DNA of 64,000 bases from Piezodorus guildinii (Eukaryota > Arthropoda > Insecta > Hemiptera > Pentatomidae): positions 86,349,169 through 86,413,168 of the forward strand of contig CM041292.1 in assembly GCA_023052935.1 (NCBI GenBank), read 5' to 3'. The translations under genes and the position numbers were made by a program. Positions 1 to 64,000 of this stretch are shown in pieces. How positions within the stretch are numbered: the stretch's first letter is position 1; each line of letters starts with the position of its first letter. The notes beneath the pieces are model-generated. The model saw nothing but the letters and a program-made list of their open reading frames with translations. It did not search any database and had not been told where the DNA came from.

Positions 1-548
1 GGCCCTGCCAGTCCTTATAATTTGTTTTCCTTGTTAGCGTGTGGGAACCACGTGGGCCAGCTTCTGTGACATCTTTACATCCCCGTCCTTCTGGAGCCAT
101 ATCTTCTCTCCTTCCTTTCCTGCCTTCTTTGATTTGTCTGCACAGTTTATTTAAACTTTACAAATTGGTGGACATTTGTCCGAATAGTCAACAATCCGGA
201 AAACGAAGAAAAATGAAAATCGTTATAAATAACGGACTTTTTTTATTAAATTGGTATACATCGTTGCTCAATGCAATGCCGGAATGTCGTAAATAGGACA
301 GTACTGACAATATCATTTTGAGTGTAATATGATAACAATACTTGGAATCTTGTGCATATATATAGTATAGGAAATGAAGCTCTAAAAATGACGAAACCTC
401 GCAATTTATTTGTCCATCATCGATTTGGATAAAGATTTGGAATGATGCTCATTTCACCCTCTAGTTCATTTTTTATATCGCCCCTAGTTTTTCAATGGTG
501 AAAACTACCACTAATTGTGAAAAAATATAAAATAACATTTTAAACCTT
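1..548. other. Non-coding, no gene recognised
   Basis: The first 180 bases are somewhat richer in G+C than the rest, and the remainder is AT-rich. I see no domain, RNA gene or repeat shared with the rest of the window. The stretch ends at the 11-bp target-site duplication of the LINE that follows (AATATTGGTAA, 549-559). Confidence 0.5.
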
Positions 549-559
549 AATATTGGTAA

Positions 560-883
560 CCCAGATCAGCTGATGCGCTCGATGATAACAGTCATACGTT
601 ACATCGTCTCTCAGATTTTTGCTTTTTTCAGTAGTAATTCGCTAGAATTCAGTCTGGAGAACATCACTAGACCTCAGGAATATTACGGCAGTGAATATTG
701 AAGAAGTTTCGGTAAGCAAAGTTATAATTTACTTTGTACAATCACGAAAAAGTGAAAGAAGGGTCACTGATCAGCTGATTGCCGCTAGCTCGGCAAGCTC
801 GGGCTTGCTTTTCTTTTAATTATCTTTCTTTTATCTTTAATTCTTATCTCATTATTTATTTATTATTATTATTTTCTTAATCA
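560..883 (+). promoter_or_regulatory. LINE 5' UTR / presumed internal promoter
   Basis: This leader is shared with copies 2 (15696-16035) and 3 (61524-61845), all beginning at or just before ATCAGCTGATGCGCTCG. Jockey-clade elements carry an internal promoter here, so a promoter is inferred and not seen. A small hairpin, GCAAGC-TCGG-GCTTGC (793-808), precedes the Gag start by about 75 bases. The stem is kept in all three copies, while copy 3 has TGGG in the loop. Several short upstream ATGs occur. Confidence 0.5.
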
Positions 884-2200
884 ATGAGATATTTTCATCA
901 AGTCATGTCCTCAAAGTCTGCAAGTAAAAGATCTAGATCTGCAGGTTCTAACTCGTCTCCCACAAAACAGAGACCCCGCCGTGAACAAAATAAAAAAATG
1001 ATTCCACCAGCGACCGCGTCAGCTACCTCATTAGGTTCTGAACCACAGCCCAGCACATCATCACAAGGAATAACTGATGAATCTCCGTTTTTTACACCGA
1101 ATCCATTTCAGATCCTCCAAAATGAAAAAGAAACCATGGAATCTTCTCCTATACCCAGAGAACCACTACCTCCACCAATATTTGTTAAAAATATCAAAAA
1201 TTTTAAACTGATGTGTGCGCATTTAAACAAAGTAACATATCCTAATAGTTATTATTGTATAAGTAGAACCAATGATACTAAAATATCTCCGACTACTGCT
1301 GAAACCTACAGAAAGATTGTAAAATATCTGACTGAGACCAAAGCTGACTTTCATACTTATCAGCTGCGCCAAGAGAGAGCACTAAGGGTCGTAATCAGAA
1401 ACCTACATTCCTCAACACCCGTTGAAGCAATCAAAGAAGAACTGACAGAATTAGGATTCCAAGTGAGGCAAGTCACCAACGTTCTAAAAGATAAAAGTCC
1501 ACTGCCTCTATTCTTCGTGGACTTGGAACCATCAGCAGGAGTCGAAAAAATCTATGACCTCAGCAGACTGTACTATACCCGTGTAAAAGTTGAAAAACCT
1601 TACACAAAGAAAGAAATAGTCCAGTGCCATAACTGTCAGGCATATGGTCATACCAAAAGTTATTGCCATCACATACCACGCTGTGTGAAATGCGGTGAAC
1701 AGCATAAAACAGAAGAATGTACAAGATCAAGATCAGCACCCGCTGTATGTGCTCTGTGCCTCAAGGACCACCCGGCTAACTACAAGGGATGTGAAATCTA
1801 CAAGAAACTCAGAACCAGATACCAAAAACCTCAGGATCCGAATGAAACAGCTGTACCAACCAGAAGCAGAAGAGAACCATCAAAACTTGTAAATTCTAAC
1901 GTGTCATTTGCCCACTTGCTTGGAGGTGGTAACCAGAATCATGAAGTCGAGGCACTGCCGGAACAACATTTTCCTCAACATTCTCAATCTATTGTACAAG
2001 AATCTATCCCTCAAAGTTTACCTAATCTTCAAAAAACTCCTCAACATCAAATATCTCATATCCCTCCACCATCAAACGTCACAGATCTTACCAGTCTAAT
2101 GACATCGTTCATCTCCGAAATCAAATCTCTTGTTATGCCGCTTATATCACTCCTTACAAATCTAGTATCGAATCTAATCCCTGCCTTGAAAAATCCTTAA
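884..2200 (+). CDS. LINE ORF1: Gag-like nucleic-acid-binding protein
   Basis: 438 aa. Gag coats the element RNA into the RNP that carries out retrotransposition. Residues 1-95 are rich in Ser, Pro and Arg and probably disordered. Residues about 97-236 form a conserved globular part ending in the PRE_C2HC-type region of X-element-like Gags. Three zinc knuckles follow: C248-C251-H256-C261 (CX2CX4HX4C), C267-C270-H274-C279 (CX2CX3HX4C) and C289-C292-H296-C303. The tail is Gln/Pro-rich and ends in a hydrophobic helix-like segment (about 400-433). The start is the first ATG of the frame and matches copies 2 and 3. The stop TAA directly abuts the ORF2 ATG in the same frame. No lesion is seen. Confidence 0.92.
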   Translation: MRYFHQVMSSKSASKRSRSAGSNSSPTKQRPRREQNKKMIPPATASATSLGSEPQPSTSSQGITDESPFFTPNPFQILQNEKETMESSPIPREPLPPPIFVKNIKNFKLMCAHLNKVTYPNSYYCISRTNDTKISPTTAETYRKIVKYLTETKADFHTYQLRQERALRVVIRNLHSSTPVEAIKEELTELGFQVRQVTNVLKDKSPLPLFFVDLEPSAGVEKIYDLSRLYYTRVKVEKPYTKKEIVQCHNCQAYGHTKSYCHHIPRCVKCGEQHKTEECTRSRSAPAVCALCLKDHPANYKGCEIYKKLRTRYQKPQDPNETAVPTRSRREPSKLVNSNVSFAHLLGGGNQNHEVEALPEQHFPQHSQSIVQESIPQSLPNLQKTPQHQISHIPPPSNVTDLTSLMTSFISEIKSLVMPLISLLTNLVSNLIPALKNP

Positions 2201-2203
2201 ATG
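2198..2203 (+). promoter_or_regulatory. TAA-ATG ORF1/ORF2 junction
   Basis: ORF1 ends with TAA and the ORF2 ATG follows with no gap, so both ORFs are in the same frame and separated only by one stop codon. The arrangement is identical in copy 2 (17350-17355) and copy 3 (60204-60209). Two mechanisms fit: termination then reinitiation on the adjacent AUG, as known for SART1-type LINEs with overlapping UAAUG, or stop readthrough giving a Gag-Pol fusion. The sequence alone cannot separate them. Confidence 0.7.
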
Positions 2204-4885
2204 ACTTCACCTAACTCCTTATCCATTCTCCTTTGGAATGCGAATGGTGTTAGAAATCATACTGACGAACTGACAGCGTTGTTGCAAGACAAAACAATCG
2301 ATGTTGCACTTATAACTGAAACTAGACTAACGACTAAACAGTACTTCAAAATACCGCAATACATGACATACCGTACTGACCACCCAGACGGTAAAGCCCA
2401 TGCCGGTTCTGCTATCATTGTCCACCAATCCCTCTCTCATCATTTACTCCCACTTCCCACCTATGATTTCCTACAAGCCACATCCATAGTAATCAAGACT
2501 TTTTCCTTTCCGGTAACCCTCACATCTGCATATTGCCCTCCTAAACATTCCATTTCCAATTCTGAATTTGTATCCTTCCTGGATTCCTTAGGAAATCGTT
2601 TCATTCTGGGTGCAGACTTAAACGCCAAGCATCAGCAGTGGGGTTCCAGAACCACGAATTCTCGGGGACGAAATTTGCTGTCTGCACTCAACTCCCGAAA
2701 TTTTAATATCCTGCCTCCTGACTCCCCTACCTACTGGCCAACCGATCCTAACCGCAATCCTGACATCCTCGACTTCTTTATCCACAGCGGATTAGGCTCT
2801 CTCAACTTGTCTTTAACTCGCCTTGATGAACTATCCTCAGACCATAGTCCACTGATCCTAAAAGTATCTCTCACACCAATTCCAAAACCCATTCCACCAT
2901 CATTCATCCGAGGCCCTGTCAACTGGAACCTTTTCCGCCAAATCCTGACCGATAATATTGACCTCAGAGTAACCCTCAAAACCCAAGATGACCTAGATAA
3001 TTCCGTCTATTCCTTTACCACCGCCATCCAACAAGCTGTCTGGAAAGCTTCCTCTCCTAAACACTCCAATATAAATCCAGACCAAAATCATTTTCCACAA
3101 CCTATTATAGACCTTATCCACACCAAACGCCGAGCAAGATCATTGTGGCAGCGCACCCGACACCCAACAGATCGCCGCTCCTATAACTTCTATTGTAGAC
3201 AATTGAAGAGGGAGTTGGCGAACTTCCGTTCCCAGTCCTTTAATTCCTACCTCTCCTCTCTACCAGCTCGTGATAATTCCCTGTGGAATGTCACGAAAAA
3301 GATCCTAAAATACCATCATGTTTCCCATCCTCTCCGACGTGGTGATGACTCCTGGGCTGCGTCTGATGAAGATAAAGCCGAGGAATTCGCCACACACCTC
3401 TCCAAAGTATTCACTCCTCACCCGGAATCCCACATCAATCACACCGCAAAAGTGCAAGACTTTCTTATGTCACCGATTCCACTTTCCCTACCTCCTAAAG
3501 CTATTAATCCCTCTGAGGTCAAATATCTTCTCCAAAAACTGACTCTCCGTAAATCTCCTGGACACGATCTCCTTACTCCCCAGATCCTCCGACAACTTCC
3601 GCAGAAAGCTATTATATTCCTTACTTATATTTATAACTGCATCCTCCGCACCACCTATTTTCCTCTGTTATGGAAACATTCCACCATCATCCTTTTTTTA
3701 AAACCAGGTAAACCTTCCAACAACACTTCATCCTACAGGCCTATTAGTCTACTCCCCATCCTCTCAAAAATCTTCGAAAGGCTTCTTCTTAAACGTATCC
3801 TACCCATATTAGAATCTCAAAATCTTCCTTCCCATCAGTTTGGATTCCGTCCTCAGCATTCCACAGTTCAACAGGGGCTCCGAGTTGTAGACCATATTTC
3901 CTCAGCTCTTGAATGCAAAGAGTATTGTTCTGGTGCGTTTCTGGACATTGCGCAAGCTTTTGACCGGGTATGGCACACTGGATTACTCTTCAAGCTGAAA
4001 ACCCATTTACCCCAGTCCCTATACCTCATTCTCCGATCCTATCTCTCGAACCGTTCCTTCCGAGTTCGCTGTGGTGAAGAATTTTCTAACCTTTATCCCG
4101 TTGAGGCCGGTGTTCCTCAAGGCAGCGTCTTGGGACCCATCCTCTACATCCTTTACACTGCTGATATTCCTACACATCCTGATACCTTTCTGTCAACTTT
4201 TGCAGACGACACCGCCATCCTATCATCCAGTTCCAATCCTGAAACAGCATCCTTAAACCTTCAGAGACACCTTTTCCTTATCGAACACTGGTGTAATAAC
4301 TGGCGTGTAAAGTTGAACGAAGCCAAATGTAAACACATAACCTTTACTCTTAGACGAAAATCCTGTCCGCCAGTTTATTTCAACTCATTACCGATTCCTC
4401 TCTCAGATACAGTCCGGTATCTTGGCTTACTGTTAGACAAAAGATTGACTTGGAACCCACATACAAGACTTAAAAGACAAGAACTCAACCGACGATTCGG
4501 ACAGTTATACCGACTACTCAACAGAAAATCTGAACTTACAGTTGAAAACAAATTATTAATCTACAAGACAATACTGAAGCCCATCTGGACCTACGGACTT
4601 GAACTGTGGGGGACAGCTAAACGTTCTAACATCAAACGCATTCAATCCTTTCAATCCAAAGTCCTCCGTACAATAGTAAATGCTCCTTATTATGTCTCCA
4701 ATTATACCTTGCACCACGACCTTAATGTTCCATTTATTTCAGACCTAATTCCATCCAAATTTTCCAAATTCCACCAGAACCTCATTCATCATCCTAATCC
4801 TTTAGCTCAATCCCTATCCAGCTCCACTCATCCATACAACCCACCTAGAAGGTTGAAACGGCAGTGGCCCCGCGACCTTTTGTAA
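2201..4885 (+). CDS. LINE ORF2: AP endonuclease / reverse transcriptase
   Basis: 894 aa. The protein nicks target DNA and primes cDNA synthesis on it. The N-terminal APE-type endonuclease (about 1-230) keeps its expected residues: N13 in WNANG, E40 in ITE, Y111 in AYCPP, D139 and N141 in GADLN, and the SDH triad 213-215. The reverse transcriptase (about 450-760) shows SYRPISLLP (511-519), motif A with D582 in FLDIAQAFD, motif B GVPQGSVLGP (637-646) and motif C FADD (667-670). The tail ends NPPRRLKRQWPRDLL, which is shared by all related fragments in this window. There is no RNase H domain and no terminal zinc knuckle, as in the jockey clade. No stops or frameshifts are present. Confidence 0.95.
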   Translation: MTSPNSLSILLWNANGVRNHTDELTALLQDKTIDVALITETRLTTKQYFKIPQYMTYRTDHPDGKAHAGSAIIVHQSLSHHLLPLPTYDFLQATSIVIKTFSFPVTLTSAYCPPKHSISNSEFVSFLDSLGNRFILGADLNAKHQQWGSRTTNSRGRNLLSALNSRNFNILPPDSPTYWPTDPNRNPDILDFFIHSGLGSLNLSLTRLDELSSDHSPLILKVSLTPIPKPIPPSFIRGPVNWNLFRQILTDNIDLRVTLKTQDDLDNSVYSFTTAIQQAVWKASSPKHSNINPDQNHFPQPIIDLIHTKRRARSLWQRTRHPTDRRSYNFYCRQLKRELANFRSQSFNSYLSSLPARDNSLWNVTKKILKYHHVSHPLRRGDDSWAASDEDKAEEFATHLSKVFTPHPESHINHTAKVQDFLMSPIPLSLPPKAINPSEVKYLLQKLTLRKSPGHDLLTPQILRQLPQKAIIFLTYIYNCILRTTYFPLLWKHSTIILFLKPGKPSNNTSSYRPISLLPILSKIFERLLLKRILPILESQNLPSHQFGFRPQHSTVQQGLRVVDHISSALECKEYCSGAFLDIAQAFDRVWHTGLLFKLKTHLPQSLYLILRSYLSNRSFRVRCGEEFSNLYPVEAGVPQGSVLGPILYILYTADIPTHPDTFLSTFADDTAILSSSSNPETASLNLQRHLFLIEHWCNNWRVKLNEAKCKHITFTLRRKSCPPVYFNSLPIPLSDTVRYLGLLLDKRLTWNPHTRLKRQELNRRFGQLYRLLNRKSELTVENKLLIYKTILKPIWTYGLELWGTAKRSNIKRIQSFQSKVLRTIVNAPYYVSNYTLHHDLNVPFISDLIPSKFSKFHQNLIHHPNPLAQSLSSSTHPYNPPRRLKRQWPRDLL

Positions 4886-5141
4886 ATAAATTGGAGATCT
4901 AGCACTGGCTAGATTCTCCACTCAATGTGATGTATGTATGAGTGTGTGTATGTGTATATAGGTATAAGTGAATTATTGACTTTTGTATTGATTCATTATT
5001 GTGTATATATTTTATTGTAATTTTATGTTGTGTAAATATTGTATGAATGTAGTATGTTTGATATCATTCAGCAATACTATTAATGTCCAAATTGGGACAG
5101 ATTGTAAAATTTTCTCAATAAAAATTGTTATTATTGAAAAA
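4886..5141 (+). other. LINE copy 1 3' UTR with poly(A) signal
   Basis: AT-rich 3' UTR ending AATAAAAATTG and an A-rich stretch just before the right TSD. The same 3' UTR, including TGTCCAAATTGGGACAGATT, occurs on the minus strand at 63631-63865. Copies 2 and 3 have a different, longer 3' UTR, which marks two sublineages. Confidence 0.75.
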
Positions 5142-5152
5142 AATATTGGTAA

Positions 5153-6461
5153 AATTCGGTTTGGATTAGTCAAATATGGATCATTTTATGCTTTAGAATA
5201 CAATTTTATAATGTTTCAATCCTTAAAAATCAACCCTTGTTGGGGTTTAATTTAAAAAAAGGTTTTTGTTTTTTTAAGTGTTGTCTGTTTTTTAGTTTGA
5301 ATGGGAAAAGTGGAACATGTAAAGTAATGCTGCCGAAAATACCGGTTACGTAGATTATCACGCTTCGAACCGTGCTATTCGAATGATTTGAAAAAAAATT
5401 GTATTGTTGTTTTTTTAACATAGCTCCTTCATTTTTAGTGATAAAAAGTTTTTTTTTTAACGATATTGTAGGAATTTTCATGAGCTATAAGACTATGTGA
5501 AATTTTCTAAGATGCCTTAGTTTTTTTAATGGGGTGAGTTTAAAGGGCTCGACTAAGCTAGTGTTCGCCCGTGAATAGAGGTTTCAAACGGCCATAGCTC
5601 GCCAAATTTTCACTGTGAAGAAAATTTAAGTTATTAAAAAAAACAAAAATTTAGTGCGCTTATCATTTTTTTCGTATTACCAGTAATTTCTGAGATGTTG
5701 GAGAATAGAGTGACAAATAGGAAATCGCAAAAAAATCGTTTTCCCTTTAAATTTTATTTTTTCTAAAATTGGGCATTTAAAATTAGCCAAACTTCTTGGG
5801 TGTTTTAAAAATACTCATATGAAGAAAACCACAGAAGGGTAAGTATCAATTTTAATTAGGGGGTTGTTTTCACTAATTTTTTTTTTTTTTTTTTTGTAAA
5901 AATTATGTACCGGCCTTATTTTTCTCATAAGTCGCTTAGTTTTTATTCCAAAAAAACTTTTTTTTTTTTTTTTTTTTTGCTAGATCTATTTATATAACTT
6001 AAAAGAGATTTAATGAGTTTCCCTTGAAAAATGCAAAGTTACCTGTTATTTATTATTATGCATTTGACGAAAAAAAGTTAAACATTAACATGCCGTATCT
6101 CGGTTCGTATTGGTCGTAGAAAATGTTTGTTTGTTTAATAGCTACAGTTTTGCTATCTACATTTTTTTATGTTTTTTTTTTTATAAATTTCATATTTTCG
6201 AGTTATTCTCAAATAACGTTTTAAAAACATCGATTTTTCTGTCGAAAGACTGTTACTTTCAACTGCGAATAAGTAAAAAAAAATATTTGTTTTATTAAGA
6301 AAACCTAAAGAACATTTTTTTCTTAGATATAACTATTTTAATGTTACTGTTTTTATTGTTATTATATTATAAGTATATATGTTTTATTATTATTGCAAAT
6401 ATATTTGTGTTCTTTTATTTGTATTTTATTGTAAAATTGTTTTTGTTATTATTAATGTAAA
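5153..6461. other. AT-rich stretch without a recognised gene
   Basis: Long T runs (about 5878-5897 and 5958-5978) and phrases such as GCCATAGCTCGCC and GCCGTATCTCGG, which look like repeat-derived DNA. I could not find termini, an ORF with a known domain, or a second copy of the whole stretch in this window. Confidence 0.4.
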
Positions 6462-6749
6462 GGGGAGCCCGTGGCTGAGTGGCTAGCGCGCTAGTCCCTC
6501 ATGCTAAAGTTGTGAGTTCGAATCCTAGTCCCGGCGGGGCTTTTATAAAGGTACAATTAAATGGGGATTCACTCACAGCCTCTCCCCCGGGTATGTGAGA
6601 CCCGTCAGCCAAATGGTGGCCACTCACAAAATTAGGCGTAGGGAGTGATGACCCTACTCTACAAATTGCATCGAGAAACGCGAGTTTAATCTCCCAGGAG
6701 ATTACACAGCGAGGCCCAGGGCATTAAAAATTAAAAAAAAAAAAAAAAA
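6462..6749 (+). mobile_element. tRNA-derived SINE, family 1
   Basis: About 290 bp. A tRNA-like head has an A box TGGCTGAGTGG (6472-6482) and a B box GTTCGAATCC (6516-6525). A 200-bp body without tRNA similarity follows, then an A tail at 6730-6749. The head keeps a tRNA-like length and order of boxes, but the long body and poly(A) tail argue for a SINE and against a functional tRNA gene. Possible TSD halves (TTAATGTAAA before, TTATTGTAAA after) match imperfectly. Pol III transcription from the boxes is inferred. Confidence 0.85.
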
Positions 6750-8266
6750 TTATTGTAAATGAGTCAGTGCTTTTAATTTTATTATATTGTAAGTATGAAT
6801 AAGCGTTAATATATATAACAATGCTCATGCTTGATTAAATGATTTTAAAAGGGATACAAAGTCCGGAAAGAAAATAAAGAAAACTTTAATAACACTCAAC
6901 ACAAAGGAGTCTAGAAAACCAAGATGAAAGCAACAATAACTATCCAAGGTTATAAAATAGTCAGAGAACAGACACTTATAAGGCCATTGACGACTGATTA
7001 ACTTAAAACTATATTTAGCATTTATCACTCGAGTTAATCAAGTCATCGGAGATTGTACATCAGACCAAATTCACACTAGTTGTTTAAATACAAATTTGAT
7101 CAAAAAGTTCTACTTAAAGAAGTATTGTACACCCATCTCCTAGCATCTCATAGTTAAACTATGTGTAAGGGGTTGTGATTTATCGTTGGAAAACTGTTAT
7201 TAATATGTTTGTAAATTGTACATTTTAAATTCTGATTAGAGATGGTGTACAGATGTCCATAATAAAAATGTTATTTGCTATAAAAATGATAATGGATGAG
7301 AAAGATTGAGAGGTATGCCCCCGGTAGAGGAGAGGACTAGCTACTAAGAGCCCGGAAGAATATATATCTGCCAAGATGAGTTATACACGGCTTGCTCCCC
7401 TGGTTGCCCTTTCACGCTGCCCTCTGTCGCCGTAATTAATGGTGTCTGTTCCTCAAGCAAAATCTACAATTTTGATCTTTCCTCATAGCTCCTTTACATC
7501 TCGGGGCTCGTTATTATTATTTATATATATCTAAGCCACCATTGCAATTTAAATTATCCTTGTTAGGTAAAATAGCTATGAGTTATTTTAAGTGTTAAAT
7601 CTTCTTTTGCATGGTCATTAAGATATGTAAACTGTATTTTAAAGACCAAATATGCCTTATATTTTTATTTATTTTAATTCGTTTTGAAATCGATTTTTTT
7701 ATTTTTTTTTATTGCAGTTTACATAATTATTCGTGGACAGTAGTTTGGCTGTTGTTAGTTACCGCTGTGAGGAAGAATTTTTTTACATAAATAAAATTTG
7801 AAATCATTTTTATTGTTATTTTACACTTCTACAATGCTGAGATGGTCTTGAGTTTGGATAAATAATGACGAATATTGCACAATGATGTTGATTGATAAGA
7901 CAGTGACAATTGGGAATAGTGGGTCAGCGTCCGTTGAAATAAACACGCGTTGCCCAGCAACCAGATGACTAAAGCTTGGAATTAAATAATTACTTTTAAC
8001 TAGGCATTAATCCCCGCCCTCATCCCCTGGACCGAGAAACCCGTACAAAAGCGAAGTAGGGATGAAAAAAAAACTGCTACTCTAATACCTAAATACATAA
8101 AGTAAATTTACTGTAATCTTATTTTTTATGTAACTCTACAATTTTTTAAACTTATATAAAAAATAATATTTAATTTGATTACTACAAAATATTTTTCTTC
8201 TTTTTTAACTTAACCCATTACTTTTAAAGTTTTTTATTACAAATAATATTTTGTGATTGTTTAACT
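6750..8266. other. Non-coding, no gene recognised
   Basis: AT-rich, with two islands of higher G+C at about 7310-7510 and 7920-8070. No ORF has a recognisable domain, and no shared repeat was found apart from the flanking SINEs. Confidence 0.4.
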
Positions 8267-8551
8267 GTTTATTTATTTTATGTCACTTTATGCTACTTTG
8301 GCTAATCGGACGATGCTACAGTGGGAGTCCTAAATTTTGCCTATCCAGGTTTAATAAGGATAGGAGGGATCTTTAACGAGTGTCTGACCACCTTTCAGGT
8401 TGGGGACCACCTTTTTCGTCTTCTCTGAAGGACGGCATAACTAAGGATTTTTTACTCCTATCAAAATATCCTAGGACCACCTGGGAGTTTGAACCCGTGA
8501 CCTTTGTCATAGAAGGCTGTTATGCTAGCCACCCTACTACAGATGATCCCT
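8267..8551 (-). mobile_element. tRNA-derived SINE, family 2 (full-length, minus strand)
   Basis: The reverse complement of the family seen best at 26394-26681. The tRNA-like head is at the right end, with an A box read as TAGTAGGGTGG and a B box as GGTTCAAACTC. The body contains the family's GCTACTTTGGCTAATCGGAC segment, and the A/T-rich tail is at 8267-8280. It is diverged from the 26.4-kb copy, so it is older. No clear TSD was found. Confidence 0.85.
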
Positions 8552-9499
8552 GTATTCAGTAATTTAATACATTTTAATTTTATGTTATTGGAAGCCTTCA
8601 TTAAAAATAATTACACATTTTCCTCTCTCCTGCTACTATCATAAGAGAACTATGAGAACTGAAAATGTAATGAAATCTTTTGTGAGGACCAAACTATTTC
8701 AAGATCAACTGCTTTACTTCATTTAGCCATTGATAAAAACATTATTTATAAACATTACTTCTATTAACATCTTAAATAATCATCAATGTATTTAATTTTT
8801 GAGTCTTAAATAAATTAACGTTGGTAAGTTAGCTATTTTTAATAAATGTAATAGGATACTAGAAAAGGTACGAGTTGAATATAATAAAATAATAATTTGA
8901 TTTGTAAACATATACGTAAATAATTATGAAATGTATATAGGAAAGGTTCAATTAAAAAAAGCGTATCAAGTCTTGAATGGGTCATAGTAAAGCCAACTTG
9001 AGTGCACATTCGAACAAGTCCGCCAATAATTCCTTAGCGATAAGGCCAATATATGCAAATTTAATTCAACAGCGTCTAAGTGTGCCTTTATGTTTTCTTA
9101 CCGTTCATTTCCTAAAATATGGCACGGAGGCGTCTATCTCAAAACCTTTTCTCTTCCTCATAAATTTATGATGTATACATGAATGAATATATGGAATACG
9201 TTTATGGGTTTTCCGTAGTTTTGCTTGTGTAACAAATCTGTGAATGAACCATAAATTCATTGAATTAGCTAAGACTCTGATTTTACCACACACTCTATAA
9301 CTTGGTGATAAACGGCCACTTATTATTCAATTTCATGCAAACATTAACAAGTATTGTGGAACACATATTTTTTTATGATTCTGGGACTTGTGCCATTATG
9401 AGATTCCACATGATTTTCATGTAAGCATTGAATTCGTCGTATGTTTGTTGTTTTTATTAAGGAAGCAATCAGTTCCGAAAAATCTAAAGTAGAGGTAGG
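8552..9499. other. Non-coding, no gene recognised
   Basis: AT-rich sequence. Nothing beyond short, unsupported ORFs is visible. Confidence 0.4.
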
Positions 9500-9501
9500 A
9501 A

Positions 9502-9559
<58 letters not shown>
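9500..9559. repeat. A-run followed by (TA)n microsatellite
   Basis: About 20 A residues run directly into about 20 TA units. Similar compound tracts occur at 21534-21630 and 25675-25726. They may have grown from retroposon tails, and their length in the assembly is unreliable. Confidence 0.9.
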
Positions 9560-9562
<3 letters not shown>

Positions 9563-9627
9563 AATTAAATAAATACACATCGTATATAAATAGCACACAT
9601 CTTATTGGAATCCTATCTTTTTAAATT

Positions 9628-10049
9628 TTAATACGGAGTAGAGCTTTGGGGCTCTACTAAAACCATCGAATTCTTTCCGTATCCAATCTCTGCAATCCAA
9701 AATCCTTCGTAAAATCCTCAATGCTCCTTACTTCGTCACGAATACACTAATCCATAAAGACCTTAATGTTCCGTATGTTGCTGATTTGGCCCGATCAAGA
9801 TACCATTCCTTTCATGGCAAACTCCATTCCCACCCTAATCCTCTATTTTCAATCCTTTCTTCCTCTTCAATTCCTGACAATCCTCCGAGGCGTCTGAAAA
9901 GGAGATGGCCCCGAGACCTTCTAGTTTAGAACATTTTTAGAGGGCTTCCATTGGGAAGCTTCTCTACATGTGTTTCATGCCTTTATATATTTCATCTAAT
10001 TTACTTGTATTCCTGTATACAGTTGTAAATTCCAATAAATAAATTTAAA
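9628..10049 (+). pseudogene. 5'-truncated LINE: RT C-terminus and 3' end, family b
   Basis: The last 100 or so codons of an EN-RT ORF related to, but distinct from, the full-length LINEs. It begins YGVELWGSTK, shifts frame once near 9660 (an extra A), then reads through LQSKILRKILNAPYFVTN and ends PPRRLKRRWPRDLLV with TAG at 9927-9929. A 3' UTR with AATAAA and a tail of about 14 A follow. It is the same family as the fragment at 55730-56369. The 5' truncation plus poly(A) is the usual product of incomplete target-primed reverse transcription. Confidence 0.85.
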
Positions 10050-10300
10050 AAAAAAAAAAATTAACTGATCCTTAATTTTCTTTGATCTTTTCACGAAATA
10101 GGATGCATTGTTTTAGAAATAATGATTTATTAAAAAAATAACCTTTATGAATTCTAAAACTGGATGAAACTAAGTTGGCATGGGACTATTAACAAACAAA
10201 CAGACGTGGGACTGATTTTGTTTATCGGTATATAAAACGTAAAACGCTTGTAAAAATGTTCGCTTTTAAGGAAATAAAAAATAAAATTTCGGCAAGAACA

Positions 10301-11110
10301 CTTGTATGAAAAGAAGCTGTATGATTGATCATTTTTCGAATTAAATTCCAGACTGAGGAGGAATGCTGCTGAGCAATGTATTTTGACTTCTCTTCCGTGA
10401 CATAACTTGTCATTCCCTGATTTTGATTGCTGTTGAATTATATAATTGAGTTTCTTCGGTGGTGAGGAAACTAAAATAAAATAAATTTTGGTCGATGGAC
10501 TACTTCATTTTAAATTATTATTATTATGGAATTTCTAGGAATTTTTTATCATCCTATTCTACTTTTTGTCGATTTCATGGTCATTTACTGCTTTTATTTT
10601 ATGATAACTTTTAACTTTTTTACTTTTTATCTCTCTCTCTCTTTGTAGAAAACGTTTGTCAAAATTTTGTTTTCTAAAGAAATGAGTAGTTTTCAATTTC
10701 TACAGACATAATTGTATTAGAAGAAGCAAGATGATTGATCCTTCATCGAATTTAAATCAAGACTGAGAAGAAGGAGTGCTGTTGGGTACTATATTTCGCC
10801 ATCTGTGACCTGACAAAACTTGTCATTTAGTTCCCTGATTGTCATTGTTATCTTAAATCATTACTCGAATGTCTCAAATACGGAGAAAACTGGAATATAA
10901 TAAATTATGGCTTATGGATTATGTATTATCAAATTATTATTATTATTATATATTTACAAGAGATTTTGAATTATCATACTAGTCTACGTTTGGTCAACTC
11001 TATGGCCAATTTTAGTTTTTCTTTAATGATAAGTTTTTTATATATATATTTTACTTTATCTATATACCTATCTATTTCTTATCTCTCCCTTTATTTAAAG
11101 AAAAAAAAAT
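10301..11110. repeat. Diverged tandem duplication, unit about 410 bp
   Basis: The block at 10301-10700 and the block at 10711-11110 align along their length at roughly 70% by eye. Landmarks in the same order are ATGATTGATC, AGACTGAG, a TGCTG segment, ACTTGTCATT, CCCTGATT and AAATTATTATTATTAT. The unit has no recognised coding content. It could be two copies of one repeat in tandem or an old local duplication. Confidence 0.65.
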
Positions 11111-12608
11111 GTATGTTACTCTGTGTTCATCTACTCAGTGGGCTTGAAGCACTGTATTTTCAGATTTCTCCTTTCTTTAGAACTTAGATCATTTTCGTAT
11201 CTTAAATGGTAAACTTTTCACTTCGATATTATCAGCTGAACATTTACTGACTTGACCTATTGGTCGTATATCCCTGGTAAGAGTACCATAAAGAGACCTT
11301 TGACAAGCCTAGACCTATATAGAGTATGTTTGGGATGAAGCGGTCCAAGGGAGGGCGACCGAACTACAAGGGACAGAGCAGACGAGGAGATATTATGAGG
11401 AGATGTTGTATGTAAATCGGTGAGCTGTTAACAGCTAATAAGTCCTTTGAGAGGGGCAGCTAGGCAATGAGGGAGCCATATAGTTAGGCTCACCTTCTTG
11501 ATGAGCCCGTGTTAGCCCCCTGTGACAAGCTCCCTCACTGTGTCTATTAAACTCCTCCTCGGCGGTTGTAACATGGTCTTTGACACCTCACTCTCTCGCC
11601 ATTATATTGCTTCTAATGACGTCCTCACATCTCGGCTACTGTGTGTTTTCTTGTTTGGCTAGCTCTTCATCAGTGATAATACTCTTGTGTAATTTTGGAG
11701 ATATACATCTCTTCAGTGTTGGGTGATGTTAATGTATGTGTTGAGAATTTTTTTTTTTTTTTTTTTTTTGAAGTGAAATCTTATTTAGACGCGCTATGCG
11801 ATTTTTGACCGGGGTAAAAACTTTGATTACGTGAACATGGTAACGTCACCAACATGCTATAGAATGGCGCATGCGCTCTGTGTATACCTGTCTATTAGAG
11901 ATAAGATAACGATATCAATTTCCGTGAACGTTATCGATACCGGCACGAAAATATCGATATTTCTAATACTTTATTTCAGTATTTAATTTAATTAAAATCA
12001 GTCGCAAATGAACGAGTAAAGACATGGTAGATAAACTATGTCTTAGAAATTACCTTTTACTGTGCATAAACTTAATATAATGAATATTTTAATCCTCTTG
12101 ACTATGATAAAATATCGATATTTCTAAATATTATTAACTAATTACTTTGCATGGAAGCATTCAAACATATAAAGCAAACTCATAATGATCTAACTGTCAA
12201 TATTTAAATCGTAGTTAAGCGATATCGCAAAGAACATCTTCATCCTATAAGCATAGAAATATGACATTTCAAAATTAAACTAATTTTAATAATATAGGTT
12301 TCAATTAAACACAATGTATATTTCATTACTAATTAAAACTTATATTTTTTGTATGTGTAGGTTTTTAAAATAATTATTATTACAATCGTAATATAACATC
12401 AATTTAATTTTATCATATGTTAGTCATTTAATTCGATACGAGACTCAAAAGACTTATGAATTGTTTTATCAGATTCACATTTGGAATCCCCAGACGCTCC
12501 CATGTTTCTAGAAGTTACACCGTGTTGAATTGGCTCTATCCCCCTTTCCGTAGGCAGTACCTCCTAGGTGTCTGTTTCTTCAGATTTTTCTAAACTAAAA
12601 AACCTCCT
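11111..12608. other. Non-coding, one GC-richer island
   Basis: A G+C-richer segment at about 11320-11650 shows no coding motif that I recognise. A T run of about 22 lies at 11748-11769. Around 11895-11965 and again near 12113-12126 the words ATCGATAT and ATCGATATTTCTAA recur, suggesting a small degraded repeat. Confidence 0.35.
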
Positions 12609-12617
12609 TATATTCTT

Positions 12618-12851
12618 GATATGCTTACCACTTGTTCCTCTGTCCATTCAGTAAACACTAGATCCCAACCCATAAACTTGTATATACCTTCACACAGATC
12701 CGTCTCCTTCAAAAAATCCTTTGCTATTCGTGCTACCCTATTTTGGAATTCCTTGCCTGTATCCATTCGTAAATCCTTATCATTGTCCACTTTCAAACAC
12801 CACCTATTTCTCAATCTTCTAAAGTATCATCAATCTTCCCAGCATATGTAA
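12618..12851 (+). pseudogene. RT C-terminal fragment of an unrelated LINE
   Basis: Encodes a short stretch with the arrangement FKKSFAIRATLFWNSLPVSI followed by SLSTFKHHLFLNLL. The motif R-A-x-x-x-W-N-S-L-P and the following S-x-x-x-F-K are typical of the extreme C-terminus of LINE RT ORFs from CR1/I-like groups, not the jockey family of the other copies. No upstream RT motifs are retained. It lies just before the inverted LINE at 12938. Confidence 0.6.
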
Positions 12852-12937
12852 TATTTAAAATCTATAGATGATACTATTCATTGTCACGAAATCCCTCTTT
12901 TATTGTTAAACTAAAGTCTTAAACGACCAGACAATTA

Positions 12938-13250
12938 TCATGTATATTGTACTTTTCTTGTTATTCTTAGGGGAATATTATTAAAGTTAATGGGAGGAGA
13001 AGGTTTGTGGTTCAGGGTGAACACTACATGAGCACTCTTGGACTCGTTCATCTTTATTTTCCATCTAGAAGCCCAAGCAGAAATTTCATCAAGGTGGTTT
13101 TGGAGGGATATTGCCGCTTGTAAAGGATCCTTATCTGAACAAAGAACAGCTGTATCATCAGCAAAAGTAGCCAAAAGAGTCCTATTGTGCTGGGGAAGAT
13201 CTGACATTTAAATGTTAAACAATATTGGTCCTAAAACACTGCCCTGATTT
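12938..13250 (-). pseudogene. Inverted RT core fragment (motifs B and C)
   Basis: Reads on the minus strand as QGSVLGPILFNI, one stop codon, then MSDLPQHNRTLLATFADDTA and on to INFNNIPLRITRKVQYT. Motif B and the catalytic FADD of motif C are both present. The segment stops where the Y-L-G-hxLD region would begin, which also does not appear in the plus-strand part. Jockey-clade by similarity to the full-length ORF2s in this window. Confidence 0.8.
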
Positions 13251-13284
13251 TCTTTATAGTTTATTAAAATTATAGTCCTAAAAC

Positions 13285-13593
13285 ACTGATAAAATCGGGA
13301 TAGAACTGTGGGGCTCTGCCAAACCAACAAGTATCCAAAGAATACAGTCCTTTCAGTCGAAAGTGCTGCGCAAAATAGTGGACGCACCGTTCTACGTAAC
13401 AAATGACGTTATACATAACGACTTAAACATTCCGACTATTTCAGCCACTGCTACAGAACAATACAATAACTTCCACCAAAGACTAACATACAACACCAAC
13501 CCTCTTACAGAAACATTAAAATGCTCTACGAATCCTTACAGCCCACCCCGACGACTACGCAGGCGGTGGCCAAGAGATATGCTGATCACTTAA
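13285..13593 (+). pseudogene. RT C-terminal fragment, family c
   Basis: Reads GIELWGSAKPTSIQRIQSFQ and continues through KVLRKIVDAPFYVTNDVI to PPRRLRRRWPRDMLIT and a stop. It matches the C-terminal 100 residues of the full-length LINE ORF2s at family level. The 3' UTR to 13771 has AATAAA and then four or five CATTT repeats. The same family appears, more degraded, at 28250-28560. Confidence 0.85.
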
Positions 13594-13771
13594 CGAACTC
13601 TGCTATGATGAGCCGCTGCTTCAGCAGTCCACAAATTTGCTTATTGCAAAAGAAATGCTGATGGCAAATTAAATTTTATGTCAAATTTTTTTGTTTTGTA
13701 ATAATAAACATTCTTAGGGGAGGACTACTCGTCCCAGAATAAAATTACTTTTCATTTCATTTCATTTCATT

Positions 13772-15685
13772 TAGGCTTATGGACTATAAACACTAAAAAA
13801 CAAAAATATTTTACTGATTGTAAGGATGACTCATCCGAAATCATTTCTAAACATTTTATCAATTTGTAAATATGTGAATAAAGTTTATTTATTTTTTTTG
13901 TTTACTTGTGAGAGAAACTGAGGTTATCTCTTTGAAACAACTATTAAGCTTATTCCTAAATGTCTGAATTTATTTGATACAAATGGCAGGTCCATGGTAG
14001 GCTTACCACCAACTCATTCAGTCTACAATCATATTCAGGTTACGATGACATACTTCAAGATGATATATCTCTATAGGATGGTGATGTTTTACAATTAAAT
14101 GAAGCAATAATAAATAAAAACACACATTCTCATCATAATATACTTTAACGAACATACTCTCTTTTCCTACAAAATTCCAGCGCAAATTAAGAATAAGTTT
14201 CCACTTCTATCGTTAGTCCCTATGACTGTCCGACTTGTAATTTTTTTAATTTTGGTTTTTTACTCTTATCTAGTTATGTACTGGGTATTTATATGTTCTA
14301 ATTCAAGTAAATTTTGTTCATATTTCACGTTCTTGAAAAGATATTCCCCATATCTTATGGAATGCTGCAAATGAACCCCATAAGTAGTCTTAAAAGATGA
14401 TATTGTACACTTGAAAGGGGAGGGGTAATTTGGTCGATTACAAAGGTTCATTATTGAACATAATGTACCGAAATTAGATGTCCAAAATCTTTATTCGTTC
14501 AATGAAATTTTAATGAACTCATATTTACAATACGTATCAATAATAATACTGTCATAAAGCACAACAAAAAAAATTCTCGGACCACAGTAATTTGGTAAAT
14601 TCCTTCTTACCTCTCTTTGAACGATTCCTTACATATTTGTGCAGTTTTCTTTTGAAACTTGTAATACCAGTATAGTGTCTTTCTTAAGTTCTATGATACT
14701 ATAATGGTTCAAATTGTAAGTAGTTTTTTTTATATCTTTGATTTGTATTTATAACGTAAGGAAAAATGTGAGTTCCAATTAAGATGTTTATTTAACTTGC
14801 TATACATGACATTAATTTTGAATTCACTGCATTCTCAAACTTATTCAAATAGTGACATTTACTCGTACGAATATTTTAATATTCTGGTTTGTTTTTTTTT
14901 CTTTTAAGGAATTGAGATAGGAACAATAAATTCCCGAAACGTGGCCTAAACACAATGATTTATTTCTCGTCCGTTGTTCATTGTTTGATTGATTTTTGTT
15001 AAAACAATTGTTTCTATATTAAATGATAAACAGAATTTTATTTAGTAATTTTCTGTTTAAAACATTTTGATTAAGCTTATAGTCCTACTTCTGCGTTGTA
15101 TGGTTTATAATTGAACGCAAAGGCATACAAATTATCTCATGATTTGAAGTCGGTTAAAAATAAACGCCAAATTATGTCTTCTGTACGTAAACAATGTTTA
15201 AAAATTAATTTAATTTATTTTAAACCCGATATTTCCCGACTAAATTTAACTACCCTTCTAATTTATTTTTCATCTGTTTCAACTGTGCAGGAAATATAGG
15301 AAGGTATCAGATTTAGAATAGAATTAGATTGTAAGAGGGCTGGTATCACTAAATCTATGCTGGGATGTTTATTAGGAGAGGAACTGTTATTAGGGGCGGT
15401 GAAGATGTTTATTAGGGACACCGTTGGAGACGGCAATGCGAGGCACATGTTGCCCTACTATTTCTGTGTCCAACCTCAGGGTATTATCCAGGCTACATGG
15501 ACTGCTTTTCTGATTTAGCATGTCTAGGAATTCTTGTAAATAGGATTCTTTTCTTTTGTTTCTCTAGCTGTACAATGATTCTCTCAGAAAGGCGCCCTAG
15601 AAAGTGTCCTATTCAGAAAATTCAACTTCGGACCTTAATTAAAATTTTTATTTATGGCCTAAATATCTCAGTAGTTGTTTTATAT
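13772..15685. other. AT-rich, no gene recognised
   Basis: I see only short ORFs without recognisable domains. The right end, TTTGTTTCCG (15686-15695), is the TSD of LINE copy 2. Confidence 0.4.
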
Positions 15686-16035
15686 TTTGTTTCCGAAAAG
15701 ATCAGCTGATGCGCTCGATGATAACAGTCATACGTTACTTCGTCTCTCAGATTTTTGCTTTTTTCAGTAGGAATTCGCTTGAGTTCAGTCTGGAAAACAT
15801 CACTAGACCTCAGGAATACTACAGCAGTGAATATTGGAGAAATTTCGGTAAGCAAAGTTATAATTTACTTTGTACAATCACGAAAAAGTGAAAGGAGGGT
15901 CACTGATCAGCTGATTGCCGCTAGCTCGGCAAGCTCGGGCTTGCTTTTCTTTTCCTTATCTTTCTTTTATTTATTTTTTTTCCTTCTTATTCTTATTCCA
16001 TTATATATTTATTCCTATTTATTTTTTTTTAATCA

Positions 16036-17352
16036 ATGCGATATTTTCATCAAGTGATGTCCTCAAAAGTTACAAGTAAAAGATCTAGATCTGCAGGTTC
16101 AAACTCGCCTCCCACAAAACAGAGACCTCGCCGTGATAATAATAAAAAAATGATTCCACCAGGGAATGCTTCAGCTACCTCTTTAGGATCTGAACCACAG
16201 CCTAGCACATCATCACAAGGATTAACTGAAGAATCGCCGTTTTTTACACCGAACCCATTTCAGATCCTTCAAATTGAAAAAGAAACAATGGAATCTTCTC
16301 CTATACCAAAAGAACCACAACCTCCACCAATATTTGTTAAAAACATTAAAAACTTTCAACTACTGTGTGCGCATCTAAATAAATTAACCGATCCTAACAG
16401 TTATTATTGTATAAGTAGAACCAGTGATACTAAAATATCCCCGACTACCGCCGAAACCTACAGAAAAATAGTAAAATATCTGACGGAGACCAAAGCTGAT
16501 TTTCATACATATCAGTTACGCCAGGAGAGAGCTTTAAGGGTTGTAATTAGAAACCTACACCCTTCGACACCAGCAGCAGCTATCCAAGAAGAACTGACGG
16601 AGATAGGTTATAAAGTGCGGCAAGTCACCAACGTCCTAAAAGATAAAATTCCACTGCCTCTATTCTTTGTGGACTTGGAGCCATCAGCAGGAGTCGAAAA
16701 AATTTATGACCTCAATAGATTATACTATACTAGTGTAAGAGTTGAAAAACCTTACACTAAGAAAGAAATAGTGCAGTGCCACAATTGTCAGGCATATGGT
16801 CATACTAGAAGTTATTGTCACCACATACCACGCTGTGTGAAATGCGGTGAACAACATAAGTCAGAAGAATGTACAAGACCAAGATCAACACCCGCTGTTT
16901 GTGCTCTGTGCCTCAAGGACCACCCGGCTAGCTACAAGGGATGTCAAATCTATAAGAACCTCAAAAGCAGATACCAAAAACCTCAGAATCTGGATGAAAC
17001 AGCTGAACCGATCAGAAGCAGAAGACAACCTTCAAAAACAATTGATTCCAATGTTACATTTGCCCATCTAGTTGGAGGTGGGAACCAGAACAAAGAGGTC
17101 GAGGCCCTGCCGGAACAACTCACACTTCAAAATCCTCAAACCGTTCCACAACCAGCTATTCCTCAAAATTTACCCAACCCTCAAAAGCCTCATCCGCATC
17201 AAATTTCTCATATTCCTCCTCCATCAAATGTCTCAGACCTTACAAGTTTGATGACATCCTTCATCACTGAAATCAAATCCCTCGTTATGCCGCTAATATC
17301 ACTACTTACTAATCTTGTATCAAACTTAATCCCTTCCTTAAAAAAGCCTTAA
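16036..17352 (+). CDS. LINE copy 2 ORF1: Gag-like protein
   Basis: 438 aa, the same length as the copy 1 Gag and with all three zinc knuckles in place (first knuckle CHNCQAYGHTRSYC). Differences from copy 1 are spread through the protein and include the stretch NLHPSTPAAAIQEELTEIGY in the globular part and much of the Gln/Pro-rich tail. Copies 1 and 3 agree with each other against copy 2 at most of these positions. No lesion is seen. The role is RNA binding in the retrotransposition RNP. Confidence 0.9.
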   Translation: MRYFHQVMSSKVTSKRSRSAGSNSPPTKQRPRRDNNKKMIPPGNASATSLGSEPQPSTSSQGLTEESPFFTPNPFQILQIEKETMESSPIPKEPQPPPIFVKNIKNFQLLCAHLNKLTDPNSYYCISRTSDTKISPTTAETYRKIVKYLTETKADFHTYQLRQERALRVVIRNLHPSTPAAAIQEELTEIGYKVRQVTNVLKDKIPLPLFFVDLEPSAGVEKIYDLNRLYYTSVRVEKPYTKKEIVQCHNCQAYGHTRSYCHHIPRCVKCGEQHKSEECTRPRSTPAVCALCLKDHPASYKGCQIYKNLKSRYQKPQNLDETAEPIRSRRQPSKTIDSNVTFAHLVGGGNQNKEVEALPEQLTLQNPQTVPQPAIPQNLPNPQKPHPHQISHIPPPSNVSDLTSLMTSFITEIKSLVMPLISLLTNLVSNLIPSLKKP

Positions 17353-20061
17353 ATGACTTCACCTAACTCCTTATCCATTCTCCCATGGAATGCGAATGGT
17401 GTTAGAAATCATACTGACGAACTTACAGCTTTATTGCAAGACAAAAACGTTGACGTAGCACTTATTACTGAAACTAGACTAACCACTAAACAGCTCTTCA
17501 AAATACCTCAATACGTAACATACCGTACGGACCACCCAGACGGCAAAGCCCATGCCGGTACTGCTGTCATTGTGCACCAGTCCCTCTCTCATCACTTACT
17601 CCCACTTCCTACCTATGATTTCCTACAAACCACAGCCATAGTAATCAAAACTTTTTCCTTTCCGGTAACCCTTACATCAGCATATTGCCCTCCCAAACAT
17701 TCCATTTCCAACACCGAATTTCTATCCTTTCTAAATTCCTTAGGAAATCATTTCATTCTGGGTGCAGACTTAAATGCCAAGCATCAACAGTGGGGTTCGA
17801 GAACCACGAATTCTCGTGGACGAAATTTGCTGTCTGCACTCAACTCCCGTCATTTCAATCTCCTACCTCCTGATTCCCCTACCTACTGGCCAACCGATCC
17901 CAACCGTAATCCTGACATTCTTGACTTCTTCATTCACAGCGGATTAGGCTCCCTCAACTTATCTGTAACTCGACTTGATGAACTATCCTCAGACCATAGC
18001 CCACTGATCCTAAAAGTATCTCTCACTCCAATTCCAAAACCTATCCCACCGTCATTTATCCGAGGCCCTGTCAACTGGAACCTATTTCGCCAAATCCTGA
18101 CTGATAATATTAACCTCAGAGCGACCCTCAAAACCCCAGAAGACCTTGACGATTCCGTTTACTCCTTCACCACCGCCATTCAGCAAGCTGTCTGGACTGC
18201 CTCCTCTCCTAAGCACTCCAATATAACTCCTATCCAAAACCATTTGCCTCAACACCTTACAGACCTAATCCATGCAAAACGCCGTGCCAGATCATTATGG
18301 CAGCGCACCCGACACCCAACAGATCGCCGCTCCTATAACTTCTATTGTAGAAAATTGAAGCAGGAGTTGGCGATCTTCCGTTTCCAGTTTTTTAATTCCT
18401 ACCTCTCCTCTCTGTCGGCTAGTGATAATTCCCTGTGGAATGTCACGAAGAAGATTTTAAAATCCCATCAAGTTTCCCATCCTCTCCGGCGTGGTGGTGA
18501 CTCCTGGGCTGCGTCTGATGAAGATAAAGCCGAGGAATTCGCCACACACCTCTCCAAAGTATTTACTCCTCACCCGGAATCCCAAAGCAATCACACCGCA
18601 GCAGTACAAGACTTCCTTTTGTCACCAATACCTCCTTCCCTACCTCCTAAAGCTATTAATCCCTCTGAGGTTAAATATCTTCTCCAGAAACTGACCCTCC
18701 GTAAATCTCCTGGACATGATCTCCTTACCCCCCAGATCCTCCGTCAACTTCCGCAGAAAGCTATTATATTCTTTACCTATATCTATAACTGCATCCTACG
18801 CACCACCTATTTTCCTCTCTTGTGGAAACATTCCACAATCATTCTCTTCCTAAAACCAGATAAACCTTCCAGCAACACTTCATCCTACAGACCTATTAGT
18901 CTACTCCCCATCCTCTCAAAAGTCTTTGAAAAACTCCTTCTAAAACGAATCCTGCCTATATTAGAATCACAAAATCTTCCTTTCCATCAGTTTGGTTTCC
19001 GTGCTCATCATTCCACTGTTCAACAAGGACTCCGAGTTGTAGACCATATTTCTTCAGCCCTTGAATGCAAAGAGTATTGTTCTGGTGCGTTTCTGGACAT
19101 AGCGCAAGAGATCTTATGGATATATGGTAAAGCTTTTGACCGGGTATGGCACACCGGATTACTCTTCAAGCTTAAAACGCATTTACCCCAGTCTCTATAC
19201 CTCATTCTACGATCCTATCTCTCAAACCGCTCCTTCCGAGTTCGCTGTGGTGTAGAATTTTCTAACTTTTATACCATTGAGGCCGGTGTTCCTCAAGGCA
19301 GCGTCTTGGGACCCGTCCTCTACATCCTTTACACTGCTGATATTCCTAATCATCCTGACACCTTTCTGGCAACATTTGCAGATGACACCGCCATCCTATC
19401 ATCCAATTCCGATCCTGAAATAGCATCCTTAATCCTGCAAAGACACCTTTGTCTTATCGAGGACTGGTGTAATGCTTGGCGTATTAAGGTTAATGAAAGC
19501 AAATGCACCCACGTCACCTTCACCCTTCGACGCAAATCCTGTCCAATGGTTCATTTCAAATCCATACCGCTTCCTTCCTCAGACACAGTCCGGTATCTTG
19601 GCTTACTACTAGACAAAAGATTGACGTGGAACCCACATACAAGACTTAAACGAAAAGAACTCAACAGACGATTCGGACAGTTATACAGACTACTAAACAG
19701 AAAATCTAAGCTTACAGTTGACAACAAATTATTACTTTACAAGACAATACTGAAGCCAATGTGGACCTACGGACTTGAACTGTGGGGGACAGCTAAACGT
19801 TCTAACATCAAACGCATTCAATCCTTTCAATCCAAAGTCCTTCGAACAATAGTAAATGCTCCTTATTATGTCTCCAACTATACCCTTCACCACGACCTTA
19901 ATGTTCCATTTATTTCAGACCTGATTCCATCTAAATTTTCCAAATTCCACCAGAATCTCATTCATCATCCTAATCCTCTAGCACAATCCCTATCCAGCTC
20001 CACTCATCCATACAACCCTCCTAGAAGGTTGAAACGGCAGTGGCCCCGAGACATATTGTAA
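17353..20061 (+). CDS. LINE copy 2 ORF2: EN-RT with 8-residue insertion in motif A
   Basis: 902 aa. Endonuclease residues WNANG, ITE, AYCPP, GADLN and SDH and RT motifs B and C (GVPQGSVLGP, FADD) are conserved. Relative to copy 1 it is longer by exactly 8 codons, encoded by 19108-19131 and reading EILWIYGK. They fall between FLDIAQ and AFDRVW, four residues past the first motif A aspartate. The insertion is in frame, so the ORF remains open, but it sits beside the catalytic pocket and probably impairs the RT. No matching insertion is present in copies 1 or 3. Confidence 0.9.
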   Translation: MTSPNSLSILPWNANGVRNHTDELTALLQDKNVDVALITETRLTTKQLFKIPQYVTYRTDHPDGKAHAGTAVIVHQSLSHHLLPLPTYDFLQTTAIVIKTFSFPVTLTSAYCPPKHSISNTEFLSFLNSLGNHFILGADLNAKHQQWGSRTTNSRGRNLLSALNSRHFNLLPPDSPTYWPTDPNRNPDILDFFIHSGLGSLNLSVTRLDELSSDHSPLILKVSLTPIPKPIPPSFIRGPVNWNLFRQILTDNINLRATLKTPEDLDDSVYSFTTAIQQAVWTASSPKHSNITPIQNHLPQHLTDLIHAKRRARSLWQRTRHPTDRRSYNFYCRKLKQELAIFRFQFFNSYLSSLSASDNSLWNVTKKILKSHQVSHPLRRGGDSWAASDEDKAEEFATHLSKVFTPHPESQSNHTAAVQDFLLSPIPPSLPPKAINPSEVKYLLQKLTLRKSPGHDLLTPQILRQLPQKAIIFFTYIYNCILRTTYFPLLWKHSTIILFLKPDKPSSNTSSYRPISLLPILSKVFEKLLLKRILPILESQNLPFHQFGFRAHHSTVQQGLRVVDHISSALECKEYCSGAFLDIAQEILWIYGKAFDRVWHTGLLFKLKTHLPQSLYLILRSYLSNRSFRVRCGVEFSNFYTIEAGVPQGSVLGPVLYILYTADIPNHPDTFLATFADDTAILSSNSDPEIASLILQRHLCLIEDWCNAWRIKVNESKCTHVTFTLRRKSCPMVHFKSIPLPSSDTVRYLGLLLDKRLTWNPHTRLKRKELNRRFGQLYRLLNRKSKLTVDNKLLLYKTILKPMWTYGLELWGTAKRSNIKRIQSFQSKVLRTIVNAPYYVSNYTLHHDLNVPFISDLIPSKFSKFHQNLIHHPNPLAQSLSSSTHPYNPPRRLKRQWPRDIL

Positions 20062-20518
20062 ACATCTATTCTGGAGTTCTGACACTGGTCAGATTCTCCT
20101 CTCATGTGCGGTGTGATTGTGGCTGTGGCGCCCTCACTTAGCTTCCGCTGGCTCTCACCAGTGATGCGGCTGAGAGGGAGGCGCTGGGATCCTTTGGACT
20201 CTGCTTGTCCTTCCACAAGTGGGGGGGACAAGCCCCGTCTGGGGTTCCCGAGCTGATTGTAAATATTGTACATAGGTATGAATGTGACATGTTTTGTTTG
20301 TTTATTTGTTAACTTCATTTATTTGTATTTATTTTGTCTATAAATTTTGTTATTGTATACGTTTATTTATTTTGATTTTATTTTATGTAATTTGACTTTC
20401 CTTTTGTTTATATTGTAAATATTGTATGAATGAGATCCTGTAGCACTATTATTATTGTCTATTATGACAAATTGTAATATATACGAATAAAAAAAAAAAA
20501 AAAAAATATTTGTTTCCG

Positions 20519-20790
20519 TATATGTTTGTGATCTACTCTCACAATAAATGATGAATTCAAAAGTGGAAATAATATTGAAATAAATGTCAATAAATATAAT
20601 AATTACATATTAATACTGTTAAAAATGTGTTATTCATTAATTAATTTATTGTTGTTCGGATCGAAAATTTGACGACAGTTCTCTGGTCAGAAATTTAGTG
20701 GAGAATAGTTTTTACTATATAGCATTTGTTGTTAGGACCTATTGTTAAGGCGCTATAGTGTTTTAACCAAAATGAGTCACGTTTTGCCTT
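20519..20790. other. AT-rich, no gene recognised
   Basis: Short spacer between LINE copy 2 and the hAT-like end. No feature is visible. Confidence 0.4.
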
Positions 20791-20910
20791 GTTTTCTTTA
20801 TTTTTGGCGCATCTTTGACACGCTTTATCTCTCTTCATATTCACTCGGGGATCCCCTCGACATCGGCTGCAGACGCAAATGGTCCGCGGACCACCAGTTG
20901 GGAACCACTG
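20790..20910 (-). mobile_element. hAT-like non-autonomous element end
   Basis: On the minus strand the terminus reads CAGTGGTTCCCAACTGGTGG followed by TCCGCGGACC, the consensus style of hAT terminal inverted repeats (CAGnGGTTCCCAA). The terminal base would be 20910, with an 8-bp candidate duplication CTCTAGAG outside it (20911-20918). The opposite terminus and matching TSD were not found, so the left extent is a guess and the copy is probably truncated. Confidence 0.5.
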
Positions 20911-20918
20911 CTCTAGAG

Positions 20919-21635
<717 letters not shown>

Positions 21636-22123
21636 CTACAATTAATTAGTGACTGTCTTTTTAACGAATAGTTACTTTATTTGTCAATCTATATTTATGA
21701 AAGAAAGTTACTTTTCTGTTAATCACAGTATCTCTAAAACGACAAAGGTTGTTAAGCTGAAAATTTTAATGGAGGTTCTCCTTACTGTCTAGATGCGCAA
21801 TTAGGCTAGGTTTTGAGAAAATTCGTCCATAGTTAAAAAAAACTAAAAAAAAAAAAAAACGGATTCTAAAACCATTATGGAAATAGTTTTTCCAATGACT
21901 CAAGAAGTCTACATCTTCTGAAAAATTATAATTACTCATTTGAAAATTTATCAAATTTTAACAAGATGAAAACTAAACAATCTTAATTTGAACATAGATA
22001 AGTTTAAAAGATTTTCAATTTGCAGGAAATGGATTACAGCATATTGAATTTCGAATCTTTTTTTTATTTATTTATTTTTTTTTTTTTTTGTGTCTGGTTA
22101 AATTGTAACGTTTTCCCTCTTTG

Positions 22124-22266
22124 TTTACTCATTTAATTTCACCTTATGCTGTTGTAGCTAATCGGATGTTGCTACAGTATGAGTCCTAAATTTAGTCTAT
22201 CCGGGTTTATTGAGGATAGCAGCGGTGCTATGTTTTTGACCGCCTGATTTTGTAAGGCTAGTGGTA
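22124..22266 (-). mobile_element. SINE family 2 fragment
   Basis: Contains the 3' body of family 2 in minus orientation (TAGCTAATCGGATGTTGCTA, then TATCCGGGTTTATTGAGGAT) but lacks the tRNA-like head. The right break is near 22266. Diverged and therefore probably old. Confidence 0.7.
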
Positions 22267-23995
22267 CCTTAAAAAGTAAATTAATTGGTATCTTTAAACA
22301 ATATATAGAATATATTTACTGAAACCATTGAATTTCTTTTCTAAAGGTTTTATGTTTACTAATCCCAATAGGCATGCAGGGGAAGATTAAAGTAAACAAG
22401 TAATACATTATTATTATTATTATTATTAGCTTATACATATACAATTAATTTAACTATGCCTGAGAACACTGAGGGATTTCATATAGTTAATCTTGCCAAA
22501 CAATATTACAATAAAAGGTTACCTCATGACTCTTGGTCGGCTGGCGAAGGTGGATATTGTCTCAGGCGTCCTTTCTAGGCTCTCAGACCTCCAGCTGCTC
22601 TCTGACCTCCGACGGACCTCTCCTCTTCTTGTAGTTGGAACTCGACTGTTCTCTCTTTGGACTTCCACTCTCTGTTTCTTGAGGATGGAACACCCTCGTC
22701 ACTTCTGTTCTTTACCACTGTACCATATTTTGGAAATTGCCGAACTCTTCTCAGACAAAGTGAGGCGGGGCTGATATGGGAAGTGCCCAGTCCAGGCTTT
22801 GTCCACCCCAGTAGCTGGGTTTAGGAAGTTCTTGGGGTATCGTGAGCTGCCACGGAAAATTCCAAGAGGGGTAGGTACTCACCTTTTTAACTTTGATGAA
22901 AAAAAATTATTTTTTTGTTTTATGAGTAACAATTGGGAGATTGCAATATTTGTAATAGAGGACCGACCCTTCCTACGATACATTCATAAGATACGGATCC
23001 AAATATTAATAATCCATTGTCGTTTCGGACAATAGATATTTATTTATTTTTTAACATTTAAACAATTAAACGACTTTATTATTTTATTAGTAAAGGATAT
23101 GTAAAATAAGATATAAACCCTGTTGGAATTTTATTAACCATTCATCCTCCGCGGACCTTCTTAAAAATCTAGGCCCGGAGCGGGACCGGATGAACCGTGA
23201 TTTAGTTGTGGTCCTAACTGTCCTCGTTTCGTGCACTGCCATCTTATTTATTGCTCACATTCCTTTTTCCGTTTATTGAATTTTTCGGTTAGATTAACGT
23301 CCCTTGGAAGATTTAAGAGGAGACGCATCCTAGTGTCTCACGTGGGCGTTTATGTTACAGCTTTGTCAGCTATTTCTTTTTGATGCCCTCGCCTTGTTTT
23401 AAATATTTTTAAACCAGAACATTTTGTTATTTTTTTTTCAATCCAAGCGTTGTATTTAGTTCCGACACGTAGCTTATAGAGCTATATCGTTCTTATTTAT
23501 AAATTCTGAACTGAAGTGTAAACGTAACTTTTCAAGGACTTATTTCATTTTTTTATATTTAGATATCTTATAAAATACAAAAAATGATGGTATATATTAC
23601 ACATTCAATGGTGCATCATTCTGTTATAATAATAGAAAAAAAATATTGTATTTTTTTTTAGGTGGCTTGATGCACCGAGGCCTTTTTTGTACCACTTTCA
23701 TTTTCCTCTTATATAAATTATTATGAATATGTTTTCTTTTAAATGCATTTTTATTCATTATTATTTCATTCGGGATTCGGTGTATGGTTAAAAGTTATAT
23801 TTTTATATCATTAGTCTCCAGTAGTATTTTTTTTTTTGAATTTCAGAAAATAATTATTCTTTTGACGTATTGATGACTCCATTAGAATTTTTAAATGGTC
23901 ACTGGTGTTCGGAAAATCATATAAAAATTTTCATATACGTTGTTCATATAAGCACATGTTTAATAGTTGGTTGACGTATTATCTACATATATACA
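22267..23995. other. Non-coding; GC-richer island at 22500-22880
   Basis: The island and a second one at about 23140-23350 stand out from the AT-rich surroundings. Neither encodes a domain I recognise, and I found no second copy here. They may be degraded repeats or non-coding exonic sequence. Confidence 0.3.
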
Positions 23996-24239
23996 TTTTT
24001 TACTTTCACTTACCTATGTATGAAATATATAGTAAGGGAAAATATTGCGATCGTGAACATTTTCGAATTCCAGTTATCAACGGAAATACACGTTTTAGGG
24101 TCCCCTGAGTCTAAATAACCAAGTCCTGCAAAAAGGTCTGTGTGTGTGTGTGGTAACTCCCGCAATTTATTTTTTTTTATTTATATTTTTATGAGAAGCC
24201 TATAAAACTTAGTGATTATTTTAGATAATAATATAATAA

Positions 24240-25366
24240 ACTAGCTGTTACCAGCGACTTCGTCCGCGCACATTTCTGTTATTATGATCGGGATTTAGCA
24301 GTTTTTAAAAGAATATATTTTAAAGAACTTCTTTGTAAATGATATTTTTAGTTTTATTCTCTTGTGGCAGAAGAACGGATTTTTTCCGCAACCCGATCTT
24401 GACAACGCGACTTAAACAATGAGCTTTGAAAATATTCGGAATTCACTATCATTATGTAATTTACTTGCTTTGAGTTATTATTTCTGTTTTTAAAGATTTG
24501 TTACTCACTTTATAATGTTAAGAGGAAGGTATACATTAGACGAACCCAAAAATCACGACAATAGTCATTTTATATTATTTATTTATTTAACGGTTTCAAC
24601 GTTAATTTACGAAATATATAAAAATGCGAGTGTCAAAAGTATATGGAATTAAGTGGTTTCCGTTTTAGGAACTTAGTGAGAATTTGAACATTTGAAACCA
24701 TTAAACAATAGGATGTCCTAAATTGGACAGATTGTAATATCAATAAAGAATTGTTTCTAAAAAAACAAAACAAAAAAAACAATAGGATTTCCGATTTAAA
24801 CAACAAAACGATTTCCGACTTTTGACACTGAATGATCTGGTAATTTTACAAAATTAATTGTTTAATCTTGAAAAATAATATAAACATTTCGGTTATCTGG
24901 TTAGTAATTTGGCTTTATGGAAGTCTCTTTTAAAGATTTATGAATTAAAAAGGATTATATAAATTAATAGTTGTGAAATTAAATGAAAAGAAATAGAAAT
25001 TCGGAATAGTGTTGACACTCACTATAGTTGACAGTGTGAAAACATTCTTGACGTAAATCGATCCCTATCCCCTGTGATTAATTAATTGTTACGACAAAAT
25101 ATAATTCAACATGAAATTATATTATGTTAAAATTTAAAGGTAAATCATTTGGAATCATTGGGATGCGAGTCTATATCCTCCGTTTTTCCACATTTTCCAC
25201 TGATTCTTCACTCCTATTGGTCGCAGCGTGATGCTATATAGCCTATAGCCTTCCTCGATAAATGGACTATCCAACACAAAAAGAATTGTTCAATTCAAAC
25301 CAGTAGTTTTTGAGATTAGCGCGTTCAAACAAACAAACTCTTCAGCTTTATAATATTAGTATAGAT
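24240..25366. mobile_element. Insect-type repeat with ACTAGCTGTTACC / AATATTAGTATAGA ends
   Basis: Starts ACTAGCTGTTACCAGCGACT and ends TTTATAATATTAGTATAGA, after AACCAGTAGTTTTTGAGATT and a run of CAAACAAACAAAC. These terminal phrases are familiar from a repeat found in many insect genomes, but I do not assign it a class. Joining the flanks restores the H-family sequence seen at 30050-30080, so this copy inserted into H copy A. It carries its own insertion at 24715-24776. No coding potential is seen. Confidence 0.6.
24715..24776 (+). mobile_element. 62-bp LINE 3' stub with perfect 12-bp TSD
   Basis: A minimal retrotransposition product. The sequence GTCCTAAATTGGACAGATTG resembles the 3' UTR end of LINE copy 1 (TGTCCAAATTGGGACAGATT). 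It is followed by AATAAAG and an A-rich tail and is bounded by AAACAATAGGAT at 24703-24714 and 24777-24788. The LINE machinery evidently copied only about 45 bases before integration. Confidence 0.85.
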
Positions 25367-25420
25367 TATGTAATAAAACACATGTTTCTATAGGTATTAC
25401 ATTTAATTATTGATTTATGT

Positions 25421-25650
25421 TTGTTTGTTTATTTATTTAACGTCACTTTATGCTACTATGGCTAATCGGACAATGCTACAGTGGGAGTCCTAAATTTTCC
25501 CTATCCAGGTTTTATTAGGATAGGGATCTTATCTTACGAGTACCTGTCATCGCACAGGCTCGGGACCACCTTTTAACGTGCCCTCCGAAGGACGGCATAA
25601 CTAAGGATTTTTTACTCCCATTAAAAAATCCTAGGACCACCTGCGGGTTT
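25421..25650 (-). mobile_element. SINE family 2, truncated at the B box
   Basis: Family 2 body and tail in minus orientation. On the minus strand it starts AAACCCGCAGGTGGTCC, so the A box and most of the B box are missing. It lies directly downstream of the Gag-only retroposon on the same strand, and inside that unit's TSD. It may be a later insertion or part of a chimeric transcript. Confidence 0.75.
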
Positions 25651-25672
25651 AATAATTGTTCTTCACATATTT

Positions 25673-25674
<2 letters not shown>

Positions 25675-25726
<52 letters not shown>
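25675..25726. repeat. (TA)n microsatellite
   Basis: About 26 TA units in the 3' region of the Gag-only retroposon. The second Gag-only copy has a T run at the corresponding place (37397-37411). Confidence 0.9.
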
Positions 25727-25729
<3 letters not shown>

Positions 25730-25765
25730 GCACTATACTCGTATTTCACTTAAGGTGTTATTCAT

Positions 25766-27780
25766 TAATGGGTTCACAGTCAAAGGATTTCGTTATAGTT
25801 GATTTGGAACGACGATCTGTCAGAGATTTTTTAGCATTAACTAACATATTCTTTAGACCTTCTATATCGCTTGTGAATTCTTCAACTGATTTACCCAAAT
25901 TATTAGAATTCGAGAACATTCCCATAAATTGTACCATATCATTAAACGAGATGCGGTACTTTTGGTTTTTTCTTTGTGGACTGTCGGGCTTCCTCAAGAT
26001 TTACAATGTAATGAGTATTGTTTTTTTAAAGTTTTTTTTTTTATAAACAGATTGGGTAGCTGTCATTGGAGGAAAATGTTCGAAATTTTGTATGTTTTCA
26101 CTTTCATCTTGGGGATCTATTGTTAATTAAGCTCCATAGTGGGTATAGAGGAAGGAGAAGGATTTAAGTGGCATCGTTTGCCGCCTGAAACAGACGTCGG
26201 TAGTAATATTAAATTGTCAACATTCAAAGCCGTATCTTTGAAGAGTTTATTTTCAATATTTTTGCTATGAATTGAGTTGCCATGGTTACCTGGTTGGCCT
26301 TACCTGGCAGTTTGTCTTCTTTGATTTCGGCTATGGTTTTTGAATTGTCATGGTAACCGGTTAGTGTTGGCTGTACTGTCACACTATTGGGGAGGGATCA
26401 CTTGTAGCTGGGTGGCTAGCGTAACAGCCTCCCATGCTAAAGGTCATGGGTTCAAACCCGCAGGTGGTCCTGGGATTTTTTAATAGGAGTAAAAAATCCT
26501 TAGTTACGCCGTCCTTCGGAGGGGACGTTAAAAGGTGGCCCCGAGCCTGCGCGATGTCAGGTACTCGTTAAAGATCCCTATCCTAATAAAACCTGGATAG
26601 GCAAAATTTAGAACTCCCACTGTAGCATCGTCCGATTAGCCATAGTAGCATAAAGTGACGTTAAATAAATAAACAAAAAAAACTATTGGGGATCGTATGG
26701 TTAGGTGTATCTAATAGGGAATGGTTGGCATTTATTTGTTTACTATTATTGTTTATGTTGGGATTTAAATTATTGAATCTATTTTCACTACTTTGACGTT
26801 TTTGAATATTATTGTCATTTTCACTCTCGGAGCAATCAGTATCTACTCAATCGGAGCAATCACGTATCTACGTGACCAGGTTGTTTACATATAAAACAGG
26901 TTAAATTATCTTCAGCAAGAAACATTCGGTAGGAAACATTGTCTTGCTCTATTAGTAGAGATGATGGAATCTTACTGAGGTCCTCAGGTGGTACTTGCCG
27001 TCGAAAACTAAATGCATGGGCCAGCCGTGGGTCTTGGTACCCAGCCCTGAGGGAATGCATGGCGGAGACTAATTTGAGGCCTAACCTATGTAGTTCGTTT
27101 TCGGTTGTCTCATGAGGAATTGAAGGGCAAGCATTTGAGATAATTATACGCTTAGCTGGATTAATTAGTCTTTTTTTGATAATTTCTTTATTATCTATAA
27201 GAATCGACTTATGATTCTTCAAAAGGCGGTCTACTGCATCTTTGCTATTTAAATGAATTCAAAATCGAGGGTTTAAAATTCAAGAAGTATAACGAATGAA
27301 TCTGGAGTCTATTAGGGCTGCGATTTCGAAAACATACTCTTTTTGCTTTATACCGGGAAATGTTTGTAAAACTATTGCATTTTCTCGTTTAGAAAAACTT
27401 TCTGTGGCGATTGCTTTGGCATAACTGATGGATTTGTCTGTAGGGTTGAGGTTAAGTTGGTCTTGCAGGGCATTACTTTTTGAGCTATTTTCCTATTTTT
27501 TTCTGAATTTTCGGTGACATAGCATCTAAAGAAAGTAGAGACATTTTAGGGGCTGATATATCGATACAAAGCCAAAAGCTCTGGGCGGCTATTAGTGATG
27601 TGTTACAACACTTACTTCTTTTGGATATCTCAATTTCCTATTAAATAATGAAACACACTCACTTAGATTGTCTAAATCGCACAAAATAAAGTTCATAACA
27701 TCATAATTAACAATTTTAAACTATAAAAACGTTGAGACTGACCTGAAGCGTGTCTTCATTATTAGAGTCCCGAACAGCTG
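25766..27780 (-). pseudogene. Gag-only retroposon, copy A (broken ORF1-like gene)
   Basis: A Gag-like ORF unrelated in sequence to the LINE Gags above, read on the minus strand with several frameshifts. The best stretch (26860-27222) contains NPAKRIIISNACPSIPHETT, HAFSFRRQVPPEDLSKIPSS and, at its end, CFICKQPGHV. That is a single CX2CX4H... zinc knuckle, broken here by a local duplication and stop. The C-terminal part is at 25758-25997. After the Gag stop comes only a short AT-rich 3' region. No endonuclease or RT follows, in this copy or in copy B (37430-39480), so the family looks non-autonomous, like ORF1-only LINEs. It is interrupted by the SINE at 26394-26681. Confidence 0.7.
26394..26681 (+). 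mobile_element. tRNA-derived SINE, family 2 (reference copy)
   Basis: 288 bp. It has an A box TAGCTGGGTGG, a B box GGTTCAAACCC, a body of about 200 bp and the tail TTAAATAAATAAACAAAAAA. An 11-bp perfect TSD ACTATTGGGGA lies at 26383-26393 and 26682-26692. The homologous Gag copy B carries the empty site near 38527-38541 (CACTATGGGGGATCGTAT), which shows directly that this is an insertion and dates it after the two Gag copies separated. Confidence 0.93.
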
Positions 27781-27907
27781 GTTTTACATTTAAATAATTC
27801 TTTAATGGTTTCACTCATTTTTATCTCTTTCTGTATTTAAAAATTCTTTAATCTATTTTAAAAACGGAGGTAAGTGAAAGTCGTGTGTTGCACGCACCAG
27901 ATTTTTT

Positions 27908-28249
27908 CAATGAATTAGTAATACTTTAAATAAATGATGTAAGGAAATATCATTTTTGACTGCTTTTACGTATTAAATAAAAAATCTAAAATTTTAATAA
28001 TTGTATTCCAGTTACTATAATTATTCTTTTCATTTTCAGGTGAGCTCATTTTCTGTTTCCATTAAATTGTTAGTCGGTGAGTCTTTTTTTTTTTTTTTTA
28101 ATATACTATATGTTTGTATACAAACTGACTTTTTAACAAACTATGTATATTTGTTAATATTGGTTATTTAGTATTCAGTGGAGCATCAAAAACTATACAT
28201 TTAGAGTATAAATTATAGTTTCTAATTTTGTATAAATTGGAATATTTCA
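27908..28249. other. AT-rich, no gene recognised
   Basis: Spacer between H copy A and a LINE fragment. A T run lies at 28086-28099. Confidence 0.4.
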
Positions 28250-28560
28250 GAGCTATGAACTTAGCAATTTCAATCGAAATAAATTTATTTATGTACTTGG
28301 AGATACTCACAGTTTCAGACACAGCCACAGAATATTATAAAATATTTCATGACAAACTGACTTACAACATGAACCCATCGGCCCAAACACTTAAATCGTA
28401 CACGAACCCGTACGTACAACCCACCCCGACGACATTTGAGGCGGTGGCCTAGAGATGCCTTGCTTTAACTGACTTTCGGAAGTCATCATATTTGCTTATT
28501 GCAAATTTTTTTTTTTTTTCAGATAGCAAATAACATTAAAGTCAAACAAAAAACGATTGT
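28250..28560 (+). pseudogene. LINE RT C-terminal fragment, family c
   Basis: Encodes SDTATEYYKIFHDKLTYNMN and SAQTLKSYTNPY, aligning with the family c end at 13420-13593. A frameshift falls just before the terminal RRWPRDA. The 3' side (GCTTATTGCAAA) also matches the 13.6-kb copy. No TSD was identified. It is more diverged than the 13-kb fragment. Confidence 0.7.
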
Positions 28561-29330
28561 AAATAAAATTTATGTACTTAGAGTATAATTAGTATTAATA
28601 TAATGTTATTAGTTTTTATTTATTTTATATTAAAACTAAATATCTTATTAATGAAAAGATGATCGAATTTTAACAAATGTGAGTTGTTAAAGTAGAATCT
28701 AGTCACTATATTATTATGGAGTTTTTTTTGGATTCATATCTGTCTTTTATATTTTTTTAAATATTGTTCAGTTTATTTTCGGGATAGATTTTTCTATTGC
28801 ATAATTGTTTTTTTTTCTCTTCTTCAAATTCAAGCTTTCAATTGGTTGATGGAGTCATTGAGCACATCAAGAGTTATAAAGTGGCTGTAATCAAGGCAAT
28901 CTTTTCCTCATCAATCAGAAATCACCTTGTCATTTTTCGAAACTGCTACTTTGAAAGGGGTTTTGCGATTATTTCTAGCTTATCTACCTTGTTAAAGTTA
29001 TTATTATTTCAGTATTTGAGTAAGACATTATTATTTTTTTTTTAACCTGCGCCCAAATTTAGAGGCTTTCACTAGAAGATGAAAGCTTGAATTTTTAAAC
29101 TTATTTTTATTAGACCGGGATAATTATTGGGATAGATGTATGAATTGGCAATTGCAAATTACAATTGTTTGCAACTTAAATTTTAAAAAAATGTCAAATA
29201 TTATCGTATTTATGGTATAATTTTTATTTCTTGGTGCGAAGTATTTCTCCCACAGTAAAGTAATGGTTATTATCCGGATGCAAATTATGGTTTGACTGCA
29301 ATTTCGTCAAGAGTTTACAATTATATACAG
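28561..29330. other. AT-rich, no gene recognised
   Basis: Only short ORFs without domain similarity are present. Confidence 0.4.
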
Positions 29331-30225
29331 TTTTACTTTCACATACTATATATAGTAAGGGGAAGTATTGCGATCGTGAAAATTTTCGAATTCCAGTTTT
29401 CAACGGAAATACACGTTTTAGGGTCCCTGAGTCCAAATAACCAAGTCACGCAAAAAGGTCTTTGTGTGGTAACTCCCGGGCGGAAACAGTTAGTCCTATG
29501 ATAATGAAATTTCATATTTAAGACAACTATACGCCCGAGACGTTACAAAACTTTTTTCATCAAAATGAACTTACCAGAAGAGGCACTTTATACCATGCAT
29601 TTTGCACCTTTTTTCGATTTTTTCGAAAACGGTTCCGACGGTTTTGATTAAACTCGCTATATCGATGTAAAATTTAATGGGCTTTAGTATCATGTAGGTT
29701 TTATTCTGATTAAAATGGTCTGACAGGGCTTAGATGCCGATATTTTAAATTTTCTTTCCCTAAAGCACCTTTGATTTTGTAGATTCAATAAAAATAACTA
29801 TATTATCTTGTTACCACTGATGAAAAACAGGTAAATATATAAATTGAATAAATTAGATACCAAACTAAAGGAGAAAACAGAAAAAGTATTTTTTTAATGC
29901 AATTTTTCGTTTTTGAACATAAGAGCAGTAATATACATGTATGATATACCGTTGGAAAGCTAAAGATTTTTGAAAAAATATTATCTCATACACAAGGTTT
30001 TAAAAGTTAATAGAGAGTGATGAAATGAACATAAAACTAACTGATTATATTAGATAATAATATAATAGATTTTCTAATAAAACACTTGTTTCTATATAAA
30101 TTCAATTTAATTAATTTCTTAATAGTTTCACGTATTTTTATCTCTAACTGTTTTTGAAAATTCTTTCTTTGATTTTAAAAATGGAGATAAGTGAAAGTCG
30201 TGTGTTGCCCGCACCAGATTTTTTT
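29331..30225 (+). mobile_element. Repeat family H, copy C (uninterrupted)
   Basis: Begins TTTTACTTTCACATACTATA and ends GGAGATAAGTGAAAGTCGTG, then GCCCGCACCAGATTTTTTT. It is about 895 bp without Gag or SINE. Phrases shared with the other copies include GGAAGTATTGCGATCGTGAA, GACAACTATACGCCCGAGAC, GCCGATATTTTAAATTTTCT and TATACCGTTGGAAAGCTAAA. It has no ORF of note. It serves as the reference for what copies A and B looked like before insertion. Confidence 0.7.
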
Positions 30226-30595
30226 AAGCTCCATTCATCAAACGAAGAAATAGATACAATATTACAAATATGTACACGCATAAATGACCTTATAATGCAC
30301 GAAAGTACACGTATTTTAAGGAACAAATATAAACAGTTGTGCGCTGTATGCGCTTTTTCGCTTATGAGTTAGAAAAACTCTTCTTATATCAATTTTTTAT
30401 TATCAGTAATACATTAATTTTATCATCCAATCTTTTATCATCATTTTACAACGTTTCTACAAGTACTTTTAGAAAAGAAGATAATAAACAAATAGGAAGA
30501 GTAAGGCAGGATTATGGTACACCAGTTAAGGATTGAGATAGAAATGTAGCGTTGGAATATTAAAGGTGTTAGGTATGGTGAAAGAATAATAGTGT

Positions 30596-30845
30596 ACATA
30601 TAATTAGTTGACCGTTGAGAATTACTGGAAGGAATTGGTCCGGGTAACTAAATGAAACAACTAAATAGTTTCATTTCATTGATACAATTAAAAAGTTTGC
30701 TAACAACTAAACTGTTTATGGTGACCTATGAAAATTCAAGTTTCCATTGGCCCACAATACACCCTATGATGACCCACAATGTGGGTCGTTACGTTGGCAG
30801 ACAATAAATAGTTGAAACTATTTAGTTGTTTCATTTACTGACCGC
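30596..30845. repeat. MITE-like element with perfect 23-bp inverted repeat
   Basis: AAATGAAACAACTAAATAGT and three further bases at 30650-30672 are repeated exactly in inverted orientation at 30814-30836. The loop of about 140 bases contains a smaller palindrome, GACCCACAATGTGGGTC. The flank TTAGTTGACCGTTGAGAATT and the right arm both recur, in a different relative arrangement, at 62865-62970. A short non-autonomous DNA element is the likeliest reading. Confidence 0.6.
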
Positions 30846-31027
30846 AAACCGTACTAATTTGATCCAAAAATAGTAAAATGTTAAGATTTTGACAATTTAA
30901 ATGAGGATGAAGACAAAAAGTTATATTATGATTTAAGAGTTCAAGGTATGTAATAATAATATGATGAATTACGTTTTAAAAAATTAGATTAAATGATGAT
31001 GGTTTTAGAAAAATTATTACAGGATAC

Positions 31028-31053
31028 CTGATGATGAGGCCATAGCCTCGAAA
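31028..31053 (+). ncRNA. Hammerhead-like core (candidate)
   Basis: CTGATGA, one extra T, then a perfect 5-bp stem GAGGC/GCCTC with loop CATA, then GAAA. The order CTGATGA-stem II-GAAA is that of the hammerhead ribozyme core, known from Penelope-like and other retroelement ends. Against it: the extra T at the base of stem II and no convincing stems I and III or cleavage site. It is a candidate only. Confidence 0.25.
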
Positions 31054-31179
31054 TATTGTAAAATTATGTTGAAAGATTATATGATATAATTAGTATATCA
31101 TTGATGTAAAAAGAGTTGTTCTATTTTTGGATTATATGAAATATCTTTTTCTGTATATATTTTTATTTTTTTTTTAAAG

Positions 31180-31935
31180 TTAAAGGAAAACTATTAATTC
31201 AAATTGAAGTTCCTTGTCGTACATTAAGTAAAACGGTTCCATTACCGTGACGCCCTTTGAGCTGGAACCAAGGAAAGAGGAGTATTAATACTGGACTAGG
31301 AGGTGAGGAACTGAAAATGGCGCCCGGACACTGACAAATTATCCCTAGACAGAGATATCAGTTTGGACGTAAACAGCTGAATCAGGGCGGAGGGTCTTGT
31401 CCTCGCCGGCTGTCAGGACCCCGGTAGTAATGGATACGGGAGTACTCCCGACCAACTTGGTCCCGCCATGGATCCACTCATTGTTAGCTATTTTCGGCCC
31501 TAGCGGCTGTCAAGCTCAATCACGGCTCTCGGCGAAATCTAACGCTAGCTCCGGCTTTAACAAGTGCCTTCCTTTTTGTAACTTGTAGTATTAACTTTGC
31601 TAATTATTTTAGACAGTATTACGCTCAGTGCGTATCCTGGCCAAATTGGTCACTCTGATTCCATGAAATCTAAATAGTAATTCTAGAGGTATTTGTCATA
31701 TTAACTCACTACTTTTATATATTTTATCATTATATATTACATATATCACTTTTTATATTAAAATAAATAAATATAGACAATAAAATTTAAAATGACAAAT
31801 TACTTTTACATACCTATATACCATTTCTATAAGGAAAAGTAAATAAAAAGCAGAATAGTGGCAGGAACTAGATGTCTATACGATCGACAATAGGCGCTCC
31901 GATACAACAGTTTGTCCAAAAAAGCAAAACTTGTT
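31180..31935. other. GC-richer non-coding block, then AT-rich sequence
   Basis: 31230-31590 is clearly richer in G+C than its surroundings and includes the palindrome CGGGAGTACTCCCG. I find no coding or RNA-gene signature. It may be a repeat, but no second copy lies in this window. Confidence 0.3.
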
Positions 31936-32275
31936 ATATGTAAAAGTAGTAAGACCGGTCGTTTTATATGGCAGTGTGACTTTGACTATGACCAAGAAAA
32001 ACATGAAAGCTCTGCTGGTTTGGAAGAAAAGAGTCCTCAGCAAAATGTTTGTAGCCCTCATATAACGAGATTAAAGCAAGGTCGAACTAAAGAAATAATA
32101 CCATGGCCACATAGCCGTAGCATTCCTGATAAAAGAATACTGGGTCATGTTAAAAGTATGGATCAATTTGACTGCCCAAAATAGTGCTGAAAAGTATAAC
32201 AGTAGTACCGTTAATTTGATTTAACGGGCATCGTCAAAGACCTGATGAAGATTGGGATCAGGATGAACTGCGCAA
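31936..32275 (+). pseudogene. Old RT C-terminal fragment (RTE-like type)
   Basis: Reads YVKVVRPVVLYGSVTLTMTK and KALLVWKKRVLSKMF in one frame. In another it reads KRILGHVKSMD. This matches the order R-P-V-x-L-Y-G-S, L-x-x-W-x-R-x-x-L-R-K, then L-G-H-V-x-R-M-D found at the C-terminus of endonuclease-RT ORFs common in invertebrates. Several stops and frameshifts show it is long dead. It directly adjoins the fragment at 32325. Confidence 0.65.
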
Positions 32276-32324
32276 AGATAGATAATATTGTACAGATCTT
32301 TCAGAAAGAAAACAAGAGGTTTTA

Positions 32325-32820
32325 CTCTGGAAGATGTAAAACGACATCTTCCAAAGAACGTTATGTACCTGGACGTGACTCTAGACATGCATCTAACCTT
32401 TTCCAGCCGTATCCGGCAGAGACAAGCAATCTCGATCGAAGTCGTATAGGCCATCTGCTCACTTCGCCGCAGCTCTCGCTTCGCCTAAAATTACGAATTT
32501 ACAAGGCCATCATCAGGCCCACTCTTTTCTATGGTACGCAGCTACTTCATCAACTCTATAAAACTACCCTTCAGAGACTGCAGAGCTTCCAGAACGCTGT
32601 CCTTTGGCGGATAGTCAAAGAAACCTCGCTCCAAGCAGCAAGAAACGCCACAATCTATGAGAAGCCCCAGGTACGCTCGGTGCCTGAGTTTATAGACCGG
32701 AAGCACATCAAGTTCTTTGATGGGCTGAAGGACTCTGGGTACCCTCGTTTCAGAGATATAACACCTCCACCCAGCCCTGAGAGGTGGCAGACGTCGAGGG
32801 AAGTGGTCTGGAATCGGTAA
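32325..32820 (+). pseudogene. RT C-terminal fragment of another LINE (jockey/R1-like)
   Basis: One frame gives YLDVTLDMHLTFSSRIRQRQ. After a frameshift, the longest frame gives LRLKLRIYKAIIRPTLFYGT, LQRLQSFQNAVLWRIVKETS and a stop at 32818-32820. The order YLGV-x-LD, YK-x-IRP-x-x-YG and LQ-x-x-Q-N-x-x-LR is standard for jockey/R1-like RT tails. It is more diverged from the window's LINEs than families b and c are. Confidence 0.7.
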
Positions 32821-34372
32821 TCTGAACCCACCCAACCATAATAGCCAGTAGAATGGTTTCTTCCCATTCCCAAAATGTTATTTCACTTAAATAATGCCCT
32901 CGGAAGTAATAAGGTACTTTTGTCACGTTGTATCTATGTACATGGAGAATGAGGAAACACAAAAAAAAAAAAAGAAGTTTTGATTTGAATCGATTTAACA
33001 TTTTAGGTTGTTAGCATTTAGTTTTTAAAAATTAGTAAATATACAACATCTATTTTACCATTTATTTCTTCAATCTTATTCTGAATGAGATGTCGCAATA
33101 TTCTGATAGTTTATTTAGGTTCTATATTTCAAAATTTCGTATATAATGTTTTACCGCATTAAAAACTCTATTCTATATTTTATTATTTTACTGGTTTTGA
33201 ACACAAAATAAATTAATTATTAAGAATTGTTATAAATAGAAACCACATTAGATAGAAATACAGAAAATACTTTATCATCGATTTATAATTACTTAAAAAC
33301 AAATGAAATCTTCCTGACTGTTTTAACTAAACTTCACTGTACTAACTATTAAACATATTTTTAACAAAATATGATAGGGTCCGCTAATAATTAGGATCCG
33401 TTATCTATACATTTCATTAATCTATTATTCATTGTATATTTAATAAGTGATGTCCTCACTATGAATGTCTACCTCCCTAGCTTGTGACAGCTACCTGTGG
33501 TCTGTCATGCCTTATTAAATATTTATTAATTAGTTTAGGTGCCACACGCTGACAAGGAACCTAATAATTACATTTTATATAATTTTTATTTTATATATAA
33601 TTACATTTATGTAATTAATTATAGTCATTACCTGTTTTGAGTTATTATCTTACTTTTTATGGTAAGTTATTTTTTACGCAGATTGTCGTTTTCAATTTAT
33701 ATGGTGTTCAATGATTTTCCCTCTACAAGTTCTAACGTTTCAGTAAATACAGAAAAATGTTGGGATGTCTAAACGCCGACATTTATCGGGTTACAGTCTA
33801 TTGTTACCAAATAATTCCTATTTATATGAAATTTCTTATCACTTTAAATTTTTGTTATACCCATCTATTTACCCACTAAATTATTTTTTTATTGGATTAT
33901 AAATTTTCAGGGTATGTATAAATTAAGAGTATTTAAAGAACCTAAAAATATGTGTCAATTTTAATATAAATTTGTGTATAAAAGTAATTTACGAATCATA
34001 ATTTGAAACGCCATACCTCGGCCAACTATTCTAAAATCGGTATTATATGTGGCAATTAAATAGATAGATATTGGGTAATTTGAAATTTTAAATTCTATAA
34101 CGTTATATTTACGTAGTGCTTAAAATTCATAAATATAATATAAGCCTAAATTTGCTCGTTTTTCTTTAGTTCTAAAATATTTTGTATTTGCATGGTATCA
34201 GATATTGTCAAACACTTGGTCTTCACATTTTATACTGTTCAAATATTAATGTATCGCTTTCAACCAAGCAATTTGCCAAGCCATAAAATTAATAATTAAT
34301 GCTACAAAACTTGATTTTCTCTCATTCTTTGCTATTTCGAACAATACATATATGCATCCACTGATATAAGTG
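32821..34372. other. AT-rich, no gene recognised
   Basis: Nothing beyond short ORFs. The phrase CGCCATACCTCGGCC near 34010 resembles those at 5590 and 6095, hinting at a common degraded repeat. Confidence 0.4.
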
Positions 34373-34456
34373 TATCGATTTGGTTGTGTCACATGAAATG
34401 TCCGTTTTCAAGGTAAAGGATTTTTATTAAAAATACGATATGAAAACAAGATAATT

Positions 34457-35756
34457 TTATTCGAAGTATTTACTTTTTTCTACACATTTTTCCCAACGTG
34501 ACACCAACTTTTTTATCTCCGAACTGAAAAACTCCAGCTTTGAAGTGAAACAAAATCTGAAAACGCACTTTTCACTTGATCATCATTTTCAAAAAGTTTT
34601 CCTTTGACGAAGTTGTCTAAATTCCTGAACAGGTGGTAATCTGTTGGAGACCAGTCGGGAGAATATGGTGGGTGCGGATAAACTTCGTAGCCCGTTGTTT
34701 CAATTTTTGCACGGTATGTTTTGAAACATGGGGGTCTGGCGTTGTCGTGTAAGAGTATAGGACCTTTCCGATTTACCAATCCGGGTTGTTTTTTTAATAA
34801 TTTTGTGCGCATTTGGTCAATTTCATTGCAGTACGTTGCAGAGGTAATGGTTTCACTTCTAGGTAAAAAGGAGTAATGAATTATCCAGCCATGACCACCA
34901 TACTGTAACCATCATTTTTTTTTTGGGATGCAAATTCGGTTTTGGCATTTGTCCCGGGGTTTCGTCGATGTTCAACCACTGCCCTGACCGACGCTGATTG
35001 TCATATGCGATCCATTTTTCATCGCAGGTAATTATTCTTTAATGGAAAAGCTCGGTTTTTTGCCTCGCAAGCAAAGAAACGCAGGTCTCAAGGCGTTTCA
35101 ATTGCTACCGCTCAGTGAGATCATGAGGTAGTACCATGTATCGAGCTTTTTTGAGTCTGGAAACGGTAGATGCACTTGCATTTAGTTGTGCTGAGAGTCC
35201 TTTAACTGTTTGGTAGGGGTTTCCTTCTACCGTATATTTGAGAACATCGTTGTCTATTATTAGGAGCGGCGTGGTCTAGTGGATAGAGCGCTAGTCTACT
35301 GTGCTCCGGTCCTGGGTTCGAATCCGGCTGTGGCGGAATATTATTTATTCTGTAATTCAGTCAGGGGCGACCCTAGGGTATGGAGACCCTCCTGGGCAGA
35401 GCCAGCCTCTACAAAGTGGGTACCCAAATTAATTGGGAAAAACCTGGCGGCTGAGCGCGATTAAGGCCTAATCACCTCATTGCACTGCGTTGGCCTTGAA
35501 ACAGTACGAATCTCTATATATACTGAGCCCAAGACCCTTCATGGTTGTAGTGTACAGGTTTAAGGTTGTCTATAGGTCTTCCTCGGGGCAAGTTTTAAGT
35601 CGGTATCCCAGCTGAAAACTTAGCAACCAACGGCGAATGGTCCGTTCATTAACACTCCCTTTCTCAAACGCCTTGCAAATATTCTAGCAGCCTCAGCTGC
35701 TGATTGGCCGAGTTAAACTCGTACAAAAATATTACTCGAAAATCGCGTGTTTCCAT
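34457..35756 (-). pseudogene. mariner transposase pseudogene
   Basis: Minus strand, starting METRDFRVIFLYEF. The first aspartate motif is ITCDEKWIAYDNQ (near 35010-35050). The second and third are in LLHDNARP and YSPDWSPTDYH, with exactly 34 residues between those two aspartates (D34D). The C-terminus reads KKLVSRWEKCVEKSKYFE before TAA at 34457-34459. There are frameshifts near 34545, between the first and second motifs and in the N-terminal part, stops in the N-terminal region, and a SINE at 35258-35564. The normally conserved His after HDNARP is Pro here. Inactive. Confidence 0.9.
35258..35564 (+). mobile_element. tRNA-derived SINE, family 3, inside mariner
   Basis: The head has an A box TGGTCTAGTGG and a B box GGTTCGAATCC; a body of about 240 bp is unrelated to families 1 and 2. 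A 9-bp TSD GTTGTCTAT lies at 35249-35257 and 35565-35573, and joining the flanks restores mariner sequence. There is no poly(A); the tail is TATATATAC followed by unique sequence. Pol III origin is inferred from the boxes. Confidence 0.9.
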
Positions 35757-35983
35757 ATTTGGAGGTATACTAACAAGTGGGTAATTGATTGGGAAGCTAA
35801 TGTTTATAATAGAAAGGTAGAGGATTAGTAAGTGTTTACTTTAAATATGTAAACATTCGGAAGAAAACAACATAGACCTGCAAAATCCTTTTTGTATTTC
35901 AGAAACTTTTAAAACGGACATTTCATGTGAAAAAACCCGATATAACTTACGTAATGATGACCCATGGTTGACTATCTCATCGC

Positions 35984-36362
35984 ACATACATCTAGAAATA
36001 TTGAAAAAAAAATGTTTGTACTACATTTTTTTCGGAAATGCATTTCTTGCGGCCCTAATACTCTTACTAATCAGCTAATTAATTTGACCAAGCGATCAAT
36101 GTATTCAGATGGTATCGCTGGACGTTTTCTGTTTTGGTAGTTGTTAGTAAGGGTTTCTATTCTGCCAGAAACTTACTTCCTTCATCTTTGAGACATAAAG
36201 AGTAGTTAAAATAACAACTAATCTAATTTTCGATGGTCTAGTAAATCGGATATGATTGATCAAATTAATTAGCTGGTTAGTGAGAGCTTCATGATCGAAA
36301 GAAATGCATTTCCGTAATTAGTGTAGTACAAACTAATTTTCAAAATTATTTCTAGTTGTATG
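35984..36362. mobile_element. Palindromic MITE with arms of about 110 bp
   Basis: The arm 35984-36100 (including GGAAATGCATTTCTTGCG and CAGCTAATTAATTTGACCA) recurs inverted at 36231-36362 (GGTTAGTGAGAGC, GAAATGCATTTCC, GTAGTACAAAC). The central part is about 130 bp. It has no coding content. It begins within 45 bp of the mariner right end, but its termini are not mariner-like. The exact ends and TSD are unclear. Confidence 0.7.
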
Positions 36363-37190
36363 GTTGATGGAGGTGGTCTTCCATGCATATGGCTCCTTTA
36401 GTTCAACACATATATTGAGTTGGAGGAAATTCTATGCTAATATTAAAATATTTTTTTATTAAACAAATCTGACAAACATGATTTTCTTTCCTAAATGTAC
36501 CGAGAAATTTTGTACCCTCAGTGCAGTTTTAAGATGCTGGATAGTTGCATATCTGTTTTCCCTATACATCTAGATGTAGCTACAACGGCATTCCTTTAAA
36601 TGGCGAAGAAAAATTTCGCGATCCAGATTAGAGTTAAGTAGCGGATAAGATTAGAGCTAAGAGAATATGGTGGACAATACCAGAGGAGAATAGACAATGG
36701 AGGAGGCTATTGAGATAATAAAGTGGTCCTTCCCCTACGTGAGATAGCATCTACCGGAATCCAACGAGTCCCTAATACAAACATATATCAACTGCATCGG
36801 CTCGCGCAAAAACGACATCTCTTATAATAACCCGGAGGCTACAATGATATCTTGATCTCACTGTATTTGTTTTGTTTTTTTCTTTTATTCATTTTATTTA
36901 GAATATCTTCCTTCTTTTATGCCACGCATTCCCTTATCCTATCCTTGAGAATTCAATTAATCCTTTTCTGCGGGAGCATAGTTTCTTTATGCACTATTAT
37001 GTACAGCTTTAAATCTTCTTGCTCAGTAGGATTACGTCTGTAAGATTCCTATGAGTATTCTTTCAATAATAACTTTTGAATGATAGTTCTTGTTTTTTTT
37101 TATTTTTAATTCCCCTTCCGTTGCGGAAAATAAAGCATACGATTTTTAAGTTTTAATTTTCCGCTACATAGCTACCATTTAAATATTTGC
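36363..37190. other. Non-coding, no gene recognised
   Basis: AT-rich with a mixed-composition stretch at 36600-36840. No domain or repeat assignment is possible. Confidence 0.35.
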
Positions 37191-37429
37191 AAAAAATCTG
37201 GTGCGCACAACACACGACTTAAACTTACCTCCGTTGTTAAATCAATTCAAATTGTTCTTAAGATTTTTAAATCCACTTAGAGATAAAAATAAATTGTATT
37301 TATTTATTTATATAAATGCATCTACCCTTATTGGGTCATTACCATACTACATAAATTTTTACTTCACGTAATTGTTGTTTTTATATTTCTTATGTATAAA
37401 AAAAAAAAAAAATCACTGTACTCAGATTT

Positions 37430-39480
37430 AACTTAAGGTGTTATTCATGTTTTTCACTAACTAATGGACTATCAGTCAAGAATCCCGTTCAGAGTTGTCT
37501 TGTGAGTCCAACAGACTGTGGGTATGATTTCCTAGGAAGATAGCTGTGCTGGTTTTTCCTTAGTAGGTTTTTCAGATCTCGGGATTCTAGCAACCGTATA
37601 GTAATCTTTAATTTTTTCTGATTTCACGAAATTAATGTTCACTGCTGTAGTCCGGGTGTACTACGTTTTCTGTTAAACCACACATTTTTTTAAGCAGCTT
37701 CGTTATAGTTGATTTGGAACGACGATCTGTCAGAGATTTTTTTGCATTAATGAACATATTCTTTAGACCCTCTATATCGTTTGTGAATTCTTTAACTAAT
37801 TCACCCAAATTATTATTTTTTTTTGAGAGAGATTGAAAATATTGCTTTATTGAGAAGTAATACAATCTGCCACTATCATGGGCATAAGTATTAGAGATAA
37901 AAGAAGTCATTCATTCATATGTACAAAGTAAAACAAACAAAAATAAATACCTCAATACAATGAACAAAAAAAATAATAAATAATAAAATAAATAAAAAAT
38001 AAAATAAATGAAAGAAAATAAAATAATTATAATCTTGGCCAAATTATTAGAATTCGAGAACATTCCCATAATTTTTACCATATCATTAAACGAGATGCGG
38101 TACTTTTGGTTTTTCTTTCTGGACTGTCGGGCTTCCTCAAAATTTACAATGTAATGAGTATTGTTTTTTTAAAGTTTTTTTATTTTTTTATAAACAGTTT
38201 GGGTAGCTGTCATTGGAGGAAAATATTCGAAATTGTGTACGTTTTCACTTTCATCTTGGGATCTATTGTTAATTAAGCTCCATAGTGGGTATAGAGGAAG
38301 GAGGAGGACTTAAATGGCATCGTTTGCCGTGTGAAACAGACGTCGGTAGTAATATTAAATTGTCAACATTCAAAGCCGTATCTTTGAAGAGTTTATTTTC
38401 AATATTTTTGGTATGCATTGAGTTGCTATGGTTACCTGGTTGGCCTTACCTGGCAGTTTGTCTTCTTTGATTTCGGCTATGGTTTTTGAATTGTCATGGC
38501 AACCGGTTAGTGTTGGCTGTACTGTTACACTATGGGGGATCGTATAATTAGGTGTATCTAATAGGGAATGGTTGGCATTTATTTGTTTTTAATTATTGTT
38601 TATGTTGGGATTTAAATTATTGAATCTAATTTCACTACTTTGACGTTTTTGAATATTATTGTCATTTTCACTTTCGGAGCAATCAGTAGATACGTGACCA
38701 GATTGTTTACATATAAAACAGGTTAAAATATCTTCAGCAAGAAAAATTCGGTAGAAAACATTGTCTTGCTCTATTAGTAGAGATGATGGCAGATTACTGA
38801 GGTCCTCAGGTGGGATGTAGACTTGCTAACTCCGTCGAAACCTAAGTACATGTACCAACCCCGGCCCTGAGGAAGTGCATGGGCAAGACTAATCTGAGGC
38901 CTAACCTTTTAAGTTCGTTTTCTATTGTCTCATGAGGAATTGAAGGGCAAGCATTTGAGATAATTTTACGCTTAGCCGGATTAATTTGTCTTTGTTAGCT
39001 ATAAGGACCGACTTATGATTGTTCAAAAGGCGGTCTGCTGCATCTTTGCTATAAAAATTAATGCACAATTGAGAGTTTGAAATTCTAAATATATAACGAA
39101 GGAATCTTGGGTCTGTTAAGGATGCGATTTTGAAAGTTATAGGGTTGAGGTTAAGTTGGACTTGCAGTGCATTACTTTTTGAGCTATTTTCTTGTCCTAT
39201 TTTTTTCTGAATTTAGGTGACATATAGTCTAAAGAAAGTAGAGACATTTCAGGGACTGATTTATCGATACAGAGTCAAAAGCTCTGGCTATTGGTGATGT
39301 GTAACCGCTTTACATCTTTTGGATATCTCAAATTTCTATTGAATAATGAAACACACTCACTTAAATTGTCTAAATCGCACAAAATAAAGTTCATAATAGC
39401 ATGATAAACACTTGTAAATTTTAAAAACTTTGAGACTGACCTGAAGCGTGTCTTCGTTATAAGAGTCCTGAACAGCTGCC
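37430..39480 (-). pseudogene. Gag-only retroposon, copy B (broken ORF1-like gene)
   Basis: Aligns with copy A over its whole length at high identity, starting CAGCTGTTCAGGACTC. Here the zinc knuckle is complete, CFICKQSGHVSTDC (CX2CX4HX4C), followed by SESENDNNIQK. The coding frame is broken several times. Relative to copy A it keeps about 240 bp more at the C-terminal end (37455-37695) and carries a 223-bp insertion at 37816-38038. It lacks the SINE present in copy A. No RT follows. It is inferred to have been mobilised in trans. Confidence 0.7.
37816..38038 (-). mobile_element. Polyadenylated retro-insertion with 11-bp TSD
   Basis: Absent from copy A. Flanked by CCAAATTATTA at 37805-37815 and 38039-38049. 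On the minus strand it ends CTCAATAAAGC, then about 25 bases and a run of A, so it is the 3' end of a polyadenylated RNA. It could be a 5'-truncated LINE of an unrelated family or a retrocopy of a host mRNA 3' UTR. The body has no match elsewhere in this window. Confidence 0.8.
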
Positions 39481-40320
39481 AATTCCTTATTCAAAAAAAT
39501 TAATTGTTAAAGAATTAATAACATTAAATTCCAATTGAAACACGTGTCTTACTAAATAATTTATTATATTATTATCTATGACAATCATTTAGGTTTATCG
39601 GTTTTTCATCACTATCCTATAACTTTTACAAGTTTGTGTATATGATAATTTTTTTTCTAAAACCTTTAGCTTTTCAACGGTATATTATACGTCTATATTC
39701 CTGTTTTTATGTTCAAAAACACAAAAATTGCATAAACATATATTTTTGGCCTTTTCTCTTTTAGTTGGATATCGTATTCGTTCAAATTATAATTTGTATT
39801 ATTCTAGTGTTAAATAGATGATATAGTTATTTTTTTAGATTCTACAAAATTATAAGTACTTTAGAGGAAGAAAATTTAAAATATCGGCCTTTAAGCCTGT
39901 TAGACTATTTAAATCAGAAGGAAACCTACATGATATTGAAGCTCATTAAATTCCACATCGATATAGCGAGTTTAATCAAAATCGTTAGACCCGTTTCTGA
40001 GAAAATGGTAAGAAGGTGCTTAAAGCATAGTACAAAGTGGCTCTTCTGCTAAGCAGATTTTTATGATAAAGTTGCTGTAGCATCTCGGGCGTATAGTTGT
40101 CTTAAATATAAAATTTTAGTATTGTACTACTTTTGTTTTTGTGCTAGACTTACCAAACACATGGACACACACAGGGACCTTTTTGCGGGACTTGGTCATT
40201 TGGATTTAGGCGACCCTAAAAAGTTTATTTCCGTTGAAAACTGTAATTCGAAAATTTTCACGATCACAAATATATTATTATCACATATATATTTTATATA
40301 TAGGTAAGTTAAAGTAAAAA

Positions 40321-41495
40321 GCAAAATAACATGGTAAAATCTTCAGTTATAAATTTGATTAATTATTAATCGTCTTAGTATATAATTTATATTGATGTAT
40401 ATGTTGTTTTTCCTTTGGTGTATTCATATTTAGGTTAATGTGTCACTATTAGGTTAAGTCGTATTTATCAGTGACATAACACCTGTTTATTAATTTTGAT
40501 AAACACTGAAAGAAAACCTAACTCACTCGTTATAATGTTGGTTCTCTTTGTCCCGTGAAATGTTTATATGGTGGGCATTTATAAATTTCTATCTTTACTG
40601 CAGTTCACATTCCAGCCCGACATTTTATAAGTGGTACTAGTCATCATATTTTGTAGAATTTTAATACAAATTTTAGGTTCTAGTTACTTATAATATACAA
40701 ATATATTAGGGTTGTTATTAGAGGATATTCTAACATCATTAAAAAATCAAAACTTCAGCTATTTGCAGTATTTCATCACCCCCGATAGATGTAATACGGC
40801 AGATAATTAGCAACAATTATTTCTGTAATCTCCTGATTCTTTGTCTTTTTATTTTTTTTAGTTGATATTTTTTTCTTTCATAGCTGATCTCATAGTTTTT
40901 TTAATCTACCGAAATTCTTTTATTTTTTTTTACCGATACACTATTTCATATTTTTGCTTTATAATATGTGTAAACGTCTTGAGAAGTATTTGATTGAAAA
41001 TATAGATTTTTTTCTTTATGTTGTGCAAACGAAACTAATCATTTTATATAACTAAATTGTACAATATACTATCTTCACTAATTATACTTTTTTTTATTAT
41101 CAAAGTTTTAAAGCTTTGTGAATCCTGTGTATAAAATAGTTTTGGAATATTCCAAAGGTCATGTATCATCTAATGTTCCTCAAGGTAACATCCTTGTTCC
41201 CTTCCTCAACACAGTTATTTAGATATACTGTACTTACGGTTTATCCATTTCTCATGCCAGGTACTAACTTTCGTAAAGAATGGTGTTTAACCTGTTGTAT
41301 TAAAATGAATCCTAACAAACCCAATTGAACTGCTTATGGTTCCATTAGTGGAATATTATAAATCCTGTTTCGCCACGATACTTTACCTGGCATTTAGATT
41401 AAAAGAAAAAGTAATAACAGAAAAAAAACTAAATAAAAAAAAAGAACCTGTATTACATTTAGGCCGAAACATCAGCACACAGATAAGATTAGTTT
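40321..41495. other. AT-rich, with one possible RT scrap
   Basis: Mostly featureless. At about 41130-41225 a frame reads SSNVPQGNILVPFL, resembling LINE RT motif B (VPQGSxLGPxL). It is too short to assign and may be part of the older RT relic that begins to the right. Confidence 0.35.
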
Positions 41496-41884
41496 TCGTT
41501 ACTAGTGTGATATGTTTTGTCCTGAAGCAGTAAAGGTAAATAAAGAGGACCTGAGTATTCTAGAAGATAAGGCAGAAAAGGCTATAGAAAAGAATACCTG
41601 TAAAAGAAAAAAAAACAAAAAAACAACAGCAAGTATGGTATAACAAATGAGCTTATTGTTGAAGATAAAGAAGCTTTGTAAGGTAAAACCCCTTAGTATT
41701 ATCTTTAATAAAATAATCAATGAAAAGTCAGTCCCTAGCGAGTGGAAAGTAAGCAAGATTATTGTTTTACATAAAAAAAGAAAAAAAAAGGATAGCTTGG
41801 AGGAATTTCGCCCTATTTTATTAACTCAAAATACCTACAAACTATTTTGTAAAATATTAAAAAATAGAAATATATGAAATTATA
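41496..41884 (+). pseudogene. RT pseudogene, left part (split by the foldback element)
   Basis: Reads KPLSIIFNKIINEKSVPSEW, then KVSKIIVLHKKRKKKDSLEE and FRPILLTQNTYKLFCKILKN. This is the region of an endonuclease-RT ORF just before motif A (usual form: P-x-x-W-x-x-x-x-I-x-L-H-K-K-G, then Y-R-P-I-S-L-L, then I-Y-K-L-x-x-K-I-x-x-x-R). It stops at the left end of the foldback element. The protein resumes at 54319. Confidence 0.8.
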
Positions 41885-42060
41885 TAGCATTTCCAAGTCA
41901 AATTCAACCTTTTCCAAGTCAAATTCAACCTTTTCCAAGTCAAATTCAACTTTTTCCAAGTCAAATTCAACTTTTTCCAAGTCAAATTCAACCTTTTCCA
42001 AGTCAAATTCAACCTTTTCCATTTCAATCAACCTTTTTCGATTTCAATAAAATAATAAAA
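41885..42060. repeat. Left subterminal 21-bp repeats
   Basis: Six close copies of TTCCAAGTCAAATTCAACCTT, then one degenerate copy (TTTCCATTTCAATCAACC). The reverse strand is an open frame coding for a repeating 7-residue unit, which follows simply from the 21-bp period and is not taken as a gene. Confidence 0.95.
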
Positions 42061-42310
42061 ATCAAATTAACATGATTTTATGTTTTTATGTTTTTTTTAA
42101 TTACACATTATGTTTTTAGCCCTTGTGGCTTGTTAAATGTTCCCAGGGGCATTTTTACATATAATTAGTCACGATTATAATAATAAGTATAACCGATACT
42201 TCGATTTATAGACATTTTCGATACAAGGTCTGGTAGTCGGATTAGCGGGGGTCCGTTTTATTTTAGTTTTATAATCGCGGGCGAAAATATTATCAATATA
42301 AGTTTATTTT
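42061..42310. repeat. Left unique terminal inverted-repeat segment
   Basis: Reverse-complementary, with few differences, to 53895-54150. Landmarks are TGTTCCCAGGGGCATTTTTA, ATACAAGGTCTGGTAGTCGG, ATTAGCGGGGGTCCGTTTTA and ATAATCGCGGGCGAAAATAT. No ORF or binding-site motif is recognised. This is where a transposase would be expected to act together with the 21-bp repeats. Confidence 0.9.
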
Positions 42311-43060
42311 AACTTTTTCGTATTTATAGGATAGTAGGCTCAGTAGATGTGTTCACAAAGGTTCGTTACCGATTACACTATTAATTTTAATTGCGCTCGC
42401 TCAAATATGGCTTTATTATAACTTTTTCGTATTTATTGGATACAAGGCTCAGTAGCTCGGTTTCCAAAGGTTCGTTACCGATTACACAATTAATTTTAAT
42501 CGCGCTCGCTCAAATATGGGTTTATTATAACTTTTTCGTATTTATTGGATACAAGGCTCAGTAGCTCCGTTCCCAAAGGTGCGTTACCGATTACACAATT
42601 AATTTTAATCGCGCTCGCTCAAATATGGGTTTATTATAACTTTTTCGTATTTATTGGATGCAAGGCTCAGTACCTCCGTTCCCAAAGGTTCGTAACCGAT
42701 TACACTATTAATTTTAATTGCGCTCGCTCAAATATGGGTTTATTATAACTTTTTCGTATTTATTGGATACAAGGCTCAGTAGCTCCGTTCCCAAAGGTTC
42801 GTTACCGATTACACAATTAATTTTAACCGCGCTCGCTCAAATATAGGTTTATTATAACTTTTTCGTATTTATTAGATACTAGGCTCAGTAGCTGCGTTCC
42901 CAAAGGTTCGTTACCGATTACACTATTAATTTTAATAGCGCTCGCTCAAATATGGGTTTATTATAACTTTTTCGTATTTATTGGATACTAGACTCAGTAG
43001 CTGCGTCCTCAAAGGAGCGTTACCGATTATACTGTTAATTTTTATCGCGCTCGCTCAAAT
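42311..43060. repeat. Left satellite arm, about 7 monomers of 109 bp
   Basis: Landmark GGCTCAGTA recurs at about 42338, 42447, 42556, 42664, 42773, 42882 and 42990, a period of 109 (one step 108). Monomers differ from each other at scattered bases. Orientation is opposite to the right arm. A CpG-rich word GCGCTCGCTC is present in every unit. Confidence 0.95.
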
Positions 43061-43274
43061 TTCTGTATTTGTGTGTTGGGGTGTTTTGTTAGTGAATGTG
43101 TTAATGTTTTTTTAGTCAGTTGATCTAAAGTATGTTTATTTCTAGCTTTCTATATCTTTTCATCTATTGGGTTACCGCTTATCCTTTTTATCAGGATAGT
43201 AAGTTATCTTTTTGGTTAATATTTTGGAGTTTAATAATCAGCTAAACAGAACGATTTTATACGTCTGTTTTTAT
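43061..43274. other. Central spacer of the foldback element
   Basis: About 210 bp of sequence that is not satellite, between the two inverted arms. It has no ORF and no inverted symmetry that I can see. It is the loop if the arms pair. Confidence 0.8.
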
Positions 43275-46200
43275 TTGATAAACCTCTACTTGAGTTAGCG
43301 CAATTAAATTTAATAGTATAATCTGTAACCAAACCTTGGTTACGCAGCGACTGAGCCTAGTATGCAGTAAATATGGACAAGTTAAAATAAACCTCTTCTT
43401 GAGCAAGCGCGATTTAAATTAATAGCATTATCGGTAACGAACCCCCCGTAACACAGTAATTGAGCCTAATAGCAAATAAATACGAAAAAGTTATAATGAA
43501 CCCATATATGAGCGAGCGAGACTAAAATTAATAGTGTAATCGGTAACGAACCTTTGAGAACGAAGCTACTGAGCCTAGTATCCAATAAATACGAAAAAGT
43601 TATAATAAAGCCATATATGAGCGAGCGCGATTAAAATTAATAGTGTAATCGGTAACGAACTTTTGGGAACGAAGCTACTGAGCCTAGTATGCAGTAAATA
43701 TGGACAAGTTAAAATAAACCTCTTCTTGAGCGAGCGCGATTTAAATTAATAGTATTATCGGTAACGAACCCCCCGTAACACAGTAATTGAGCCTAATAGC
43801 GAATAAATACGAAAAAGTTATAATGAACCCATATATGAGCGAGCGAGACTAAAATTAATAGTGTAATCGGTAACGAACCTTTGAGAACGAAGCTACTAAG
43901 CCTAGTATCCAATAAATACGAAAAAGTTATAATAAAGCCATATATGAGCGAGCGAGACTAAAATTAATAGTGTAATCGGTAACGAACCTTTGAGAACGAA
44001 GCTACTGAGCCTAGTATCCAATAAATACGAAAAAGTTATAATAAAGCCATATATGAGCGAGCGCGATTAAAATTAATAGTGTAATCGGTAACGAACTTTT
44101 GGGAACGAAGCTACTGAGCCTAGTATGCAGTAAATATGGACAAGTTAAAATAAACCTCTTCTTGAGCGAGCGCGATTTAAATTAATAGTATTATCGGTAA
44201 CGAACCCCCCGTAACACAGTAATTGAGCCTAATAGCGAATAAATACGAAAAAGTTATAATGAACCCATATATGAGCGAGCGAGACTAAAATTAATAGTGT
44301 AATCGGTAACGAACCTTTGAGAACGAAGCTACTGAGCCTAGTATCCAATAAATACGAAAAAGTTATAATAAAGCCATATATGAGCGAGCGCGATTAAAAA
44401 TAATAGTGTAATCGGTAACGAACCTTTGGGAACGGAACTACTGAGCCTAGTATCCAATAAATACGAAAAAGTTATAATAAAGCCATATTTGAGCGAGCGC
44501 GATTAAAATTAATTGTGTAATCGGTAACGAACCTTTGGGAACGGAGCTACTGAGCCTTGTATCCAATAAATACGAAAAAGTTATAATAAACCCATATTTG
44601 AGCGAGCGCGATTAAAATTAATAGTGTAATCGGTAACGAACCTTTGGGAACGGAGCTACTGAGCCTTGTATCCAATAAATACGAAAAAGTTATAATAAAG
44701 CCATATTTGAGCGAGCGCGATTAAAATTAATAGTGTAATCGGTAACGAACCTTTGGGAACGGAGCTACTGAGCCTTGTATCCAATAAATACGAAAAAGTT
44801 ATAATAAAGCCATATTTGAGCGAGCGCGATTAAAATTAATAGTGTAATCGGTAACGAACCTTTGGGAACGGAGCTACTGAGCCTTGTATCCAATAAATAC
44901 GAAAAATTTATAATAAAGCCATATTTGAGCGAGCGCGATTAAAATTAATAGTGTAATCGGTAACGAACCTTTGGGAACGGAGCTACTGAGCCTTGTATCC
45001 AATAAATACGAAAAAGTTATAATAAAGCCATATTTAGGGGAGCGCGATTAAAATTAATAGTGTAATCAGTAACGTACCTTTGGGAACGGAGCTACTGAGC
45101 CTTGTATCCAATAAATACAAAAAAGTTATAATAAAGCCATATTTGAGCGAGCGCGATTAAAATTAATAGTGTAATCGGTAACGAACCTTTGGGAACGGAG
45201 CTACTGAGCCTTGTATCCAATAAATACGAAAAAGTTATAATGAAGCCATATTTGAGCGAGCGCGATTAAAATTAATAGTGTAATCGGTAACGAACCTTTG
45301 GGAACGGAGCTACTGAGCCTTGTATCCAATATATACGAAAAAGTTATAATAAAGCCATATTTGAGCGAGCGCGATTAAAATTAATAGTGTAATCGGTAAC
45401 GAACTTTTGGGAACGGAGCTACTGAGCCTTGTATCCAATAAATACGAAAAAGTTATAATAAACCCATATTTGAGCGAGCGCGATTAAAATTAATAGTGTA
45501 ATCGGTAACGAACCTTTGGGAACGGAGCTACTGAGCCGTGTATCCAATAAATACGAAAAAATTATAATGAAGCCATATTTGAGCGAGCGCGATTAAAATT
45601 AATAGTGTAATCGGTAACGAACCTTTGGGAACGGAGCTACTGAGCCGTGTATCCAATAAATACGAAAAAGTTATAATGAAGCCATATTTGAGCGAGCGAG
45701 ATTAAAATTAATAGTGTAATCGGTAACGAACCTTTGGGAACGGAGCTACTGAGCCTTGTATCCAATAAATACGAAAAAGTTATAATAAAGCCATATTTGA
45801 GTGAGCGCGATTAAAATTAATAGTGTAATCGGTAACGAACCTTTGGGAACGGAGCTACTGAGCCTTGTATGCAATAAATACGAAAAAGTTATAATAAAGC
45901 CATATTTGAGCGAGCGCGATTAAAATTAATAGTGTAATCGGTAACGAAATTTGGGAACGGAGCTACTGAGCCTTGTATCCAATAAATACGAAAAAGTTAT
46001 AATAAAGCCGTATTTGAGCGAGCGCGATTAAAATTAATAGTGTAATCGGTAACGAACCTTTGGGAACGGAGCTACTGAGCCTTGTATCCAATAAATACGA
46101 AAAAGTTATAATAAACCCATATTTGAGCGAGCGCGATTAAAATTAATAGTGTAATCGGTAACGAACTTTTGGGAACGGAGCTACAGAGCCTTGTATCCAA

Positions 46201-49075
46201 TAAATACGAAAAAGTTATAATAAAGCCATATTTGAGCGAGCGCGATTAAAATTAATAGTGTAATCGGTAACGAACCTTTGGGAACGGAGCTACTGAGCCT
46301 TGTATCCAATAAATACGAAAAAGTTATAATAAAGCCATATTTGAGCGAGCGCGATTAAAATTAATAGTGTAATCGGTAACGTACCTTTGGGAACGGAGCT
46401 ACTGAGCCTTGTATCCAATAAATACGAAAAAGTTATAATAAAGCCATATTTGAGCGAGCGCGATTAAAATTAATAGTGTAATCGGTAACGAACCTTTGGG
46501 AACGGAGCTACTGAGCCTTGTATCCAATAAATACGAAAAAGTTATAATAAACCCATATTTGAGCGAGCGCGATTAAAATTAATAGTGTAATCGGTAACGA
46601 ACCTTTGGGAACGGAGCTACTGAGCCGTGTATCCAATAAATACGAAAAAGTTATAATGAAGCCATATTTGAGCGAGCGCGATTAAAATTAATAGTGTAAT
46701 CGGTAACGAACCTTTGGGAACGGAGCTACTGAGCCGTGTATCCAATAAATACGAAAAAGTTATAATGAAGCCATATTTGAGCGAGCGCGATTAAAATTAA
46801 TAGTGTAATCGGTAACGAACCTTTGGGAACGGAGCTACTGAGCCTTGTATCCAATAAATACGAAAAAGTTATAATAAAGCCATATTTGAGCGAGCGCGAT
46901 TAAAATTAATAGTGTAATCGGTAACGAACCTTTGGGAACGGAGCTACTGAGCCTTGTATCCAATAAATACGAAAAAGTTATAATAAAGCCATATTTGAGC
47001 GAGCGCGATTAAAATTAATAGTGTAATCGGTAACGAACCTTTGGGAACGGAGCTACTGAGCCTTGTATCCAATAAATACGAAAAAGTTATAATAAAGCCA
47101 TATTTGAGCGAGCGCGATTAAAATTAATAGTGTAATCGGTAACGAACCTTTGGGAACGGAGCTACTGAGCCTTGTATCCAATAAATACGAAAAAGTTATA
47201 ATAAAGCCATATTTGAGCGAGCGCGATTAAAATTAATAGTGTAATCGGTAACGAACCTTTTGGGAACGGAGCTACTGAGCCTTGTATCCAATAAATACGA
47301 AAAAGTTATAATAAAGCCATATTTGAGCGAGCGCGATTAAAATTAATAGTGTAATCGGTAACGAACCTTTGGGAACGGAGCTACTGAGCCTTGTATCCAA
47401 TAAATACGAAAAAGTTATAATAAAGCCATATTTGAGCGAGCGCGATTAAAATTAATAGTGTAATCGGTAACGAACCTTTGGGAACGGAGCTACTGAGCCT
47501 TGTATCCAATAAATACGAAAAAGTTATAATAAAGCCATATTTGAGCGAGCGCGATTAAAATTAATAGTGTAATCGGTAACGAACCTTTGGGAACGGAGCT
47601 ACTGAGCCTTGTATCCAATAAATACGAAAAAGTTATAATAAAGCCATATTTGAGCGAGCGCGATTAAAATTAATAGTGTAATCGGTAACGAACCTTTGGG
47701 AACGGAGCTACTGAGCCTTGTATCCAATAAATACGAAAAAGTTATAATAAAGCCATATTTGAGCGAGCGCGATTAAAATTAATAGTGTAATCGGTAACGA
47801 ACCTTTGGGAACGGAGCTACTGAGCCTTGTATCCAATAAATACGAAAAAGTTATAATAAAGCCATATTTGAGCGAGCGCGATTAAAATTAATAGTGTAAT
47901 CGGTAACGAACCTTTGGGAACGGAGCTACTGAGCCTTGTATCCAATAAATACGAAAAAGTTATAATAAAGCCATATTTGAGCGAGCGCGATTAAAATTAA
48001 TAGTGTAATCGGTAACGAACCTTTGGGAACGGAGCTACTGAGCCTTGTATCCAATAAATACGAAAAAGTTATAATAAAGCCATATTTGAGCGAGCGCGAT
48101 TAAAATTAATAGTGTAATCGGTAACGAACCTTTGGGAACGGAGCTACTGAGCCTTGTATCCAATAAATACGAAAAAGTTATAATAAAGCCATATTTGAGC
48201 GAGCGCGATTAAAATTAATAGTGTAATCGGTAACGAACCTTTGGGAACGGAGCTACTGAGCCTTGTATCCAATAAATACGAAAAAGTTATAATAAAGCCA
48301 TATTTGAGCGAGCGCGATTAAAATTAATAGTGTAATCGGTAACGAACCTTTGGGAACGGAGCTACTGAGCCTTGTATCCAATAAATACGAAAAAGTTATA
48401 ATAAAGCCATATTTGAGCGAGCGCGATTAAAATTAATAGTGTAATCGGTAACGAACCTTTGGGAACGGAGCTACTGAGCCTTGTATCCAATAAATACGAA
48501 AAAGTTATAATAAAGCCATATTTGAGCGAGCGCGATTAAAATTAATAGTGTAATCGGTAACGAACCTTTGGGAACGGAGCTACTGAGCCTTGTATCCAAT
48601 AAATACGAAAAAGTTATAATAAAGCCATATTTGAGCGAGCGCGATTAAAATTAATAGTGTAATCGGTAACGAACCTTTGGGAACGGAGCTACTGAGCCTT
48701 GTATCCAATAAATACGAAAAAGTTATAATAAAGCCATATTTGAGCGAGCGCGATTAAAATTAATAGTGTAATCGGTAACGAACCTTTGGGAACGGAGCTA
48801 CTGAGCCTTGTATCCAATAAATACGAAAAAGTTATAATAAAGCCATATTTGAGCGAGCGCGATTAAAATTAATAGTGTAATCGGTAACGAACCTTTGGGA
48901 ACGGAGCTACTGAGCCTTGTATCCAATAAATACGAAAAAGTTATAATAAAGCCATATTTGAGCGAGCGCGATTAAAATTAATAGTGTAATCGGTAACGAA
49001 CTTTGGGAACGGAGCTACTGAGCCTTGTATCCAATAAATACGAAAAAGTTATAATAAACCCATATTTGAGCGAGC
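43275..49075. repeat. Right satellite arm, regular 109-bp array
   Basis: About 53 monomers, inverted relative to the left arm. 43275-44400 is heterogeneous with higher-order structure: the variant TATGCAGTAAATATGGACAA starts at about 43361, 43688 and 44124, spacings of 3 and 4 monomers (327 and 436 bp). At 45440-45770 and 46530-46860 a block of variants (CCCATATTT, GAGCCGTGTA twice, TAATGAAGCC) is repeated 1090 bp apart, a 10-monomer duplication. From about 46850 to 48980 the monomers are almost perfectly identical. It has no coding content. Confidence 0.95.
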
Positions 49076-52000
49076 GCGAAGACGATTAAAATTAATAGTG
49101 TAACGGTAACGAACCTTGGACGATACTGACTGTATCCAATAAATACGAAGTTATAAAAACCATTACGAGGGATTAAAATTATGTGAACGGTACGAACTTT
49201 GGAACGAGTACGACTTTATCCAATAAATACGAAGTTAAAAAATATTAGCGGGCGATTTAAAATTATAGTGATCGTAACGAATTTGAAACAGCTACTGAGC
49301 GGTATAATATACGAAAAAGTTTAAAACATATTGAGCGAGCGATTAAATAATAGAAGTTTTAAAGAACTGGAAATATATTCCAATAAATAGAATTTAATGA
49401 ACTGGGAACGGAGTACTGAGCCTGTATCCAATAAATAGAAAGTATAATAAGCCATATTTGAGCGAGCGCATTAAAATTAATAGTGTATCGGTAACGACTT
49501 TGGGAACGGAGCTATGAGCCTTGTATCCAATAAATACGAAAAAGTTATAATAAAGCCATATTTGAGCGAGGCGATTAAAATTATAGTGTAATCGGTAACG
49601 AACTTTGGAACGGAGCTACTGAGCCTTGTATCCAATAATACGAAAAAGTTATATAAACCATATTTGAGCGAGCGCGATTAAAATAATAGTGTAATCGGTA
49701 ACGAACTTTGGGAACGGGCTACTGACCTTGTATCCAATAAATACGAAAAAGTTATAATAAACCATATTTGAGCGAGCGCGATTAAAATTAATAGTGTAAT
49801 CGGTAACGAACCTTTGGGAACGGAGCTACTGGCCTTGTATCCAATAATACGAAAAGTTATAATAAAGCCATATTTGAGCGAGCGCGATTAAAATTAATAG
49901 TGTATCGGTAACGAACTTTGGGAACGGAGCTACTGAGCCTTGTATCCAATAATACGAAAAAGTTATAATAAACCCATATTTGAGCGAGCGCGATTAAAAT
50001 TAATAGTGTATCGTAACGAACTTTGGGAACGGAGTACTGACTTGTATCCAATAAATACGAAAAAGTTATAATAAACCATATTTGAGCGAGCGCGATTAAA
50101 ATTAATAGTGTAATCGGTAACGAACCTTGGAACGGAGCTACTGAGCCTTGTATCATAAATACGAAAAAGTTATAATAAAGCATATTTGAGCGAGCGCGAT
50201 TAAAATTAATAGTGTAATCGTAACGAACCTTTGGGAACGGAGTACTGAGCCTTGTATCCATAAATACGAAAAAGTTATAATAAACATATTTGAGCGAGCG
50301 CGATTAAAATTAATAGTGTAATCGGTAACGAACTTTGGGAACGGAGCTACTGAGCTTGTATCCAATAAATACGAAAAAGTTATAATAAACCCATATTTGA
50401 GCGAGGCGAAAAATTATGAAGCGATTGAAATTATAATATGTAATACGGTAAACGGTAATTATGGTGAACGGAGCTACTGAGCTGATCCAATAAATGAAAA
50501 AGTTAAACCATTTGAATGACTATTATAAAAAAAGAATATAATAAAAGCATATTTACGACGCGTAAATTAAAAGTATAATGTAAGCCGTAAGAACCGGAAA
50601 GCTATGGCTTGTATAATAAATAGAAAAGTTAAAAGCCATTTGAAGAGCATAATAAATAATAGTAAGTAATGACTGGCAGTATTACTAATAAAATAAAAAA
50701 AATTAAAAAACCTTTTGTGCGAGCTGATTAAAAAATAATTTAAGTAATTTGGAACGTTAAATTCTTTGACCGTTAAATAAAATTTGAATAAATAATTGAA
50801 ATGAATAAGCGTTAAAATTAAAGTAGTAAAACTTGGAGACTCGACTGATCAAAAAATAGAAAAAGTTATAAAAACTATATTTGAGCCACGCGATAAAAAT
50901 TAATAAATGGTAACACCTATTGGACGAGCATGACTTAATTCAAATTGAATCTAAAAAACTAAATAAGGACAGTAATGAATGAAAGAAATATTTAAGTAAC
51001 ATTTGAAGAGATAAAAATAATATAATAAGAACCATTTGAACGCGTTTAGTGAATAATTGAAGAATAATGTAAAGAACTATTAGAGGCTATAAATAAAAGA
51101 AAATCTAACAAATTTGAAGTATGGCCTTACGATAAATTATAAGATAAAGACCTTTAGGAACGGTAAAATTTAATAAGAAAGTTACGAACCTTTGTAAACA
51201 AATTGCGTAAATAAATAAGTAATTTAAAAAAATGAATGAATAAAATTTTAATAGTAATTAAAATCTATAGAAAGAACCCAAAAATATAATAGTAACTAAA
51301 GAAACATAATTGTGGAGCGATTTAAAATTAATGATAATATAACGAAACTGGGAAGCTAACTTGTACAAAAATAAATTAGAAGAACAATTAGGATCCATAA
51401 AATAATATTAATAAACGAATTTGGAAGAGCGAGAATTAAATTTTTTGGAAAAATAGTAAAGTGTAAACTGATCATTAAATAATAAATTATGAAAGAATTT
51501 GAAAGGGATTAAGAATGTTAATTAAACTAAGAACGAATAACCCTTTCAAAAAAATTATTATAAAACTAAGCTATGAAAATAATATTTGGTAAGAATTAGG
51601 AACGATAAATTAAATTTTTAAAAATAAAATTATGAAACTAATACAGGATCAATAAATTATGGAAAATTAGAAACGGTTTAATAGCCTTACAGAATAAAAA
51701 ATTTTAAGGAACGACTTTGGAACGGCTATAACAATAGAATACTAAAACTTTGAAAGCAATTGACCAGCAATAAAAAACTTATAATGGAAATTACTTTAAT
51801 TAAATATGATGGACGAACTTGGAAGAGCTTAATCATACAAAATACGAAAAAATTATAATAAGCTATTTAGAACGAATTAAGTGTATGTAAACTTGTAAAA
51901 CCTTTAGGTATAATAGTACAAAAATATAAAAAGTTTAAAAGCCATATAATAGTGACGAAAATTATCTGGTAAGAACCTTTAAAAAAATACGACGCAAAAA

Positions 52001-53845
52001 AGAAAAAATAATAAGTTTGACGGAATTAAAAAGGAATGGTAAAAACTTGGGAAAGAGTAACCACGAAAAATAAAAAAAATTTGAAGCCTTAAATAATATT
52101 TATGGTAACGATTTTAAAAAATTTTAACATAAATAGAAAAGTATTAACATTATTAGCGGCCGATTTAAAATAAAAAGGAGCTTAACCACTAATTTGAAAA
52201 AATCAAAAAGTATTAAACCATTTAAAGAGAATTAAAATAAAAGAAAATTAAAATAAAGTTGTAAACAAATTTAGAACGGAAAACCTTTTAAATAACGTAA
52301 ATTTAAATAAAATTTTTAACAGGTAAATAAAGAAATTATAATTTGAAAGATATAAAAAATAACAAATAATAAACATTAAATTAAATAAAAATTATATTGG
52401 GAAAAGTTAATAGCCTTTTCAAAAATTAAAGAAGACCTTTTAGCGGATAAAATAAATAATGAAAAGGGAAAATTTAAATTAAACCAAAAAAAATTATAAT
52501 AAACCTAAATTGAGAGGGTTAAAACTAATATAAAAAATTGGAAAAAATTTGGGAAATTTAATAATGAAAAATTATTTAACCAATTGAGGGGAAATTTAAT
52601 ATAAATAAATGAAAAATTAATGGTAATCGTAAAACTTTGAAATTAAAATGGCTGTTAAAATTCAATAGTAATAGATAATTAAGAATATTAAATGTAATGA
52701 ATAGACGAACTTTGTACAACTAAATCAAAAGTTAATAAACATTTAAGAAAAATTATGTAACGAAAACAATTGGAACGATTACTTTAACCAAAAATAAAAA
52801 GTTATATAAGCCAATTTGGGAAGCGCGATAAATTAAATTAATACGAACCTTTGGAAAGGGTATTGTGCACATTAAAAATAATTATAACGAAATTTGGACG
52901 GGCTATAATTAATAGTTAATCGGTAACGAACCTTTGGGAACGGATATCTGAGCCTTATCCCTAAAACTAAAAAGTTAATAAAACCATATTTGGCGAGCGG
53001 ATTAAAATTAAAGTGTAAACGAACGAACCTTGGAAAAACCAATATGAAATATTAATAGAATTTAACGAACGTTAATTTTTTAAAATGATCGATAAAATTT
53101 GAAGGGGAAAACCTTTACAATAAGAAATTAAATAAAATTGAAGGGGAAAATTAAAATTAATTACAGAATTTGGATCGAACTAGATTTTGCATATCGAGCA
53201 ATAAAGAATATTACTAACCCATATTTTAAAGTGTATTAAAATTGGTAAGTAAGAAGCCTTGAAAAACCAATTATGCAAAAAATATCGAAAAGATAAAAAA
53301 TATTGAGCAGCTTTATATAATGGAATAAACGTTAGAATAAAAATTGATAATTAATATTTAAATTAAAAAACTATTGAGGAACGCTTGAAATAAATTGGAA
53401 AGGTAAAAACCTTTGAAAAGGCATGGCTTGAAACCAATTACGAAAGTTAAAAAACCATTTCGGGCGCTTAAATAATATGAATTTATCAAATTTGGAAGGA
53501 TAATTAATTAAAAACGAAAAATATTAAAACCATCTTGAGACGATTAAAATAATAAGGTTGTAAAACTTGAAAGGATAAATTTATGAAAATCGAAAAAAAT
53601 TATAGTGAATGGAAGCGACTTTGAAGGTTAATGAGTGTACGAAAAAGAAAATTAATAATTCATAGCGGGAAATTAAATAAGTGTACAACGGAATTGAAAT
53701 TAATGATACGTACAAATGAAGAGTTAAGGTACCAAATTTCGAAAAAATTTTAAGCATAAACACGAAAAAATAAAGTAATGAAGAAATTGGAAAGTATAAG
53801 GATTTAAAAATTGAAAAAGTATATATAAACTTATGGACGAAGGAA
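49076..53845. repeat. Right satellite arm, deletion-ridden skeleton (suspect assembly)
   Basis: Fragments of the same monomer in the right order, but with bases dropped. At 49500-50400 single-base losses (CCTTT to CTTT, AATAAATAC to AATAATAC) shift the period slightly. At 50400-53840 so many bases are missing that only words such as TTTGGAACG, GAGCGAG and ATTAAAATTAA survive. It returns to a clean monomer at about 53848. Deletions without matching substitutions or foreign sequence point to a faulty long-read consensus over a repeat. Its true length and sequence should be treated as unknown. Confidence 0.85.
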
Positions 53846-54150
53846 CACATCTACTGAGCCTACTATCCTATAAATACGAAAAAGTTAAAATAAACTTATA
53901 TTGATAATATTTTCGCCCGCGATTATAAAACTAAAATAAAACGGACCCCCGCTAATCCGACTACCAGACCTTGTATCGAAAATGTCTATAAATCAAAGTA
54001 TCGGTTATACTTATTATTATAATCGTGACTAATTATATGTAAAAAGGCCCCTGGGAACATTTAACAAGCCACTAGGGTTAAAAACATAATTTGTAATTAA
54101 AATAACCATAAAAACATAAAATCATGTTAATTTGATTTTTATTATTTTAT
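53846..54150. repeat. Last monomer and right unique terminal segment
   Basis: A final clean monomer (CTGAGCCTACTATCCTATAA) leads into the reverse complement of 42061-42310, including GATTATAAAACTAAAATAAA and GACCCCCGCTAATCCGACTA. The few mismatches to the left copy are scattered. Confidence 0.9.
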
Positions 54151-54314
54151 TGAAATGGAAAAAGGTTGAATTTGAAATGGAAAAGGTTGAATTTGACTTG
54201 GAAAAGGTTGAATTTGACTTGGAAAAAGTTGAATTTGACTTGGAAAAGGTTGAATTTGACTTGGAATAGGTTGAATTTGACTTGGAAAAGGTTGAATTTG
54301 ACTTGGAAATGCTA
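54151..54314. repeat. Right subterminal 21-bp repeats
   Basis: The mirror image of the left end: two degenerate units then six copies of AAGGTTGAATTTGACTTGGA, ending GGAAATGCTA at 54314. Copy number matches the left end. Confidence 0.95.
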
Positions 54315-54318
54315 TATA

Positions 54319-55424
54319 TCAGGATCACGGTATAGAACAAGCCGGCTTCCGCCCCACGTTCAGTAAAACAGATAAACTCCAATGTATTAATCAGCTTATC
54401 AAGGAAAGTAGAGAATACGACAGAGAATTAGAGAATTTCGACTCGATCAGTCATAAGTATACGAGAAGCACTGTATGAATCTGGCGTAGACTAACACTAC
54501 ATTAAAGTATCATGAAGTTATATAGGAATGGAAAATCATTCGTGGCGTTGGATAGGGAAGGCGATTACTTTGAGGTTAAACGAGGAGTGAAACATGTTAT
54601 TAAACAAATTATTCAGAGAACTGAATTGGGAAAGCCTGGGAATATATGTCAATGGTAAAATGCTAAACAACCTGAGATTTGCGGATTATATATGTCTAAT
54701 ATCTCCGAATATATGATTAACGGTCTAAGGAGGATTTTAAAGGAAATAGTAGACATTAGCAAAAAGTATGGGCTTAGTTTAATACATCGATAACAAAAAT
54801 CATGACGAATTCAATAGAAATACCAATTTATTCAAACAATAGTGAGATAAAATATGTAGAGAAGTATATTTACTTAGGGCAGACAATAAAATTCAGGAAA
54901 AATATGAATAAGGAAATAGAAAGAATAATTAAGCTCGGGTGGTGTAAATATTGGTCTCTCCAAAAAATATTTAAAAGCGATCTATCACTGGATCTTAAAA
55001 CCAAAGTTTCGACCACATGTGTATATCCCACGGTTCTCTATCGGGCTCAAACCTGGACACTAACAAGAAAACTTGATCTGAGGCTGAATACCATCCAAAT
55101 TTTATGGCTGAATACCAGCTTCTGAGGAGTTCAATGTTTATTAAGAAACGTGAAGGAATAAAAATGAAGATATTCTTCAGAAGGTTAACATTAAAAAGTT
55201 AAAGGATTGTGGCCCATCGATTGAAATGGAGCTGTGCTGGGCACTTGGCCAGACTGAAAGACGAAAGATGGACCAAGGCTTGCAACGGAGTGGATCCCGA
55301 GAGAGGACAGCAGGCAGAGGGGGCGACCACATCGCAGGTGGAGGGATGAATTGACGCAGGGTGTAGGCGAAAACTGGTGGCTGGTTGCAAGTGACAAATC
55401 CTAGTGGAAAAACGTTTTAAAGAA
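54319..55424 (+). pseudogene. RT pseudogene, right part
   Basis: Resumes as LYQDHGIEQAGFRPTFSKTD (IEQAGFR is the usual sequence at this point of endonuclease-RT ORFs), then KLQCINQLIKESREYDREL. After several stops come IKYVEKYIYLGQTIKFRKN (YLG-x-x-I motif), LKTKVSTTCVYPTVLYRAQT and, at 55310-55380, RGRPHRRWRDELTQGVGENW (R-W-x-D-E/D-L), the normal C-terminal order. Catalytic motifs A to C are lost or too decayed to place. It is an old RTE/CR1-like relic, continuous with 41496-41884. Confidence 0.8.
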
Positions 55425-55729
55425 TATTTAATTTTGTGTTTTCTTTTGGTGTATTTTTTTAAGGACTCTGTTTTGTTATTGAGGTTTTTGTAGACTTATT
55501 TTTGTTTTTCTTTCTTTGGATTATTTGCTGTTCTTCAGTATTTTAGTTGTTTATATATTTATGTGTTACTATAGCAAACTACTATCAATTCCTTCGTATG
55601 GAAGAGGCTTTTGTCAATACTTGTGTCAGCAAAGCTATTATTATTATGTTTTGATGACAGCACCCCCAAACAGCTTCTCAATCATATATTCTCTGCGGTC
55701 AACGAACACTCATCATTATAAAAACCATA

Positions 55730-56369
55730 ATTTTTACTTCAATGTTAAGATGAAAACAAAATACTTAGACATTAATTTTAATAACAAACGCCCAACATGG
55801 AATCCTCATACTAGACTGAAACGACAGGAAACTGCTCGTAGATACAGATTACTACAACACTTACTAGACAAACGCTCAAAACTTCCTACTTACTACAAAA
55901 TACTCATTTATATCACAATTATCAGGCATATTTGGACCTATGGAATTGAGCTATGGGGGTCTACTAAACCATCGAATTCCTCTCGCATCCAATCCTTGCA
56001 GTCCAAAATCCTTCGTAAAATCCTCAATGCTCCTTACTTTGTTACTAATAAAATCATCCATAAAGACCTAAATATCCCATTAGTTGAAGACTTGGCCCGT
56101 TACAGATATACCTCTTTTCATTCCAAACTCCCTGCCCACTCAAACCCGCTTATCCGTGACCTCTCCACCATATTTATTCCCCACAACCCACCGAGGCGCC
56201 TTAAAAGAAGATGGCCAAGAGACCTCCTAACATAAGACATTGGAGTGCTATCAATGGGTAGTTTCTTCTCAGGACTACCATGTGTACTAATCATATATAC
56301 AGCCTATTTACTTGTTGTATTTATTTAATACAGTTGTAAATTTCTTTAAATAAATAAAAAAAAAAAAAC
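55730..56369 (+). pseudogene. 5'-truncated LINE 3' end, family b
   Basis: Open from MKTKYLDINFNNKRPTWNPH to PPRRLKRRWPRDLLT with a stop at 56233-56235, then a 3' UTR with AATAAA and a tail of about 12 A. It matches the family b fragment at 9628-10049 and, more distantly, the last 150 residues of the full-length ORF2s (TWNPHTRLKRQE). The frame remains open because the insertion is short and fairly young; the upstream RT motifs are missing. The 5' break lies near 55665-55740. Confidence 0.85.
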
Positions 56370-57053
56370 AATTTTAATAAATTTTATTTATGAGAATAAA
56401 ATTCATATCCATCCAATTAATAACTTTTTGATTACTTATCTATTCTGATTATATAAACGGCCTCTAAAAGTTTTAAAGACAGAATAGTCGTTGGTAGATA
56501 GATAATGTTCAACTGTATATCATCGTAGGTTTATTAAGTATAGTGTAAATAATGTTATGAATTTTAATGTGATCGTTGATCTAGGATTTTATCACTACAG
56601 GCCTAGAAGGAATTATGATGGAGGCATATTAGCTATAACGAATGGCCATAACGAGGTGAAAAGTGACCTAGATGTAGATATGATTAAGAATAAAAGATGG
56701 AAGAGGAGATTTTGACGGGCATTAATGTTTTGGGTGGTTGTGTTGTTTTGTGCTCCGGTGGCGTGCCCTTTAGGAGAGGTAATAGATTCAAGAAAAAGGG
56801 TTATTGATGACCCGGGTCGTCGGGTTTTTGTCCCCTCTCGGCTCTCAAAGAAGATTTGTACCTCTCGTGTTTTCATTCATGCCCTTTGTCCCCCTATTGT
56901 AGGAATAGCTCTCCTAGCATACTACATCAGCTAGGTAGCTTATGTCACAGTCGCTCCTCATATTACGCCATCATATCTAAGAATTAGTCTCTATGTTGTT
57001 CATATTAAAAAGTATTTAATATAACATCTGAAAGTAACCTTGATGCCAACCAT
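56370..57053. other. Non-coding, GC-richer patch at 56700-56900
   Basis: An open frame crosses the patch (56725-56934) but shows no known motif and no repeat match. The right end is the TSD of LINE copy 3 (57054-57066). Confidence 0.35.
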
Positions 57054-57521
57054 AATATTGGTTATTTTTTTTTATTTTATTTTTTTTTTTTTTTATTCGT
57101 ATATATTACAATTTGTCATAATAGACAATAATAATAGTGCTACAGGATCTCATTCGTACAATATTTACAATATAAACAAAAGGAAAGTCAAATTACATAA
57201 AATCAAATCAAAATAAGTAAGCGTATACAATAACAAAATTAAGTAGACAAAATAAATACAAATAAATGAAGTTAACAAATAAATAAACAAAACATGTCAC
57301 ATTCATACCTATGTACAATATTTACAATCAGCTCGGGAACCCCGGACGGGGCTTGTCCCCCCACTTGTGGAAGGACAAGCAGAGTCCAAAGGATCCCAGC
57401 GCCTCCCTCTCAGCCGCATCACTGGTGAGAGCCAGCGGAAGCTAAGTGAGAGCGCCATAGCCACAATCACACCGCACTTGAGAGGAGAATCTGACCAGTG
57501 TCAGAACTCCAGCATATGTAT

Positions 57522-60206
57522 TTACAATATATCTCGGGGCCAATGCCGTTTCAACCTTCTAGGTGGGTTGTATGGATGAGTGGAGCTGGATAGGGATCGT
57601 GCTAAAGGATTAGGATGATGAATGAGGTTCTGATGGAATTTGGAAAATTTGGATGGAATTAGGTTTGAAATAAATGGAACATTAAGGTCGTGGTGCAAGG
57701 TATAGTTGGATACATAATAAGGAGCATTTACTATTATTCGGAGGACTTTGGATTGAAAGGATTGAATGCGTTTGATGTTAGAACGTTTAGCTGTCCCCCA
57801 CAGTTCAAGTCCGTAGGTCCAGATGGGCTTCAGTATTGTCTTATAAATTAATAATTTGTTCTCAACTGTAAGTTCAGATTTTCTGTTTAATAGTCTGTAT
57901 AACTGTCCGAATCGTCGATTGAGTTCTTTTCTTTTAAGTCTTGTATGTGGGTTCCACGTCAGTCTTTTGTCTAGTAGTAAGCCAAGATAGCGGACTGTAT
58001 CTGAAGAAGGAATAGGAATGGAATTGAAGTAAACTGGCGGACAGGAGTTTCGTCGAAGAGTAAAGGTTACGTGTTTGCATTTGGCCTCGTTCACCTTTAT
58101 GCGCCAAGCACCACACCAGTCTTCGATAAGACAAAGGTGTCTCTGCAGGATTAAGGATGCTGTTTCGGGATCGGAACTGGATGATAGGATGGCGGTGTCG
58201 TCGGCAAATGTTGCTAGAAAGGTGTCAGGATGATTAGGAATATCAGCGGTGTAAAGGATGTAGAGAACGGGTCCCAGGACGCTGCCCTGAGGAACACCGG
58301 CCTCAACGGGATAACAGTTGGAAAATTCTACACCACAGCGTACTTGAAAGGAGCGGTTTGAGAGATAGGATCTTAGAATGAGGTAGAGAGACTGGGGTAA
58401 ATGCGTTTTAAGCTTGAAGAGTAATCCAGCGTGCCATACCCGGTCAAAAGCTTGCGCTATGTCCAGAAACGCACCAGAACAATACTCTTTGCATTCGAGG
58501 GCTGAGGAAATATGGTCTACAACTCGGAGTCCTTGTTGAACAGTGGAATGATGAGAACGGAAACCAAACTGGTGGGAAGGAAGGTTGTGAGATTCTAATA
58601 TAGGCAGGATTCGTTTTAGAAGGAGCTTTTCGAAGATTTTTGATAGGATGGGGAGTAGACTAATAGGTCTGTAGGATGAAGTGTTACTGGAAGGTTTACC
58701 TGGTTTTAGGAATAGAATGATTGTGGAATGCTTCCACAAGATAGGAAAATAGGTGGTGCGAAGGATGCAGTTGTAGATGTATGTAAGAAAAATAATGGCT
58801 TTCTGGGGAAGTTGTCGCAGGATCTGGGGAGTAAGGAGATCATTTCCAGGGGATTTACGAAGTGTCGGTTTTTGAAGAAGATATTTCACCTCAGATGGAT
58901 TAATAGCTTTAGGAGGTAGGGAAAGAGGTATTGGTGAGAAAAGGAATTCTTGAACTGTTGTGGTATGATTTCTGTTGGATTCCGGGTGAGGAGTGAATAC
59001 TTTGGAGAGGTGTGTGGCGAATTCCTCGGCTTTATCTTCATCAGACGCAGCCCAGGAGTCATCACCACGCCGGAGAGGATGGGAAACTTTGTGGTATTTG
59101 AGGATCTTTTTGGTCACATTCCACAGGGAATTATCTCGAGCTGATAGAGAGGAGAGGTAGGAATTAAAGGACTGGGAACGGAAGGTCGCCAACTCCCGCT
59201 TTAATTGCTTACAATAAAAGTTATAGGAACGGCGATCTGTTGGGTGTCGGGTTCTTTGCCATAATGATCTGGCTCGGCGTTTTGCATGGATGAGGTCAGC
59301 TAGGTGTTAAGGTAAATGGTTTTGCTGAGGAGTTCTATTGGAGTGCTTAGGAGAGGAGGCAGTCCAGACAGCTTGCTGAATGGCGGTAGTAAAGGAGTAG
59401 ACGGAATCATCAAGGTCATCCGGTGTTTTGAGGGTCACAGTGAGGTCAATATTATCGGTGAGGATTTGGCGGAAGAGGTTCCAGTTGACAGGGCCTCGGA
59501 TAAATGAAGGTGGAATGGGTTTCGGAATAGGAGTTAGGGATACTTTAAGGATCAGTGGACTATGGTCAGAGGATAGTTCATCAAGGCGAGTTACGGAATA
59601 GTTCAGGGAGCCTAATCCGCTGTGGATGAAGAAGTCGAGGATATCTGGATTACGGTTAGGATCTGTTGGCCAGTAGGTAGGGGAGTCAGGAGGTAGGAGG
59701 TTAAAATTTCGGGAATTCAGAGCAGTCAGCAAATTTCTTCCACGAGAATTCGTGGTTCTAGAACCCCACTGCTGGTGCTTGGCGTTTAGATCTCCACCCA
59801 GAATAAAATGATTTCCTAGGGAATCCAGGAAGGATGCAAATTCGGTGTTGGAAATGGAGTGTTTGGGAGGGCAATATGCTGATGTAATAGTTACCGGATA
59901 GGAAAAAGTCTTGATTACTATTGCTGTGGCTTGCAGGAAATCATAGGTAGGAAGTGGAAGTAAATGATGAGAGAGGGATTGGTGGACAATGATAGCAGAA
60001 CCGGCATGAGCTTTGCCGTCTGGGTGGTCTGTACGGTATGTTATGTACTGCGGTATTTTGAAAAGCTGTTTAGTGGTTAGTCTAGTTTCAGTAATAAGTG
60101 CAACGTCAATTGTTTTGTCTTGCAACAACGCTGTCAGTTCGTCAGTGTGATTTCTAACACCATTCGCATTCCAAAGGAGAATGGATAAGGAATTAGGTGA
60201 GGTCAT
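57522..60206 (-). pseudogene. LINE copy 3 ORF2 (EN-RT, one in-frame stop)
   Basis: 894 codons, collinear with copy 1. A single CAA-to-TAA change at codon 300 (in HLP-stop-HLADLIHAKR) separates an intact endonuclease half (WNANG, ITE, AYCPP, GGDLN, SDH) from an intact RT half (FLDIAQAFD, GVPQGSVLGP, FADD). The position before the endonuclease DLN motif is G instead of A. Motif A lacks the 8-residue insertion of copy 2. The C-terminal half shares with copy 2 residues such as LCLIEDWC, WRIKVNE and LKRKELNRR. Not a pair of genes: both pieces are in one frame. Confidence 0.92.
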
Positions 60207-61523
60207 TTATGGTTTTTGTAAGGCAGGAATGAGATTTGATACAAGGTTCGTAAGGAGTGATATTAGAGGCATAACGAGGGATTTGATTTCGGAGATGAAG
60301 GATGTCATGAGACTGGTAAGGTCTGTGACATTTGATGGAGAAGGGATATGAGAAATTTGATGTTGAGGAGTTTTTTGAAGAGTAGGTAAACTTTGAGGGA
60401 TAGATTGTTGTACAATAGATTGAGAAAGTTGAGGAAAAAGTTGTTCCGGCAGTGCCTCGACTTCATGATTCTGGTTTCCACCTCCAAGCAAGTGGGCAAA
60501 TGATACGTTAGAATTTACAAGTTTAGATGGTTCTCTTCTGCTTCTGGTTGGTACAGCTGTTTCATTCGGATCCTGAGGTTTTTGGTATCTGGTTCTGAGT
60601 TTCTTGTAGATTTCACATCCCTTGTAGTTAGCCGGGTGGTCCTTGAGGCACAGAGCACATACAGCGGGTGTAGATCTTGATCTTGTACATTCTTCTGTTT
60701 TATGCTGTTCACCGCATTTCACACAGCGTGGTATGTGATGTCAATAACTTTTGGTATGACCATATGCCTGACAGTTATGACACTGAACTATTTCCCTCTT
60801 TGTGTAAGGTTTTTCAACTTTTACACGGGTATAGTACAGTCTACTGAGGTCATAGATTTTTTCGACTCCTGCTGATGGTTCCAAGTCCACGAAGAATAGA
60901 GGCAGTGGACTTTTATCTTTTAGAACGTTGGTGACTTGCCTCACTTGGAATCCTAATTCTGTCAGTTCTTCTTTGATAGCTTCAACGGGTGTTGAGGAAT
61001 GTAGGTTTCTGATTACGACCCTTAATGCTCTCTCCTGGCGCAGCTGATAAGTATGAAAGTCAGCTTTGGTCTCAGTCAGATATTTTACAATCTTTATGTA
61101 GGTTTCAGCAGTAGTCGGAGATATTTTAGTATCATTGGTTCTACTTATACAATAATAACTATTAGGATCAGTTACTTTGTTTAAATGCGCACACATCAGT
61201 TTAAAATTTTTAATATTTTTAACAAATATTGGTGGAGGTAGTGGTTCCCTGGGTATAGGAGAAGATTCCATGGTTTCTTTTTCATTTTGGAGGATCTCAA
61301 ATGGATTCGGTGTAAAAAACGGGGATTCATCAGTTATTCCTTGTGATGATGTGCTGGGCTGTGGTTCAGATCCTAATGAGGTAGCTGACGCGGTCGCTGG
61401 TGGAATTATTTTTTTATTTTGTTCACGGCGGGGTCTCTGTTTTGTAGGAGACGAGTTAGAACCTACAGATCTAGATCTTTTACTTGCAGACTTTGAGGAC
61501 ATGACTTGATGAAAATATCTCAT
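60207..61523 (-). pseudogene. LINE copy 3 ORF1 (Gag, one in-frame stop)
   Basis: 438 codons, collinear with copy 1 and differing from it at few positions (for example V for A at 20, I for M at 39, E for Q at 76). TGC to TGA replaces C261, the last ligand of the first zinc knuckle, so the product would end after 260 residues without knuckles 2 and 3. The frame is otherwise open to the TAA-ATG junction. Confidence 0.92.
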
Positions 61524-61941
61524 TGATTAAGAAAATAATAATAATAAATAAATAATGAGATAAGAATTAAAGATAAAAGAAAGATAAGTTAACGAAAAGC
61601 AAGCCCCAGCTTGCCGAGCTAGCGGCAATCAGCTGATCAGTGACCCTCCTATCACTTTTTCGTGATTGTACAAAGTAAATTATGACTTTGCTTACCGAAA
61701 TTTCTCCAATATTCACTGCCGTAGTATTCCTGAGGTTTAGTGATGTTCTCCAGACTGAATTCAAGCGAATTCCTACTGAAAAAAGCAAAAATCTGAGAGA
61801 CGATGTAACGTATGACTGTTATCATCGAGCGCATCAGCTGATTTGAATATTGGTTATTAAAATGGTCTATAGGCTAACAAAGAAATCAGTTTTTTTTTTT
61901 CTTCCAAAACCAATAAAAAATACATAAAACATACAAATCCG

Positions 61942-62627
61942 TTTTTACTTTCGCTTACCTGTGTATGAAATATATAGTAAAGGAAAAGTATTGCGATCGA
62001 AAAAATTTTCGAATTCGAGTTTTCATCGCAAATGCCGTTGTTTTAGGGTCCCCTGTGTGTGTGTGTGTGGGTGTATGTGTGTGTCCATATGTGGCAACTC
62101 TAGGGCAAAAACTAAAAGTCGTACGAAACTGAAATTTCATTTTTAAGACAACTATACGCCCGAGATGTTACAGCAAAATTGTCATCAAAATCAGCTAACC
62201 AGAGGAACTATTTTACCATGCACTTTGGACCTTTTTCGGATTTTCTTAACTAAACTAAATGATAATCAACTGAAATAAAAAAGTGCAAAAGTATTTTTAT
62301 ACGATTTTTTTTTTTTTTTTTTGTAAGATTAAATCATAATATATATGTAACGTATAATATACCGTTGCAAAGCTCACAATTTAGGAAAAAATATTATATT
62401 ATACATAATGTTGTAAAATGTAATGAAGAGTGATGAAAAGCATATAAAATTAACTGATTTGGATAATAATACAATACATTATTAAATAAAATACACGTTT
62501 ACATCGAAAATCAATTAAACTAATTCTTTGAATTTATATGATCTCTAGCGGTATTTAAAAAATCTTAAATTGACTTAGAATACGGAAGTAAGTGAAAGTC
62601 GTGTGTTGCGTGCACCAATTTTTTTTC
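61942..62627 (+). mobile_element. Repeat family H, copy D (uninterrupted, internally shortened)
   Basis: Starts TTTTTACTTTCGCTTACCTG, ends GGAAGTAAGTGAAAGTCGTG then GCGTGCACCAA. It contains GACAACTATACGCCCGAGAT and TATACCGTTGCAAAGCTCAC, in the same order as copy C, but lacks about 200 bp of the middle. It has a GT-rich microsatellite at about 62053-62083 where copy A has a shorter one. No insertion is seen. Confidence 0.7.
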
Positions 62628-62864
62628 CTATAATTTACTCTAAGGCAATGGTTTCCAACAAAAAACTTAACAAAAAACAGCAAATCCATTCAGACAAGAA
62701 CACTCTATCGGTGAATTATATCATTCCAAATGTCTCTCCGAGCCAAAAGTAAAAGTATTTTTACATTTACGGGAAAAATAAAATTATTTTCTATTCATAT
62801 TTAAAAACATTAATGTATTAAATGAGAAGGTCTAGTTAACAAATAAAAACAAATTTATTGTGGA

Positions 62865-62970
62865 TGTAATTAGTTGACCGTTGAGATTTACTGGAAGGAA
62901 TTAGTCCGGGTGGCGGTCATTAAATGAAACAACTAAATAGTTTCAACTATTTATTGTTTGCCAACGTTAT
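62865..62970. repeat. Half-copy of the 30.6-kb MITE-like element
   Basis: TTAGTTGACCGTTGAGATTT, then GGTGGCGGTCATTAAATGAA and CAACTAAATAGTTTCAACTA. The first part matches the left flank at 30605-30645. The second matches the reverse complement of the right arm at 30790-30845, so the inner part is inverted relative to the 30.6-kb copy. Confidence 0.6.
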
Positions 62971-62982
62971 GTTCCAAACCAT

Positions 62983-63069
62983 AAGAAAAGACTAATCGCT
63001 GAATCCGTCCACATCCACCTCCAATCCAATCCTGTTAACCACAAAACTCCATATATAGCCACATATTAA
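62983..63069 (+). pseudogene. Possible retroelement C-terminal scrap
   Basis: 28 residues beginning KKRLIAESVHIHLQSNPVNH, then a stop. The pattern A/I-E-S-x-H-I followed by N-P-x-N reminds me of the end of GIY-YIG domains in Penelope-like elements. It is too short to be sure and could be chance. Confidence 0.2.
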
Positions 63070-63630
63070 ACTCTATTAAGTAGCATATTTTCTCTGTCTA
63101 TCCCACTATATATATTTTTTTGTTTTTCATTATTATTGTTTGTTGTTTTGTTTTTATTTATTTTTTATTTTTATTATTTATTTTTTTTTTTTTATATTTT
63201 TTTTTTATCTTTTTAAATCTATTTTAGGTATCCATATAATTCTATATATGTATTTATTTTGTTTTGTTTATGTATTTAAAATTTTCTAAATGTCTTTACT
63301 ATTCAATTTATTCCAACTTGTATTTATGTTTATTTAACTTTTTTATCAACCTGTAAGATTTGTCAATTAGTGTATTTTACAATGTTCCATTATTATTTTT
63401 CCCACCCTGTTATCTTTGGATACCTTTAACAGAATTAGGGATAATTAAGTTGGGAGGTACAGTCAGTTTTTCTCCATATACGTCTTCCATCACTATTATA
63501 TAGGTGATATTTCAAGAATTAAATTAGAATTTTTTATTTTTTTTTTGTTTTTTTTAGCCTGTATCAATATTATAATCATAAGTTAAATTTCATTGATTCT
63601 TTGTATGGTAGTATTGATTTATGAACAATT
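63070..63630. other. T-rich, no gene recognised
   Basis: Runs of T broken by A, then ordinary AT-rich sequence up to the 3' end of the next LINE. Nothing can be assigned. Confidence 0.4.
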
Positions 63631-64000
63631 TTATTCAGTAAAATTACAATCTGTCCCAATTTGGACATTAATAGTAGTGCTGAAAGATATCATACATACT
63701 ACATTCATACAATATTTACACGGAATAAAATTACAATAAAATATATACACAATAATGAATCAATACAATAGTCAAGAATTCACTTATACCTATATACACA
63801 TACACACACTCATACGTACATCACATTGAGTGGAGAATCTAGCCAGTGCTAGAACTCCAATGTATTTACAACAGGTCGCGGGGCCACTGCCGTTTCAACC
63901 TTCTAGGTGGGTTGTATGGATGAGTGGAGCTGGATAGGGATTGAGCTAGAGGATTAGGATGATGAAATAGGTTCTGGTGGAATTTGGAAAATTTGGATGG
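63631..64000 (-). mobile_element. LINE copy 4, 3' end, running off the window
   Basis: 3' UTR (63631-63865) of the copy 1 type, including TGTCCAAATTGGGACAGATT read on the minus strand, and the last 44 codons of ORF2. It is closer to copy 1 than to copies 2 and 3. Whether it is full length cannot be seen. The 3' end lacks a long A run (GAATAAAATTGTTC). Confidence 0.88.
63866..64000 (-). CDS. LINE copy 4 ORF2, C-terminal 44 codons (partial)
   Basis: Reads PSKFSKFHQNLFHHPNPLAQ and on to PPRRLKRQWPRDLL, with TAA at 63866-63868. It matches copy 1 apart from a few residues. The open frame continues beyond the window edge, so intactness is unknown. Confidence 0.85.
   Translation of the reverse strand, partial: PSKFSKFHQNLFHHPNPLAQSLSSSTHPYNPPRRLKRQWPRDLL

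Follow-up and report, generated by a model that had tools for sequence, protein, structure and literature searches.

Foldback (FB) elements of Drosophila melanogaster carry long inverted repeats of variable length that are composed of tandem repeats; these repeats are short, and insertion is accompanied by a 9-bp target duplication. In Drosophila virilis, the non-autonomous foldback element Tetris / TIR-220 has an outer flanking domain, tandem repeats of about 220 bp in the terminal inverted repeats (TIRs) and a middle domain, as described in the sections of its report used here (PMC4079207). According to the same sections, normal Tetris copies hold short arrays and long homogeneous arrays, of up to 66 copies, have turned satellite-like; the repeat and the outer TIR have a stretch in common, and no transposase was found (PMC4079207). 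gadMor-hAT-1784 of Atlantic cod is a MITE whose two TIRs of ~600 bp, mutually inverted, consist of 167‒169-bp tandem repeats (parts of PMC12368964). In Xenopus, the non-autonomous transposon miDNA4 contains a variable-length satellite-like array and has been proposed as a source of satellite DNA; Donax MITEs and terMITEs are cited as tandem-repeat-bearing MITEs in the portions of the same review drawn on here (PMC12628747). MuTAnT of Medicago has a foldback shape and a TA-microsatellite target (parts of PMC4486113). In each of these features, apart from the short repeats and the 9-bp duplication of FB, the system concerned resembles the element family that we describe here.

The element lies in the window, that is, the whole stretch of 64,000 nucleotides that was analysed, on C1 of a source assembly of 1.203 Gb in 434 contigs, seven of which, at 118‒222 Mb each, account for nearly all of its length. 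It begins with TATA, GCATTTCC, 21-bp repeats, ~250 bp, a 109-bp array and a ~230-bp core, and the order is mirrored after the core: reversed array, ~250 bp, 21-bp repeats, GGAAATGC and TATA. Its features, together with those of the interrupted target, are as follows.

41,506‒41,882, strand +: left part of the interrupted LINE RT pseudogene (target)
41,883‒41,886, no strand: left TATA, probable target duplication
41,887‒54,312: whole element, with TATA on either side, GCATTTCC at the start and its reverse complement at the end
41,887‒42,034, strand +: left terminus GCATTTCC and seven 21-bp subterminal repeats (TTTCCAAGTCAAATTCAACCT)
42,035‒42,294, strand +: left ~250-bp inverted-repeat segment, whose inner half is a degenerate 109-bp monomer
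42,295‒43,060, strand -: left arm, 7 monomers of the 109-bp repeat
43,061‒43,289, strand +: core between the arms, 229 bp
43,290‒50,416, strand +: right arm, an enlarged array of ~66 monomers, reversed relative to the left arm
50,417‒53,842, strand +: damaged stretch of the 109-bp repeat with low G+C, probably a failed consensus of an unresolved array
53,843‒54,162, strand -: right ~250-bp inverted-repeat segment and start of the first monomer
54,163‒54,312, strand -: seven 21-bp repeats and right terminus GGAAATGC
54,313‒54,316, no strand: right TATA, probable target duplication
54,317‒55,400, strand +: right part of the interrupted LINE RT pseudogene (target)

The matching inverted ends noted in a preliminary description of this locus, running from TATA through GCATTTCC, the 21-bp repeats and ~250 bp to opposed 109-bp arms, are borne out: 464 of 476 positions (97%) are identical between 41,881‒42,354 and the reverse complement of 53,843‒54,318. 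Six 21-bp repeats had been given for each end; we count seven, of which the innermost is a variant unit. The ~250-bp segment, previously called unique, is present as an inverted-repeat segment, but its inner 135 bp are a degenerate monomer. With tandem repeats inside long terminal inverted repeats, the window copy has the structure of a foldback element, and its arms differ greatly in length (left arm 7 monomers, right arm ~66). We consider that it belongs to a non-autonomous foldback family that moved in trans, and that one arm grew after insertion to yield incipient satellite arrays inside a transposon; we assign this reading a probability of about 0.8.

Searching the genome with the 250-bp segment returned 1,799 first-look candidates, and all 40 that were scored cover at least 249 of the 250 bases at 96‒100% identity. 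The family is present in all 20 regions fetched around scored matches. These loci are the top-ranking matches to the 250 bp of the window itself and were taken in stretches no longer than 10 kb, so the sample may contain too few long copies. Two inverted ends and opposed 109-bp arms, with about 2‒18 monomers per arm, were found in 17 of the 20 loci; L033 and L034 have an internal deletion, and L045 shows a single end within the stretch fetched. The core, which as a genome query gave 1,023 first-look candidates (40 scored), is present in 14 of the 20 fetched loci, among them L032 and L040 with a partial core, and it is oriented one way in 9 loci and the opposite way in 5 (first copy per locus). 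Other copies with the same termini and with varying internal array length thus exist, in agreement with the mobile foldback-type element proposed from the window.

The sites of these copies differ. In a comparison of 800-bp flanks among 21 elements, 36 matches were found, and in no case were both sides in register; the one pair that matched on both sides, L036 and L038, did so in discordant places and orientations. The 36 matches fit shared interspersed repeats. The copies are therefore dispersed, variable in length and surrounded by unrelated flanks, as is characteristic of foldback elements, and their termini do not recur in one set of unique flanks. Such a recurrence would be expected of a one-off local palindrome or a segmental inversion of resident satellite, with no transposon involved. 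An inverted duplication could indeed produce a palindrome, but dispersed copies with the same termini in different flanks, TATA at most ends and the empty sites described below refute this origin, and we regard it as practically untenable. TIR identity averages 97.1% within elements (18 elements, 3 at 100%) and 95.6% between elements (612 pairs). The greater similarity within elements indicates that the family moved and was active recently; counting against the preferred explanation, the own partner is the nearest relative in only 17 of 36 TIRs.

After internal repeats were dropped and identical flanks collapsed, 43 distinct end flanks were obtained, and 38 of them end with TATA. The five others are those of L024 (a CA run), L046 (AAAA after a TA run), L026, L031 and L048; in our reading, the flanks of L026 and L031 are not true termini, and L048 is a decayed relative. 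Strong targeting of TA microsatellites was considered and rejected: (TA)6 or longer runs occur in 10 of the 43 flanks versus 71 of the 527 TATA sites in the window, which is no firm enrichment because identical flanks were collapsed.

The L036 copy sits in an interspersed repeat, of which 12 element-free paralogous stretches were compared. In six of these, 8 bases (TATATATA or TATGTATA) take the place of the 12 that lie outside GC..GC at the occupied site, which has TATATATA to the left of the element and TATA to its right; five have a different, longer form, and the last is a TA run. The 8-base empty form, set against TATATATA plus TATA in the occupied one, favours a 4-bp TATA target duplication, and the flanks of L032, L034, L036 and L050 allow at most TATA, 4 bp. 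When the window element and one TATA are removed, the alignment to an RT homologue crosses the join in one frame with three of three homologues (P0121‒P0123); for P0121, the alignment set has an E of 2e-47 with the joined sequence, compared with 3e-12 and 1e-34 with the flanks apart. All nine LINE paralogs fetched, from 41 matches listed, run through the window site without the element. Both observations bear out the empty site that had been reconstructed in the RT pseudogene. Pfam gave no RT match in four separate LINE pieces. L060 appears to be the nearest paralog at this point; measured against it, the window site has a duplication of six bases, and the two extra bases are attributed to TA slippage. 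As for a TATA or TA duplication, for which the preliminary description proposed a check, the 4-bp TATA is favoured at L036, with the qualification that both measurements (4 bp at L036, 6 bp in the window versus L060) come from TA-rich sequence, where slippage blurs the size.

TA-rich targets might instead indicate a Tc1/mariner-type MITE with a TA duplication and ends reading TAGCATTTCC; the TATA that ends 38 of the 43 distinct flanks would suit a TA target as well. This assignment seems rather unlikely, being disfavoured by the 8 bases found in 6 of 12 L036 paralogs in place of 12 and by the single RT frame that runs across the window site once 4 bases are removed.

The window copy is exceptional in size: it measures 12,430 bp, and the 19 other two-ended copies measured range from 549 to 4,080 bp. 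Within its right arm, the 18 monomers at 46,887‒48,848 have zero substitutions relative to the array's own consensus. Mean monomer identity is 86.2% between different elements (10% sample of pairs) and 91.4% within the same arm, although the right arm of the window copy contributes 1,891 of these 2,549 pairs. When three monomers were used as a genome query, the 40 candidates scored yielded at least 231 matches; the window itself ranked first, and a long run on C4 was among them. This run belongs to a second enlarged copy at C4:169.093‒169.103 Mb (L062‒L063), ~9 kb in all, that consists of an arm of ~6.9 kb, the core and an arm of ~1.1 kb; its TIR segments are 86‒90% identical to those of the window, and its termini have decayed. 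The window copy has its short arm before the core and its long arm after it, and the C4 copy has the reverse order. Since the two copies are long on different sides of the core, arms have lengthened at least twice. The range of 0.55‒4.1 kb among the other 19 copies suggests that the 12.4 kb most likely result from in-place growth of one arm, and the homogeneous block in that arm points to growth after insertion, as read from one snapshot with no expansion-free allele among the data seen.

It is also conceivable that the unit entered the RT pseudogene by transposition at its full ~12 kb, long satellite arm included, in keeping with its intact ends and clean insertion. We consider this unlikely: none of the 19 other two-ended copies exceeds 4.1 kb, the only other large copy examined has the opposite arm long, and 18 consecutive substitution-free monomers in one arm contrast with 86% identity between elements (10% of pairs). 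The preliminary description saw a satellite array as the body of a transposed unit. Tandem repeats do form the body of the element, but the sizes of the other copies and the homogeneous block speak against the 12.4-kb block having transposed as such. The arrays examined, whether in a fetched locus or in the C4 copy, are parts of elements, except for a TIR-less fragment of 2‒3 monomers at L037.

The largest array is partly an assembly problem. Compared with the 109-bp repeat, 327-base segments of 50,484‒53,753 have 20‒32% of bases deleted and 6‒13% substituted, with a G+C of 0.18‒0.29, and the two segments at 52,119‒52,772 barely match the repeat (scores of -6.5 and -1.5 versus -30 to -61 in 10 shuffles of one segment). 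At 49,503‒50,156, 4‒5% deletions occur with almost zero substitutions, as in an unpolished long-read consensus. The ~3.3 kb at 50.5‒53.8 kb are probably a failed consensus, a reading for which the deletion pattern is the one ground, since two simple simulations of an out-of-register consensus did not reproduce the damage. With ~3.3 kb riddled with deletions, the element length in the assembly is unreliable. If the whole enlarged array were an artefact, the deletions at 50.5‒53.8 kb and the almost exclusive deletions at 49.5‒50.2 kb would be accounted for. This is very unlikely, however, because most of 43.3‒48.8 kb has next to no indels, another enlarged copy exists on C4 with 0‒7% deleted bases per segment, and the simulated consensus errors did not yield the damage.

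For a foldback family moved in trans with later growth of an arm, a mechanism can be proposed. A putative transposase would act in trans, presumably by cut and paste, and would presumably recognize GCATTTCC and the 21-bp subterminal repeats; insertion would occur at TATA, with 4 bp probably duplicated. The 109-bp monomers would derive from the inner part of the TIR or share its origin, and each arm would hold a short array that moves along with the element. Once the element is inserted, an arm may grow by unequal exchange or replication slippage; this most likely happened in the window copy and, independently, in a second one. Neither a transposase nor an autonomous partner was seen among the elements examined, and a search for transposase remnants in the relative L048 gave nothing in Pfam for four of six reading-frame pieces longer than 60 aa.

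An origin of the monomer in the TIR is consistent with their alignment. The inner 135 bp of the 250-bp segment align to the monomer with a score of 61, which none of 300 shuffles reaches (maximum 49), so that the monomer and the TIR share ancestry; the whole 235-bp segment is marginal (score 70, 200-shuffle maximum 62), and the core has no similarity to the monomer beyond shuffles. A second family, B, is represented by the element L052 (C5:147.0383‒147.0426 Mb), whose terminus is the same, whose 21-bp repeats (TTTCCAAGTCAAATGTAACCT) are related, and whose opposed arms consist of a 112-bp repeat that shows higher-order periods. The inverted arms are 89% identical over 1,595 bp, and the repeat and site into which this element inserted are of the kind that holds the L036 copy. 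L048 is a further, decayed relative with no visible arrays. Homology between the 109-bp monomer of family A and the 112-bp monomer of family B is not supported, as 26 of 200 shuffles reach the observed score. The inner TIR of family B aligned to its own repeat with a score of 71 (shuffle maximum 91), 191 of 200 shuffles reach the score between the family A and family B segments, and comparison of the two families' cores scored 75 and 54, below the respective shuffle maxima (88 and 87). The single family B copy suggests that one set of ends can carry different arrays. Tentatively, and with considerable doubt on our part, the two families may belong to a modular transposon clan, in which the same ends (GCATTTCC and 21-bp repeats, with a TATA target) drive families with unrelated satellite bodies (109-bp in A, 112-bp in B) and act as satellite factories. 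If so, these elements would be a recurrent source of tandem repeats, generated or captured, which they would disperse and which could then grow into new satellite arrays, and the opposed arrays may be selected as an aid to transposition.

The family comprises many copies, two with empty sites worked out, of a transposon with satellite-like arrays in opposed arms, together with two copies in which one arm is several-fold longer. Many short-array copies and two enlarged ones make the step from a short array in a transposon to a satellite array measurable copy by copy. A gene-less, dispersed transposon with one array that appears to have grown may show the start of a new satellite DNA. Among named proteins, the nearest matches of a neighbouring Jockey-type ORF belong to a presumably contaminated record labelled Pantoea sp. 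Taur and to the water bug Ranatra chinensis; pentatomids of the genus Edessa have 2n = 14 (PMC13427858). The host, probably a stink bug, would have holocentric chromosomes, on which satellites are comparatively understudied, and by length the 109-bp family matches none of the 31 families in Table 1 of the Edessa satellite paper (parts of PMC13427858). We found no description of the present family in the open-licence literature, which could not be searched by sequence. The damaged stretch suggests, in addition, that such arrays can break long-read consensus.

FB and Tetris had been proposed as analogues in the preliminary description, and the proposal holds for the layout but not for the target duplication. 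FB, as generally described, is alike in layout, and its 9-bp duplication differs from the TATA favoured here. The duplication of Tetris is 8‒10 bp in the sections of the source used (PMC4079207). Tetris differs further in that three structurally complete copies are reported in those sections, versus 17 two-armed loci of 20 fetched here, and the present family has a second layer in its 21-bp subterminal repeats (PMC4079207). gadMor-hAT-1784, likened here by description, is classed by its authors as hAT-derived and sits at inversion breakpoints (parts of PMC12368964). miDNA4 is a Tc1/mariner MITE, and two opposed arms are not mentioned in the parts of the review covered (PMC12628747). MuTAnT is Mutator-like, with 9-nt duplications in those of its copies that lie outside perfect TA runs (14 of 218); 90% of its copies are 200‒300 bp long, and no satellite arms are described in the parts of the source used (PMC4486113). 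The kind of element described here is already known, and Tetris and gadMor-hAT-1784 are close structural precedents. In the literature covered, Tetris appears to be the closest precedent, and by analogy its layout and life history seem to match those of the present family closely.

Within the foldback-type element of the window, the repeat sequence is riddled with deletions at 50417-53842 and 48950-49400, and, judging from the sequence, both stretches look like a failed long-read consensus rather than biology. The window also carries other mobile elements:

881-4885, Jockey-like LINE, first of three copies of one element
16033-20061, Jockey-like LINE, second copy
57522-61526, Jockey-like LINE, third copy
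34513-34911, remnant of a mariner-type transposase (Pfam Transposase_1, E 5e-7)

Both long reading frames are open in two of the three LINE copies, and stops split the remaining one; the Pfam search of these copies covered one ORF.

Elsewhere in the source genome, two to three 109-bp monomers lie at L037:9205-9510 without any terminal repeat and are flanked on both sides by the 18-bp direct repeat ATCATAAGCCCTGCACTC. It appears that satellite DNA alone was inserted at this locus, by a route other than the transposon and with a target duplication that is long. The element at L049:5343-8936 adjoins a second right end within TG/CA repeats, which itself abuts the 3' end of a LINE with its poly-A; together they form a nested rearrangement.

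A decayed relative at L048:1-2262 shares the terminus and 21-bp-like repeats with the family. No satellite arms are visible in it, and Pfam returned no matches for the four of its six reading-frame pieces that were tried.

The element in L052 (G000:C5:147037900-147042700) represents a second foldback family, family B. Its tandem repeat is 112 bp long, shows a higher-order periodicity of 445 bp and has no detectable relatedness to the 109-bp repeat of family A, but its ends are the same as those of family A.
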